A stretch of DNA of 64,000 nt from Protonemura montana (Eukaryota; Arthropoda; Insecta; Plecoptera; Nemouridae). The translations under genes and the position numbers were made by a program. The notes under the pieces were generated by a model. It saw only the letters and a list, made by a program, of their open reading frames with translations. It searched no databases and was not told the origin of the DNA. This document shows positions 1-64,000 of this stretch, piece after piece. How positions within the stretch are numbered: the first letter of the stretch is position 1; every line of letters starts with the position of its first letter. The stretch lies in the NCBI GenBank assembly GCA_947568835.1, contig OX387605.1:23749775-23813774 (forward strand), in the 5' to 3' direction.

Positions 1-2312
1 AGAATAGATGATAATTGATGGTCTATTAGAGGAGCTCGTTATACAAGTTCTGTGATTTACACAGCAATTAAATCCCGGCTGCATTCATTTACTTTTGTTC
101 TCATGTGCGTACATTTTTAACTAATAGGCAATGTATATAACGTAGCAATCCTGGAAAATGCCTCTCTGTGTTAATCTCTTCTCGTGCCTTGCTATACAAG
201 GCTTACGCTCGTTAAATCCTGGCTGCAGTACGCATTTGAATATGTTCTTCGCGGTTCTTCAATGCAAAGCGAACCTGGATGCGTACCGGCGCTTTTCAAC
301 CGAATTTCAATGTGGAAATGAAAAATTATTGCCAGCTTAATTCTACGTTTTTGAATGGATGAATTACCTGCACTGCTCTTTCAATTCTGTATCAGCCTCT
401 TCGCGAATTCGCCCCTCGCTTAGCCGTGATGTAATCTATGGCTCTATTTTCCAAACACGTTCATGTTGCACAATATCTCACCCCACGTGTTTTAATCGCG
501 CCAGCTGTTGCCGCCTTGTACTTTGTCGGCCTACAAGATTATTTGACTTGCCGTTCTTATTACTAATTCACAAAGTTATTCGCACGTGTTTCGCGAGGAA
601 CGAAAAGCGTGCGCGTGATAATTCACCAAGAATATCTCCCACCAAAAACGTAACGCGAGGGAAACATTGGCTTGTAAACACGTTGCAGCACTGCCGTGTT
701 GTTTCTCCAAACATTTACAATCCAAAGTGAATATTTGTTCCCAACGGGCCGATGACAGTCGATCCCATTCTCCGTCGATCCCGCTAAAACTTGATCGACA
801 CACAATGGATGGCAGATAACAGAGTCGGGATATGAAAAAGCAATTATTCCGACATGTGATAAAGTCCGAGCCGCCCGCGCCGCGTCGGCGAGCGGTTCTG
901 CATGGGGTTTGTTTCATGCATTGTCCGACCATGGCAATTTGACAGGGAGACGAGTGAGTCCCCCGACGGGACCGAAAGTGCGTGCACAAAACGCGCGTTC
1001 GATCAAAACGCGTGATTCGCGCACGCAAGAGTAGTCCCCTAGGAATCGCGATGTATCACAAACCCAAACCTCGGCGACCGCTTTGATTGCAAGAGTGAGT
1101 GCCACAGACCGGCAATGTTCACTATCAATTGAATCAGTCGTTCGGCAAATTTCATTCTCTCAGGGCTGCTTTTGCTCCTACTTTGGGCTAATTCCAGTGA
1201 AACATTGCGTATCGCGACCGTGGGAATGCTGTCCGCTGTTGCAAAAGCCGGGAGCCACAAGAACGAGTCGACGTCGACGTCTTCCCGGTCGCCCGCGAGC
1301 GTCGTTTTGTTTTTGCCCTTGTGTGCGGCATCCATCGCGAAATGAGCCCAATGCGGGCGCTGCTTGCGAATTTTGCGAACGCATCGTCCCCGGCGCACCC
1401 AGTTTTAACGAGTTAATTATTTCTAGACGTCCCAGGGGTGTTGACATTTAACTACCTCGGCTAATGTGTTACCCTAAAACGTCTAATATCGCGACATTTC
1501 CATGGCAAATTAGCCATTACCCTTTGTAGAGAGCAGCGCTAATGCCTTCACTCTAAATGCCACGGAAGTTTATCTATATGGCGCTGATACGAAATGCCTT
1601 CAAAATTGAATGAAGTCATGCCGTTTACGCAGGATAAGTTTTGTCTCTTATGCAAAAAGAAAAGAGTGAAGAAATCGGTGAAAATATATTTTATATCTTG
1701 TCGTCATCATGACTTCATTCAAGGTTGTAGGCGTGGATTGAGATAATACTAATTGTAAGCCTAGGAGTCGAGAGCCTCTCTTTCTGAGCTCATCTTTGAA
1801 AGTAAAGGCTGTAGTCAAAAAATTGATTATTCAATGTTAAAAAAAGACTGCGCTTGACCTTCACCCTTCTCTGTAACGTTACCTTGATCGGCATTTATAA
1901 GTTGTGCACCTGGAACTATAGATCATAAACACCGCACCGTAGGGAACTTCTGCCAACATAGCGGTACCTTGCTACCCGCTGTCCTACCTCTCAAGCGTTG
2001 ATTCCTTGGGTATTTCCATTCGTCTCTAATTTTCCCCGGTTTTACTACTTTCTCAAATGTCAAACAGCTCGTGGAACTCAATTAAGGTTTACGAAAAAAA
2101 AAAAAAAATCTACAATCTCCCTTCATATGTTTTTGGCATGGCACCTCCACTACAAACGACGTCACCATTTTCTGCCAAAGCGTCTGTAACATGCAAGATT
2201 ATGTGCTCAGAGAAAGGGCTACGAGAATCATTCCTTTCTCTAAGGTATGTGCACTAGTCTACCACACCAACGCCTTCACTAACAGCATCGCTTGTCCTGT
2301 TGTTTCCCGCAG
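1..2312 (+). other. 5' flank and possible 5' UTR of the dystroglycan gene
   Basis: I see no convincing protein gene here. The stretch from about 850 to 1400 is rich in CpG, as expected of a promoter or first noncoding exon. A good splice donor (AAGA followed by GTGAGT) ends a possible noncoding exon at 1094. An acceptor (tttcccgcag) at 2303-2312 lies just before the dystroglycan start codon, so the 5' UTR is probably spliced between these points. Several short overlapping open frames on both strands have no recognisable similarity. The first exon is an inference from splice signals only. Confidence 0.35.
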
Positions 2313-2328
2313 GCGGCACGATGGAGTG

Positions 2329-5300
2329 ATGGGCGCTACGCCCGCGATGGCCGCTGCACGGACGCGGTGGCTACTGGTGCTGGCCGTGCTGCTGAGCGCC
2401 GCAACGCTCGCCGCGGGCTCGGCTCACCGACAGCACCTCAGCGGCGCCGAGTCAGAAGACTTTGCATTTGAGCCGTCGGCTGCTGAGCTGGATGAGACGC
2501 CGACGCCCGCCGCGGCGCCCCAACTTCTCGCCGATGCCACACCGACGCCGGTGCTGCGACTGTGGGGCGTTCCCGACGCCACCGCCGTCGTCGGAAGGCT
2601 GTTTCATTTGAGAGTGCCTCAGGACGCCTTCTCGGGAGGCGTTGACCATTACGAGGTATTGTTGTGTGGCTTACAGCGAAGTGAACTACGTGGTATGGTG
2701 GGCCAGAAGGAGCAAGAAATGGCAGCCATTTTCCAGACTTGCTTTACTTTCTTAGCTTGGCTTCTCAAACCATCCTTTAAAACAACCACATATGACCGTT
2801 TTTGGCAATCACCTTCCTAACTCCTTACCTATTTCAGTGTTGTTTAACTTACTCATAATTCTATTCAAACTCTGAGGTCAAGAGCTTAGCAATGCATGCA
2901 AATTTTCCAAGCACGTAGGCATATGCACACGAGAATTCTTGCTGCACGAAAATATTAAGGCATCACACAGGTATGTAGCGTATATTGCAACGGCAGACAC
3001 CTTACAAGAGAAAATAAATTTATAATCCCACTTTGGAGAGCAAACTTAGGTAAAATTTCTTTGTTGATTAAGTTACCCAACACAGGGTGAAAAATATCAT
3101 TGAAATTTGTCAGTTACCTCAAATTTGTTTATGGCTAGTTATAACGTTAGTAAAAGATATGTGAAGTAGAGCCTTCGTAGAGTCAAAACGAGCGTCGTTT
3201 GTTCCAGGCAAAGGGCCAGGGCAGTGGTCCTCTTCCAGCGTGGCTGCTCTTTGACAAAGCGACTGGCCTTTTTGAAGGCGTCCCCTCTGCCAAGGACGTG
3301 GGGGAAAACTACGTGACGGTGCGTGCCATTGGACGGCACACGCAAGACTGGGCCAAGGACGTGTTCTCCATAGAGGTTGCACCGTCCAAAAGCCACCAGG
3401 AGACTGCTGCTTCCACCTCTGCTTCAGCAGCTGTGCCTCTGCATGACCTCTCGCACAGGGTAAGAGGCTGACAATAATTGTTGGTCTTCAGAGATACTAG
3501 GATGGGAAGGTGAAAGCTTGCAATTGGGTGCATACAGAAGATCGAGAGAAAATCCATCATTGGCTGTAAAGAGATTTTTAAAGTGTTCCCATCCAAGTGC
3601 TGTTTCATAGTTCCGTGCACATAAAGTCTTCGTTTTATTGGAACCACCATTTGAAAGTCATCTAGATCAATTTTTGTCAAAAAAAAATACTGCAACAGAA
3701 TTCTTTGACATAGTTCTTTTACATTCTTTGACAAAACATAAACTATGCACACAGTATCGTAAGAAATCAGATTTTAGAAGTTCTGTCAGGCAATCTCAGC
3801 ATCTCCATGGCTGCCAAACGTTCAGTCTACTGTTGGCAACAAAAATGACTGTCTTACGTATGAAAAGCGAAGACTTCACAAATTATCAATTACAATATCA
3901 AATGATTCAAATGGTATCATGAAACTGAGAGTAAAATGTCAGAATCTATTGATCTATTGCCATTCAATGAGCTCAGTAATCAACCACAACACCACTTTAG
4001 CTGGATACTTGATACAGACTTGAGTTGTAATGTTATGCTGTGCATAAATGCATACATAACTAGTAAGGCATCTCGCTAACAAGCTTGCATATAAAAAGTG
4101 TCGTGTTCTAACCCTTGTGCCTTGTTTGTTCACAGGTAAAATGTGCTGCCGGCGAAGAAGCCACAGTTGTTAAGATTGTTCTCGACGTGAAGTACGAGCA
4201 GCTGAAGCCCAGACAACGAGTCGCTGCCATTAAGAACCTGGCCGGTTTCCTGGCTTTGCACCCGGTAAGATTGCCTCGAGTCGCTGCACTGCTTAAAAAC
4301 AATTCTACAAATACTCTTTCTCCTGAGATGTAACCATTTTCAACATTTTTACAGTCTTTTGCCAAACTGATTTAAACTTTTTTTCAAGATGTTGTTAACC
4401 TTTCTGACATCTCTCATAGAAAATATCTTTAAGTTCCTTTCCTTGCAAATTTGTTGTAAAATCAGTTTGCTTTCTCTTTTACAAACAGTAACTCTGGCCA
4501 CCAGATGATGCACCATGGTCTGGTGCACCAAAAGCATTCTAATGACTTTCATATATTTAGCCGCCAACCCCAAGAAATGATTTACTTCAAGAACCACTAA
4601 TTAAAATGGCCAACTTAACTGTTGCCCATATGTGCTTTAGTTGGAAAACTTATATGAGTGGTCCGATGCCTCAACTGGAAGCTCAACAGTGAAAGCGGTC
4701 CATTGCTTCCGACTAAATCAAAGTAACACATCGTGCCAAGCGTACCGTGTCCTAACCGCATTGCGTGCGCAGAGCGTGTTCCAGGTCAGCGCAGACTCCG
4801 CAAACGACGGCGTGCTGCGCAGTGCCGCGCGCGTGCTGGCCGGACCAGGAGACGCACGTCGTCGCAGCAGTCGAACGTCCAGCGCCATCCAATGGCAGGC
4901 TGGCTGCGCGGGTCGCCTCGTGCCCCCACACGCTGCGCTGGTCGCGCAGCTGGCTGCCCAGGCTCGCGATGGAACCATCGCCGAGGTCGTCGGAAAGCCA
5001 GTTGTAGGGTGGCACGTCGAGACTGGCACGCCTGCAAGCCAGCGAGAGCGTAGGGAGGTGAGTCACCGGCTTGGTTACTGTTTATTTGGGCGATGTCGGC
5101 AATGTTACTTCTATGTTCAAAGGTTTAGAGATAGATGCTAAATACGAATACAATCAATTATGTTCAAACTCATATTCAGGGGATGGTTGCTGTGAACTAT
5201 TTCATTTTGTTTTATAAAACTTGCACATAAATATATGTCTTGTAAACAAGTTTGGTAGCAAACCAAAATTGATTGTTGTGTAATCCCAGTGCTACAATTT

Positions 5301-8300
5301 GAACGATCATCACTGTGGTGATTGTAGAATTTCACATGCTGCCCTTATTTTCATGACGCCCCGAGACGGAAGTCTTTCTTGGAATTAGGTAATATGTCAA
5401 ACTCTGACCCCAGGTTTCTGGTTCCCAGCTAAGAGTGCCTTAACTTTTGATTCCTTGAGTGACCTTTATTATGGAGACGTATGTCATGTACCTAAACTCA
5501 ACCCTTGCCCCGATAGTCTGGCTCGGGCTACGGCGAAGAAGACGAATACGAGGACTATGAGGGAGGAGAAGAAGGAGAAGAACCAGTGGAGTCTGTGCCC
5601 GTCACGCGAATCGTTCCGACGATGGTTTCCCCTACTTTCCCCGACGCGACCGAATCGGAGCATCCACACCGCCATCACCACGGCGACGACGGGGTGGTAC
5701 CTGTTGAGCCAACCTCAGTCATCTACACCCTGCCCTCCAGTCCGCTGCTCTATGGCACCATCGTATCCACGCCTGTCATGGTGAGTTTGCAACTGTAAAT
5801 TTGCTTTAACATTATTTAAATTCTTATTTAAATTTTACTCGTGGGAAGGTTAACAGGGACTAACCAATTCACTGCAACGAACTTACCTCTCACTTAAATT
5901 TGAGCTTGCAGTTGGCAATTTTGTAATGTTGGTTTTTCTTCCCGGCTACCCAGTCTCTGAGCTTCGTTATTGACAACTTTTCAAGCATTTCATGGCTAAG
6001 AATAATCTATTATGTAGCATACTTAAAAATAAATCCAAACTAATCATTCTCTATCTGCGGCCTGCATTTAAGATGCCTCCGAGAAATTATTTGAATACAA
6101 GCGTTTTTGCGTCTTTGCTTATCTCTCGCCATCAGAGAAACTACCGCTTTTGTATCAAGTAAACACCTTGGCTCTAGATCAGCTGCAAAATCCCAATGAA
6201 ATAATCAGACTGCCTAAAACTTTATTAAAGTGTCTAGATAATCGGAACACCGTTACTTTGATTTACTGACATTCAACCTGACTCATTGCACCATCAGACA
6301 CCTGAACGACCTACACGGCTGCCGAACTCGGAGCTGCCGCTAGAACCAAGCCGAGCCTACACCGACTTGGCTCCGGCCGCCACGCCCGTACTCGTGACCG
6401 AGGTAGAACCGTCAGCCACGTTTGAGCCCACCTCGCCCGAGCCACTGCCCACCGATCCGCTGCCCACCAACGCGCCTCCAATGCCCACCGACCAGGAGGA
6501 CGATGATGACGACGACGAGGGAGAGGTGACCACCATGCCTCCGCCGCCGCAGTCTTCCACAGAAGCATCTACGGTGAGGGGATTTACACAGCAATTTAGG
6601 AATTGAACATCTGGTTAATCTGGCACCAGTACCACCTCAACTTGTAAATGTCAGCTGCTGTGGATTAATTTTAAATATGTGCACTGCTTTTCAATTAAAA
6701 TTTGGTAAACTACTACTAAACAAAGTGTAAGACATTAGCTGAGAATTGGCTCTGTATCCTCTTTTTGTTAGCAATACTATTGCAAATTATTCAAATTTTC
6801 TGAAGTAATTTTTTTGATATCTTCCACAACGATGCCATTTTTGTCAATCAGTTCTAACAAGAAACTCAAAATGAATGAAACGGATTCTTTTTTAATGATA
6901 TTTCACCGCAATTTAATCTTATAAGTTATCACTTCCGAAACCTGCGCGCCATTGTTGGAAGCCCTGCCCCTATGTCCTTGCTCACATGCAGCGTATTATC
7001 TTGACAGGCTGCGACGACTTCCGAAGAGCCCGCCACTACGCCGCCAACGCCTTCGACTCCGCCGACAACCAGCGAAGAGATCCTCATCGACGTCAAGAAC
7101 ATCCAGCCAATCGTGGAGCACCGCCTGCCTAAGCTGCCTGTCACTGCTGGAAAGGCTCTCAGGTGAGTCATGCCACTTCAAAGAGCAACTTGACTTTAAT
7201 AGTGCACTGTCTTTTTTAATGAATCTTTCAGCAATGTACACTACAGAGAAGTTTTTTTCTTTTGATACTGTGGCGATACAAATCTAATGGGCTCATTTTT
7301 GGACTAATGCCCTATCACCCCATTTACCACACCAACCAAGCAGAGCTAAACATTATTTAGAATTAGTTTTTGTACTGAAAAAATATATATGCACAATACA
7401 GCGCTAAGATAACATAATTGTAAAATTTAACTTGTGGTCAAATTCACAAAGCGTTTGATAGCAAGGGTTAGGTAACAAAAACCTAAGCTAGATTTGAATT
7501 TCAGCTTTTTAGAGGTAATGTTCACTGAATTACTACCCCTAGCAAAACCTGTGAATCGGGTGCTTGTGTGTGTCAAAATAACAACTAACCTCTGTTCACG
7601 TACGATGTTGTCACTTATCATGGGGACATTGTGTATGGGGATCTTGAGGTGAATTATTAAATAAGACATTCTTCTTACATGTCTCATTCTCTTCCGTCTT
7701 CCCAGATATCGCATCCCAGAGAACTCGTTCTCCGATCTAGAAGACGGCGACACAAGAAATCTCCGGCTTCTGTTCAAGACCTCCGATGGCAAACCGGTGC
7801 CTAGAAACTCTTGGGTCCAATTTAACCCAGTCTCTCAGGAAATCTATGCTCTGTAAGTCATCCACAATGTAATAATAAATTCAGTACTAATTTTCATTGC
7901 TAAACTACCACGTGTTTCTAGGTTGGTTAAACACTGCCAGAGTTACATTAGTGTATTTTTGAGGTGAAACAAAAAGGCAGCAAATCGAAAGAAATTTCTG
8001 TGATCCAGTTTCTTGCTTTCCTGGAAAGTACTAATTTCTTATTAGGAACGCTAATATCCTCTAAAAAATTGGCGATCAACAGGGTACTCGAAGCCCGATC
8101 TCCACTTTTCACAAGTGTTGCTCTAACCAATTTAGCTTCGTAGACATGTAATTTTTGAGAGAATTTTAGTGTATTTGATAAGAATTTCTTACATAAAGAA
8201 ACTCATTTCTTATCAATTTTCCATTCAACCATTTCTCAGGACGTAAATTACCTCCGACAAGCTACAAACAGACTATTTACTTCTAACCAAACCTTTACAT

Positions 8301-11300
8301 CATTCCACAGACCTCTGGAAGAGCACGTGTCCAAATGGACTTACCAAGTGGAAGCTTCCGACAAAGAAGGCAGCTCAGTGTCCGATAGCCTCGAGCTGCT
8401 CGTCCAGCACCACAAGGGTCGCCGAACGGTCAACTTTGAGTTCTCGCTGCACCTTCGCATTGAGAACCCCAACTTCCCTTCGTCGGTCGACTGGCAGATG
8501 CTTGTTTTGGACGGCCTGGCACGGCTCTACGGCGACGCAGACCACGGACAGATCACGGTGCTTAACGTTACCACCACAGATCCGATTGTCTTCAGCTGGA
8601 CCAATGACTCGCTGCCGAGGAGCAACTGTCCCAAGTCGGAGATCGGCGACCTGCACAGGGTGCTGGTGAACGCAGCAGGCGAGCCGTCGTCGGAACTCGT
8701 CGACATTCTGTCGCCTGCGATCAAGGTAAGTGGTGTAGGCGCAGTGATTTGGTGATTCATTTGACAGGCAATGGAAGCATTAAGTGCGTCTCATTAGGGT
8801 ACAACAATAGCCAAGGTGGAATCGTGGGGCTTTGGCAACGCTAGGAAGAAAAAAATACTCAGCAATAGAAATGTCTTTGAATTACGGCTTTGCTTGTGGA
8901 TCTGACATTCAACATTGGCAGGTCTAGAATTCCATGATACGAGAAATATTTGAACAGAGCTCAAACTCACTGAAGTATTCCTTTAGATTTCTTAATGCAA
9001 ATAGGGTGCTAAGAGGCTGAAAATTTGGTGTGGTAAAGAGAGGGTCAGGGAGCGCAATTTACCAGAGGAAAAGCTCCCCGAGAAGTTCTAGAATTTTAAC
9101 GTTGCGGCGTGTTGCCTTTGTCATTGCAAGAGGTGTTATGACTAATCCACTCTAAGTGACTAGTTTCTTAGTCTTTTAGTAATTAAAAATTTTAACATGT
9201 CTCCATATCCAAAATTATTTTGCCACTGCCAAACATTCCGAACGTAAAAGCCACCTAGTCAAAATATATAATCCTGAATCCAAGAAACCCAAGCTGACAG
9301 TGGCGTTCCGCAGGTGCGCAAAGTGTCCTACGTCGGACTGGGGCAATGCGAGAAGTCAACGAAGTCCGACGTGCGCGTGCCGTTGCCTCCCATCAGCCGA
9401 CCGGAAGACAACTACCCCCCGGCACTCCGCAACCAGGTGGACCACATCAACGCCACCGTGGGCGAGCTGCTCGTGTTCGTCGTGCCTGAAGACTCGTTCT
9501 ACGACCCCGAGGATGGGAACACGCGGAATCTCAAGCTGTCGCTGCTCACCATGGACAGGGCGGCCATTCCAGGTATGGTGACCGCACCCCTGGTGCCCTA
9601 GACTTAAACTGTCTATTTTTTTAAGTGCATCTGTTTTGATTACCTTCATACAATATATGTGTATGATTTTGCAACAGACGACAACAAATGCAGCTTACAC
9701 AGATATTCCATTCTGAGTTAAAATGCATTAGTAAACCTTGGGGTAGCGAGCTCTGCTAAGTTTTACAGAGTACGCCTGATGGAAGGCGTTGTTTGCAACT
9801 TGATCCAACTTGACAAAAACTTGGATCTCACAAAAGATCTCACTTGTACTGATAGTTATAAAAACAGTTATCCCTGTCACAAACACCTCTCTCTCTCTCT
9901 CTTAAGATCCCATTACTAATGCATTCCTGCGTCAGGTCCTTTAGCCATTGCCCCAAAAAGATGGTTAGTCTTTCTCAGCTATATTTTATGATATAACAGA
10001 AACATTTTCCCTAGGAAAAAATTATGTGTTATGACTCCTAGGTCTTTCAGCTAAAGTAATCGAAATGAATGTGTCACCCATTGCAGGGACACACTGGCTT
10101 CAGTTCGACGTGAAGAACCAGGAGTTCTACGGCATCCCGATGGCCAGCGATGTCGGCCGCAAGGAGTACCAGCTCGTCTGCGAGGACAGCGCTGGGCACA
10201 CTTCCAACGATGGTTTGGTCGTGGTCGTCCACCCTGCCGCCAAACTACAGTAAGCCGGGTTTTGAGGGCAAATAGGGTGTCGGCTAGGTGTTGACAAATT
10301 CCTGAACCCCGAATAGTTGGTAAAACAAAAGTTTAAAATCTTTACTTTTAAATTGCCAATCTCTGTAGATAAAATTGATTCCTGAATTTGTGTGACGTTG
10401 TTTCTTGACTTCAATTTATGGCAATAAATGCTTCACTTTCAAAGGATTCCATGTCTGTCCTGTTAACTCAAATACTTTTTGAATCGAAAACCAAATTTAT
10501 TTGACAAAATTATATTACTAAGCCTACTAATTCGCAAACGTCCTGCTGAACAACATAAAATCCCATCAGCGGGTAGTTTTAGCAGGGTTTGAGTTAACTT
10601 TAATCTTGAATAACCATTGTTTCCGTCGGTTCTCACAGCTACAACGTTGAGTTCACCATGAAGCTGGACACGCCTTACGACGCGTTCCACCAGAACGCGT
10701 TCGTCAAGCGCAAGTTTGTGGACAAGCTGCGCGAGCTGTTCGGCGACCGCAATGCCAGCGCGATCGCTCTGAGCGGCGTCATCGAGGGGTCCACGATCGT
10801 GACGTGGCACAATCGCTCGTTGCCCACCGAGTACTGCCCCGAGGAGGAGGTCGGCAAGCTGCGGCAGGTTCTCATCAAGGAAGACGAGAGCATCTCGGAT
10901 AGGGTGAGGGAAATTGACGTTTGATGCTCTGCAATTTATTTATTTATTTATTTATTTAATGCTGCATACAATTACATAGTATTTGTGTGAGCCTAAGTGC
11001 TAAGAAACATATGCCATAAAGATACAAAATTATTAAATAATCAAAAATTAGGAACATGATTATAACTATGACAAAGTAGTAGAGATAAAATATTAAAAAA
11101 TAATAAAAAAGGTAATGGTATTTATAGTAATTTATAATGGGTATGGGTTTAGGTAAAGCACCATAGTCGTTCTATTCTACATTATGTTTTATATATTAGT
11201 ATTTAGAAATTCTTCCATTGAGAAGTTGGGGTTCTGGATTAGGAAGAATTTGAGGGATTTGATTTCTTTGAGAATTAAACCTTAAATATCACTTATCAAT

Positions 11301-12722
11301 TAAAACATAAAGTAAATGCTATAGTATAGCTTTGGAATCCTAAATGTATTGCTTGGAACTAGAGGAATTCTGACAGAATTCCAACATTGGTCAACTTTCT
11401 TAGACCTCTTGATTGCAAAAACGTTCTAGGATATGATACCAATCGAGTTTGTAACTATTGGGTTTATAGGTTTCAATGAAATGAAATCTTCAAATGAAAT
11501 TCATAATTCACTTTTTTAAATGTAATAACTTCTCTTATTAGATATGATAGGAAGAATCTGATGTGGACAAACTATGCTTTTTATTATACTTGGAGCTTTT
11601 AACAGGATTTTTATGTGAAACCTCCTTCATACCTCAAAAAACTAAGCGAGTTAAATTAGGCCACAAAATCATAAACCCACTCGCCGTTCTTCACCGGTTC
11701 TAATCCAGGAACGTTCGTCCCTAGGTCGGCCAAGTTCTCGGCCCCGAGTTCCCGGTGCTGAACATCCGCCTGACCCCGACCGGTGCGTGCCAGGGTGAAC
11801 TGACCGTGGTGCACACTCCCGATGCCCCGCCCCCTCCCGTAGACGACGCCCGGCCTGCGTCAGCCTCCGACGAGTACCTCGTTACGTTCGTGGTGCCTGC
11901 TGTCATCATTGCCGCCATGCTGCTGCTGGCAGGCATCGTCGCGTGCGTGCTATACAGGCGCAGGCGCACTGGCAAGATGAGCGTCGGTGACGAGGATGAG
12001 AGACAGAGGTAAGTCTTGCAGCTCCATTTCAAACCACATTTCACATTTTGAGTTCTTTTTCCTAGCCAGAGAATTAGTTCAGTCCATAAAAAAATAACAA
12101 TTTTAATAGTGGGTTAGCAATGCTGACCTGAGTTTTGGCAACATTTCATTACTGTTTTCAGGAGTTGACATTTTCTACTGGCTAAGGTATTGACATCTCC
12201 ATTAGTGTCAAGGGTAATAGCGTTACGATTAAAAATTTGATTTATTACACTTGCCTGAGTTGATAGGTTTTATAAAAACTTGGCATCGAATAGGTTTTAT
12301 ACCTGAAAAAAATCTTATATCATCATTCATCAGCAACATTCTTCAATACTAGCATCATGAAGTCCTGCATTTTGACAGTTTGGTATATCAGAGTTGTCCT
12401 CAATTTTTCCAGCTTCCGCAACAAGGGCATTCCAGTGATCTTCCAAGATGAACTCGAAGAAAAGCCCGACCCCGAAAACAAGAGTCCGGTGATTATGAAA
12501 GAAGAGAAACCGCCCCTCCCGCCCCCTGAATACCGACGCGACGAGCTTGAACGCTGCACGCCGCCCCCGACCGCGGCCCACCCCCTGCTGGGCGGCGACC
12601 CGTCGGAAGACACGCCCTACCAGCCTCCGCCCCCTTTTGCAGCGAGCCGTGACAATGGGCGGCAGAATCGGCCTAAGCCGACGCCCACATACCGCAAGCC
12701 GCCGCCGTACGTGCCTCCCTAA
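2329..12722 (+). CDS. Dg: Dystroglycan (alpha/beta precursor), 14 coding exons
   Basis: Laminin-binding receptor that links extracellular matrix to dystrophin at the plasma membrane. Exons: 2329-2655, 3208-3459, 4136-4264, 4773-5057, 5517-5780, 6298-6573, 7008-7162, 7706-7852, 8311-8725, 9314-9572, 10087-10249, 10639-10903, 11725-12008, 12413-12722 (3531 nt, 1176 aa). Order: signal peptide (about 12-32), cadherin-like domain (about 76-185), S6-like domain with GxxCAA start (194-325), RERR furin-type site near 328-331, acidic and Pro/Thr-rich linker (332-540), cadherin-like domain 2, SEA/MAT-like domain 1 (about 655-765), cadherin-like domain 3, SEA/MAT-like domain 2 (about 893-1005), membrane helix (about 1030-1056), RRRR juxtamembrane, and a tail with PPEY and terminal PPPYVPP for dystrophin WW binding. 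Odd: one cadherin-plus-SEA module more than vertebrate dystroglycan, and TGAC where vertebrates have the GSC cleavage motif. The ATG at 2347 is an alternative in-frame start. Confidence 0.95.
8000..8170 (-). repeat. tRNA-derived SINE copy in a dystroglycan intron
   Basis: Read on the minus strand, this has an A-box-like AGCTAAATTGGTTAGAGC and a B-box-like GGCTTCGAGTACCC at tRNA-like spacing. The flanks share a 'TTATTAGGAAC..CTA' and 'CTCTCAAAAATT'-type motif with copies near 39150, 44400 and 61215. The family assignment is by shared sequence only. The copy is decayed. Confidence 0.6.
9888..9903. repeat. CT microsatellite in a dystroglycan intron
   Basis: A short CT dinucleotide run inside the intron between the exons ending at 9572 and starting at 10087. 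Confidence 0.8.
10931..10961. repeat. TTTA tetranucleotide repeat in a dystroglycan intron
   Basis: About seven TTTA units directly after the donor of the exon ending at 10903. It opens an AT-rich 820-bp intron in which I see nothing else recognisable. Confidence 0.8.
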
Positions 12723-14459
12723 CACGGCCCCGCCGCCCCCTCCCGCCCCTCCCGTCGCAAGCTCGCGGACTATCAGCGACTGGCGCGATACCCTACCAGC
12801 GCGCAGTTCCCTGCAGAGCAGTGAACATGGCTCCCGGAAAAACCCCCTCGGAAAACCTTCGGAAAACCCTTCGGAATCCTTTTTGCGGAGTCAAGTTGAC
12901 TTGAGCCTTTTTTTGACTGAAAGTGGCGTGACGAGCGACTCATAATGGCTAGCGGTTCGTGGTGCCGAAGTTTATGGCTGAGAAAAGTGCTTGGATCCTT
13001 TGGAGTTTGGGCAAAATCCGTGTCATTTTAGAACCGAAAGTGGCTCAAAGAATTGACAAGCTTGCAGTGATGTCTTTCAAGTGTTGCAGCAATACTTTTC
13101 TTCTGCACTTGTAAAACTCTTAAGGGAGGGACAACCTTTACTAAGAGTCAATGGTCATATGAAGTGCATCTAAATGATGTAGCAACAAGTGATGTATTGT
13201 GTAAAAACATAACCTTGATATTGTTGTTTAGTCTTTCAATCCACACATTTGACACTGACCAAAAATCAACAAATCTCTCTGGGATTTCACACAATGATTC
13301 CTCAAATGCAGACTTGTGAGACTCTCTGTGCCCTTTTCGGTCCGTTGGTTTCACGTCCATCGAAAACTCCGCGCGCCGAATTCCTCGGCAGGCCTTTTGC
13401 TTCATCGTCGGGGACAACCGAAAAGCAGCAAACAGCGTCGCCAGACAGGCGAAGCATCCTCCAAAACTATATCGGAAGGACCAAAGTGGGAAGAAACTGC
13501 CTTCAGGCCTAGAACGTGTTGTCGCAAAATTAACACGTCTCCCGCACGCTCAAAAGTCACGTTGCCGAGTCATTGGTGACACACTGCGTGGCAAACGGCA
13601 TGGGAGTATCAGTCATCGACAACGATCTTAATTCTGAGTGTTTTAGTCTCATTCAGAGCTGACGATATCGGTTGTAGCCCCTTTTTCGATGAGGGACGTG
13701 CCTGACTTGTTCCCGGCGTCTTGTGGAAATGTTCGGGGGCAGGCGAGGCATGTCCCCGTTGCAAGCTCGAGCTGTTCAGACAGTAACACGGTCTATGTTT
13801 CGGTAGATTTTGTTAGGTTACCAAAAATTTACAAACTCGAGTCGAAACATTTGGAGACGGGAGACAAAGTTATCGATAAATTATGCATATCTCTTAGTCG
13901 CGAGTGAATGAGCAATGCATTAATAAAGAGCAAGTGACAATTTGTAGAAAGTATCGTGCACCATATCACGCCAAATGCCAATAAGAAATGAATGAACTAC
14001 AAGTGCACTTGCGTCACTTATCCAAGAAGGCCGTCGAAGAACACGTGCTCGTAGAGTAGTTCTATTTTCTAGCCAGCCGATATGACACTCGGAGATTTTC
14101 TAACAAAAAATATTCTGCGATTGCGCTGGCGTCCTGAATGTGCCATCGATTGGGTGGCTGATCATAAGTTCCATTCATTCATCAATTAACTAGGTACTAA
14201 AACAAATACTAAGTGTAACTAATTTTCATCGGTTTTATTACAATTGCTGTGTATGTTTATATAGGACCGTGCAGGATGTAATGATAATTTAGTATTTAAA
14301 CGTGTACCTTTACCTATACCGTGTCACAATATGGATGTTAACTTTATAATGATATAGACACATTGATACAATAGTTTTTTGTATTTAATTTTTATTGTCA
14401 GTGGAATAGATCTGATCATTTATTGTAATATATGATCATTGATCCGAATGGAAAATAAA
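12723..14459 (+). other. Dystroglycan 3' UTR and poly(A) signals
   Basis: No further coding sequence follows the TAA at 12720-12722. The first 230 bp are C-rich, then the sequence becomes AT-rich. Two AATAAA signals on the + strand (about 13921 and 14454-14459) are candidate 3' ends; the second lies within 100 bp of the stop codon of the convergent lysozyme gene A. I see no other gene in this stretch. Confidence 0.5.
14419..14424 (-). terminator. Poly(A) signal of lysozyme gene A
   Basis: AATAAA on the minus strand, 130 bp beyond the TGA at 14554-14556. It lies upstream (in + coordinates) of the + strand AATAAA at 14454, so the two convergent transcripts should overlap at their ends. Confidence 0.5.
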
Positions 14460-14553
14460 GTTAGGACAATTTTCAAGAATCTTCAAGCCTCATGACAGTT
14501 CTTGGTTCACCAACAGGAAGGACATATCCACAACTGTCTGTAACTTGTGCCGC

Positions 14554-17500
14554 TCAGAAACAGAAAGACATGTCAGGGACTCCGTTTTGGCATTTGTTCT
14601 TCCAGCCGTTCCATCCCTGGAACCCGTGGATGCTGAAGATGTACTTGGTGCACTCAACGTCATTGCCGATGTCGTCGTCGATCAACTCTGCCGGAAACAA
14701 AAAACGCCTTTAGTTGAGTTAATTTCGTTCTTTTTTGCAGGTGTTTCAGTCTGGTGCACGAACCTCCACATCGCAGATTGCATTCCTTTCCGGGAAAGTC
14801 GGCATTGTTACACCAATATCCATCGTTGATCTAGAAAACAAGGTGGCAGGAAATATATTTGAGAGGCAAGAATATTAATACTGAAGATGTATAGCGGGGG
14901 GAATGTTCTTCAAAATATTTCAGATTTCGCTTCCAGAACGAAGAAGTGTATGCATTGCATCGTCTTTAAAAATATTCTGGAAAATTGAGTGCTTCTGACA
15001 ACAATTGAGACTTTTTAAACATGGGTAGTAGGTACCTGGAACAACCCCCAGTCGTAGGTGTTGTCAGTGTTGGGCCCGCCTACCGCCGCAGTGTTGAAGG
15101 AACTCTCTGCGTTCACCAGGCAGATCCCTGCAACAGCACGGTCGTCAACCCCAGCAACGTGGTAGGTCTAAACTTATAGGGATATTTCTATAGTGTATCG
15201 AATTTTATATAGATTTAGCATTGGAACGTGTTTCTTTACGAGTCATTAGAGGTGAAACCAGCACACTAAGATTTTTTTTTATGGTCACATCTCCGACTTT
15301 TTTGCAGAATTATAGAATTTGTTACTCAAACAACCAACTAGTGGTAACACTAGTAACAATACAATACACAATACACTTTTCACCATCGAAATCGTACCGC
15401 GTAGCAACGGAATAATTAGTAGCGTGGCAACGGGAATCTAAATTTTATTTCAACCTTTAGCTCTGAATTTCCGTTGCTACGCTACCAAAAGGCTGGCAAA
15501 AAGATCTTTTCTAGGTATTGAAATATTGTTGAAATCAATTCAAATCTACACACCACTCTTAACTGTCACCTAACACATGGCAGCTACAGCCTACAGGAAA
15601 CAAAGGACAGAATGCGACTTATTATCATTCAATAGTTCAGACAATTTTCTAAAAGTTATTTTTTTTTGATTTTCGATAAAATAAATATTAGAGGCGTTAG
15701 AGGGGTTGGCGTTTTTAATGCTCTCCATAAGACCAATGTTAAATTACGCAAAATGGCAAATGTGTAACAACCCCTACAGCCTACAGGAAACAAAGGACAG
15801 AATGCGACTTATTATCATTCAATAGTTCAGACAATTTTCTAAAAGTACTTTTTTTTTATTTTCGATAAAATAAATATTGGAGGCGTTAGAGGGGTTGGCG
15901 TTTTTAATGCTCTCCATAAGACCAATGTTAAATTACGCAAAATGGCAAATGTGTAACAACCCCTACAGCCTACAGGAAACAAAGGACAGAATGTGGTTTA
16001 TTATCATTCAATAGTTCGGATAATTCTCTAGAAGTACTTTATTTTTTTATTTTTGATAAACTAAATATTGGAGGCGTGAGAGGAGGCGGCGTTTTTGGCA
16101 CTCGTCATTAGACTAATGGAAAAAATATATATATATATCGCAAGATGACACTTCCATCCCAATCTGTTAAGTCCTTCAGCATGTAAATTAGATCTGAAAA
16201 CACAACCCAAATAAAGAGAGATGTAAAACTTGCAAGTGAAGTATGGTCAGTACTGTAGTTGACCTACGTGGCTACGCGGTAGTTGAACGTAGTCACGCTT
16301 AAATATCGGCCGTATCAATAAGATACAGCTACACCCGGTTTTTATTAAATACGTAAGGGTCCATTGATTTTTTCAATATTTTTTTAGTGGGAATTCAAGT
16401 GACTGATTTTGACCCGCGAGGGGTGTCAACAGGGGTAGAATTTCAAGGAGAGTTGAATGCAACCCCCTGTTTGAACCTGCGATGGAAACTGACCACGTTT
16501 TTTTTTTATTTCCTTTTGAGAATTCCCCGAGTTCCTCGACTCCCAACGCCTGGACTGTAGACATGATGTCAGCGCACACGTGTACGATGGGTGGCCTACC
16601 CATCAGGATTTACTGCTAGATGTGATTTATGTATATCATGAAAGTGGAACGGACGAGAAACGGGGTCGGGTTCGTATCCCGCTTGGTGAACTATTTTTAA
16701 CTAAGAAACAATCACCTACCAAGATTGTTAGAATATTGTCTTGCAACTCTCGCCGGTCTTCGTAGCGTCCATTCGGCGGCGAGTGAAGATCGCTCTCGTG
16801 CTCAGCGCCAGGATGCAGAGGGTCGCTGGTTCGAAGCAGGTAAGTCACATGTGTGTAAAACTGCTGGATATGTATTAATCTTTACAGAGACAACTTGCAT
16901 CTCTTCTCGATGGTGTACCGTGATCCCCGCCAGCTGCTATTCAAGTACAAGGTAGTCACTCCACAAGTAGCATTACGGAGATGTTACTTTACCAGCAGGC
17001 GCCTTCCAACAGGCCTGGGTTCGAATCCTGACTGGTCCGCGTTTTTTTTCTTCATCAAGTGGCGAATCATTAAAACTCTCATAGTATTATTTTCATTGCC
17101 CTGAAGTCGGCTCCTGCAATTTTCCAGGACGGGTTAGTTCCAGCCTGGCTACCAGGTAGCGCCGACATCGACGTCACAGATCATGTTTTGAAAATGAAAT
17201 TAATTGATGATTTGTTCTCAGCTGATGATGACGTCAGCGAAGACTCGCGGCTGTCAGTTCGAGAAACAAATTGCAGAATAAATTGGCTACATATGCAACA
17301 GGTGATCATTCGATTGGTGGCCAAGTTGGTAAAGTCGTTGCGTTCCATCGAGAGGAGCCTGGATTCGCTTCCCGGTGACGGAGTACTTTTTTCTTTTGGA
17401 AAAAATGCTAATCGTGATCTATTAAGCAACTGTGTTGCTAAGACATATTTAAAATGTAAGAATTATTGATGTAAATATCTTCCTTGGTTGCTAAACAATA

Positions 17501-20500
17501 AACAGATCGGTTGCATTAGCTTCCTTATGTACTTGTGCATGTATTATCATACTCGAATTAGAACACGCCGTGGCTCTGTGGATAGCGAGCTCACATGCGA
17601 TGTGAACAGCTTGCGTTCGGTTCCCAGCCGGGTAGCATTTTGGCTACGTCAAGCTCGAGTCGCTCTGGTGGCAAATCGTCGAACTAAGTTGCTGTGAGTG
17701 CCAGATTCTGCCGACAGGTTGCGCTGCTCTTAGCACGACTGCGCGTTCGGTGAAACCTTACAGATAAGAGTCATATTTCAAATCTCTGTCAGTGTGGGCG
17801 TTTCCCTCCATGCAGCTGATGTCTGTGTGGTGAAGTGCAGTGATGTGCTTCGCTGCTGACGTCAGCGGCAAGATTCGTATCACCGGTCAAAGGCTGGGAC
17901 TCAAATGAGTCGGCCAATGCGACCAGTTCGAATCCCGTCCATTGTTTGGACGCATGGTTGTGTTAAATGGCAGTTGGTTCATCCATGGCGAAATATTCAG
18001 GATGAATTAACTGATCAAGACTTGGGAAATATTTCCGATGATGGGCATCCATATTTGATGAAGTCTACTGGGGCATTCAAAATATATTTTGATTGAAAAT
18101 CATCGATGCATTGGTCGAGATTTGTTGGGAACAATCGCCGTTGTTCAACAGCTTATGTATCCCAAATAACGCAGAGACTGTATAGCGGCTCGAATGGTCG
18201 AGCGGTTAGAGTGACTGTCTACCAACATACAGGTACCGAGTTCGCTCCTCGTCACCTGCAGACTTTTTGTTCATCAATCCACACCAGCCTACATTCTCCA
18301 GCACAAAATTCGTTTTCAGAAAATTTTCTAGGAAGGTTTTCCGCGAAGCTCCCAGCTGGCGCCATTATCAACGTGACATTTCAAGATTTGAATATTTTCG
18401 TTTCCATTCCCGGCGGCAATTCTCATCGATCGACGAAAAGAAGAAATTGAAGCTGCTTAAGGCGTGACGTCATTTGTCAAGTGCATTTGTAAATCAAATG
18501 CATCTTGATATTCGTCAGATGCACCTGGCATCTTCACCAATCCCTGCACCGAGTGCAAAGAGAGGGAAGAGTCCGTGCAAGACTGGACCCAGCCAGAGCC
18601 TCCAGCGATGAGTGGGAGTAGCAATTAGCCACTCCAAGAAAAAGAGCTTCCATCGCTTGCCAAAATCCGACGTGGATCAGCAAGACAATGGAGGCCGACT
18701 GGTGCGGGACCAGTAAATTTTTCATGCACTCGACCCCCTAGACATGTACCAAGTATCACCGAACCAGCACTAGAGTGTGCTTTTTTGATGTTAGCGCTAC
18801 CTGTTGGGCATCAAACGAACTTGTTCAATTAGTATTGGGTCGGTTAAAGGTGACTACTTGGTCGGCTGTCGCAGACTGATATTGTCACGTACCAATTAGT
18901 AGGCAAAATATTCAGCGAGGAACAAATGCTTGATGGCCAAGTTGTTTGAGTCGTCGCTTCTCAATGCAGTGGGTCTGCGTTCGCATCCCGGTGCAGGAGC
19001 CTTTTTTGGTTTTGGAATTATTACAAACCGTGGTCCTGTAGGCGACTAACTGTTGCTTAGACATATATGAATTGTAAGAAATTATGTTGTGAATATCTTC
19101 CTTGATTGCTAAGTATCGAGCAGATCGGTTGCATTAGCTTCCTTATGTACTTTTGCCTAAATTAACACACCAATCATAGAAGAACCCGTGGCCCTGCGGT
19201 TAGCGAGCTTGCTAGTAATGCGAACGGGTTGCGTTCGATTCCCGGCCCCGTAGCTTTTTGGCTATGTCGAGCTCGAGTCGCTCTGGTGGCAAATCGTCGA
19301 ACTAAGTTGCTGTGAGTGCCAGATTCTGCCGACAGGTTGCGCTGCTCTTAGCACGACTGCGCGTTCGGTGAAACCTTACAGATAAGAGTCATATTTCAAA
19401 TCTCTGTCAGTGTGGGCGTTTCCCTCCATGCAGCTGATGTCTGTGTGGTGAAGTGCAGTGATGTGCTTCGCTGCTGACGTCAGCGGCAAGATTCGTATCA
19501 CCGGTCAAAGGCTGGGACTCAAATGAGTCGGCCAATGCGACCAGTTCGAATCCCGTCCATTGTTTGGACGCATGGTTGTGTTAAATGGCAGTTGGTTCAT
19601 CCATGGCGAAATATTCAGGATGAATTAACTGATCAAGACTTGGGAAATATTTCCGATGATGGGCATCCATATTTGATGAAGTCTACTGGGGCATTCAAAA
19701 TATATTTTGATTGAAAATCATCGATGCATTGGTCGAGATTTGTTGGGAACAATCGCCGTTGTTCAACAGCTTATGTATCCCAAATAACGCAGAGACTGTA
19801 TAGCGGCTCGAATGGTCGAGCGGTTAGAGTGACTGTCTACCAACATACAGGTACCGAGTTCGCTCCTCGTCACCTGCAGACTTTTTGTTCATCAATCCAC
19901 ACCAGCCTACATTCTCCAGCACAAAATTCGTTTTCAGAAAATTTTCTAGGAAGGTTTTCCGCGAAGCTCCCAGCTGGCGCCATTATCAACGTGACATTTC
20001 AAGATTTGAATATTTTCGTTTCCATTCCCGGCGGCAATTCTCATCGATCGACGAAAAGAAGAAATTGAAGCTGCTTAAGGCGTGACGTCATTTGTCAAGT
20101 GCATTTGTAAATCAAATGCATCTGACGGGAAGAGTCCGTGCAAGACTGGACCCAGCCAGAGCCTCCAGCGATGAGTGGGAGTAGCAATTAGCCACTCCAA
20201 GAAAAAGAGCTTCCATCGCTTGCCAAAATCCGACGTGGATCAGCAAGACAATGGAGGCCGACTGGTGCGGGACCAGTAAATTTTTCATGCACTCGACCCC
20301 CTAGACATGTACCAAGTATCACCGAACCAGCACTAGAGTGTGCTTTTTTGATGTTAGCGCTACCTGTTGGGCATCAAACGAACTTGTTCAATTAGTATTG
20401 GGTCGGTTAAAGGTGACTACTTGGTCGGCTGTCGCAGACTGATATTGTCACGTACCAATTAGTAGGCAAAATATTCAGCGAGGAACAAATGCTTGATGGC

Positions 20501-23500
20501 CAAGTTGTTTGAGTCGTCGCTTCTCAATGCAGTGGGTCTGCGTTCGCATCCCGGTGCAGGAGCCTTTTTTGGTTTTGGAATTATTACAAACCGTGGTCCT
20601 GTAGGCGACTAACTGTTGCTTAGACATATATGAATTGTAAGATATTATGTTGTGAATATCTTCCTTGATTGCTAAGTATCGAGCAGATCGGTTGCATTAG
20701 CTTCCTTATGTACTTTTGCCTAAATTAACACACCAATCATAGAAGAACCCGTGGCCCTGCGGTTAGCGAGCTTGCTAGTAATGCGAACAGGTTGCGTTCG
20801 ATTCCCGGCCCCGTAGCTTTTTGGCTATGTCGAGCTCGAGTCGCTCTGGTGGCAAATCGTCGAACTAAGTTGCTGTGAGTGCCAGATTCTGCCGACAGGT
20901 TGCGCTGCTCTTAGCACGACTGCGCGTTCGGTGAAACCTTACAGATAAGAGTCATATTTCAAATCTCTGTCAGTGTGGGCGTTTCCCTCCATGCAGCTGA
21001 TGTCTGTGTGGTGAAGTGCAGTGATGTGCTTCGCTGCTGACGTCAGCGGCAAGATTCGTATCACCGGTCAAAGGCTGGGACTCAAATGAGTCGGCCAATG
21101 CGACCAGTTCGAATCCCGTCCATTGTTTGGACGCATGGTTGTGTTAAATGGCAGTTGGTTCATCCATGGCGAAATATTCAGGATGAATTAACTGATCAAG
21201 ACTTGGGAAATATTTCCGATGATGGGCATCCATATTTGATGAAGTCTACTGGGGCATTCAAAATATATTTTGATTGAAAATCATCGATGCATTGGTCGAG
21301 ATTTGTTGGGAACAATCGCCGTTGTTCAACAGCTTATGTATCCCAAATAACGCAGAGACTGTATAGCGGCTCGAATGGTCGAGCGGTTAGAGTGACTGTC
21401 TACCAACATACAGGTACCGAGTTCGCTCCTCGTCACCTGCAGACTTTTTGTTCATCAATCCACACCAGCCTACATTCTCCAGCACAAAATTCGTTTTCAG
21501 AAAATTTTCTAGGAAGGTTTTCCGCGAAGCTCCCAGCTGGCGCCATTATCAACGTGACATTTCAAGATTTGAATATTTTCGTTTCCATTCCCGGCGGCAA
21601 TTCTCATCGATCGACGAAAAGAAGAAATTGAAGCTGCTTAAGGCGTGACGTCATTTGTCAAGTGCATTTGTAAATCAAATGCATCTTGATATTCGTCAGA
21701 TGCACCTGGCATCTTCACCAATCCCTGCACCGAGTGCAAAGAGAGGGAAGAGTCCGTGCAAGACTGGACCCAGCCAGAGCCTCCAGCGATGAGTGGGAGT
21801 AGCAATTAGCCACTCCAAGAAAAAGAGCTTCCATCGCTTGCCAAAATCCGACGTGGATCAGCAAGACAATGGAGGCCGACTGGTGCGGGACCAGTAAATT
21901 TTTCATGCACTCGACCCCCTAGACATGTACCAAGTATCACCGAACCAGCACTAGAGTGTGCTTTTTTGATGTTAGCGCTACCTGTTGGGCATCAAACGAA
22001 CTTGTTCAATTAGTATTGGGTCGGTTAAAGGTGACTACTTGGTCGGCTGTCGCAGACTGATATTGTCACGTACCAATTAGTAGGCAAAATATTCAGCGAG
22101 GAACAAATGCTTGATGGCCAAGTTGTTTGAGTCGTCGCTTCTCAATGCAGTGGGTCTGCGTTCGCATCCCGGTGCAGGAGCCTTTTTTGGTTTTGGAATT
22201 ATTACAAACCGTGGTCCTGTAGGCGACTAACTGTTGCTTAGACATATATGAATTGTAAGAAATTATGTTGTGAATATCTTCCTTGATTGCTAAGTATCGA
22301 GCAGATCGGTTGCATTAGCTTCCTTATGTACTTTTGCCTAAATTAACACACCAATCATAGAAGAACCCGTGGCCCTGCGGTTAGCGAGCTTGCTAGTAAT
22401 GCGAACGGGTTGCGTTCGATTCCCGGCCCCGTAGCTTTTTGGCTATGTCGAGCTCGAGTCGCTCTGGTGGCAAATCGTCGAACTAAGTTGCTGTGAGTGC
22501 CAGATTCTGCCGACAGGTTGCGCTGCTCTTAGCACGACTGCGCGTTCGGTGAAACCTTACAGATAAGAGTCATATTTCAAATCTCTGTCTGTGTGGGAGT
22601 TTCCCTCCATGCAGCTGATGTCTGTGTGGTGAAGTGCAGTGATTTGCTTCACTGCTGACGTCAGCGGCAAGGTTCGTGTCACGGGGCAAAGGCTGGGACT
22701 CAAATGAGTCGGCCAATGCGACCAGTTCGAATCCCGTCCATTATTTGGATGCATGGTTGTGTTGGATGACAATTTGTTCATCCATGGCGAAATATTCAGG
22801 ATGAATTAACTTATCAAGACTTGGGAAATATTTCCGATGATGGGCATCCATATTTGATGAAGTCTTCTGATGCATTCAAAATATATTTTGATTAAAATTC
22901 ATCGATGCAGTGGCTGACGATTTTTTCGGATTCTTAGTTGCTGTCGTCAAAGTTCAACAGTTTATATCTTCCAAAAAACAACTCTATATCATAGCGGCTT
23001 GAGTGGTCGAGCGGATAGAGTGACTGACTGACGTGGTGAAGGTACCGAGTTCGATTCTCGTCGTGGTCTACTTTTTGTTTATACTTTTGCTTCCCACAAT
23101 CATTTTTATCTTTCAACGATTTTTTTTTTTTATTTTCAAAAATTTTTCCCAGATCTGGTCGACGTCCCAGTCGAAAGGAGTTTGAAAAATTTATTTTCGA
23201 TTGCAGATTTGAGTACAGTTGGTGATGACGTCATTGCCTCGCTCGAGGCGTCATCTTGAGGCTAGGCTATTACAGCCCAAGGCACTGTGTCACAAATACT
23301 TGACATGTTACGTCAGATACACATGACATCTTCACAAATCCCTGCACTGAGCGCAAGAGAGGGAAGAGTCCGTGCAAGACTGGACCCAGCCTCCAGCGAT
23401 GAGTGGGAGTAGCAATTAGCCACTCCAAGAAAAAGAGCTTCCATCGCTTGCCAAAATCCGACGTGGATCAGCAAGACAATGGAGGCCGACTGGTGCGGGA

Positions 23501-24392
23501 CCAGTAAATTTTTCATGCACTCGACCCCCTAGACATGTACCAAGTATCACCGAACCAGCACTAGAGTGTGCTTTTTTGATGTTAGCGCTACCTGTTGGGC
23601 ATCAAACGAACTTGTTCAATTAGTATTGGGTCGGTTACAGGTGACTACTTGGTCGGCTGTCGCAGACTGATATTGTCACGTACCAATTAGTAGGCAAAAT
23701 ATTCAGCGAAGAACAATTGCTTGATGGCCAAGTTGTTTGAGTCGTCGCTTCTCAATGCAGTGGGTCTGCGTTCGCATCCCGGTGCAGGAGCCTTTTTTGG
23801 TTTTGGAATTATTACAAACCGTGGTCCTGTAGGCGACTAACTGTTGCTTAGACATATATGAATTGTAAGAAATTATGTTGTGAATATCTTCCTTGATTGC
23901 TAAGTATCGAGCAGATCGGTTGCATTAGCTTCCTTATGTACTTTTGCCTAAATTAACACACCAATCATAGAAGAGCCCGTGGCCCTGCGGTTAGCGAGCT
24001 TGCTAGTAATGCGAACAAGTAAGAGTAACAGATCTGCAGTTTTCAGCGTTCAAAAGAATTTTAAGAACTCATTCGACAGCAGTCTCAACATTTTGGAATA
24101 ACACTTGCAAATTGTAAGATACGCTTTTTCTATCTGTTTTTTTAAAACAACTAGGTACATCAAAAATCTTTACCCTCAAAAACTATCAAAATTTTGCGGA
24201 AATGTTGATCGTTGGCAATCCAGGAGAAAAAGTAGATATCTGTGGCTTACAGTCGTTGATCTGGTCCCGAGGCATGCCGCGGTCAACGAGCTCCCTGGCG
24301 AGGTCACAGTCGTTGTAGATGCGCCCCATAACGGGACACCCCGCAATTACAACAAACGCTAGCGCCGCCGCGAAGAACTGGAATCCGTTCAT
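14554..24392 (-). CDS. c-type lysozyme, gene A, with a ~9.1-kb first intron
   Basis: Secreted muramidase that cleaves the peptidoglycan MurNAc-GlcNAc bond. Exons on the minus strand: 24392-24251, 15127-15036, 14830-14764, 14687-14554 (435 nt, 144 aa). The signal peptide is about 20 residues. Eight cysteines occupy the family positions. The catalytic Glu lies in the CLVNAESS stretch and the catalytic Asp in TYDWGLFQ, so the enzyme should be active. Exon lengths and phases match genes B-D (142/92/67/134 nt). A TATAAA lies 48 bp above the ATG. Odd points: intron 1 holds the tandem array described below, where the paralogues have 0.2-0.45 kb; and the third donor (GTTCGT) is weak. Pairing exon 1 with these distant exons is inferred from strand, order, phase and the absence of any other partner for either part. 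Confidence 0.75.
15584..16115. repeat. ~190-bp tandem repeat, three copies
   Basis: Units begin with CTACAGCCTACAGGAAAC at 15584, 15774 and 15963, so the period is 190 then 189 bp. The first two copies are almost identical; the third is diverged and runs into a TA-rich tract near 16125-16138. The repeat lies in intron 1 of lysozyme gene A and is unrelated in sequence to the 1.6-kb array. Confidence 0.9.
16640..17050 (+). repeat. tRNA-like relics upstream of the 1.6-kb array
   Basis: Two B-box-like motifs are followed closely by T-runs: GGGTTCGTATCCC at 16668-16680 with T5 at 16693, and GGGTTCGAATCC at 17017-17028 with T8 at 17042. These match pol III internal promoter elements and terminators. 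I could not fold a full cloverleaf, so they are not called as functional tRNA genes. They resemble the modules inside the neighbouring array. Confidence 0.5.
17300..17679 (+). repeat. Diverged partial copy of the array unit
   Basis: This is recognisably related to the end of the 1.6-kb unit but with many substitutions. It has an A-box-like TGGCCAAGTTGG at 17318, a B-box-like GGATTCGCTTCCC at 17361-17373 and T6 at 17387. It then shows the shared stretch around 'GATCGGTTGCATTAGCTTCC', and a second module with GTTCGGTTCC at 17614-17623 followed by TTTT. It marks the older left edge of the array. Confidence 0.7.
17680..19297 (+). repeat. 1.6-kb array unit, copy 1 (1618 bp)
   Basis: The unit is measured from the anchor CGAACTAAGTTGCTGTGAGT. 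It contains four tRNA-like modules on the + strand: (a) B-box GTTCGAATCC at 17926-17935; (b) A-box TGGTCGAGCGG at 18195, B-box GAGTTCGCTCC at 18239 and T5 at 18264-18268; (c) A-box TGGCCAAGTTG at 18934, B-box GTTCGCATCC at 18979 and T6 at 19002; (d) GTGGCCCTGCGGT at 19188, B-box GTTCGATTCC at 19233 and T5 at 19255. Small open frames here are repeated with the unit and show no protein similarity. Confidence 0.95.
19298..20860 (+). repeat. 1.6-kb array unit, copy 2 (1563 bp)
   Basis: Nearly identical to copy 1 over its length, but it lacks about 55 bp just after 'AAATCAAATGCATCT' near 20124. The four modules lie at 19544, 19813-19886, 20497-20570 and 20752-20822. The B-box regions and T-runs are unchanged. 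Only scattered single-base differences are visible, for example GATATTATG near 20641. Confidence 0.95.
20861..22478 (+). repeat. 1.6-kb array unit, copy 3 (1618 bp)
   Basis: Full length like copy 1, so the deletion in copy 2 is private to it. The modules lie at 21107, 21376-21449, 22115-22188 and 22370-22440, each with boxes and, for three of them, T-runs intact. Confidence 0.95.
22479..24016 (+). repeat. 1.6-kb array unit, copy 4, diverged and truncated
   Basis: The ends resemble copies 1-3, but the middle (about 22880-23340) is clearly diverged. Its module b has a more canonical B-box: A-box TGGTCGAGCGG at 23003, B-box GAGTTCGATTC at 23047-23057 and T5 at 23072. Module c is kept (23725-23798). 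Module d breaks off after GCGAAC near 24016, before its B-box, which defines the right edge of the array 235 bp from lysozyme exon 1. Confidence 0.9.
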
Positions 24393-24439
24393 GGCTAGAT
24401 CGTCGAGACTCTCACTAAACCGAAGACGCTGTTCGTAGC

Positions 24440-24445
24440 TTTATA
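24440..24445 (-). promoter_or_regulatory. TATA box of lysozyme gene A
   Basis: TATAAA on the minus strand, 48 bp above the ATG at 24392. The same arrangement is found at genes B and D, which supports 24392 as the start of a real transcription unit. Confidence 0.7.
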
Positions 24446-24764
24446 CCTTGACCATAATTGCATTCAAAGAAGACACTCAAGCCGTTTTTTTTTTTTTTTA
24501 GTGGGACTCGGGTACTTATTACAATTACGTTTAATTAGAGCTACAAGTGTTTGTCTCTGATTAGAAACTCATTTTAATCTCAAACATTCTCGATTTTCAT
24601 TCCATCTGGTTAAAAGTTGTGATTAAGATTGTTATCATGTCACAACAATTCAGATTGATTATTCTGCATTATTATCGTTTTGCGCTAATATGATCGAAAA
24701 ACAATATTGAAACATCGTGTTTACACATAGAAATAGTTATTCCCGATATGCCACTAAATTGAGC

Positions 24765-27188
24765 CTACGGAAAGCAGCCGGAGACGTCAGGCAAAGCGTC
24801 CTGACACTTGTTGGTCCAGCCATGCCAGGCGTTGAATCCTTCGACGGCGAAGATGATGTTCACGCAGCCGACATCGTCGGTGATGTCGTCGTCCACCAGA
24901 TCTGTGGGCCGAAATCATTAGTTCTCTCTGGTAGCACAGCCTATAAGCCAAAACTGGTCACACTTCGGGTGCGATTGCTCAGTGCAGGCTAGACATTGAA
25001 TGTGAAGGTACTCGGGTAATTGTTGAGCGTACCGTGCGAAGCGAAATCTTCAATTTCACGTACCCCAGGAAAAAAAACACGTCTGTATGTGTGTGTTATT
25101 TTATTTTGTTCATTGTTTATTTTGTGGTCGCGAGGTGCGCGGTCCATGTGCGTGGTGTACCGAGATCGAATCCCGCCGCTTCCTTAAAACGAATGCCTCA
25201 TGTCGTTCTTAATTAACTTTCATCCCTAGCAATTATTATATGTAAAAGAATACACGCTTAGGTCAGCAACCGAAGTGGTCGTAGGGTGAGGCTATGCGTC
25301 CCAGTTGCAGTAGGTCCCGACGTCTAATCCCGCGTGAGCACTGTATTTTTTTATTGCAAACACATGGCTTATGTTGAAAGACGGTTCATGTCTTGAACAT
25401 TTTCTTTTTGATGATATTTTAGTTCGAATTTTTGCCCCACATTTATATCCACTGGGCCCGTTGCCAAAACGTAGCGTCGTTAGACACCGCAAATCAAATA
25501 AAAGCAGCTGCAGCAACTTGTGGAGTATAAGCGTACCGCGGGGCTGTCTACCAGCAAGACAGACAGTGGCTCGGTCTGAAATGCCGGCTGAAAATGGTCT
25601 TAAGCAAGACCGAAAAGTGTCTTTTGCCTTTCCGCCATCGATCAACCAATGCTCGGCTCTAATTGGCAGACGGGTTTCCGAAGTTCATCAATGTGATAAG
25701 AGCCATGTCTGGCAGTGCCGGCCGATTACCAAAAAAGGTTTTGATTTAAGACGATTGTAGACTGAAATAGCTTACAAGCGTTGAGTTCTTATAATTTATT
25801 TTTTCTTTGGAAAGGAGTACCTTTCATGCTTCTTTTGGTATCATATATTCAGTGATTTTTGTTTGAATTTGTAGAAACCTTGTCATGGAGATTGACTTGG
25901 AATTACGAAAATATGATACAAATTCTGAACATTTTTGCTGTCATGAAAACTTTATAAACTCCGAAAAGTTCATTTATTAAACAAGAAAATGTTTGTAAAT
26001 TTTAAATATTTCCACAGCTATTCGACTGATTTTTTTAAAACAGCAGCAGGTCTAAGTTACAAACACACAAATGTGCTCAGCAAATTCCGTTCAAATCAAA
26101 TCATGCGCTTGGCCGCTAGAGCGCAAACATACACGCACATAGAATTGTGTGTGTAGCATGAGAGACACCTGTTCCAAAATAAAATTCATGAATAAAGAAC
26201 AAAAAAAAACAACGCTCATCTAAATTCCAACTCAAATTTCCCAGCGAAGCCCTAGTGCCGTCAACAGAACAGACGCATGGGGGTCATTGCGAGGAAACCA
26301 CCTTAGCATATTATGTTGGTCTACTGTCTTTGTTTCGTAGGTAAGAATACACGACAAGCTTGGTTTGTCAGATCTGACTTACTGTTACACAAGATTGTGC
26401 AGTTCCTCCCAGGAGTTTCAGATGTGCTGCACCAGATGCCGTCATTGATCTGAAAATGAAAGTTGAATTTGTCAGCTACATCAAAGGGTTGATCTATAAA
26501 CCTAATTAGCCTATAAGCATATGAGCCTAAAAAATTGGCTTGATTCGGAACTGTTTCTTCAGTGTACTACACAAAGTATTGTTGAAGCCAGCAATCTTCC
26601 ATCAATTTTCCTTCTTCGCATACCTAGCCGTGAACTCAGCTATTCATCGTCAAGACCCAGTAGGTGGGTGAAAAGCGTTTCAAAGAAAATAGGCCTCTCA
26701 TTGTGAAAACAGTTTCGAAGCACGTTAAGTTGTATACGGCTCCTGCGGGTACCTGGAAAAGCCCCCAGTCGTAGCTTCCGTTCGAGTTGGGACCGCCGAC
26801 CGCCGACGAGTTTCGTGAGCTCTCCGCTTCAACCAAGCACACCCCTGGAAGAAACCAGAAGTGCATGTTCACAAAGCAAGCGTACACCATAAAGCTGATT
26901 AGATTTACGATTAGGTTCCGATAACCATAACATGTTAAATGAATTGAATTTGTAACTGTGGAAATGTGTGAGATAAGTTTCAAACGAAAATATCACTTGG
27001 CACTTTCGGCGTGAACGCCAGGAGTCCCGTTCCTGGGCATGCTTACAGTCTCCCATCTGCGCCTTGGGCAGACCGAGTCGCACCAGCTCGACGGCCAGCT
27101 CGCAGCGCGAGAAGACACGTGCGTTGGCGGGCGCTGCCAGCGCAGACAACGCAGCCAGTAGCAGGGCAGCGAGTTTCAGAGAAGTCAT
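24765..27188 (-). CDS. c-type lysozyme, gene B
   Basis: Secreted muramidase. Exons on the minus strand: 27188-27047, 26844-26753, 26449-26383, 24901-24765 (438 nt, 145 aa). The signal peptide is Ala/Leu-rich and ends near ANA-R. The catalytic Glu lies in CLVEAESS and the catalytic Asp in SYDWGLFQ; eight family cysteines are present. The last exon is one codon longer than in the paralogues (ends GCFP). Splice phases are 1, 0, 1 as in the other copies. Intron 3 (1.48 kb) is long and contains tRNA-like debris near 25100-25340. Exon 1 is very similar to that of gene C, so B and C are recent duplicates at least there. Confidence 0.95.
25100..25345 (+). repeat. tRNA-like relics in intron 3 of lysozyme gene B
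   Basis: Two tRNA-like stretches: one with TGGTCGCGAGGTGCGCGG and ATCGAATCCCGCCGC (about 25119-25180), and one with 'GTGGTCGTAGGGTGAGG', 'CGTCTAATCCCGCG' and T7 near 25347. They resemble the modules of the 1.6-kb array without being copies of any one of them. Confidence 0.45.
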
Positions 27189-27228
27189 TACTTGGAGTCA
27201 ACTGTCAGGCAAGATCACTAACGCAGCA

Positions 27229-27234
27229 TTTATA
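27229..27234 (-). promoter_or_regulatory. TATA box of lysozyme gene B
   Basis: TATAAA on the minus strand, 41 bp above the start codon at 27188. Confidence 0.7.
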
Positions 27235-28154
27235 ACAAAGTTTAGCTCATTTCAGACTTTTGTCTTCATCGCGCGATATCGACTGTCTTTGTTTGGGATT
27301 TAAAATAATCAGTCCGAAAATGCAGTGTGCAGATATGAGATGGTATAAGTCCAAATTATTATTAGTCAAGTAACTTCACTTCAAGGTCATATTATAGACA
27401 TCATATCGCATGACAGGATTTTTATTATCATCTAAAATTAAAAAATTGGCTTAAATTACCCAATTTTACACATACAATTTTTATACAATTACTGCAGCAA
27501 CATAGTTATTAGAAAGCCTGAATTACAAAATGTCAAAACCATATCCACTCGCTTTTGAAAAATGTGCGACCACCGGATGACCTTCGATGAATATGCTAAC
27601 GATCTTGTCGCGTTATCGTAATCTATCAAATGGCTAACTCAAGAATCACACCCAATGTCAAGTTGGTGATATCAATTGCATTACTGTCCTCCACTTATCT
27701 ATGCTATTATTAAAAGATTCAAATGTGCGCAAAGTCAGTTATCGGATGGATCACCAACGACCATCATGAGGAGTTTAATGTGCTTGAAGTGATGCAAAAC
27801 AACAACACTCTCCAATTGCTTATCGATATCTGGACAGAATGGATTAATAGGGAAATCCTGCACGCGTTGCATCGTCCTTCGGAAGGGCGTTAAGCAGACG
27901 ATAGCCGTGGTACCCTTCGAAAGAAACAGGCTACGTGGCTACTCCCATTTTGGCCCGTTTCGGGTTTCCTGTCTTTCCTTTTTACGCTAGGTTATATTTG
28001 CTCGAAACTCAAACAACTTGGCTCGGTTCCTAGAAAGGAGATAAACTCATTATTTCTCCCGTGCATTTTCAGCATGACTTGCCGGCCGACTACAACCCAC
28101 TGAGGATAACAGGTTTAGATAAAGTCCTAAGTAATATAACTGATTTTTGAACGA

Positions 28155-28160
28155 TTTATT
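28155..28160 (-). terminator. Poly(A) signal of lysozyme gene C
   Basis: AATAAA on the minus strand, 70 bp beyond the TAG at 28230-28232. Confidence 0.55.
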
Positions 28161-28229
28161 TACAAAACATTTTGATACAAAAGAAACTGGCAACGCGAGT
28201 AGATGCCTAGGACGCGGCGAGCCAAGGAA

Positions 28230-30077
28230 CTAGAAGCAGCCCGAAACATCGGGCAGTGCCCCTTGGCACTTGTTGGTCCATCCGTGCCAGGCGTCAAACC
28301 CGTGGCGTCGGTAGATGAGGTTCACGCAAGCGACGTCGTCCGTGATATCGTTGTCGATCAGATCTGCACAGGATCAAAGTCTAGTGTTACAATAGGTAGT
28401 TGTTCCAGTGAGCCGCATGTAACGTTAGAGCTAACATGGATTTCTAGGATTTTAAGCACAAATAACGCGCTGATTAGATTGACGTCCCCTGCTAAGGGAT
28501 AGTATTGCACGGACTTATTTTAGCGCCAAACTTTCGGTATCTCTATCGGATTTCGCAACACAGTTGTGAGGGACAGTAGTAAACCAAGTCCTATGGTAGT
28601 CTGGTAAGATTTAAAACTTGGCAATTCGTTTTGATGGCATCACTGAACAGTTACTTTTAGTTTTGACCTCAAACTCCCACTAAACGCGTCACAGACTTGA
28701 CAAATCGATCAATTATTGTCAGGTCTAAACGTTCTTTTTTAATCATCGTATAGGTACTGCTCTACTACGAACGATCCAATGGTTCCAGCCCGACGAGAGC
28801 CAACTCGATGTTTCGGTTGATAATTAGCTTTGAATGCGTCGCCTTGCGTTTCCCGTCTACGAGCAAGTACCACCCTGCAAATACTGGACAGTGGCGTCCT
28901 CGACTTACCGTCGCACCGGATGTTGCAATCCTTGCCAGCGGTGGTGGTCGTCGAGCACCAGAAGCCGTCGTTGATCTGCGAAAAGATGCGATGGTCACAC
29001 TGATGATTCAAACCTTCCAACGTAAGCGTGGTAATTTGCCGGCTAAGACATCGTCACCACGGCGTACGATGTTTAGCATCCAAAGACAAAATAATATGAC
29101 TGGCAGCAAGGGATTTCTACATCAAGACTTTCGAAGGCTGTGCATTTTGTAATTACAGGGATCTCGAAGGCTGTGCCTTATGTAATTACAGGGATAAGAC
29201 AACGGTTGAATTCCTCCGCCTTCCCAAACTATTTCCAGCCTACTAACTTGACAAAAGTGTCAATGTAAAATGTAAGGTTAGGTTAGTGGCAAGTTGATGT
29301 TGTCAAATAAATCAACCAATTCAAACGAGTTATTTGGCGGTAGTTGTCTTAATAGTTAAATAGTTAAAGCATAGAACCACACAACTATTTGCAATTAAAA
29401 TAATATTTCCCAATATGAGTACATTGTGATTGTTTTTATAAGATTAGTGGTATTACAAAACGTAGTAAGAATTAGAGCAAGAGTACTTCCAGGTAGAAAC
29501 CAGCTGCTCCTTTGTCCGGATATGAACTTACCTGGAAGAGTCCCCAGTCGAAGCTTCCGTTGGAGTTAGGACCGCCGACTGCCGAAGAGTCGCGTGCACT
29601 CTCTGCCTCCACCAAACACACCCCTGAGGAAAAATCAGCGTGCCGTGAGGATCTCCTATTTTTCTGACACCTTACACGACAACGTTTTCTTTGTTCTGGG
29701 TTGCAACTAACCCAGCATTAGCCTGATATTACGGTAAAGCCTGGGACCTCCTGAATTCGATCTACGACTGGCCATGTAAATAGAATCGGTAGATGCTAGT
29801 TACTGGTGCAATATAAGATATCAACGTGAAGCCCTTTGTTCGATACTATTCATGGAGTTATGCACATTTTCTGAAATCTGAATTGAAATTGATGTAGGTA
29901 CTGTGTGTGTATTGTTTGTCCCTGCCCTTGCTTACAGTCTCCCATCTGCGCCTTGGGCAGACCGAGTCGCACCAGCTCGACGGCCAGCTCGCAGCGCGTG
30001 AAGACACGTGCGTTGGCGGGCGCTGCCAGCGCAGCCAGCGCAACCAGTAGAAGAGCAGCGAGTTTCAAGGAAGCCAT
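28230..30077 (-). CDS. c-type lysozyme, gene C
   Basis: Secreted muramidase. Exons on the minus strand: 30077-29936, 29623-29532, 28975-28909, 28363-28230 (435 nt, 144 aa). Signal peptide residues 1-22 end at ANA-R. The catalytic Glu is in CLVEAESA and the catalytic Asp in SFDWGLFQ. Eight cysteines are present. Exon 3 carries the INDGFWC motif followed by a Thr-rich loop shared with gene D but not with A or B. Exon 1 is nearly the same as in gene B while exons 3-4 are closer to D, which may mean gene conversion. Confidence 0.95.
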
Positions 30078-30120
30078 GTCTGGAGCAGAGAACCAACTGT
30101 CTTGCGTCGAGACGTGCAGT

Positions 30121-30130
30121 GCCTTTTAAA
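30121..30130 (-). promoter_or_regulatory. TATA-like element of lysozyme gene C
   Basis: TTTAAAAGG on the minus strand, about 45 bp above the start codon at 30077. It lies where genes A, B and D have TATAAA, so it is a probable diverged TATA box. Confidence 0.5.
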
Positions 30131-31572
30131 GGAACCCAGGGTGGCTAGTTAAGTTGTACCACCTGCGTTTGATTATGTAAATCCAATGTGAGGCTTGGGG
30201 AGGAATCTGATGAAGATAGCAGGAGAGGTATTATCACCAAGTCGATCAAAGTCGCGAGATGAAAATGGATCGAACAACAAGGCTGAATATTTCGAGATTA
30301 AAATCTGTAAAGATAACAGATAAATAAAGGTGATGATAAATGCAGTACCTACAGCAAAAAGTTTGTTTATTTGAAATAAAACACAGTAATTTCACCGCCG
30401 TCAACCGTGGAAGTAGAACCCATTTATGATTCCTGCTAACCACAATCTATTGTGTCAGCTGATTCTGTTATTCTAGTCGCGTTTGCTATACTACACATCT
30501 CTCTTCGCCCGATTTTTCAAAAACTACAACTTTTCTAGTTCAAATTGTAGTTGAAGTAGTTCAATTGAAACAATTGCCATTGTGACTTCCAACCATCTGC
30601 AGGGAAATTCAGACGTGTGCGTCGATTAAAAGCTCAACTGGAGCTCAGTCCAATTTTAAGGCTCTCGTACGAATTTCGTTGCAGTAGCTCTTATGGCAAA
30701 AAATAGTAGATGGCGTCGAAATGGCGAACACATCCACACTCCTCTTCAAGGTCATCACATTTCTAGAATTCGTGGGATCTTCTTCTTGACCTTGAGCTGC
30801 AGAAGAATGAGCGTGAGGCTGAGCTGTCATGTCCAAGTTATCAGCCTCTTTACTAAGATAAGCTGATGATGATTAATTAATTATCAGTGTGATCGTATGC
30901 CCTTGATACAGGTCTTTATCATTGGTTGTAGACAAGCACTTGAACAATACAACCGTAGAATTTGTGTCTTGTACTACGTGATGAAGTTTACAAATCGCAA
31001 TCGTAATGCACTCTCTGTAATTCTGTACATGGCGAGGGGCAGGGCACAACGGTGCCTCAGGTGCCGGTCTGACGGTACCTACCACAAAATTGGCTCGAAT
31101 GCATTAGACTAGACAATTGGTACCATTTGCATGCTGAGAAGTCGAGAGATTACTTGTGTGCACCAAGCCAAGCGCTCTTAACATACTGCCTTGAGATAAA
31201 ATAACCTGCTTCGGTCCAAATCAAGCAAACTGACACAAGCCATGCGGACTTCTTTGGAACATGAAACAACTAGAAGAATGTTTCAAATGCAATCATTTTT
31301 GTGTACACATACCATCCTACCTTCTCTTCCCTCCCCTCCCACGGTTTCACTGAGAACCTCTGGGGTGTGAATTTGAAATTAGGTCCAATGCCAACTCATT
31401 AAAGCCCCTTAAGATGTGAGACTTATCTCAGTTCTCTCAGATTCAGTTTTATTTGAAATGCTTCATTAATTTCATTTGACAGTGGTTTTACTTCAAATAT
31501 CGCAATTTCACCAATTTTAATCACAGTTCAACAGAAAGCCTCTGGGTCTTCACTAACTTAGTTAGAAGGGTG

Positions 31573-31590
31573 GGAAGGAAGGAAGGAAGG
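31573..31590. repeat. GGAA microsatellite between lysozyme genes C and D
   Basis: Short run of GGAA units. The rest of 30140-31660 is AT-rich intergenic sequence in which I see no gene. Confidence 0.8.
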
Positions 31591-31661
31591 TTACATAGAA
31601 CCAAACCAAGAAAGCGTAGGAGTAACTCGGAGACTCTTAATTAAGTAGAAAAATCACCAGG

Positions 31662-31667
31662 TTTATT
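31662..31667 (-). terminator. Candidate poly(A) signal of lysozyme gene D
   Basis: AATAAA on the minus strand about 240 bp beyond the TAA at 31906-31908. Confidence 0.4.
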
Positions 31668-31905
31668 CACATCCCAGACAGTTTCTCATGATACGAGCTA
31701 GGAGCGTCCTTATGATCAATATATTTGAAAAAAGTCAGCCCTGCCGGTCTCTCGCTCTGCCACGTAGTCTGGAATGTCATGCAGACATCCCAGGTAGTAC
31801 CGAGCGAGTGCGTCAACCCTACGTTTCCCATGGCCGAGCAAGGAACTCGATGACAAAATTGCCGGCGTCAGCAAGGGAAGATGGCCGCGCAGAGACGTCA
31901 GTCGC

Positions 31906-33559
31906 TTAGAAGCAGGAGGAGACGTCGGGGAGGGTGCCCTGGCACTTGCTCTGCCATCCGTACCACGCCTCGAATCCGTGGCGAGCGTAGATCAGCTTGG
32001 CGCACTTGACGTCGTCGGCGATGGCGGCGTCGATCAGCGCTGCGGATAGTAAACCATAGATTGCACATTTAAGTAAACAGACTCATTGGGCATGTGTGCG
32101 CTGGACTGCTCGGTCAAACCATTTTCTCAGCGAGAGGTTGAGATTTTTGTTAAGGAGACGTTCAATCATACGCAAATCAATATGTCAAATGTTTTAAATG
32201 TTTGCAAATTCAAATATTTTTGTCAGTTTTTTTCAACTAAGAGCTGAAAATTTTGGTGAAAACCGTAGCTAAGTTACGACCGGCCACTAAGGCTAAGTGC
32301 TAATCATGTGTTGGTCGCGTTCGTGGCGAGCGACCATGATTATTTCTGTGTGCACAAAAGTAAGTAACAATATTCGCTGATGGACGGGGAATTTGTTAAA
32401 AAAAAGGGAAATATAAGGTTGCAATATATTCATGATTTGCAATGAGAATTTGTTATCATAATTTGCAAAGGAAAGGCTGTGAGAGACCATCGGGTGTCAG
32501 CGAAAGCGTCCAGCATTTAGGATGAATTGAGATGCCCAAGGAGTTTGTAACGGGGATTAGGACGAGTCGTATCACGGTTTATGATGGCATTGTGTACTCA
32601 CAGGCGCATCGCACGTTGCAGTCCTTGCCAGCAGTGGTGGTGGTGCTGCACCAGAAGCCGTCGTTCACCTGCACAACAACAAGCCAAGGACGCTTAGCAT
32701 AGCTTACAACTCATCTAACAAACCTCTGACCTACAAGATGTAGAAGAGCACCAAAGAGTACTCGCAAAACACTAACACTACACTCTTATGCTACTTAGAT
32801 TCGAAGAGAGTATTAAAAACTTTTCAGATAATGTATTTGAATAATAAATAGTCAAGAGGTCACTAATTTCATTCGCAGTTACCTGGAAGAGACCCCAGTC
32901 GTAGCTTCCGTTGGAGTTGGGTCCGCCCTTAGCGGCGGTGTTTCGCGAGCTCTCCGACTCCACCAGACACACCCCTAAACAACCAGGACATCAGCATCCC
33001 GCTCTTCAGAGTACAACTACCATCAATCCCATCTTCCATCAGCCATGTCACACACGACCACATGCTTTTTCTAAAATTGTATCATTGTTTCTTATTTTCT
33101 TTCGAACAGTAACATGGGAAATGATGTTAACTCTAAGCCATAGTGCAATTCACTCCTTGTATCTTCAAGTGTAGATGACTTCAATTTTTTGAGATTGACA
33201 TTTTTTGACAGATCTGTTTTACTAAATTAATTAGTTTTAAATGCATTCGACTTTCAAGTCTTCACCAGTACAGAAATGGCTAGCATAGTCTAGGTAAGGT
33301 TCTTAGTTTTTTCCACAACGTTTCAGGTAGTTACTTTCCCAAGTCTAAACATGAAATTGACCCGAGTACACCGAGCGCCAGTGGTGGCTCGTACAGAGCG
33401 AGATCGTGGCGTTAACTTACAATCATTGATCTGCGCTTTGGGAATCCCCTGGGCGACGAGCTCGACGGCGAGCTCGCAACGGGTGAACACCTTGCTGTAG
33501 GCGGGAGCCGCCAGCACCAGGAGCACGACGAACAGCGAGGCGAGGCGTTGAGAGGCCAT
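31906..33559 (-). CDS. c-type lysozyme, gene D
   Basis: Secreted muramidase. Exons on the minus strand: 33559-33421, 32974-32883, 32668-32602, 32039-31906 (432 nt, 143 aa). The signal peptide is about 21 residues and ends at AYS-K. The catalytic Glu is in CLVESESS and the catalytic Asp in SYDWGLFQ. Eight cysteines are present. Exon 3 begins VND rather than IND. It is the most compact copy, and with its complete exons and strong splice sites is probably expressed. Orthology to a named insect lysozyme cannot be settled from the sequence alone. Confidence 0.95.
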
Positions 33560-33611
33560 GGTTTACTAGAGCGAGCGAGAGCTAAGCAACCATGCCTTGG
33601 ACAAACACCTT

Positions 33612-33619
33612 CTTTTATA
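33612..33619 (-). promoter_or_regulatory. TATA box of lysozyme gene D
   Basis: TATAAAAG on the minus strand, 53-60 bp above the start codon at 33559. Confidence 0.7.
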
Positions 33620-34403
33620 CAGAGACAGTGGCTTTGAAAAATTACGAGCTACGTCCGAACAATTAATCATGCCAAAAATAATCAACAACCTCTGATTAAA
33701 ATGTTTTTACAGACAGGTGTTTTCTGTTGTTGTGTAACTTGCATTTGTGTTATCGTTGTGTTATCTTTGTTTGTACAACTTTGTGGCGACATTTTAACAA
33801 GTGTCTGGACAAGCAGAACAATATCGATAACTATGATAATTATGATCAAATCCAAGATGGTTTGAGTGGTACTCAAGCATGAACGATATGTATTATGTTT
33901 CAGTGTACCAGCAGTCAATGTAGCTGTTACCAAATCGGTAACATTGAAGGCAGCCAAGTCTTCTTTCAAAGTTTTCTAGCTTGGCCATTCCATGGCTTTA
34001 CGCTTTAGCTCAAACTTTCGGACAAGTCCCTGCATGTTCTTTGCAGATTCTCTCTTCGCACAAATTTCTATTTTCATTGCACCCATCGTCAGGGTACTGC
34101 TGATTATCTTGCGAAAATTTCATAATTTCATTTCATTGCAAATGTGTCAGGAGTTCGAACGTGGCTGAAAATAAATTCCAATGTATAGCGATTACGAACA
34201 ACCTTCGAACCAAACCCTATTTTCTAAGATATCTTTACCACAATAATTGAAGCATACAAGGTGTAAGATAAAATTTATCAATGTTTGTACGTTGAAATTC
34301 GAAACAGACATTTTTGCATCACCCACTCGTTGTCCCATGTATATAAGAAGAGGTAAATGTGCTTTGGAAGTACATTGGTGGTACCCATTTAAGATCATAT
34401 CTA

Positions 34404-34494
34404 CCGAACGGGTTGGCGTGTTGGTAACTCCGGATCAATCGAGGTTACCAAAGTTAAGCGACACTGCTAAGTCAACTTTGGGTGACCATCTTAC
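34404..34494 (+). repeat. 5S-rRNA-derived fragment
   Basis: Contains TACCAAAGTTAAGCGACACTGC and GGGTGACCAT in the order and approximate spacing of the internal control region and 3' half of 5S rRNA. It is substituted and incomplete, so it is a pseudogene or part of a 5S-derived SINE, not a working 5S gene. Confidence 0.6.
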
Positions 34495-34699
34495 ACTTGA
34501 CAGATATTACGCAGATATTATCGCTGCTATCTAAAAACACCTATGGGTCATTCTATTGTAAATCAACCAACCAAACAACCGTCACCCCTCAGAAATCGAC
34601 TAAACTTGGTACGATGATGACCACATCGTTTCTTTATTTGAAATATTTTTTTGTTTGCCTTCGAGTCAAATAGCTCGCCCGGTACGGCCCCGAAACGGC

Positions 34700-35650
34700 G
34701 GGACGGCACTGAATTTTGGGGTGCAAGCGCCGCTTTTCTATCTCAAATTGCGTCGACTGTAGTTATGATAGATTTATAAAAAAAAATACTTGGAAGGTAT
34801 TAAAATTTTGTTTCATAAAACATAAAGTTAGTTAGTTAAAATAATTAAAATATCCACCCTTCCCCCTTTTTATTTTTTCTATCCCTACTATCTTTTAAAG
34901 TGGCATTTTTATTTTCTTGGAAAAAATCATTTAACAGCTATAAGTAAAAAATATATTTTCTGAAAGTTTCAGAGTGGGTCAACGAGGGATTTTTGAGATA
35001 AAAATTAAAAAGTATCGCCGTGTGTAAAAAATCGTATCTTTTTACTAGTGTTTACGCGTATCTGGGATAGTCCACACAAAATCAACACATCATTAAACCT
35101 GACAAACTTTTATGCTGAATAAAAGGATGCTTACGCATAAAGTACGCTTAGAGCAGATTTTTACTAATTTTTTCAAAATTATGTCCCGCACCGTTCATGC
35201 GCAGTAGCACTCCGAACTTTAGCACTTTTCAGTGTTTTGGTTCTTCTTCCGCCATGTTTGGGCTTCTAGCTAACGACCCGTCAAAGATAACGAAAAAATA
35301 AAACACACCAATAGAAAGCTGAGAAATACTGGGTAAGGTGAAATTGAAAAAAAAACATACAAATATAAAAACTACCTTTAGTATACAAACATTCCCTAAA
35401 TTGAGAAAAAAACAATTTTACTCTACTTAACGAAAATTTAACGAAACATCACTAAAGAACTGGTTAAGCTTATCTGAAAGTTTCGTGATGATGAACGCGC
35501 CAGTTTTTGAGATACACATTTTTTTCTCGATTAAATATGTGTAGTAGGTAAATCAGCACATCTTATAAAATTGTGACATTCCGATTTGATTCCGAAATCA
35601 TGAAAAAAGTATATCCCACAAACTTTCGATATTTCCATCACGAAACTTTC
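34700..35650. other. AT-rich intergenic sequence with old repeat motifs
   Basis: No gene is visible. The stretch 'CACCGTTCATGCGCAGTAGC' near 35188 recurs near 48281, and a motif around 'TAGCTAACGAC..AAAGATAACGAAAAA' recurs inverted near 48860-48895. This suggests two decayed copies of one dispersed repeat. Confidence 0.4.
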
Positions 35651-35659
35651 AGATCAGCT

Positions 35660-35850
35660 TAAAAAGCCCGGGCTCTTAAGGCCGCCCTCTTAGCCAACGG
35701 GTACAACAACCGCGACTTCCAAAGAGCTTGGAATATGAGGAAGACGGTGAAACCCGACTAAGAGATAGAGGAGCCATCCGCCGCCGTAGCTGTTGCCTTC
35801 CTTCCATACGTGAGAGGAACAACCGACCGGATCAGCAAGCATACCAGATC
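35660..35850 (+). pseudogene. Retroelement reverse-transcriptase fragment, probably Penelope-like
   Basis: Conceptual translation gives a short stretch like ...ALLANGYNNRDFQRAW followed, after stops and a shift, by AVAVAFLPYVRGTTDRI. An NGY-type linker followed by a PYVxGxTDRI-type motif is typical of the region between reverse transcriptase and GIY-YIG nuclease in Penelope-like and some related elements. The open frame is broken and only about 150-190 bp remain. Family assignment is from remembered motif patterns. Confidence 0.45.
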
Positions 35851-36119
35851 TTGCAATTACATCAAGTTATAGTGTAAAATGAGATGTATGTAGTGTGTAA
35901 CTTTGAATTAACCAATAGTACAATATTGTAATCTGGAACCAAATACATTATGATTGTTATTAAATTCTTGGAGACACTTCTCTTTTCCCTAGTGACACAA
36001 TCTCAATAAGGAACCTCCGCAAAACAAAATCTATGTGCGTTCTGAAACAAGGGGTAAGACAACACTAATTCTTATGCGTGCTAAATCTTGGTGTAAACCA
36101 CTAAGAAGAGTGCAATTCT

Positions 36120-36241
36120 GTCGAGTGACAGCCTACCTCGGCTGCGAGAGTTGCATTCCTGGAATCTTCTACAACCCCAATAAACTCGCAGAGAAGTTCG
36201 GCGGAGACGAAGCCCTGGTAACCTCAAAGAACGCTTCAGGT
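36120..36241 (+). other. Possible orphan coding exon
   Basis: An open stretch with coding-like base composition, bounded by a possible acceptor (GTGACAG) at about 36125-36131 and a possible donor after AACGCTTCAG near 36240. The translation contains LGCESCIPGIFYNPNK. I do not recognise the product. It could be a missed exon of an upstream + strand gene, a relic, or chance. Confidence 0.2.
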
Positions 36242-37156
36242 GCTATCTATTTACCCTACGTAAATCTCGAGCTCGTTGATGTTTTCTTGTATTTGTGAAA
36301 TGTCACGCTAATTTCTGGTCGGCCGCGAGCCTTACAACAGAATTATTTGTCAACCCAGCCAGGTAATACAAATTCCTCGCTCTCCAAGATGACATTCGCT
36401 TCGCAGGTCCGATTCAAACATTTAACAAAATGCTTTGTTATCAAACATTGACACATAACCGGAACGAACTGGATGTTAATCGACGACTCACTAACCAGGT
36501 AGGTATGGCGACGCAAGTAATTAATTCGAAGCAATACGAAGGTCAATCAACAAGGAACAAGCAGAACCTACCAATGCTTGTTCATGTGGATTATTTCACG
36601 GAGGACTGGGATATGAATCATTGTCTCAATTTTCAAATAATTCGAATTGTCGCATTTATATCAACCGAAAAAACATCGATTAATGTACCATAAATAACAA
36701 TTAAATAGTACGGTTACATTGTAAATCGGATATCGCGCGCACGTCGCCGTTGACTACCCTTTGACGAACTGCGTCGCAAAATGTTAGCAATGCTTGCTTG
36801 ATTGATTACTAGGGTTTACACAACCGACGCACTGTTTTGACATCTGGCCATGCGGCACTGGTCTAATGGCGTCGGCGAATGAGCGGATGATGATGAGGAT
36901 GATGATGAACCTAATGTAGTCTAGAATGGAGGAGCGGAAACTCGGTGCCGGCACGTGGCCTACTCCTGACGAATAGCACCAAGGGGACCACCGGTTTCAC
37001 GTCCCTTCCGAAAGACGGTACAATGCGAACAGCAGGATTCCTCCACAAATCCATGCTGTCGAGACTCGAGAGGTTGATAAGCAAAGCGAGTGAAGTTGCT
37101 GTACTGACATTCATCCCTCTAACCTCTCTCCCGAACAGAACTGGTCATTTGTATGA

Positions 37157-37250
37157 TGGTCACCCATCCAATACCTGACTGAGCGCAGTGTTACTTAACT
37201 TCGGTGATCTCACAAGGACCGGTGTTTCCATCACGCCAAACCTTTCGGTA
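37157..37250 (-). repeat. 5S-rRNA-derived fragment
   Basis: On the minus strand it carries ATCACCGAAGTTAAGTAACACTGC and GGATGGGTGACC, both close to conserved 5S rRNA segments. It is truncated and mutated. Related copies lie near 34404, 43690 and 63383. Confidence 0.65.
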
Positions 37251-38216
37251 GCAATGCTTGCGTCGATAAGAACTATAATATCTATGTCTCTGACGCCTGG
37301 TCTTGTTACACTCAGTACTTTTGTCGCACACAGAAGACGGAACCGCTTGTTAAAAATTAAATTTTTTTCATTGACATAAAATCAAACCACAACTGACGTA
37401 AATTGAACAGCTTCCGACCCTCGGCCCGTTGCGAAGATGAGCCGAACTAACCCGACCGTAGCCGAAGTAGCATGATTCTGTCGTGTGATGCTGGGAGCCG
37501 ACTTCTTAGGAACTGCAAATACATGAAAGTTCCAAAAGTGTAAAAAATAAGGTTATGTATCACCACTGGCGATAAGATCTTTGGGAAACCCACAAATCTA
37601 GCTCCACGTGCACACTTCAAATCGAAACAATCCGCAACCGCATATGTGTGTTACACTGGTAGACAGAAAAGAAAGTAGTTAATTATGAGAAGGTCCTTTG
37701 TCCCCTTATGCATTGCATCTGGGTACATCGCCGTTAAAATGTGTATGAAGGCGCTCTCTTCCATTTCTTTGAACCCCCTGGGACCTTCAGAAACCAGAAA
37801 GAAATTCAATCTCCTAATTCATCCATATGTCGTGGCGTGGCAGTTTTATGTTAATTGAGAATGATTCTCATTTAAATGCTTTTGCAACCATTTCACCTCA
37901 TTTTGGCTTCAATGCCACACAAAATTGCGCTGCAGCAATCGAAACTGTTTCATGATTCTCGCGATTTCTTATCTTGCCACGCAGTGAAGCATTTAAACTG
38001 GCGCCATGTTTGCCATCCCCGACCGCGTCATGTCCGTTCTGTTCTCCTATTTGCAGTCGATGCATATCTTCGGGGTTCTCGCCAGAGAGTAAATATTGGA
38101 GCGTTGCACCACCGATCGATAGAGCGCATTTCGTGCTGGAAGCCTGGACATTTATTTTCCCTCCCAAGTGCTCATACTTTCAGAGACTCTCCAACTTGCC
38201 AGACCGGACCCTAGAG

Positions 38217-41200
38217 ATGATCGCCACTGTTAAGGAGTACTTGAGCAACGCCACCGTCCACGGACTGCGCTACCTGTCCGAGCCGGGGCGAAACTCTGTC
38301 GAGAGGTGAGTCTTGTGAACAGAATGCGGATCAATTTCAATTTTTTTTCCATTCATGTCACAATCATGTCCATGTGTAACTGATTATAGCTCAATACCAC
38401 CTTAATCGTTAGATTTTACCAAACAATACATTAAATGTTTGTCAATTTCTGATGCTACAAGGAGATCAACAGCGGCAAAAAAAGAATACATGGGTGAATT
38501 GTTACTGGAAACAACTCCCGATACTGGAGCTGTCAAACGCAGGATGCAGTCACCAACATACTTAAGTAAAATGAACACACGATGCGAATCCAGCAGTTCT
38601 GCCAATTATAACCAAATATTATATTGTCACGCATCAAAAATGTGTTTCAAAAACTCTAAAATCAGAATTGCAATCATAGGGACATCATAGGGACACCTCG
38701 GATTTAGGGACTCCTACCTGTTGCCAACTATAGTCTGCCTGACTTCAATTTTGATCGTCTGGCTGGATCCTATGCGCTATCCATGTTATTTGAGATCGTT
38801 GGTCCAGGGACGCCTGCCCCAGCACGGCCTTGCTGATAACTAACTTATGGCACGCAGGGTCATCTGGGTGGTGTTCTTGGTGCTGTCGTGGATCGGAACG
38901 GGACTGCTGATGTCCAATTCGTGGCTCGCTTTCCAAAACGATGCGATCAGCTTCACCGTGGACACGGCCTACTTGGACTGGGACACCGACTTCCCGTCCG
39001 TCACCTTCTGTGAGGAGGACAAAGATAACGCTCTTCGTCTGACAAAAGCGTGCGTTTCTATTGCGACCTTTTAAGAAGCCCAAACAAATTTTTAAATAAC
39101 ATAGGAACAGAATGAAAATTGGATTCTAATAAACCAAGCTTTATTTTTGATATCATTAATCGATGTCCAAACGGGGACTCGCACCCCGATCTTTACCTAT
39201 CGTTGGTGTTGCTCTAACACCCACGACTAACCAATTTCGCAACTTGGACACATAATTTTTGAGAGGATTTCAGTTCATTTGAAGAGACTGTAGTGTCTCT
39301 AATAATAAAATACTGTCCGCCGCTAAGTCACTGTCCCATAACTACATGTGACAAGGTATTGGATTTTAAACACAACGGGTTGGGACTGTAAGGGTTGCGA
39401 GCTGTTTTTCATTTTGACCATTGACAAGTTTATGAACTTTAAACAATTCAGAAAAGCCGGCTCTTAATTTCCATATAGATTTAAGCACCTATTTGTTGTT
39501 GTTCCGTGTGTTCTTCTCCCTCAGACACGTGACCATTCAGAACGCTTCGCTAAACAAGGCCTTCTTCGAGTTAATCAACTTCCAGACGGATTACTCGTTC
39601 ATTGAACTGATGTGCTTCGTCTCCAATAAATTCCGCGCGGACTCCGAGTGTCCCTTCGACAACATCCGGGAAGTCGTCGAGAGGGTAGGCATCAAACCCC
39701 GTCCTCTGGCGACCCGGCGGTCTGGGGCGCTATCATTGCTAGTAGTCACTACTTTGCTGATGGGCTTTCTAATGGGTCAAGACTAAAACATACTCTTGGT
39801 AATGGCAAAATTATTAATCATGTTTGGATCTTCAAATAAGAAATATATGATCTAAAACATAACTTAGTTTGAATAAAGGTGGGATGAATCTAAAACTCGC
39901 TCAACGCCCCGCTTGATTTCCCAGCTGGAAAACAACTGCAGCTCAACGTTCGCCGCTTGCTATTGGAACGACAAGGCGCTGGATTGCTGCAAGTACTTCC
40001 GTCCACTGCACACCGAATGGGGCCTGTGCTACTCGATCAACAACAAGCAGACCGGCACTGTGTACGTTTTGTTTTCTTTGACCACCCAGCACCCGGTCCA
40101 AGGTTGGACCCGGTCCTCTTGATACACATCAAAATGTGAGGTCGCTGAATTGCGCATGTGGCATTTTAATGATGTATGATTTCGCTGGTAATGCTTTAAT
40201 TTGCGATTTATGAGCCAGCCAACACTGGCTCGTGAAGTGGTTCTTTAGTATTGATTACTGATACCCAAAGCCGTGTTGACATCGAAAAAAGGAGGCTGTT
40301 TATTTCCCACAGGATAATACTGCAATTGAACCCTCGCCAAAAAAATTAGGACTATAAAAATGGATTGTCGAAATATTACATTAAAAAAGTAGCGGATGTT
40401 TCAAATCTTTTAAAATCGTGCAAGCAGCGTGCATCTATTTGGAAAGACAAGATATTTCCGAAGACACTTTGCCTATCGAAATGATATTAATGTTTCTCAT
40501 CGCACCGTTTTGATGCCGCTATCTGGATGCAGACAAATGACAGGCTGCCGATGACTCAACGCCAGGCCAAATCCAGCAGTAAAACAAACGCTTTGAGAAC
40601 GCTCTGGAAAAACCGTGTGTGGAGGTTTCTTTTCAAATTGTTTGTTGCTGATTGCGATGAATCTGGTTTCCGATGCACATCTGGTTATTAGGGTTGCGTT
40701 CCGAAACTCACCGGATTTACTGGCCCTCAGTTCAGATTCCCAGTAAAAATTACTGGACACATACGGTTCAGTAACACGTAGAAGACCTTTTTGCAAATAG
40801 GTACTTTCCTCAGTCTGATTGCACTCTCTTGGGCTTTTCCTCGGCGTGCGGTGCAGGAACGGCCAGTATGTGAACTACCCGCTGGTTTCCAATCGTAGTA
40901 CGGGACCGGGAACGCTTCGCGTGGAATTCCTAGTAATGGGAAAAGTGAGTATACTATCCCCTATGACAGGAATGACAGGTGAAGCCCACTGGAAACAGTT
41001 TGGCCATCCTCTCGCTTAAATTGTTCACAGAGAGAATAGGGAAATCTCCTTAAGATTATTATTTAATTATTATCATTGTGTTCAAATACGCGTTTAAAAT
41101 AAAATCTGACGTATTTTTTCTTTTTAAAATCCGATCACAACTTTTCTATTTCTATTTGTTTTAAGAATGGCTAACTAAAATATAAATTCTCGTGGCGGGA

Positions 41201-44200
41201 TGAAAACGGGCTGTGACGTCAGAAATTCTGTTCTGACGTCATTTTGGGTCTCCTTTGCGTTCGCTTCTGTTTCTTGACGTTTTTTGACGTCATACTGACG
41301 TCAGATTTCACTATACGTCATAAAAAAATGGCGACCCTCGTTTGCGTACGAGATTGAAACGCAAAAATTTTAAGCTGGTTTATTTTATTCAAAATTGGAT
41401 TTAGAAGAAAATAAAAAAATACGTGTTCATTATTTTCTCACAAAAAAAAAAAAAAAAAAAAGTTTCAAATTTAAAGAGATTTTCCTATTGTCCAAACCTC
41501 AAGCAATGTCCATAAAAGACGTTCAAATTTGTGTCTTCCCCCCCCCCCCCCCCCCCCCTACACTGTGCATTTCAAATACACGGAAATAGTAGTTAGTAAC
41601 ATGCAATGCAATTATAAATTGTTGGCATATTATAAAAAGTTCCTAAAAACAGAGCCCAAAAATTACCTCTGGGCGACAAATCCTCTGACCAGTGACCACA
41701 TACTGTCAAACGTGAAATCCAGAAAGTGCAAAGAAAAAAAAGGTCTGACAGTTTAAAGAGTAAAAGAACAGCATTTTAGGAAGCAATGTTTAAGAGGACT
41801 TAAGACCATATCATAATTTACTGTACTTTCCTATCTCAACATTTTCACCACAAATCTATCACCACATTCCACGTGTTTAGTGGTATTCAATTATTTTCCA
41901 TCTCGATCTCAGGCCGTATTGTTAGCGGTTTCTGCAAAAAAAAGAAATGCAGAGGGCTACACGGAAATATTTCCAGGGGACAGCCCTTGCTCTTAACTAC
42001 ACAGCGTAACGAAAGGTGTTAACTATACTTATTGTTTACCATTTTTTTTGTCATAACTTCTAACGAGGGGCTGAAATCAGAATCTTCGTTTCACTTCCAA
42101 AAACCACGTTAAGCTGGATTTATCTCAGCGCGATTTTTCTTAAAATTATTTTTGGAGAATTTCTATTCTGCAAATAATGCTAACTTTCAGATTTGACTAA
42201 AAACATTGACATTTATTTGTACATTCTTATACATAGCGTGTGTCTACAACGCCCTTACGTCAGCCAAATGTGGCTAAACTTTAATAAAATCGTTTAATGT
42301 TGGCAATTTGGATTCATATCTGAATTAATTCTAGCTGTAAAAGTGGACTCTGTGTTAGGCTTGTTACCGCCGATGATATCTTTGGATTGTCTAACATCGA
42401 CATGGTGACCGGGATATCCCAAAGAGTCCCGCGACAAGTTCGACTTGAGTTTCCTTCTGTTCGCAGCTGTTCTGGCACTCTCACCTGGAAGTACCGAATC
42501 GCAACACTGTAACCCCCAAGTAAGCAGCACAAACCTGCATTTTGTTTGCATTGTCATTGTCACTATGGGACCGGGCAGCCGAGATACTAGCACGACATGT
42601 TAGTTAGCACGTTTCCTATAATGCTAAAAAGTTCGATTTATAGTGTTAAGCATTTTAATTTTGGCAAGTGATTTGGTAGTGGTCAGGATAATACAGTTAC
42701 ACGTGTTACCAGAAATTCAAGAGCATCCTAAAATTACTTTATTACCTCGTGTCTCGTGGTGTTTTTCGGGGCTATTTGTAAGGTGGTCGCTTGTAGAAAA
42801 ACATCCGTGGGTTTCCTGCATGCATGGGTGGCGACTTGAATTTCAACCAGAAGGAAACATTTCAATGTATTTTCTAATGTAACCTACGGCCCTTTTTTGT
42901 TTCCCTCCAAAATGGCTACCAGCGAGGTGCTGTTAATGTCCAAGTTGGGACGTCACTTCACGGTCAAGTTAGACTTACTGGCGACGGTCAACGATCCCGC
43001 ATTACCGGAAGTCGGCCTAGGTCAGCGCGATTGCCGGCTTCCGGAGGAGAACAACCTGCCTTCGTTCGCGCTGTACTCGTCGAGTGCTTGCGTCATCGAG
43101 TGCCGCAAGCGTCACCAGATGAAGCGGTGCAACTGCACCAGTCACAACATGCCACCAGGTGCGCCACCTGCACGGAACCAAATGGAGAACCTGAGACCAC
43201 CGGGAGCCAGTTTTGCATTATTTTGTTCCTTCTTTTGCTGGTTGAAGAATTGCAATTCGAGTGTACAATTTGCGTAAGGAAAACGTGTTAATTTAGACTA
43301 AATAAGTAATTTTCACAATTTGTCACAAAATCTATTCTATTCCGTAACCCACCAAACAAAAACCGGCCTACACATGAACGAGAAGCACCGTCCAACACAG
43401 TGTGGTAATTTTCCCGGCAACTTCACAATTGCCATGCCACCAAGTGTGTGGGAGTGCAATGGCACCTCGCTTGCAGGTGGGCCATACACCACGTGCAACC
43501 TGCAGGATCTGCTCTGTGTTGGCGCCGTCAACCCAAAGCTAGCCATCCTAAAAAGCGCTTGGGGCGAAACCGGCGAAGGCATCTACTGTCCTTGCCAGAC
43601 GAGCTGTCTGGACTGCGAGATTCATGTCCTTCAGGCAATGCAGAAGAAAGGGTGAGCAACTCTCGTTTGTGGTGTTTTTAATACGCTAATCCAATACCTG
43701 TTGGAACGCAGTGTTGCTTAATTTAGGTGACCTCACGAGGACCAGTTTTTCCAACACGATAATAGGTTCGGTGGACACCCATCCAATACCGAACGCAGCA
43801 GTGTTGCTTAACTTTAGTGATTCCACGTGGACCGGTGTTACCAACACGCCAAACCGTTCGGTGGACACCCATCAAATACCTGACCCAGCACAGTGTCGCT
43901 ATACGTTAATACACGTTACTACATATTGCGTCGCACTATACTTGATTAACATCGTCTTTCTGTGAAAATGTTCGCAGGCAACCTATAGCCTTCGTTCCTA
44001 GTAAAAAGCTTGTCCTTGGACTAGTTTCACGTGTTTTGCCTAGTTTCACGTGTCTTGCCATGTATCAACGTCCTGCGAATCCAGGGTGAAGAGGCGAAAC
44101 ATCGTCGACGTGCAGTTGTCCCACCTGCCGACCGTGCGCTACAAGCGGAACGTGGTGCGCGGCGTCCTCGATCTAGTCGGTACGTCAAATCAGCTGACAG

Positions 44201-45007
44201 GCCGTTGTCATGATTACACCGGGGTTGCAATACAAGACTAGGTCTAGGTCAAGACACAGGGGTCGCAACTAACATCAGAAATGTTCATGTTTGATATTTT
44301 AAACCACACAAGGTGTGCTCTAAATTCCACCATCGCAAAGCCTGGGATGATACAGCAATTCCTTGCGTGATGTCCGTGTCTGATAAGAGATATATTTTTC
44401 TACCAAACACTGTCTGCTGGTATTGTATTATTAGGAACACTACTGCCCTCTCAAAAATGTTTGCCCAAATGGGGGCTTGCACTTAGTATTTGACCTATCG
44501 TGAGTGTTGCTCTAACCCATTGAGCTACTTGGATACACAATTTTTGAGCGGATTTTAATGAATTTAATGAGAATGATGGATCTCCAAGGAGTAGAACCAA
44601 GAGACTGTAAAATAATAATAAAATATCCACACATTGCAAGCGTTTGCAAGTTAAATCAGATTTCACATTTAAACGGCCTGCTGGTGATGTAAATGTGGTT
44701 TCAATTGTGAGACACGTTCTAGCATAGTCCGTACTACTGCCACAAGGCCGCCATTATGAGGCCCATCTTATATCAGTTTCTCCCTTCCAAGTCCCTTACC
44801 TTAGGCTAGAACTCAGGGCACACGATTTCCGTCCCCTCAGTGTCCATGGGCGGCACGGCCGGCTTGTTCATGGGCGCCAGTCTGCTCAGCTTCGTGGAGC
44901 TTCTCTACTTCCTGCTGGTGCGCAGGTACGGGAACCTGCACATCCAGCAGGCGCAGCCTCTCGGAGCGATCGCCGGCAAGAACTTGTATCCGAGAGGGAG
45001 ATTTTGA
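38217..45007 (+). CDS. DEG/ENaC (pickpocket-like) sodium channel subunit, at least 10 exons
   Basis: Amiloride-sensitive-type cation channel subunit in the plasma membrane. Exons: 38217-38305 (or from the acceptor at 38184), 38858-39049, 39525-39684, 39925-40061, 40857-40944, 42467-42519, 42923-43158, 43477-43651, 44085-44179, 44841-45007 (1392 nt, 463 aa). The N-terminal part has the family motif TVHGLRYL before membrane helix 1 (WVVFLVLSWIGTGLL). A Cys-rich extracellular domain includes a HSHLEVPN stretch and the CxxECRxxxxxxxCxC pattern. Near the end come PTVRYKRNVVRGVLDLV and the pore helix with a G-x-S selectivity filter (GAS). The 42467 exon is only 53 nt and less certain. The start is either the ATG at 38217 or lies in a further upstream exon. 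Which pickpocket member it is cannot be told. Confidence 0.85.
39150..39315 (-). repeat. tRNA-derived SINE copy in the channel gene
   Basis: Minus strand reading gives a tRNA-like head: A-box region GCGAAATTGGTTAGTCG and B-box region GGGGTGCGAGTCCCC. It is flanked by the family motif 'TTATTATTAGAGACACTAC' and 'CTCTCAAAAATTATG'. It sits in the intron between exons ending 39049 and starting 39525. Confidence 0.7.
41039..41485 (+). mobile_element. MITE copy 1 with ~15-bp TIRs and TA target site
   Basis: The 447-bp element starts GGGAAATCTCCTTAA and ends with the inverted form TTAAAGAGATTTTCC, flanked by TA on both sides as in Tc1/mariner-type insertions. It has no coding capacity. The interior carries several TGACGTCA-like palindromes. 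It lies in a channel-gene intron. An inverted second copy is at 58884-59313. Confidence 0.8.
41538..41558. repeat. Poly-C tract
   Basis: About 21 consecutive C in a channel-gene intron; the exact length is unreliable in sequencing. Confidence 0.85.
43685..43900 (-). repeat. Tandem 5S-rRNA-derived fragments
   Basis: Two consecutive ~90-bp copies plus a partial third, each containing (minus strand) a form of GTTAAGCAACACTGC and GGATGGGTGTCC. They lie in the intron between channel exons ending 43651 and starting 44085. They are mutated at several conserved 5S positions. Confidence 0.65.
44400..44622 (-). repeat. tRNA-derived SINE copy in the channel gene
   Basis: The minus strand has an A-box-like TAGCTCAATGGGTTAGAGC and a weak B-box (GTGCAAGCCCCC). 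The flank has TATTATTAGGAACACTACTG and CTCTCAAAAAT shared with the other copies. It lies in the last channel-gene intron. Confidence 0.65.
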
Positions 45008-45189
45008 GAAGCACGATTTGCGCTCGTCGTCGATGTCAGTGATGAGGGGACCGCGGTACAAACCGTTTGTAGCTCGCAATAGTCTGTGAGCTAGAACACC
45101 GTTCTGCAATAGCAGCAAATATTATGATGCCAACGCTTTAATGTACTCTTGTAACAGATATTGGTATTGTTAATGATCAAATATATAGT

Positions 45190-45395
45190 GTTCCCCTGTA
45201 ACTCCTCTGCCCACTCTCACGCTACCAGGAGCAGCAAAGAAATCAGCTCAACTCCCTATCATACCTCACTATTCACCAACAACACCCTACACATCTGCAC
45301 CAAAATCTTCAACCACCTTCCACCCCGCATCAAAGACTCCACCAAAGGTAGCTCCTTCAACTCAAGCCTCTAACACTTCTTATAATTTCCTTCCA
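45190..45395 (+). pseudogene. Non-LTR retrotransposon 3' fragment
   Basis: The open frame includes the pattern YHTSLFTNNTLHICTKIFNHLPPRIK. An 'R..LF..S....YN.LP..IK' arrangement is the usual C-terminal end of reverse-transcriptase ORFs in Jockey- and related non-LTR elements. Only the C-terminal ~65 residues remain, 180 bp after the channel stop codon, and the sequence then becomes AT-rich. Confidence 0.55.
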
Positions 45396-45399
45396 ATCA

Positions 45400-46845
45400 T
45401 AATTTTAATGTATTTCGTACTTGTATTTTTTATTAAGTCTTTATGTACATTACAACAATGTGTCGACTATGTCAGGTTGTTAATTTTAAACGAGATGTCA
45501 ATGTGATACAAGTTCCTTTACATTGTTCCCTATTGTTCCCCTAAAATAAGTGTGAAATCAACTTTGAGCGTTACTATTACTTATATTATTACTATTTATT
45601 TAACGTTGCCCTATAATTTAATTTACCTTGTATTTGGATATGGTTTTACCATCACCCTTCTTCAAAGAATGCCAACTAAACCCTAAAATAATCAATTTAC
45701 AACTACCACTATTATTACTACCATTATATTAAATTCTATACAACTCTACCACCTTTATTATTATTAATGGAGGTATTATTATTATTTTATTATGTTTTAC
45801 ACAACGTTAACTATCTTTAAAAATGTATACTAGAATATCAGGCACATACAATAACAGTGCACTTATCAGTAGCCAATAAACAATTAAAAATACAGATTAA
45901 ATTTTAGCATAGAGCCTATCAAAATATTAACCTTAAAACAAAACAAAACCCGTAATCTTGATGACGTAATTTTCATGTAGCGGGGCTTGTGGCTATGTAC
46001 GTATATTTATGTATATTAAACAACATTACCGAACTAAATTACAATAAAAATCTAAATATTTGTCAATTTAAAGTCGGCGATTTTTCTGTTTTTCTAAATA
46101 TTCAGTAGAGATTAAACACTTATCTAATCAATTTTCTCACAAAGAACGACATTTAGACATTTTTGACGGGAACCTGTCGTAAAGCCTAATCGTGTATCAC
46201 CTAACGCTACCTGCCCTCCCTATTCGACCATTGGTCAGCGACCTCCAACCCTTAGCCGGGTTCCATGACTAATTTTTTGCACATAAATTACATCGGCCAA
46301 AATGTTTCCTGTATCGCCTTACGAACCCTCAGGGGCATTGCGATACGCCGGGTCCACTAATGTTTCTAATTCTCGACTCAAGCAGCCGACATGGCTCAAC
46401 CACAGCCAAACTGAGTTGAGCTGGGACACGCACAAGTTGCCCTGATCGTGCAGTTAAAACTACAGCGGCTCAACTTTACATTCTTCATTAAAGTTCATTT
46501 TAACCTCGAGGACGCCGTCAACAAGTATCCCTTATGAAAGTATTGTATTACTGCAATATTTTTTTATATTTTTTTCTGGTTGATCTTATTTCTGGGCTGT
46601 GAAATTCACTCTCGATTTTGTATTTATGCTTTTTTTTACCGTTGGCTCAGCGCACTTGGCATTTTGCACCTACAGTATTCTATGACCTTAAACTTAGTTT
46701 TATTCAGCATACATATGTTCCTAAAATTAATTCTCTCCCATGCTTAGCTTGCACAAACACAGGTTGCATATATATTAAACTATGTTCCTGTCCTCGAGCA
46801 AATACATCGGGGAAGTTTGTCAATGCGCCTTCGTTTATAAAAACT
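45400..46845. other. AT-rich intergenic sequence
   Basis: No gene, RNA or clear repeat is visible between the retroelement fragment and the foldback element. Open frames are short and low in complexity. Confidence 0.5.
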
Positions 46846-47414
46846 ATAACCGTTGAGTGTGCAGGTTACAGGTAGAGGCAGAAGGTTAATGTTACAGTTT
46901 CTGCGTGAAAGATGGCCTCCAAATGACTACCTTACCGACAAAAATGCAGAGTACCGGAACACCCCGATAAGTGGAGCCACTGTCGTATGAAATTTAATTT
47001 CGATATTTCTTGTAGGGTCGCTTTTAAATATCGTTACGTGTATATCAATCGTTGAGGTAAACATTGATGGAGATATTTTGAGCATGAAAAGTCTCAAAAG
47101 CGAGTAAGCCTACGAGAAATATCCGAATCAATTTCTTACGACAGTGGCTTAACTTAACGGGGTGTTCCATTACTCTGCAATTTTGTCGGTAAGGAAGTCA
47201 TTTAGCGGCCATCACGCAGAAAGTTTAACATTAAGGTTGTGCCTCTACCTAGAACCTGCACACTCAACGGTTTAACATCAACGTTCTGCCTCTACCTATA
47301 ACCTGCACACTCAACGGGTTCACATTAACGTTCTGCCTCTACCTAGAACCTGCACACTCAACGGGTTCACATTAACGTTCTGCCTCTACCTAGAACCTGC
47401 ACACTCAACGTTAT
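46846..47414. mobile_element. Foldback-type element with long inverted repeats
   Basis: The left arm (from ATAACCGTTGAGTGTGCAGG at 46846) and right arm (ending CCTGCACACTCAACGTTAT at 47414) are inverted copies. Pairing continues inward through 'AGGTAGAGGCAGAA', 'GCGTGA.AGATGGCC' and 'CATACGACA' to a loop near 47050-47090. The right arm is extended by four tandem copies of a ~47-bp unit (47210-47412), as in Foldback elements. No coding sequence is inside. Confidence 0.8.
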
Positions 47415-47476
47415 AAGTTATAACGCTAAAAGCTGATATAGTTACAAGCGAACTCTATTCCCTTTATCTAGATCAA

Positions 47477-50400
47477 CTACGTCCTAATCCATTTTATAAG
47501 ATGATAACCACCAATTGTAAGAGTGGCGGCAAGAGCAACTGGACCAACTACAGTCGAACCAGCCTCCGCAGCTGCACGCAATGTAGCTCCGAATGCTAAT
47601 TCAACTGCAAGTACTGCACCGCCTGCCGCGACAGCACTGACCATCACTAACTCTGCTTTGAAAGCTGCCATGCGTTCCCGGGCTGCGAACAAGAAATGCA
47701 ACAACTCAAAGATCGCTTTGCAAACACCGTGTAAACCAAAAGATGTTTCCACGATTAGCTTCTACAAATTAATTCACAGTGTATAGCACACTTACCTCGT
47801 GCCTCTTTTTCTTGCTCTTCCTCTGCTCTCATTTGTTCATCTAGTAACCTTTGTTTCTCCTTATCCGCCTTCTTATTTTTTTTCTCCAATTTCTTTCTAT
47901 CATTCTCTGCGATGAAGCCTTTTGCCAACTCGTCGCTCTCTATCTTAGATCGTTTATCAGCTTATTTTGCTTGTTTATTAAAGTAAGTGCCTCCACTTTA
48001 CTGTCTATAGCCTAAGGAGATAAACAAAGTATTACTAATGCAAATTAATCTATGTTTTAAACGGCTCAAGAGGTTACGATAATAATCGCAGGACCAAAAA
48101 TAAAACAATTTATGATCTCTGTCTGTTTAATCGTTAAATACATGAGGGTCATTCCATATCAAATCAAGATAAATAAATAAAAATGCACTGAACATTTTTA
48201 CTTCTAAAAAACTGTCAGCCAGGGAATAAATTATGTCTGCGACAAAGCATTTTTTTTTCTTTTATAATTGTATCTAGCACCGTTCATGCGCAGTAGCCAT
48301 TTTGCGCAATAAATGATATGCAAAACGTACGTTTTTGAGATAGATTTCAGCATATTGCATTGAAGTCAGAATATCACATACTTTTATCTCCCGATCGCTC
48401 CTATTTTGAGGCGTTGCCTATGCCAAAGTCTCTTCACTATATTTTGAAATTATGTCTTGTAGTTCAATAACGCGTCCCAGAAAGTTTCACATCAAACTTT
48501 GAAACTTTAAAAATTCCCGATTAAAAACTTTCTGGAGATCTTTATATAAATAGAAGGCACAATTCTGAAGTATGGTTTTTGAATTTAAACCATGAGCAAC
48601 CCTTTGAAAATTGGACCGATCTTGAAATACTAATATGAGTGAAGCTGATTTACATGCAAATTTTACGTTATTGAGATTAAATAATTTTCATCTTAAAAAC
48701 TGGTGAGAATCCCATTAGTTACATCTTCGTGAAAATAAAACTATGGTTATTTTTTTTTTCATTGGTGATTGTACATTGAGGTACATTGTCCAATTTGCAT
48801 ACATTTTGTTTATCCGTACTGATCTGAAATTTGTTCAGCTTTTCAATGGTGTTTTTAATTTTTCGTTATCTCTGACAGGTCGTTAGCTACAGCCCCCCAT
48901 GGACCCCTAGTGGAGATTTTTGGTGCATCTTGAATCCTAAGGTGCTCGGAGCGTTTAGTCTCCTTAGCGATAACGACTAATTTTAGAGGTTCATGCGGTC
49001 AAAGAAAAGATCTCTCAAAATTATTCTTGTCATTGAAATAATATAAAAATAAAGTCTCAGAAAAAGGAAAAGTGCATCTATAGATGTTGATACATAATTT
49101 TGAAAATTAAAAAGGACCCCAAAAGTACAAGCGCAAAGATTTTATGTGACAACACCATAGCTTACAGTTTTACATACCTTTTCCAATAACTCAGAATATT
49201 TCTTATCGTATTTGTCGTTCTTTCCCAGCTTGGGTATCACTTTGAATGTGTTCCAAACCTCTTCGAGAATGGGTTTCAATGCAGCATCGAGGTTTGCTTC
49301 TACAACCTCCTGAAACCTCCGTGTTTCGTCGTGCAGATACTGCTTGGCTTGCGACAATGCCACCTCGTAGCAGTCCACACGAGCTACCTACAAATACAAA
49401 TTACATTTACCATTGAAACTATATGCGTTATTTAATTGCCAATTAACCAGTGATGTATTGGTCAATACACGCAGGTGTACGCAGTTCACCCATTATTAAT
49501 TTTATTTTTGGCCGTACCCCCACTTTTAATTTTTGAGGGAACGCAGGTGAGCGCACGGGAACGCAGTATTAAATTATGATTATTTTAAATATCGTGCACT
49601 TCTTTATTTTCAAGACGAAAATATCCCAGTTAAGGGTTTCATTCCTAATAAACCACTAACTTAAAAATAAACCTACCAAGAATGCCACTGTATGCAAACG
49701 TACTAAGAGTAGGTAGGCTGGAACTATGTTGGTTTTGCGACTCACAACAAAGGGGTTAGTTAGAACCATATTACTGTTATCACTTAGGGAAGTCGGTAGC
49801 CGCTTTCGCGGCGTGGCATGGCGGTGCAAGCTCTCAGAAGCAAGCCCGCGTCAAATAATAAGAGTTCGCAGGAAAGACAAAATTACAAACAATAACCAAA
49901 AAGCCACATACCAGCCACACTAGACGAGTTAGTTCAATTCAAGATGCAGAAGAGGAAGCAAGTGGATTTGCGTTCCCTTTGGGGGCTTGCTCCTCCTAAA
50001 AAACCAAAATTTGGTTTGGGGGAAGTAGAAGACACCACTTATGTCGCATCACGCAGCAGCAAGGAGCTCAATGAGAAAAAGAGTCATTGTGGAAACTGAT
50101 GTAATCTCCTCAACGCGAAAGTACGCATGGATAGTTTGAACAAAAATTAAAACCAGTATTGGATTAAAATGATTGACTTTCTTTTACCAGATTCCCAAAT
50201 CCCCACCAAATTTAAAGACTGCAACAATGTGGGAAGGTGTAGACATGAGAGGGCGGCATTAATTTAAATTTCTTAAAATCATTACGTAATTAAAAATACA
50301 GTTCTGAGTTCTGACCATGTCATTCCTAGCCCAATTTCATCGTTAACTCGTAGATTGACTCCAAAAGAAACCTTAGAAGAAAAATTTACTTGGAGCCCGA

Positions 50401-52787
50401 AGCTATTTCCCACTCTTTCGGTGCATTCGCCTTGGGTCTCTCCCCCCCCCCCCCCCCCCGCGGCCCACCGACACAAAAAAATTGGTCATTTTTGCGTACC
50501 CCCACTAAAAATTTTACGAAAACATCACTGCAATTAACCTTTCTTGAATTTGGTGACATGGTAGATCACATTCTCCAGAAAGTATGGCAGAGATCTAAAT
50601 CAATTTTCAGTTCAACAGTAAGCTGTCAAAGAAGCAATCAGTCCTGCAAAAGATTATCATTTCATATTGTGATGTACTATTACATGACATGACTCACCTT
50701 CCAAAGGTTTTTTATTTTGGGACACTTCCCGTTTTTGTAAAATCTGAAGTAATTGCAAAAGAGTTCACACCAGCCCGCTCCCGTCAGTTGAAACTTTCCG
50801 AAATCTTCCTTTATAACAAGGTTCTCTGGTGCCAGAACGAGTGTCGCAAATTCTCTGATATGTTTCTTGAATAAGGGTTTAATATCTGAGTGAAAGAAGG
50901 TTATTTTTTATCAATTGCTCTTTTTTTCTCTACGCCAACATTAAAAACTGTACAAAGAACGCATGGAAAGTTAAAGTAGTTTTGATCCCTTTGAGTTGAC
51001 GTAACAAGTAGCTTGCCATTACCTTTGACACGCCCTTTATTTGCATCGGAGTCCACCTTTTCACCTGGGCGAGGCATCAGGAAACACTGTACTGAGCTGA
51101 AAGCTGCTTCCAAAGAAAGTTTCACTCCACCCTCTTGTGATCGTGATATCAATTCTGTGATATAAGTGTCTCCCCCTGCCGCACCGAGCGCATGGGTTTT
51201 CGGGTTCGTCCAGTCTCTAACGAGAAACTGGAGTGTCTGGAAGGGTTTATCGGAGCTTCTTTCTTGCTGCAATGCCATTTTCCCGTAGTCCAAGAAGAGA
51301 CAGAGGTTTACCTGGTCCGATCTGTCGAAAGTCTTCACGTTGAAAACGAAGATAGAGCTGAGTAGAGCGCTCAATGCGAAAATCGGCGCCTCCCCGGACA
51401 TATCGGATCTGGAGTCATCCGTGCCCTGGGTGTCCATCAGGATTATCGCTATCTGAGTGGCGGAAGGAAGGAAAAATGAGTGGAGGTTTGAGGGAAGGGG
51501 ACCAATAATTTATGAAATAAAGTTCTTTAAACAAAATAAAGTGGCTGTAAGCACCTCGAAAATAATTTGCTACCTTTCTGTGTTCTGGAGTTTCCACAAT
51601 AAATGGCTCAGACCAGATGAATATGCCCTTTGTCGCTCCGTCTCTACCAGCCTTCCAGTCAAATCCTTGAATGACGGCATCTTTATCGTCCAGCCAAGAG
51701 GTGGCGCCCTTAAAGCATGCGGATAAAAAAAGCAAATCAGCGCAGAAGTTTAGTCTCAGAAGTAGGCGCAAGGCAACAAAATATATTCATGGTACCTCTG
51801 CCTGCAGATACCGCAGAAAAAGGTCAAGCAGGAAGGACTTTCCCTGGCGCAATTTTCCGGCGACCGAGACGACTGCCACTGGCAACTCCTTGACGCTGTC
51901 TTGGTATAGGACACCGCGTAACGCTTCCTCGTGAAGCTCCAGGGAGTTGTCTTTGAGGACGCTTACCACTTGCACCGCGTGACCGCGCTGGATCACAATA
52001 AGAGGACAAGTTTGCGGATCCGTGAAGGGCCAGGAGCAGGGCTTGCTAGCCACCAGCGGGCTTCTGGGTCAAACTCATCGACATTACGAACAAAAAACTT
52101 GGTTTTGATTCCAAACTCAACCAACACTCCATTTTTGCATCCGGAGAATGAGAGAAAAAACTACAACGAGCACCGGAGCTCCACTTGCCGGCTACCAAAG
52201 CTTGGTGCCAGTGGACTTGTATTAGCATGTTGCCTTCGCAACGAGCCTACAAGCAGCTCTTATAAGATAAGCCAAATATTAGCAGCCAAATAAGATGCTT
52301 AGGCTTGAACGGAAATAGTAAATATAACTAATTTTCATGCGTATCCCGGTAATTTTTCGGAGCTTGTCTAAAATTATTGCCACTTAATACAATTAAAAAA
52401 TAAAATAAAGTAATGCCAAAACACACGCAGATACAAAATAATATTTTAAGTGCAATTTTTTACTGTAGGCCTGAGATCAAACTAGGCCCATGCCTGAAAT
52501 GCTTGTAATTTTTCACGCTCGTCTTGGCCCGAAAGAAACCCGGAGAAAGCCCGAAAAATCTTCAGCGTAAATGGGATTTCTTCGCCGTCTCAAGGTGCAT
52601 GTGTATCAATGAAACTTTTGTTTAAGAATTTCAGAAAGAGCCATATTTAAAAAAAGTACCAATAATTTGCAATATTCATAATTTGTTCTAGTATTGGCTT
52701 TCGAGCCGCTAATGAAACATAAATAATTTGAGTAATGCGTGTGCGTTTGTGTGTACTCACACTTTTGTCGTGCTGGCCGCCAGACAT
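47477..52787 (-). CDS. atl: Atlastin-type dynamin-family GTPase, 8 exons
   Basis: Membrane-anchored GTPase that fuses ER tubules. Exons on the minus strand: 52787-52761, 51987-51796, 51708-51574, 51452-51023, 50885-50698, 49387-49178, 47943-47796, 47682-47477 (1536 nt, 511 aa). The GTPase domain has Walker A (GKLRQGKS), DTQG (G3) and the FLVRDW motif with the atlastin/GBP RD pair. The linker APENLVIKEDFGKF and a three-helix-bundle region follow. The C-terminal part is unusual: a highly charged coiled coil (about 400-440) then two hydrophobic segments ending KWIRT, instead of the usual atlastin hairpin and amphipathic tail. The exon at 47943 uses a poor acceptor; a better one at 48011 gives a frame that hits TAG at 47940-47942. 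GBP is the alternative family, but the 50885-50698 exon reads as atlastin. Confidence 0.85.
49448..50530. mobile_element. hAT-family transposon, non-autonomous, with 8-bp TSD
   Basis: The 1083-bp element begins CAGTGATGT and ends ACATCACTG (perfect 9-bp terminal match). It is flanked by the identical 8-bp duplication CAATTAAC at 49440-49447 and 50531-50538. The TIR type and 8-bp duplication are diagnostic of hAT transposons. Subterminal GTACCCCCAC motifs lie at both ends. Inside, an open frame near 49944 starts MQKRKQVDLRSLWG, which looks like the N-terminus of a hAT or ZMYM6-like transposase, then stops. It lies in the atlastin intron between exons at 50698 and 49387. Confidence 0.92.
50442..50459. 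repeat. Poly-C tract inside the hAT element
   Basis: Homopolymer of about 18 C just inside the right end of the hAT element. Confidence 0.85.
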
Positions 52788-52789
52788 GT

Positions 52790-54885
52790 CCACTGCTTGA
52801 ACCAACCCGGCTAGTGACTTAGTTTAACAAAGTTTTTTTAGCTGATTTAATATTTGTTGTCAGGTTATCACTTATCAGGCATTAGTTGATATCTTTCTTA
52901 TCCAGCGCTTTATTAAAGCCTGGTTGCGAAAAGTACCAAAATCTTCAGCTTAAAGCTATTGAAAGATTAAAGGTGCCGGTCAGGGGAGGCCCACAAAATT
53001 ACCCGCTCGCGTTTTGTCATTGTCGTCCTTTTGCACAACACAGCAGGTTAACTTAGCGAATCCTGGGTACTCTCGAACTCATAGCAATTACCGCTCATCG
53101 TATCTGATCCTACTTTTTTACTTGGCTCTGACGAGAAAATTACGATAACTGCTATTTTTTAAATCTAATTGTTAAAATTATCTCGCTGCGCGAGATTCGA
53201 CGTAATTAAGATGACCCACATTCTCGCGTTTCTGTAATTGGGATTTTTTTTTCTTTTTGTTTTGACAATATACACTTACATACGATTAATACACTATCAC
53301 ACAACATTAAACACCATCACATTATATTACTAGTCTTATGTGGCTATTTCCAAAAATTCTCATGTTCAAATGTGTGTATAATTCTGACAATTCTGAGCGA
53401 GAGAAAAATTTAGTTTCCACAAAGGCATAGGCATTGATGCGTTCTAACGATAGCATGTTTAAAAAACTGCAAAATATTTAAAAAAAAACCTGTATAAGCC
53501 AAAAAGTAGCCCAAAAATATATACCACTTTTCACTTAATGCCACTGGGCCAAATATTGGCCAAATGTTAAGCAACTAGTTTTAAAAGATAGCTCAATTCA
53601 TTGTCTACAAGACTCTAGATCTAACTTTTTGAACACGTCAAGTTATCAGCTGAGATTTTAGCTTTTCCTAACTACAGGTAAACGCTTTGCGTGCTGCCAA
53701 ACGCGTGAATAAGGCTCCTGATTGCCATTACAACGCACGAGGGTATAACGACACGATTAGCCTTACTAAGCGTTGTACGGGAATTAATCCATATTACGGA
53801 TTGCTTGTACCCTAGAAACCGCCACAACTTATTAGACCGCGGCTCGACGCGTACACTTCGCTTCTTTGAACGATTTTGCGTCTTTTTGCACACATTTTGA
53901 TAAAAATAGGGGATTTAAGTTTTCAGAGAGGGTAAAGCATCCGTACTGGGATCTCACTTTTGATATAAGTTCACTTTTAGAGCAGCAAAAACATTCTTAG
54001 TCAGTGAGCATCACCTGACACCTATTACACTTGTACTAATGTCTAGACTCCAAGTTTTTTCTTTTAACATAGATGTTGAAAAGGCCCTCTCAGCCCTTTC
54101 CACCTCGGCAACACATTCGCTATCTGAAGAATTCTGGGTCCCAAACATACGACTCATGGGTCTTGTTAAGTAAGCGTTTTTAAATTGTGTTATTAATGCC
54201 TATAGACTTGAGACTTGCCGACTAGGGCAAAATGGCTCGGAGGTAAGCGAGTTAGTGGCCTAAAACACACATGTCGGGCGTGGCCCTAACAGGTGTAGAT
54301 AGGTCACTGGCGCTGTCATTTTGGGTAGTCTGGTGCTGAGCCTAGATCTGTAGAGCACGTGTGAAGCCAAGACCAAGCTAGGGTCCTCTGGCCATTTCAC
54401 TGGTCTGTCTAGACAGACCTGTGCAACCAAGTGAAGAAAAATCCCTCGTGTGCAATTGAGTTGATGAAGAACACTCTGTAAAAGTAAATGGAATTTAAAT
54501 AATTGATAATGGACCAAGCTGGTTATTGTTTTTTTGTAAACGTGTTATTATTATATTTGTTATTGTGTGTAGTGCAGAACGATTTGTCGCGCAATAAATG
54601 TATTTGGTTTAAATAAGCAGTACCTGAGTGATCTCTAGGTGACGGGTACCTCTCCAATAGCCAAGCGAGATCGAGTTACACCACACCATAACTGTGAGTA
54701 CACATCTACACCTGTCACAATATAGACACGATGCAACAGAGTTATATGTCATAATCAGATTTAATAACAATTGTTAACAAGCTGTAAACTTCAGAAATGA
54801 ATATGGAATTATCAGATTATGACTTATCAGTTATCAGTATACTAAATAATGTTTATGTCAATCCAACTAGTCAGCAAATACAGAA
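52790..54885. other. Intergenic region upstream of atlastin
   Basis: AT-rich sequence between the atlastin start and the inverted-repeat element. I see no gene or recognisable RNA. The atlastin promoter should lie near 52800-53000, but no TATA box stands out. Confidence 0.4.
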
Positions 54886-54887
54886 TA

Positions 54888-55327
54888 TTTACTAGTATTA
54901 AGAAAAACTATTTGATCTGGGTTTTTAATGCTAAGTAAAGGGCTACTAAATTTCCCGACATTTCTCAACATATACTAGTTACTTCTTCAGAGGTTTGAGC
55001 AGTCCTGACAATTTTCCGATAACAAAAGAACCACATAAAATTATAACAATTACCTAGTTCAAGCATCCTAAATGCATCTAAACAAAATAATCAGGGTCAA
55101 TAACTTAAAAACTTTTGTATTATGTATTTTCTGAAATAAGATCCCGAACAAATTGGCGTTTTTTACTAACTAATTATGTGTATGTGTTCGTGTCGGAAAA
55201 TTTTCAGGACTGCTCAAACCTCTGAAGAGGTAACTAGTATATGTTGCGAAACGTCGGGGAATTTAGTAGCCCTTTACATAGCATTAAAAACCCAGTTCAA
55301 ATAGTTTTTCTTAAAACTAGTGCTAAG
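54888..55327. mobile_element. Inverted-repeat element with hammerhead-like motifs
   Basis: Two arms of about 135 bp (54888-55024 and 55188-55327) are inverted copies, sharing AACTATTTGA..TGGGTTTTTAATGC and AACCTCTGAAGA. Each arm carries the pattern CTGAAGA ... GAAA(C/T)GTC, which matches the conserved core of a hammerhead ribozyme: 55222-55255 on + and 54957-54990 on -. Such motifs with a very short stem III are known from Penelope-like retroelements. The stem II in the + copy can pair GTAAC with GTTGC(-1). Related sequence recurs near 61810-61905. Confidence 0.65.
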
Positions 55328-55432
55328 GATAAATCAAGTAGACATGAGTCTAAAAACCATTATTTACTAGTATACTTACAAACATGGTTAGAATTAACAA
55401 TCGATACAAAAACAATGTTCTTTGCCTGAGGC

Positions 55433-58400
55433 TTATGCACGAGGTACGATGTACTTCCTTTTGACGAGTCGGCCTGTGACCTGGCCTGGCCCGACGATGA
55501 CGTAAGGCAAGACCCCAGGCCCCACCTTGGGGTTTTGCAGCAGCGAGGGTGGCAACGGGACCGCGCCCGTAGCAAGGCAGTCGACTTCCGAGAGACGCGA
55601 GGCAGGTAGCATGGTCGTCAGATACAAGGTGCGCGAGGAAACGTCAATACCACGCACCACTCCTGCAAGCGTCACAAAAGTTTGCATATCCTTCAATGCA
55701 TCTAGATTGGCATCTAAAACTTACCAATAAGAATCCAACCTTGCAAGAAAATTCACCTATTTGAGTAGTTTGTTTTGTAATTAAAACTGGCTGATGTACT
55801 GACCTTGGTAATGAAAAACAAACGTTGAGATTACAAGGTGCCCTTACGAGGACTTGAACCCCAATCTCCATCTGTCCCAGGTATTGCTTTAACCAATTGA
55901 GCTACTAGGACAAATCATTTTTTTAAAGAAATTTAGTGCAAAGGATGACAATGACAGAACTTGAAGGATTTCAAAAATGATACACCCAAGTAGCTCAATT
56001 GGTTGGAACATTGTTTCACAAACTTTTGACATCTGTGTAGTACCCCTCGATAAAAATTTAAAAAAATGCAAATGGGTCGTTTTATGTCAAATCAACACAT
56101 ACATTGTAAATCTAACCAAATTTAAACCATAAAATTGTAAGCAAAGAATGGACATAGAACGGGTAAAAAGAAGTTTTTTCTAAATTTTATATAATTTATA
56201 TGCAGCAGCCATCTGAACTTAAGCCGTTCAAAAGCTGAGAAAATTAGGATAGTTTCAGGTGACAGAAATGCACGATAATTAAGAAATTAAATTCATGGAG
56301 TTGCCCATGCAACAGTTCAATTGTAATTGCTCCCACTGTGATCAGCTATTCCTACAAATTAGTTATCTGAAATTTCCAAATGCTTTGATTGATTTCACCA
56401 TTGAAATGTTTATAAATTAAATTGCACTTGTGGGTCTGTCTACAGCCAGCCTACAACAAAACTAATTGAGAGAACATCCCTGCACAGGTAAAAACCCATG
56501 AATCGCTACCAACCCCTGAACAGAATTTTAGCAGAAACTTCAAATGCATCTGTAAGATTCTATTTCAAAATCCGATATTTACTTATTTAACATTAAATAT
56601 CAGACGAGCCTTCACGCAATATGGCAGATATCAACAAAGGTGTCTAGAACACTGTAGCAGTGTTCAAAATGCAGTCACTTTCACGGCACCGAACCACCGC
56701 CACACAATCTTCTCTTAGTCTCGGAAGAAAGCTTCTTGAATGCCAATACCAAACTGTCATCTCTGCTAATCATGGCAGGACTCACCGAAGCCAAGACAGG
56801 GGCATACTGGCGGGTTGACAAGCACCCGCGGCAACGATGCATCGTCAGGCGTCAGCACCTCTGCGTCTGGGTCAGATTTACACAGCGCCACCAGCATACC
56901 ATTCATCACGCTGAGCACATCCTTCGGTAGCAGGGTTTCGTGTAGGATACTCAGCGTCAGGCGCGACAGCGGCGTACTAGAGAATGCATTCGTTTAACAA
57001 ACAAGCCAAAAAGTTTGGTCGCAGTAATTTCTTAATTTGGTCAATGATATAACGGTTAATTCAAATCCTATAAAATCTCAAGCAGTCAGTTTCAAACTGG
57101 GTTCGAACAATGAGTTTTTGTCTACAAATATTTTGAATTCGATATTTACATCTGAAATATGTCAGCTGTCAGAATTAATTGATTTGTCTGCATTGCAATT
57201 CCATTTCTGATGTTTACCTGATGGTGAGAGATGGGGGTAGGTAAACGAGCTAGCGACACAGCTTAGACAGTTCAACAACCCTAAGTTTCGAGTCCACTTT
57301 CACGCAATGAAATACTGTCCTTCAGGGGTTTAAAACTGATATCATCAGCAATATTCTAACAGATAAATCACAGACTAATTATCGATTTAATTAAACAAAC
57401 AAGTTAATAGTTGCTGTAAAGAGCTTTTTTTTTTTACTTTTTAATTTTTCATGAAATACTTTACAAGACATTCAAAATATTATCGTTAATGAATGATTCC
57501 ATCACTAATTTTCTTTTATGATCTAGAAGTAGTTTTTGCAAAACTTCACAGAAGTTAAAGGCAAATGGCACAACTTATTAACTTAGCATACCTGTAAGGA
57601 ATGAGGTCGCTCAAGTATTGCTTCGTTTTCCCCAGCATTTGGTGGAAGAACGCAAGCTGCATGTAATTCCGCGCTACGGCCGCTTGCAGCCCCCTGAAAC
57701 AGTGAAGCACTTTGTTAACGCAGACGTGGAAATCCACCAAGTACTGGTTTATCAGCTGCACATCAAAAAACGAATAGTCCGTTAACAACAATGAACAGCA
57801 ATTGACTGGCTAAGGTTAAGAAATACAAAGTTAACAGATGATCAGCTTTTTAACAGAGTTTTTGCAAGGAATACAGGAAATTGGCTCTACCTTACCCAAA
57901 AAAAAATTATTCATGGCCTAGGCAGAAACAAAAAAAAATCTGACATGGTTTACGGACATGGCAAACTTGCCGTTCCATATCAAATGACAACACTAAAAAT
58001 CGAGCCAAGGGAAACTGTTAATTTCTGCAAAAGTTATGTTGTTGTAAATAAACCTGGAAAACACTGGAGAGAAAATCATGCTCCTACATGCAGCACAAAA
58101 AGTCAAACAGCGACTTCTTTGAGCCCCCCAACAATATGACCAAGGACAACAACAAATTGTATTTCCTAAGTGGTGAGATCTAGGTCTCCTAAAACTTCAT
58201 CAAATTCTGAGATGGCGAGTGTTTTGAGTGTGATAATCTAATATGGAATGACTCAAACACGTTAAACCATTTCCGAGTAATAAGTACGGGAAAGAAACAA
58301 AGACGCAACACAGCCTCGGGGCTGGTTGAAACGGACCAGGTTGATTGTCCGTGAGTCTCGGCCAGCGATTGCAGTTGGAAGAGCTTGAAGTCGAGCCGAG

Positions 58401-61400
58401 CAGGAGGTTTACACCAACGGCCGCGCAACTTTAACACATTCTCGGGTAGCAGCGGCTCCAAGAAGTTCCGCCTCGAGTCCTGGCTCACGATCTGCACCAC
58501 ACGGTTCGGATTCACCAGCCCGATGATGCTGGTGTTCAGCTCCACACCTAGACCTGAGAAAAGTCATGTTTAATGTTTGTAGATTGCAAAGAGGCGGGAT
58601 ATTGATGCAACTCACCTGAGAAGAAAATCGGCGACACGTGGTGCACTTGCTGTGAAATTGAAAAATTGAAATTTCTCGACAAGTGTACCACATGACACCA
58701 ATTGTCTTCTGCAGTAAGTGGCACTCCCTCTCTCTTTCCTTCTTCACAACAACAATTTTGTTCATCACTTAATTTCAAGCACCAATTTTGAGCGTACATA
58801 ATTATTCAGAAAATTAAACGGAGCTCATCGCAAGACAGTCTAGCGTTTTGGCAAAAGCGGCAAAGACCGGCCAGGCTACAATAGGGAAATCTCTTTAAAT
58901 TTGAAACTTTTTTTAAATTTTTTTTTGTGAGAAAATAATGAACACGTATTTTTTTATTTTCTTCTAAATCCAATCTTGAATAAAATATTCCTGTTTAAAA
59001 TGTTTGCGTTTCAATCTCGTACTAAAACGAGGGTCGCCATCTTTTATGACGTATAGTGATATCTGACGTCAAAAAACGTCAAGAAACAGTAGCGAACGCA
59101 AAGGTGACCCAAAATGATGCTAGAACACTATTTCAGACGTCACGGCCCATTTTCATCCCACCACGAGAATTTATATTTTAGCCATTCTTAAAACAAATGG
59201 AAATAGAAAAGTTATGATCGGATTGTAAAAAGAAAAAATATGTCAGATTTTATTTTAAACGCGTATTTGAACACAATGATAATAATTAAATGATAATCTT
59301 AATGAGATTTCCTTATTGATGTGAATGCAAACCTTTATTGTAGCCCATTGTATTGACCAGCCAAACCATTTTGTGCAGTTCTGGGATAGACTCGCAGTAG
59401 TCGATGATGTGACGCACTCCTTGAATGTAGCGATCGGGGCAGTCGTCTACATCGACGTGGCCTATATAGACACATCTGTAAACAAACCAACAGTTGTGTA
59501 CAAATTTTAAAGCTTGTTGCCTTCAGTAACAAAGGGTTTTAATAATATGCCATTTAAGCACTTTATAGGTATAATAACCAAATTTAAAGATTTGAGGCAA
59601 ACCTTTCTGGAGTGCGGACGTGCGTGTAGTTCGGCCCAAACATAGGTTCCGTTACCCTGATTGCGTAGACACATCCTGGTACTGTGAACTCTGGCTGACC
59701 GGGATCGAAGTCGAGGTACAGGACCTCGCCGTGGGCACAAATGATCCGGTTCATCAGGAATCGCAGCAGCGTAGACTTGCCAACAGACTTTCCTCCGCAA
59801 GCCACCACACGAGCATGACCTTAAACCGTCAAAGGTAAGTTCAGGACCTGTTTGCAAGAAAGTGTAGGTAATTGCATTGCTTAAATACCTTTTTTATTGA
59901 AATCATCTGCAATCACCTCTGCCAATTCTTCCCAATCTTGAGATTTTTCATGACAATGACCATAGATGATTTTTGACTGGATTTGACATTTCAAAACTGA
60001 CTCTATCTGTAAGTAGCCACCATTAGCTTGAAGTGTGTGAGGGTACAGAGAGATTGAAGGCACGTGAAGGCTTAGAAAAGAGCCTAGAGTAGATTCTGAT
60101 TTTTCAAATATAACCAAACTTGATGTTTTATCTAGTTCGGAAACAATTTCTTCAGTCAGACTCGAGTCCATACCTAGAGTGGTCAGTACGGACTTGACTT
60201 TACTAAGATTCTCTGATGAATGTTCGAGCGGCTCGATACTGAGATAACTGCACCCACGTGGGCTGAACAAAGTCAGACTCGTGTCACTTGTATCATTTGC
60301 ACACCAACCTAATATTTCCACAGATCCAAACAAGACTCGAACATTTACCTGACCGTGGATAAACAAATTGTTATGGCGTTTCATCACAACCAAAAACTTG
60401 TTCTTAGGAAGCCTGTGAAACTGTAAAGTGTTTTCTTCAATGAACGTGTCTTCTATATTTGTATGGTCTTTGTCTTCCACGATCGCATGGTTTTTGTCTT
60501 TTTTTATATTTATTTCCAAATCCAATTCTTCAACACTCTCAACGTTCTCATCGGACTGAGAACCCTGTTGTTCAATGCTTTGAGCATCTTCTTTTCCATC
60601 AGAGAGGCGTACATTTGCGGCATATTTTGGACTAACGCATGGGTTAGCAAACTGTATTATACATTCTTCGGGTATAAGTATTTCAGGCTTAAAAAAAGAC
60701 TTGGTATCGGTAAGTACTTGGTTTTCACCAAAATCATTTACGTTTGCAACACCATGAAATAGTTTTTGTAATGGTAAGTTATTACCAACTTCCCATTTCT
60801 TAGTGTTATCTTTCTTTTTATTCCTTTTATCCTTTTTCTTCTTCTTTTTAAGCTTAGGGTGCTCCTGGAGAGCCGAAAAAGTTGGTGGAGACTTGGTCAC
60901 AAAATCAAGAACAGCATCTGCATGTAATTTTTTGAGATTTTTCCTGTAAATAAAAAGAAATGATTCTGTTTGGATATTGTAGACGAACATTTTTGTGATA
61001 CTTTTTTGCATTTTAATCCAAATGAATGCACCTTACGCCAGAAATAAAAAAATAATAATCCAGGCAGGTCCAAAAGGAATGAAGTGCTGTTTAGTAATCT
61101 GCAACCAAAACGGGGGAACTAACCTAGGACCTTCGTTCTACAGATGGGCTGGCTACTAGGATCCAAAATAAGTCACACGAGCACACATCAACCATTTAAG
61201 TTTGCATGTGCTTTTTTTTATTCTTAGGAAAACTACTACCCTCTCAAAAATTGATGCTCAAATGGGACAAACGCAATATCTGCAGATCAGGGTTGGGCAT
61301 CAATTTTTGAGAGCGTAGTAGTGTTCCTAATAATAAAATACAGATTTCACATTGCATGTGCTTATTTAAACTCGGGGTTTGTAAGCCATAGAATAAGGAT

Positions 61401-61555
61401 TGGTTAAATCTATACTTTAACCTATAAACTATGCATACTCACTTCAATTTTTTGCCTACGCCGGGTAAAAGTGTTTTTTTCTGGATAGGAATATCTCGCT
61501 CTTTAGAGTGCAAATCAGAATTTGTTGTATCTTTTTGTTTGCGCGATTTAGCCAT
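55433..61555 (-). CDS. NOL9: NOL9/Grc3-type polynucleotide 5'-kinase, 8 exons
   Basis: Nucleolar kinase that phosphorylates 5'-OH RNA ends during ITS2 removal and 60S ribosome maturation. Exons on the minus strand: 61555-61443, 60943-59889, 59819-59603, 59475-59333, 58553-58337, 57693-57592, 56976-56786, 55662-55433 (2268 nt, 755 aa). The long second exon encodes a basic K-rich stretch (KKKKKKDKRNKKK, likely nucleolar signal), an acidic linker and the N-terminal domain. The P-loop is CGGKSVGKST, followed by Walker B LDFDPGQPEFT. Further family landmarks are VNTMGYNKG, VVQIVSQ, the LIPY segment and the C-terminal GVVRGID domain. The donor at 58336 (GTCCGT) is weak but is the only one that keeps the phase. 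The neighbouring Tc1-like MITE ends 20 bp from the donor of the 59333 exon. Confidence 0.93.
55838..55925 (-). repeat. tRNA-like SINE head in a NOL9 intron
   Basis: The minus strand reads CCTAGTAGCTCAATTGGTTA (near-consensus A-box) and GGGGTTCAAGTCCTC (near-consensus B-box) 45 bp apart. It is the best preserved tRNA-like sequence of the dispersed SINE copies in the window. No clear cloverleaf acceptor stem, so it is a SINE head and not a tRNA gene. It lies in the last NOL9 intron. Confidence 0.65.
58884..59313 (-). mobile_element. MITE copy 2, inverted relative to copy 1
   Basis: The 430-bp element begins GGGAAATCTCTTTAA and ends TTAATGAGATTTCCT, flanked by TA. It aligns end to end in reverse orientation with 41039-41485, including the TGACGTCA-like cluster, with scattered substitutions. 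It lies in the NOL9 intron between exons starting 58553 and ending 59333. Confidence 0.8.
61215..61345. repeat. SINE-end palindrome near the NOL9 first intron
   Basis: 'TTAGGAAAACTACTACCCTCTCAAAAATT' and its inverted form 'AATTTTTGAGAG..TAGTAGTGTTCCTAATAAT' flank a short centre (pieces given here are interrupted). The same motif ends the SINE copies near 39250-39312 and 44427-44460. This may be two SINE ends joined head to head. Confidence 0.55.
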
Positions 61556-61804
61556 ATTACACGTACTTTACTAGGAAAACTCCAAATGAATATAACAGCG
61601 TGGGATAATGTTCACATGGACGTCCGAACATGCAAGATTGAACATTCAGATTGAAAATGGAGGATATTATAGTACCCTTGAAGAGGCTATAATCAAAAAT
61701 TCTACGCTCAGTCGAACATGCTAAACGGCATTTAAATCGACTGTATTTGCCAGAATAAAATCGTGTAAAATTCAAAAATCTTGTAAAATGATAAAAACAT
61801 TAAG

Positions 61805-61910
61805 AGTTAAGATTGTTTTTAGACTCATGTCTACTTGATGTGACCTTAGCACAAGTTTTAACAAAATATCTTGCTGCAGACCAGTTCAAATAGTTTTTGT
61901 TATCAAGAGG
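61805..61910. repeat. Fragment related to the 54.9-kb inverted-repeat element
   Basis: Contains TTTTTAGACTCATGTCTACT and ACCAGTTCAAATAGTTTTTG, both found near 55283-55356. It is a partial and rearranged copy. Confidence 0.55.
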
Positions 61911-62010
61911 TACCCTGAGGTAGAATAAAATTGTGTGCCCGAATTTTCTAAATGGGTTTAAAAGCATCCTAGACACGATACCGAGACGATGGCCTTTCTT
62001 TTCATGCAGG

Positions 62011-62123
62011 TTCATGGATGGCCTTGGTTTGATGGAACGCTGTCTGCGCTGCTGGTCGCTGTTGGACAGAATCCGATATCCTACTTTCGTCATCGAGACG
62101 TTGCTACCGCAGCGTCGATAGAT
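62011..62123 (+). other. Possible coding exon of an unidentified + strand gene
   Basis: Bounded by an acceptor (TTTTCATGCAG at about 62000-62010) and a donor (ATAGAT followed by GTAAGT) with one open frame throughout (starts VHGWPWFDG). I do not recognise the product. A second possible exon near 62660 does not continue this frame in its more protein-like reading. Confidence 0.25.
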
Positions 62124-62660
62124 GTAAGTCGGCATGAGCCTTCACATATATCTGATATATAACTGATACACTAACCGCAATGGTAAACGCACTCCATTGT
62201 CAGATCTCAACACTGCTGGCACAAACATATTTTGTGAATCCTTCCCCCCACCATCCCCAATAGCGAAAAATCTGCGCAAGCTTTATCCAAGTTGTTAATC
62301 CAAGTTCTCAATTCCACGAGAAAATAGTTCTGTTTGCCAGCTCTGCACTTTTTCACACATTTTACTCTATTGATGAGGCAGTCCAACGTTAGCTTAAACT
62401 ACTTGTCGATCTCCACAACTGTGAGTTTGCATTTTGCACGGACTTTTGACCCGACGTTAACACTAGAAAACAGCTGAAAAAACTAAACCCAATCACAGGT
62501 TCATGGCTAGCAAACAAAGCTAATGTTTCCTTTCGTTCAAGAACTGGTTTTGTACTTTTTCCCAAGTAAACGTAGCTGTCCAGAGCTTGTGTTAATGTGT
62601 GCAAGAGTCGTTATGTACCTGGCAACGAGTCTAATGTGACTTTATTATGTTGTCTTCAGG

Positions 62661-62790
62661 TGAACTCCACGAGGCGCTGCCTGAAGCCAATGCGTCTTGG
62701 CTTCCTCTCGTTCGAATCGACGAGAACTCTGCACACGACTCGGAGACCTTGCTTCAAGCCCTGGAAATTGTAGCAAGGACGTGGTGTGAG
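62661..62790 (+). other. Possible coding exon of an unidentified + strand gene
   Basis: An acceptor (GTTGTCTTCAG, 62650-62660) is followed by an open frame of about 43 codons with protein-like composition (contains ASWLPLVRIDENSAHDSE), then a possible donor after ACGTG near 62792. The product is not recognised. It may be the start of a gene continuing beyond the window. Confidence 0.3.
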
Positions 62791-63382
62791 AGTTTTATCA
62801 GGTGTCTGAGGAAAAATGGGTTACTTTTGTTTGTTAGATAACATATTTCATTGCTTACTTTGCTGGGTTTAACGTCACGTCAGTTCAGAGGCTGATTGCG
62901 TCTCGAGTTTGGGAAATATTAATAATTCTTAATTAATTTGTTTGACATGAGAGAAGTCAAGAAAAATTCGGGGACAAGGCCATTGTCGTTAGACTTCCTT
63001 TCCAAGTTTTGGTCGTTGTAGGTTCTTACTAGAGGTTGTATCGTTCTTCACAGTTTAGATTGGTTAGGTAGGTTGGTTAGGTTTTGATTGGTGTAGAATG
63101 GTCGTTTCTTTGTCGCTTTGTCCATCATTGAGGGTTGCCAAAATTAGGTTAGTTGGTTGTACTAGCTTTCATGTCCAATATTTTTGTCTTCTCTCATTTT
63201 GCGTGTTTTCTCTTAGCTTGCCTTACGCCTAGAACATGTAATATTGTGGTAAATAAAACCCACATAAAGGCATAGCAGATAGTCATAAGGGAGAGTAGGG
63301 TTTCTTCAGATACTTTAAGATTCATGTGACCTAATTTTCAAGCCATAGGACTTTATTGCTCGCCTGCGTATATGTTCCTGTT

Positions 63383-63445
63383 TGCACCCGTGGGGCCCGC
63401 CCCGACGTTCGTTTTTTCATGGTTTCCGCACGTCAAAGTTAAGCA
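63383..63445 (+). repeat. Weak 5S-rRNA-like fragment
   Basis: GTGGGGCCCGCCCCGACGTT followed later by TCAAAGTTAAGCAA and GCTGGGC resembles the middle of 5S rRNA, but only around the internal control region. Confidence 0.35.
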
Positions 63446-63965
63446 AATGCTGGGCAATTGATTATAATCAGCAAAAATTACAGATTAAAATTGGTCATGA
63501 TCGCTCGGAACAAACAATTGTTAACATCAAATGTATCACTCTCACAGTCAGCAAGATTTACGTGAACACAAACATGTAAATAATTATTCAGATATTGTTA
63601 AAGCATTTGAATTGTTTTTGATGGCTACATTATTGTCATTCTTTATATTGTGTTGTGATATAAACATTTACAATCCTATAGCCATTTAATTGGGATCCCT
63701 GGAAGAAAAGGAATTTTACCAGTTTGTATTGCTTGTAAAACTGGATTTCCAGTTACTTCCACTCCCCATTCTCCTTGTATTTAATAATTAGTTTTGAGAG
63801 CTAAAGAAATCACATTTTTTATGATTGGAATTTTAGTTAGATGACCTCTGGCTCTATATTATCTGCAGCTTGCAAGAGGATGGTAAACTGAGCTCATTAT
63901 ATCTCTCAGTGGTTAATTTCTAAAAAAGAGGTGGGTAGACGCTTGACAATCTTTTTTGTGTGTGA

Positions 63966-63980
63966 GGGGGGGGGGGGGGG
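63966..63980. repeat. Poly-G tract
   Basis: About 15 consecutive G near the end of the window. Confidence 0.85.
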
Positions 63981-64000
63981 TAGCTCTTCTAGTTTTCTGT

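Follow-up and report, generated by a model that had tools for sequence, protein, structure and literature searches.

This locus raises the question of whether a tandem repeat whose units each carry several tRNA-like segments is a relic or chance feature of satellite DNA, or whether the segments are, or until recently were, usable by RNA polymerase III (pol III). The repeat lies in the window, which is the whole stretch of Protonemura montana DNA analysed (64,000 nucleotides), and all positions are those of the window.

Array architecture

The array extends from 17644 to 24019 and consists of three full units of about 1.6 kb and a cut fourth. Spacings from start to start are 1618, 1563, 1618 (in the b segment, 1628) and 1610 bp, and the three full units are 99.6-99.9% identical. 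The original prediction of a tandem array of about 1.6 kb periodicity is borne out by these spacings and this identity, and an array with several tRNA-like modules per unit is confirmed.

16335..17643, + strand: left end of the block, common to most fetched arrays and carrying additional modules
17644..19261, + strand: unit 1, its border placed directly after the T-run of module d
19262..20824, + strand: unit 2, shorter by 55 bp
20825..22442, + strand: unit 3, the reference unit of 1618 bp
22443..24019, + strand: unit 4, ending inside module d

As judged by eye, unit 4 departs from the other units between about 22580 and 23350, where it is similar to later units of other arrays, and is truncated at about 24019 within module d. 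Each full unit carries modules b, c and d on the + strand, with an A box, a B box and a run of five or six T residues at tRNA-gene spacing.

16968..17049, + strand: left-end module m3 (A box 16968, B box 17018-17028, T8 17042-17049); its score of 31.4 is the window maximum
17318..17392, + strand: left-end relative of module c (A box 17318, B box 17361-17372, T6 17387-17392), by eye
17571..17641, + strand: left-end relative of module d (A box 17571, B box 17614-17624, T4 17638-17641), box scan
17884..17935, + strand: module a, unit 1 (B box 17925-17935), box scan
18195..18268, + strand: module b, unit 1 (A box 18195, B box 18238-18248, T5 18264-18268), boxes by eye and sub-threshold
18934..19007, + strand: module c, unit 1 (A box 18934, B box 18977-18988, T6 19002-19007), box scan
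19189..19259, + strand: module d, unit 1 (A box 19189, B box 19231-19242, T5 19255-19259), box scan
19813..19886, + strand: module b, unit 2
20497..20570, + strand: module c, unit 2, box scan
20752..20822, + strand: module d, unit 2, box scan
21376..21449, + strand: module b, unit 3
22115..22188, + strand: module c, unit 3, box scan
22370..22440, + strand: module d, unit 3, box scan
23004..23076, + strand: module b2, unit 4 (canonical A box 23004, B box 23048-23058, T5 23072-23076), score 27.2
23725..23798, + strand: module c, unit 4, box scan
23980..24019, + strand: module d, unit 4, truncated past its A box, without B box or terminator, by eye

The terminators predicted for b, c and d are present, as T5, T6 and T5 in unit 1. 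Four modules per unit had been claimed, and this stands for b, c and d but not for a, which has a strong B box (recurring at 19543, 21106 and 22724) but only a weakly matching A box, and which lacks a terminator. The interval first proposed, 17680..24016, is too narrow, as more modules lie to its left at 16968-17049, 17318-17392 and 17571-17641.

The array is flanked by three putative exons of a C-type lysozyme gene.

24246..24392, - strand: exon 1, with the signal peptide, by eye from the translation
15033..15125, - strand: exon 2, tblastn, E 0.006
14768..14830, - strand: exon 3, tblastn, E 0.11

The array would thus sit between exons 1 and 2, in an intron of a - strand gene, and the + strand modules would have the antisense position that had been proposed for them.

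Box geometry and chance

One explanation of the modules is chance matching to the boxes in an ordinary satellite. Lone B boxes are indeed common, with 35.65 single-site matches expected in the window and 54 found, and the excess is largely due to the tandem copies. The above-chance signal is the joint geometry of A box, B box and T-run, not single B boxes. With a combined score of the three (threshold 18, box weights self-set from the consensus), the 2.93 kb of 16335-19262 contain 4 matches, all on the + strand and including module a, which has no T-run, whereas 100 dinucleotide shuffles of this segment, which is the scope of the shuffle comparison, give a mean of 0.1 matches and a maximum of 1. 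Module d (19232) is too close to the edge of the segment to be scored there and was found in wider scans, as was b2 (23048, + strand); the left-end relative of c (17318..17392) gave no match above threshold in the A+B+T scan of the window. Across the whole window there are 19 matches, 14 in the array and left end, on the + strand throughout, and 5 elsewhere.

The B box lies at a tRNA-like spacing from the A box in c, d, b2, m3 and the left-end d, while a is weak and the b type of units 1-3 (b1) is sub-threshold. The diverged copy of b does have the more canonical B box expected of it, since b2 passes the threshold and b of units 1-3 fails. Chance matching, very unlikely overall, is refuted for c and d, although not for a: joint geometry gives 4 matches against 0.1 expected, and the modules align to host tRNA genes.

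Relation to tRNA genes

The modules were aligned to 20 host tRNA genes and each score compared with the best of 100 shuffles. Module c (46 vs 37) and module d (45 vs 40) exceed their shuffles, as do the left-end d (40 vs 35), the right-end c (45 vs 36) and the left-end c (41 vs 36), whereas b1 (38 vs 38), b2 (40 vs 38) and m3 (39 vs 38) are equal to or barely over them. Judged by these alignments, c and d are tRNA-derived and b and m3 are marginal. The notion of a composite of different tRNA-derived modules is supported. The closest host tRNA is Ser for c and Lys for the right-end c; the relatives of c disagree.

Of five possible T-stem pairs, all placed copies of b, c and d keep 3.61, 4.07 and 3.91 (shifted controls 1.02-3.09), values to be read with the overlap of B box and T-stem in mind. 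Acceptor pairing of c and d is not above shifted controls; three of four internal c examples have 4/5 acceptor pairs, and T-stem pairs also remain in internal units. The right-end c module of 17 other arrays is a near-cloverleaf: acceptor pairs are 5/5 in 15 and 4/5 in 2, and the T-stem, with a 7-nt loop, is 5/5 in 8 and at least 4/5 in 14. One of these modules (L016) is called tRNA-Arg by ARAGORN, the sole array call in 26 loci. In the window array ARAGORN calls no tRNA, and no module passes the Rfam tRNA model even at E 10. The earlier finding of no full cloverleaf thus holds within the window array but not for the right ends elsewhere.

Several modules per tandem unit, and the right-end copy accepted by ARAGORN, would suit a working tRNA gene array like those of Entamoeba. 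However, the modules fail to score as tRNA genes. Of the 23,590 first-look candidates for genomic tRNA matches, 63 were scored; the 62 matches obtained (44.9-73.5 bits) all lie outside the listed 1.6-kb loci when compared by eye, and ARAGORN is silent in the window array, with its one array call across 26 loci. A working array is therefore close to refuted and extremely improbable.

By eye, the modules end in T-runs 1-3 nt beyond where the 3' end of a tRNA would lie, and they thus resemble whole tRNA genes rather than SINE heads with a body. The reading as relic SINE heads, originally offered as the conservative one, is made less likely: the T-runs sit at the 3' position of a tRNA gene, and by eye a SINE body is absent.

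Conservation of boxes and terminators

Heterozygosity was compared within the modules in 62 (b), 62 (c) and 55 (d) copies, of which 56, 57 and 49 are distinct, from up to 21 arrays. Boxes and T-run together give 0.124 against 0.347 for the inter-box bases in b (p 6e-6), 0.159 against 0.326 in c (p 2.5e-4) and 0.108 against 0.321 in d (p 2.3e-6), p values that are overstated because sites and related sequences are non-independent. The inter-box bases thus vary two to three times more than the boxes and terminators of the same modules. A loose B-box core followed by T4 is found at b in 36, at c in 39 and at d in 38 of 39 complete units, drawn from 20 arrays (L021 contributed none); retention in all complete copies, as predicted, is therefore largely but not wholly correct. 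A run of T4 or longer is present at b, c and d in 12/12 diverged units, which were hand-picked, reach down to 75% pairwise identity and include three pairs each from one locus. Some diverged units have damaged boxes (the b B box in L019 and L024, the d B box in L024), and the A box of d is altered in one subfamily with its consensus fit retained.

The boxes of d are not significantly more conserved than the flanks of d (p 0.16), and the variation around b stems partly from two alternating segment types, b1 and b2. Unit stretches 1-400 and 870-1250 equal the boxes in conservation. When circular shifts are run over the whole unit, the boxes do not stand out significantly, as 22.6% of the shifts give a value as low as that observed or lower; only the locally detrended version of the test is significant (0.2-0.4%). 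The boxes therefore decay more slowly than inter-box bases, but are not set apart from the rest of the unit by the plain shift test.

That the boxes and T-run are kept better than the inter-box bases suggests use by TFIIIC and pol III, now or recently. We place somewhat better than even confidence in a composite, block-copied tandem repeat whose modules stay recognisable to pol III and were, or are, TFIIIC-bound and transcribed. The array is one copy of a dispersed composite repeat, its unit holding tRNA-gene-derived b, c and d and the B-box relic a, all on one strand. TFIIIC and pol III would recognise the retained parts of the modules, and b, c and d may now, or until recently, have been TFIIIC-bound, giving non-tRNA RNAs of about 75-90 nt that end at the T-runs.

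A neutral relic, in which decayed SINE heads or tRNA pseudogenes lie in a satellite and box conservation reflects a young homogenised family, is unlikely but deserves serious weight. It would account for the lack of any tRNA call in the window array, for acceptor pairing of c and d no different from shifted controls and for equal conservation in other parts of the unit. It accords poorly with the two- to threefold greater divergence of inter-box bases, with T-runs in all 12 chosen diverged units, with T-runs at the tRNA gene 3' position without a SINE body (by eye), and with distinct modules all on one strand, unlike random SINE insertion.

Distribution and copying

Searching the genome with the unit and the modules returned dozens of related loci. 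The family comprises about 40 loci among the matches listed, a lower bound, with arrays spread over the genome; loci were typed from best-match lists, small contigs C8 and C10 were dropped, adjacent loci were counted separately and several loci are supported by a single module match. Among the 40 matches listed for each of b, c and d, those of c and d fall within array loci and b has 5 single-match places; no dispersed SINE parent is among them. For loci of a 52-bp repeat, 40 of 4545 candidates were scored.

First units across arrays are 92.4% alike and thus closer to one another than to later units (86.1%), which indicates block copying and agrees with the predicted amplification as one block. 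Multi-unit blocks may have spread by segmental or mobile-element-like copying, with unequal crossing-over then expanding them locally. The first-unit type of the window array would have grown in this way to three near-identical units. Block ends are common to arrays, and at either side the borders pass gradually into other tandem repeats. L012 has a segment of about 310 bp at both sides, in opposite orientations, and in L009 the right copy corresponds, inverted, to the left ends found in other arrays. Most right ends are without the inverted segment, and the block is not put down as a transposon with terminal inverted repeats.

The modules might instead be landing sites of the extra-TFIIIC type, acting as chromatin boundary or clustering elements with incidental transcription. 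Modules uncalled by tRNA finders nevertheless keep their A and B boxes, and TFIIIC at SINEs and domain borders is the topic of PMC3744447 and PMC4226948. However, the T-runs, needless for binding alone, are kept about as well as the boxes, and the 1.6-kb loci have no chromosome-end preference (11/40 in the outer 10%, p 0.24). We regard this possibility as improbable.

Relation to known tandem repeats

Single-module pol III tandem repeats are already known, and the window array is a multi-module variant. The tRNA-derived tandem repeats of amphibians described in PMC10702118 are OAX/satellite I (Xenopus), PolIII/TAN (Cynops), Rana/polIII and Hy/polIII; PolIII/TAN is given there as capable of in vitro transcription, and the tRNA origin of Hy/polIII is doubted. 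They too have tandem units, each with a tRNA-derived pol III-type segment (here c, d and marginally b), but PMC10702118 gives units of about 200-360 nt (OAX longer) with one tRNA-like segment each, whereas the present 1.6-kb unit has three different modules with terminators and a relic and is block-copied with common ends. The squamate SINE-derived satellites in the same source share tRNA-related tandem amplification and distinct end and middle monomers; their monomers come from known SINE families, whereas no SINE parent is found here among the matches listed.

The Entamoeba arrays of PMC2652664 have units of comparable length (up to 2364 bp), several pol III genes and within-array homogenisation, but are described as consisting of the organism's own tRNA and 5S genes. 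The modules here, in contrast, are degenerate, and the scored tRNA genes are located elsewhere. The Cassandra TRIM has a promoter of the 5S type. According to PMC7215508, it is likewise a non-coding repeat with pol III promoter sequences and tandem arrays. It differs in being an LTR retrotransposon derivative; no LTR was noticed in the present repeat. No literature on a multi-module tRNA-like satellite in animals was found by titles and abstract openings.

If transcribed, the array would be a case of a tandem repeat with several pol III genes, their promoter and terminator outlasting the rest of a tRNA-derived module. It would help to tell selection for the promoter apart from selection acting on the RNA, which the many diverged copies make testable by comparison. 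In such genomes, tRNA-like matches require array context.

Other conserved parts of the unit

Coding was rejected for stretches 1-430 and 870-1262, which have stops in six frames and lack a clear codon-position pattern. Fold z-scores are -4.2 and -3.5 for the conserved stretches and -2.7 for a variable one, and in 120-base windows both strands reach values below -4, so the fold signal is not strand-specific. In an alignment of stretch 1-430 (15 rows, of which L025:2302-2734 is at a wrong offset and non-homologous), no compensation is seen by eye in the hairpin, one arm of which varies while the other is near-constant. No conserved RNA structure is claimed for these stretches. A mobile multi-gene pol III cassette, with promoters and terminators kept by selection and with RNAs or machinery that serve copying of the element or the host, is a doubtful proposition; its unit would comprise three different short tRNA-like (non-tRNA) RNAs and one or two longer segments that are conserved and fold strongly (1-430, 870-1147).

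The sequence TGACGTCA occurs within unit bases 700-900 in 28/40 rows, the reference included, and is not at the aligned place in the 11 other diverged units. The same palindrome is absent from unit position 214 in L052 and present there in 39/39 units.

Array organization and gene context

In substance, the original prediction is borne out. The interval that it named is a real tandem array (17644-24019), in which reference segments of 300 bases recur at start-to-start spacings of 1618, 1563, 1618 and 1610 in the window. With unit boundaries placed directly 3' of module d, there are three full units, which are 99.6-99.9% identical, and a cut fourth:

17644-19261, + strand, unit 1
19262-20824, + strand, unit 2
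20825-22442, + strand, unit 3 (reference unit)
22443-24019, + strand, unit 4 (cut)

The predicted placement antisense to a lysozyme pre-mRNA agrees with the surrounding exons:

24246-24392, - strand, inferred C-type lysozyme exon 1 (by eye)
15033-15125, - strand, inferred C-type lysozyme exon 2 (tblastn)

Because these exons flank the array, it would sit in intron 1 of the inferred gene, and RNAs from the + strand would be antisense. A C-type lysozyme gene cluster with several paralogous exons occupies 24246-33493 (- strand). Directly right of the array, at 25164-25360 (+ strand), two more tRNA-like stretches with B-box-like sequence were seen by eye, one of them followed by T7; both are absent from the hits of the module scan described below.

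Genomic family

The assembly comprises 258,480,905 bases in 34 contigs, at least 11 of them longer than 12 Mb, and its lysozyme genes indicate an animal genome. A genome search with the unit and with single modules, as originally proposed, places the array in a family of at least about 40 separate loci. The one-unit query gave 160 matches (25 of 163 candidates scored), and single-module queries reveal more arrays, such as eight module b matches about 1.6 kb apart at 11.08 Mb of contig C5. Twenty of the roughly 40 loci listed were fetched, followed by two diverged ones; most of the fetched arrays have the left and right ends in common, and several are cut. One diverged array, at 13.51 Mb of contig C11, has a 3.2-kb pair of units as its repeat, a higher-order repeat.

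Identity between first units from different arrays is 92.4% (182 pairs). Among later units it is 89.1% (318 pairs), and for first versus later units 86.1% (256 pairs), in a comparison that excludes L024-L026 and classes the first units of L019, L020 and L023, where no left end was seen, as later. These identities indicate that the arrays spread as blocks holding several unit types; one unit type appears to have expanded later in some arrays, the window's included. The window array and one at 21.8 Mb of contig C3 share flanks that are 98-99% identical (window 13699-13972 and 14284-15398) and contain lysozyme exons 2 and 3. These two arrays therefore probably arose through duplication of the lysozyme gene, not through two insertions. 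The duplicated stretches (13699-15398, with a gap at 13973-14283) lie 2 Mb apart, and the arrays beside them are about 5% different. A 189-bp tandem repeat (2.7 copies, 15584-16096) adjoins the left end of the window array and is missing from the C3 duplicate.

tRNA-like modules

Module scoring combined three elements: an A box, a B box lying 33-69 bases downstream of it, and a run of T4 or longer soon after the B box. The box weights were our own and built on the eukaryotic consensus. The segment 16335-19262 gave four hits, all on the + strand (left-end modules m3 and d, and modules a and c), against 0.1 on average, and never more than 1, in 100 dinucleotide shuffles. Module d, at the edge of this segment, and b2, the type of module b in unit 4, outside it, were recovered by wider scans, and the array with its left end accounts for 14 of the 19 hits in the whole window. 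Both left-end c and the module b copies in units 1-3 fall below the score threshold, and module a has a weak A box and lacks a terminator. By eye, the T-run of modules b, c and d, and of two modules in the left end, begins 1-3 bases past the expected tRNA gene 3' end, placed by tRNA numbering. The conservative reading of the modules as relic SINE heads is right for a; for b, c and d it is probably overcautious. Judged from sequence, the multi-module unit would be a variant of an already known kind, with transcription as a candidate property.

The proposed tRNA-finder check called no tRNA in the window array, either by ARAGORN or by Rfam at E 10. Over 26 fetched loci, ARAGORN made two calls. 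One, in L033, is a tRNA-Ser lying outside the array; the other is the right-end c module of L016, called as tRNA-Arg. This right-end c is present in 17 of 21 arrays examined, the window array being without it; acceptor pairs are 5/5 in 15 of the 17 and 4/5 in two, and 14 have at least 4/5 T-stem pairs with a 7-nt loop. Among distinct copies with placeable boxes (49 of 56 for b, 55 of 57 for c, 47 of 49 for d), mean T-stem pairs out of 5 are 3.61, 4.07 and 3.91, respectively, against 1.02-3.09 in controls with the partner shifted by 1-3 bases; since the B box overlaps the T-stem, part of this pairing follows from box conservation. Acceptor pairs out of 7 show no excess over shifted controls in c (3.02, controls up to 4.11) or d (2.62, up to 4.51), and in b (3.84) only just exceed the control (3.63).

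The whole-genome search scored 62 tRNA matches, all outside the listed arrays (63 of 23,590 candidates scored); 20 were fetched, and ARAGORN called all 20 as tRNA. In local alignments to these host genes, with the best of 100 shuffles in brackets, module c scores 46 (37; tRNA-Ser), right-end c 45 (36; tRNA-Lys), left-end c 41 (36), module d 45 (40; tRNA-Arg) and left-end d 40 (35). Scores for b2 (40 against 38) and m3 (39 against 38) are barely over the shuffles, and b1, the other b type, shows no excess (38 against 38).

Conservation of boxes and terminators

Unit-wide statistics cover 39 complete units from 20 arrays (none from L021). The original prediction had set decay of the boxes against that of the rest of the unit: the boxes vary less than inter-box bases, but do not stand out globally. 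Mean site heterozygosity is 0.134 over the whole unit and 0.092 at the boxes and T-runs of b, c and d, a value attained by 22.6% of circular shifts of the box pattern; with the local trend removed, the boxes do stand out (0.2-0.4% of shifts). When the modules were aligned together with their left-end relatives and with both types of b, heterozygosity in boxes versus inter-box bases is 0.124 versus 0.347 for b (p 6e-6), 0.159 versus 0.326 for c (p 2.5e-4) and 0.108 versus 0.321 for d (p 2.3e-6). Boxes are also more conserved than the module flanks in b (p 5e-4) and c (p 6e-4), with no difference in d (p 0.16); m3, with just nine near-identical copies, is uninformative on constraint. Of the 39 units, 36 have a loose B-box core with T4 after it in module b, 39 in c and 38 in d. 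In 12 diverged units of our choosing, with pairwise identity down to 75%, T4 or longer is kept at each of b, c and d in all 12, alongside three damaged B boxes.

Between the modules, positions 1-400 and 870-1250 of the unit are conserved as strongly as the boxes or more so (in the window, for example, 20825-21224 and 21694-22074). Neither stretch encodes protein. Both fold strongly and outdo shuffled sequence, with z-scores of -4.2 and -3.5, and the opposite strand likewise does so in places; no compensatory changes were seen in unit 1-430. They may represent a further feature, which we did not recognise. At 21962, a hairpin followed by a T6 run was seen by eye.

Neighbouring repeats

Several arrays are followed at the right end by a 9/18-bp minisatellite and, beyond it, a tandem repeat of 52 bp, tRNA-like by eye; one array has, outside its left end, a repeat of 91 bp, 5S-like by eye. 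Among the best matches listed, 32 of 38 loci of the 52-bp repeat fall within the outer 10% of chromosome ends (p 3e-17), a strong subtelomeric bias; the 1.6-kb family, with 11 of 40 loci there (p 0.24), shows no such bias. In L034 (1-3529), about 68 copies of the 52-bp repeat have an A-box-like core, with no tRNA match by Rfam at E 5 or by ARAGORN. A fuller relative in L033 (1971-2043) lies above the Rfam tRNA cut-off (30.6 bits). The 91-bp repeat of L031 (3084-3901) resembles 5S rRNA-derived sequence by eye and has no 5S match by Rfam at E 5. Sequences derived from 5S rRNA occur on the - strand at window 37129-37249 (Rfam 46.7 bits) and in L033 at 2672-2787 (45.3 bits), and a 5S rRNA-derived 90-bp tandem repeat at window 43708-43880 (- strand) scores 25.7 bits at 43730, below the cut-off. 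Four TGACGTCA palindromes lie within 90 bases at window 41214-41296.
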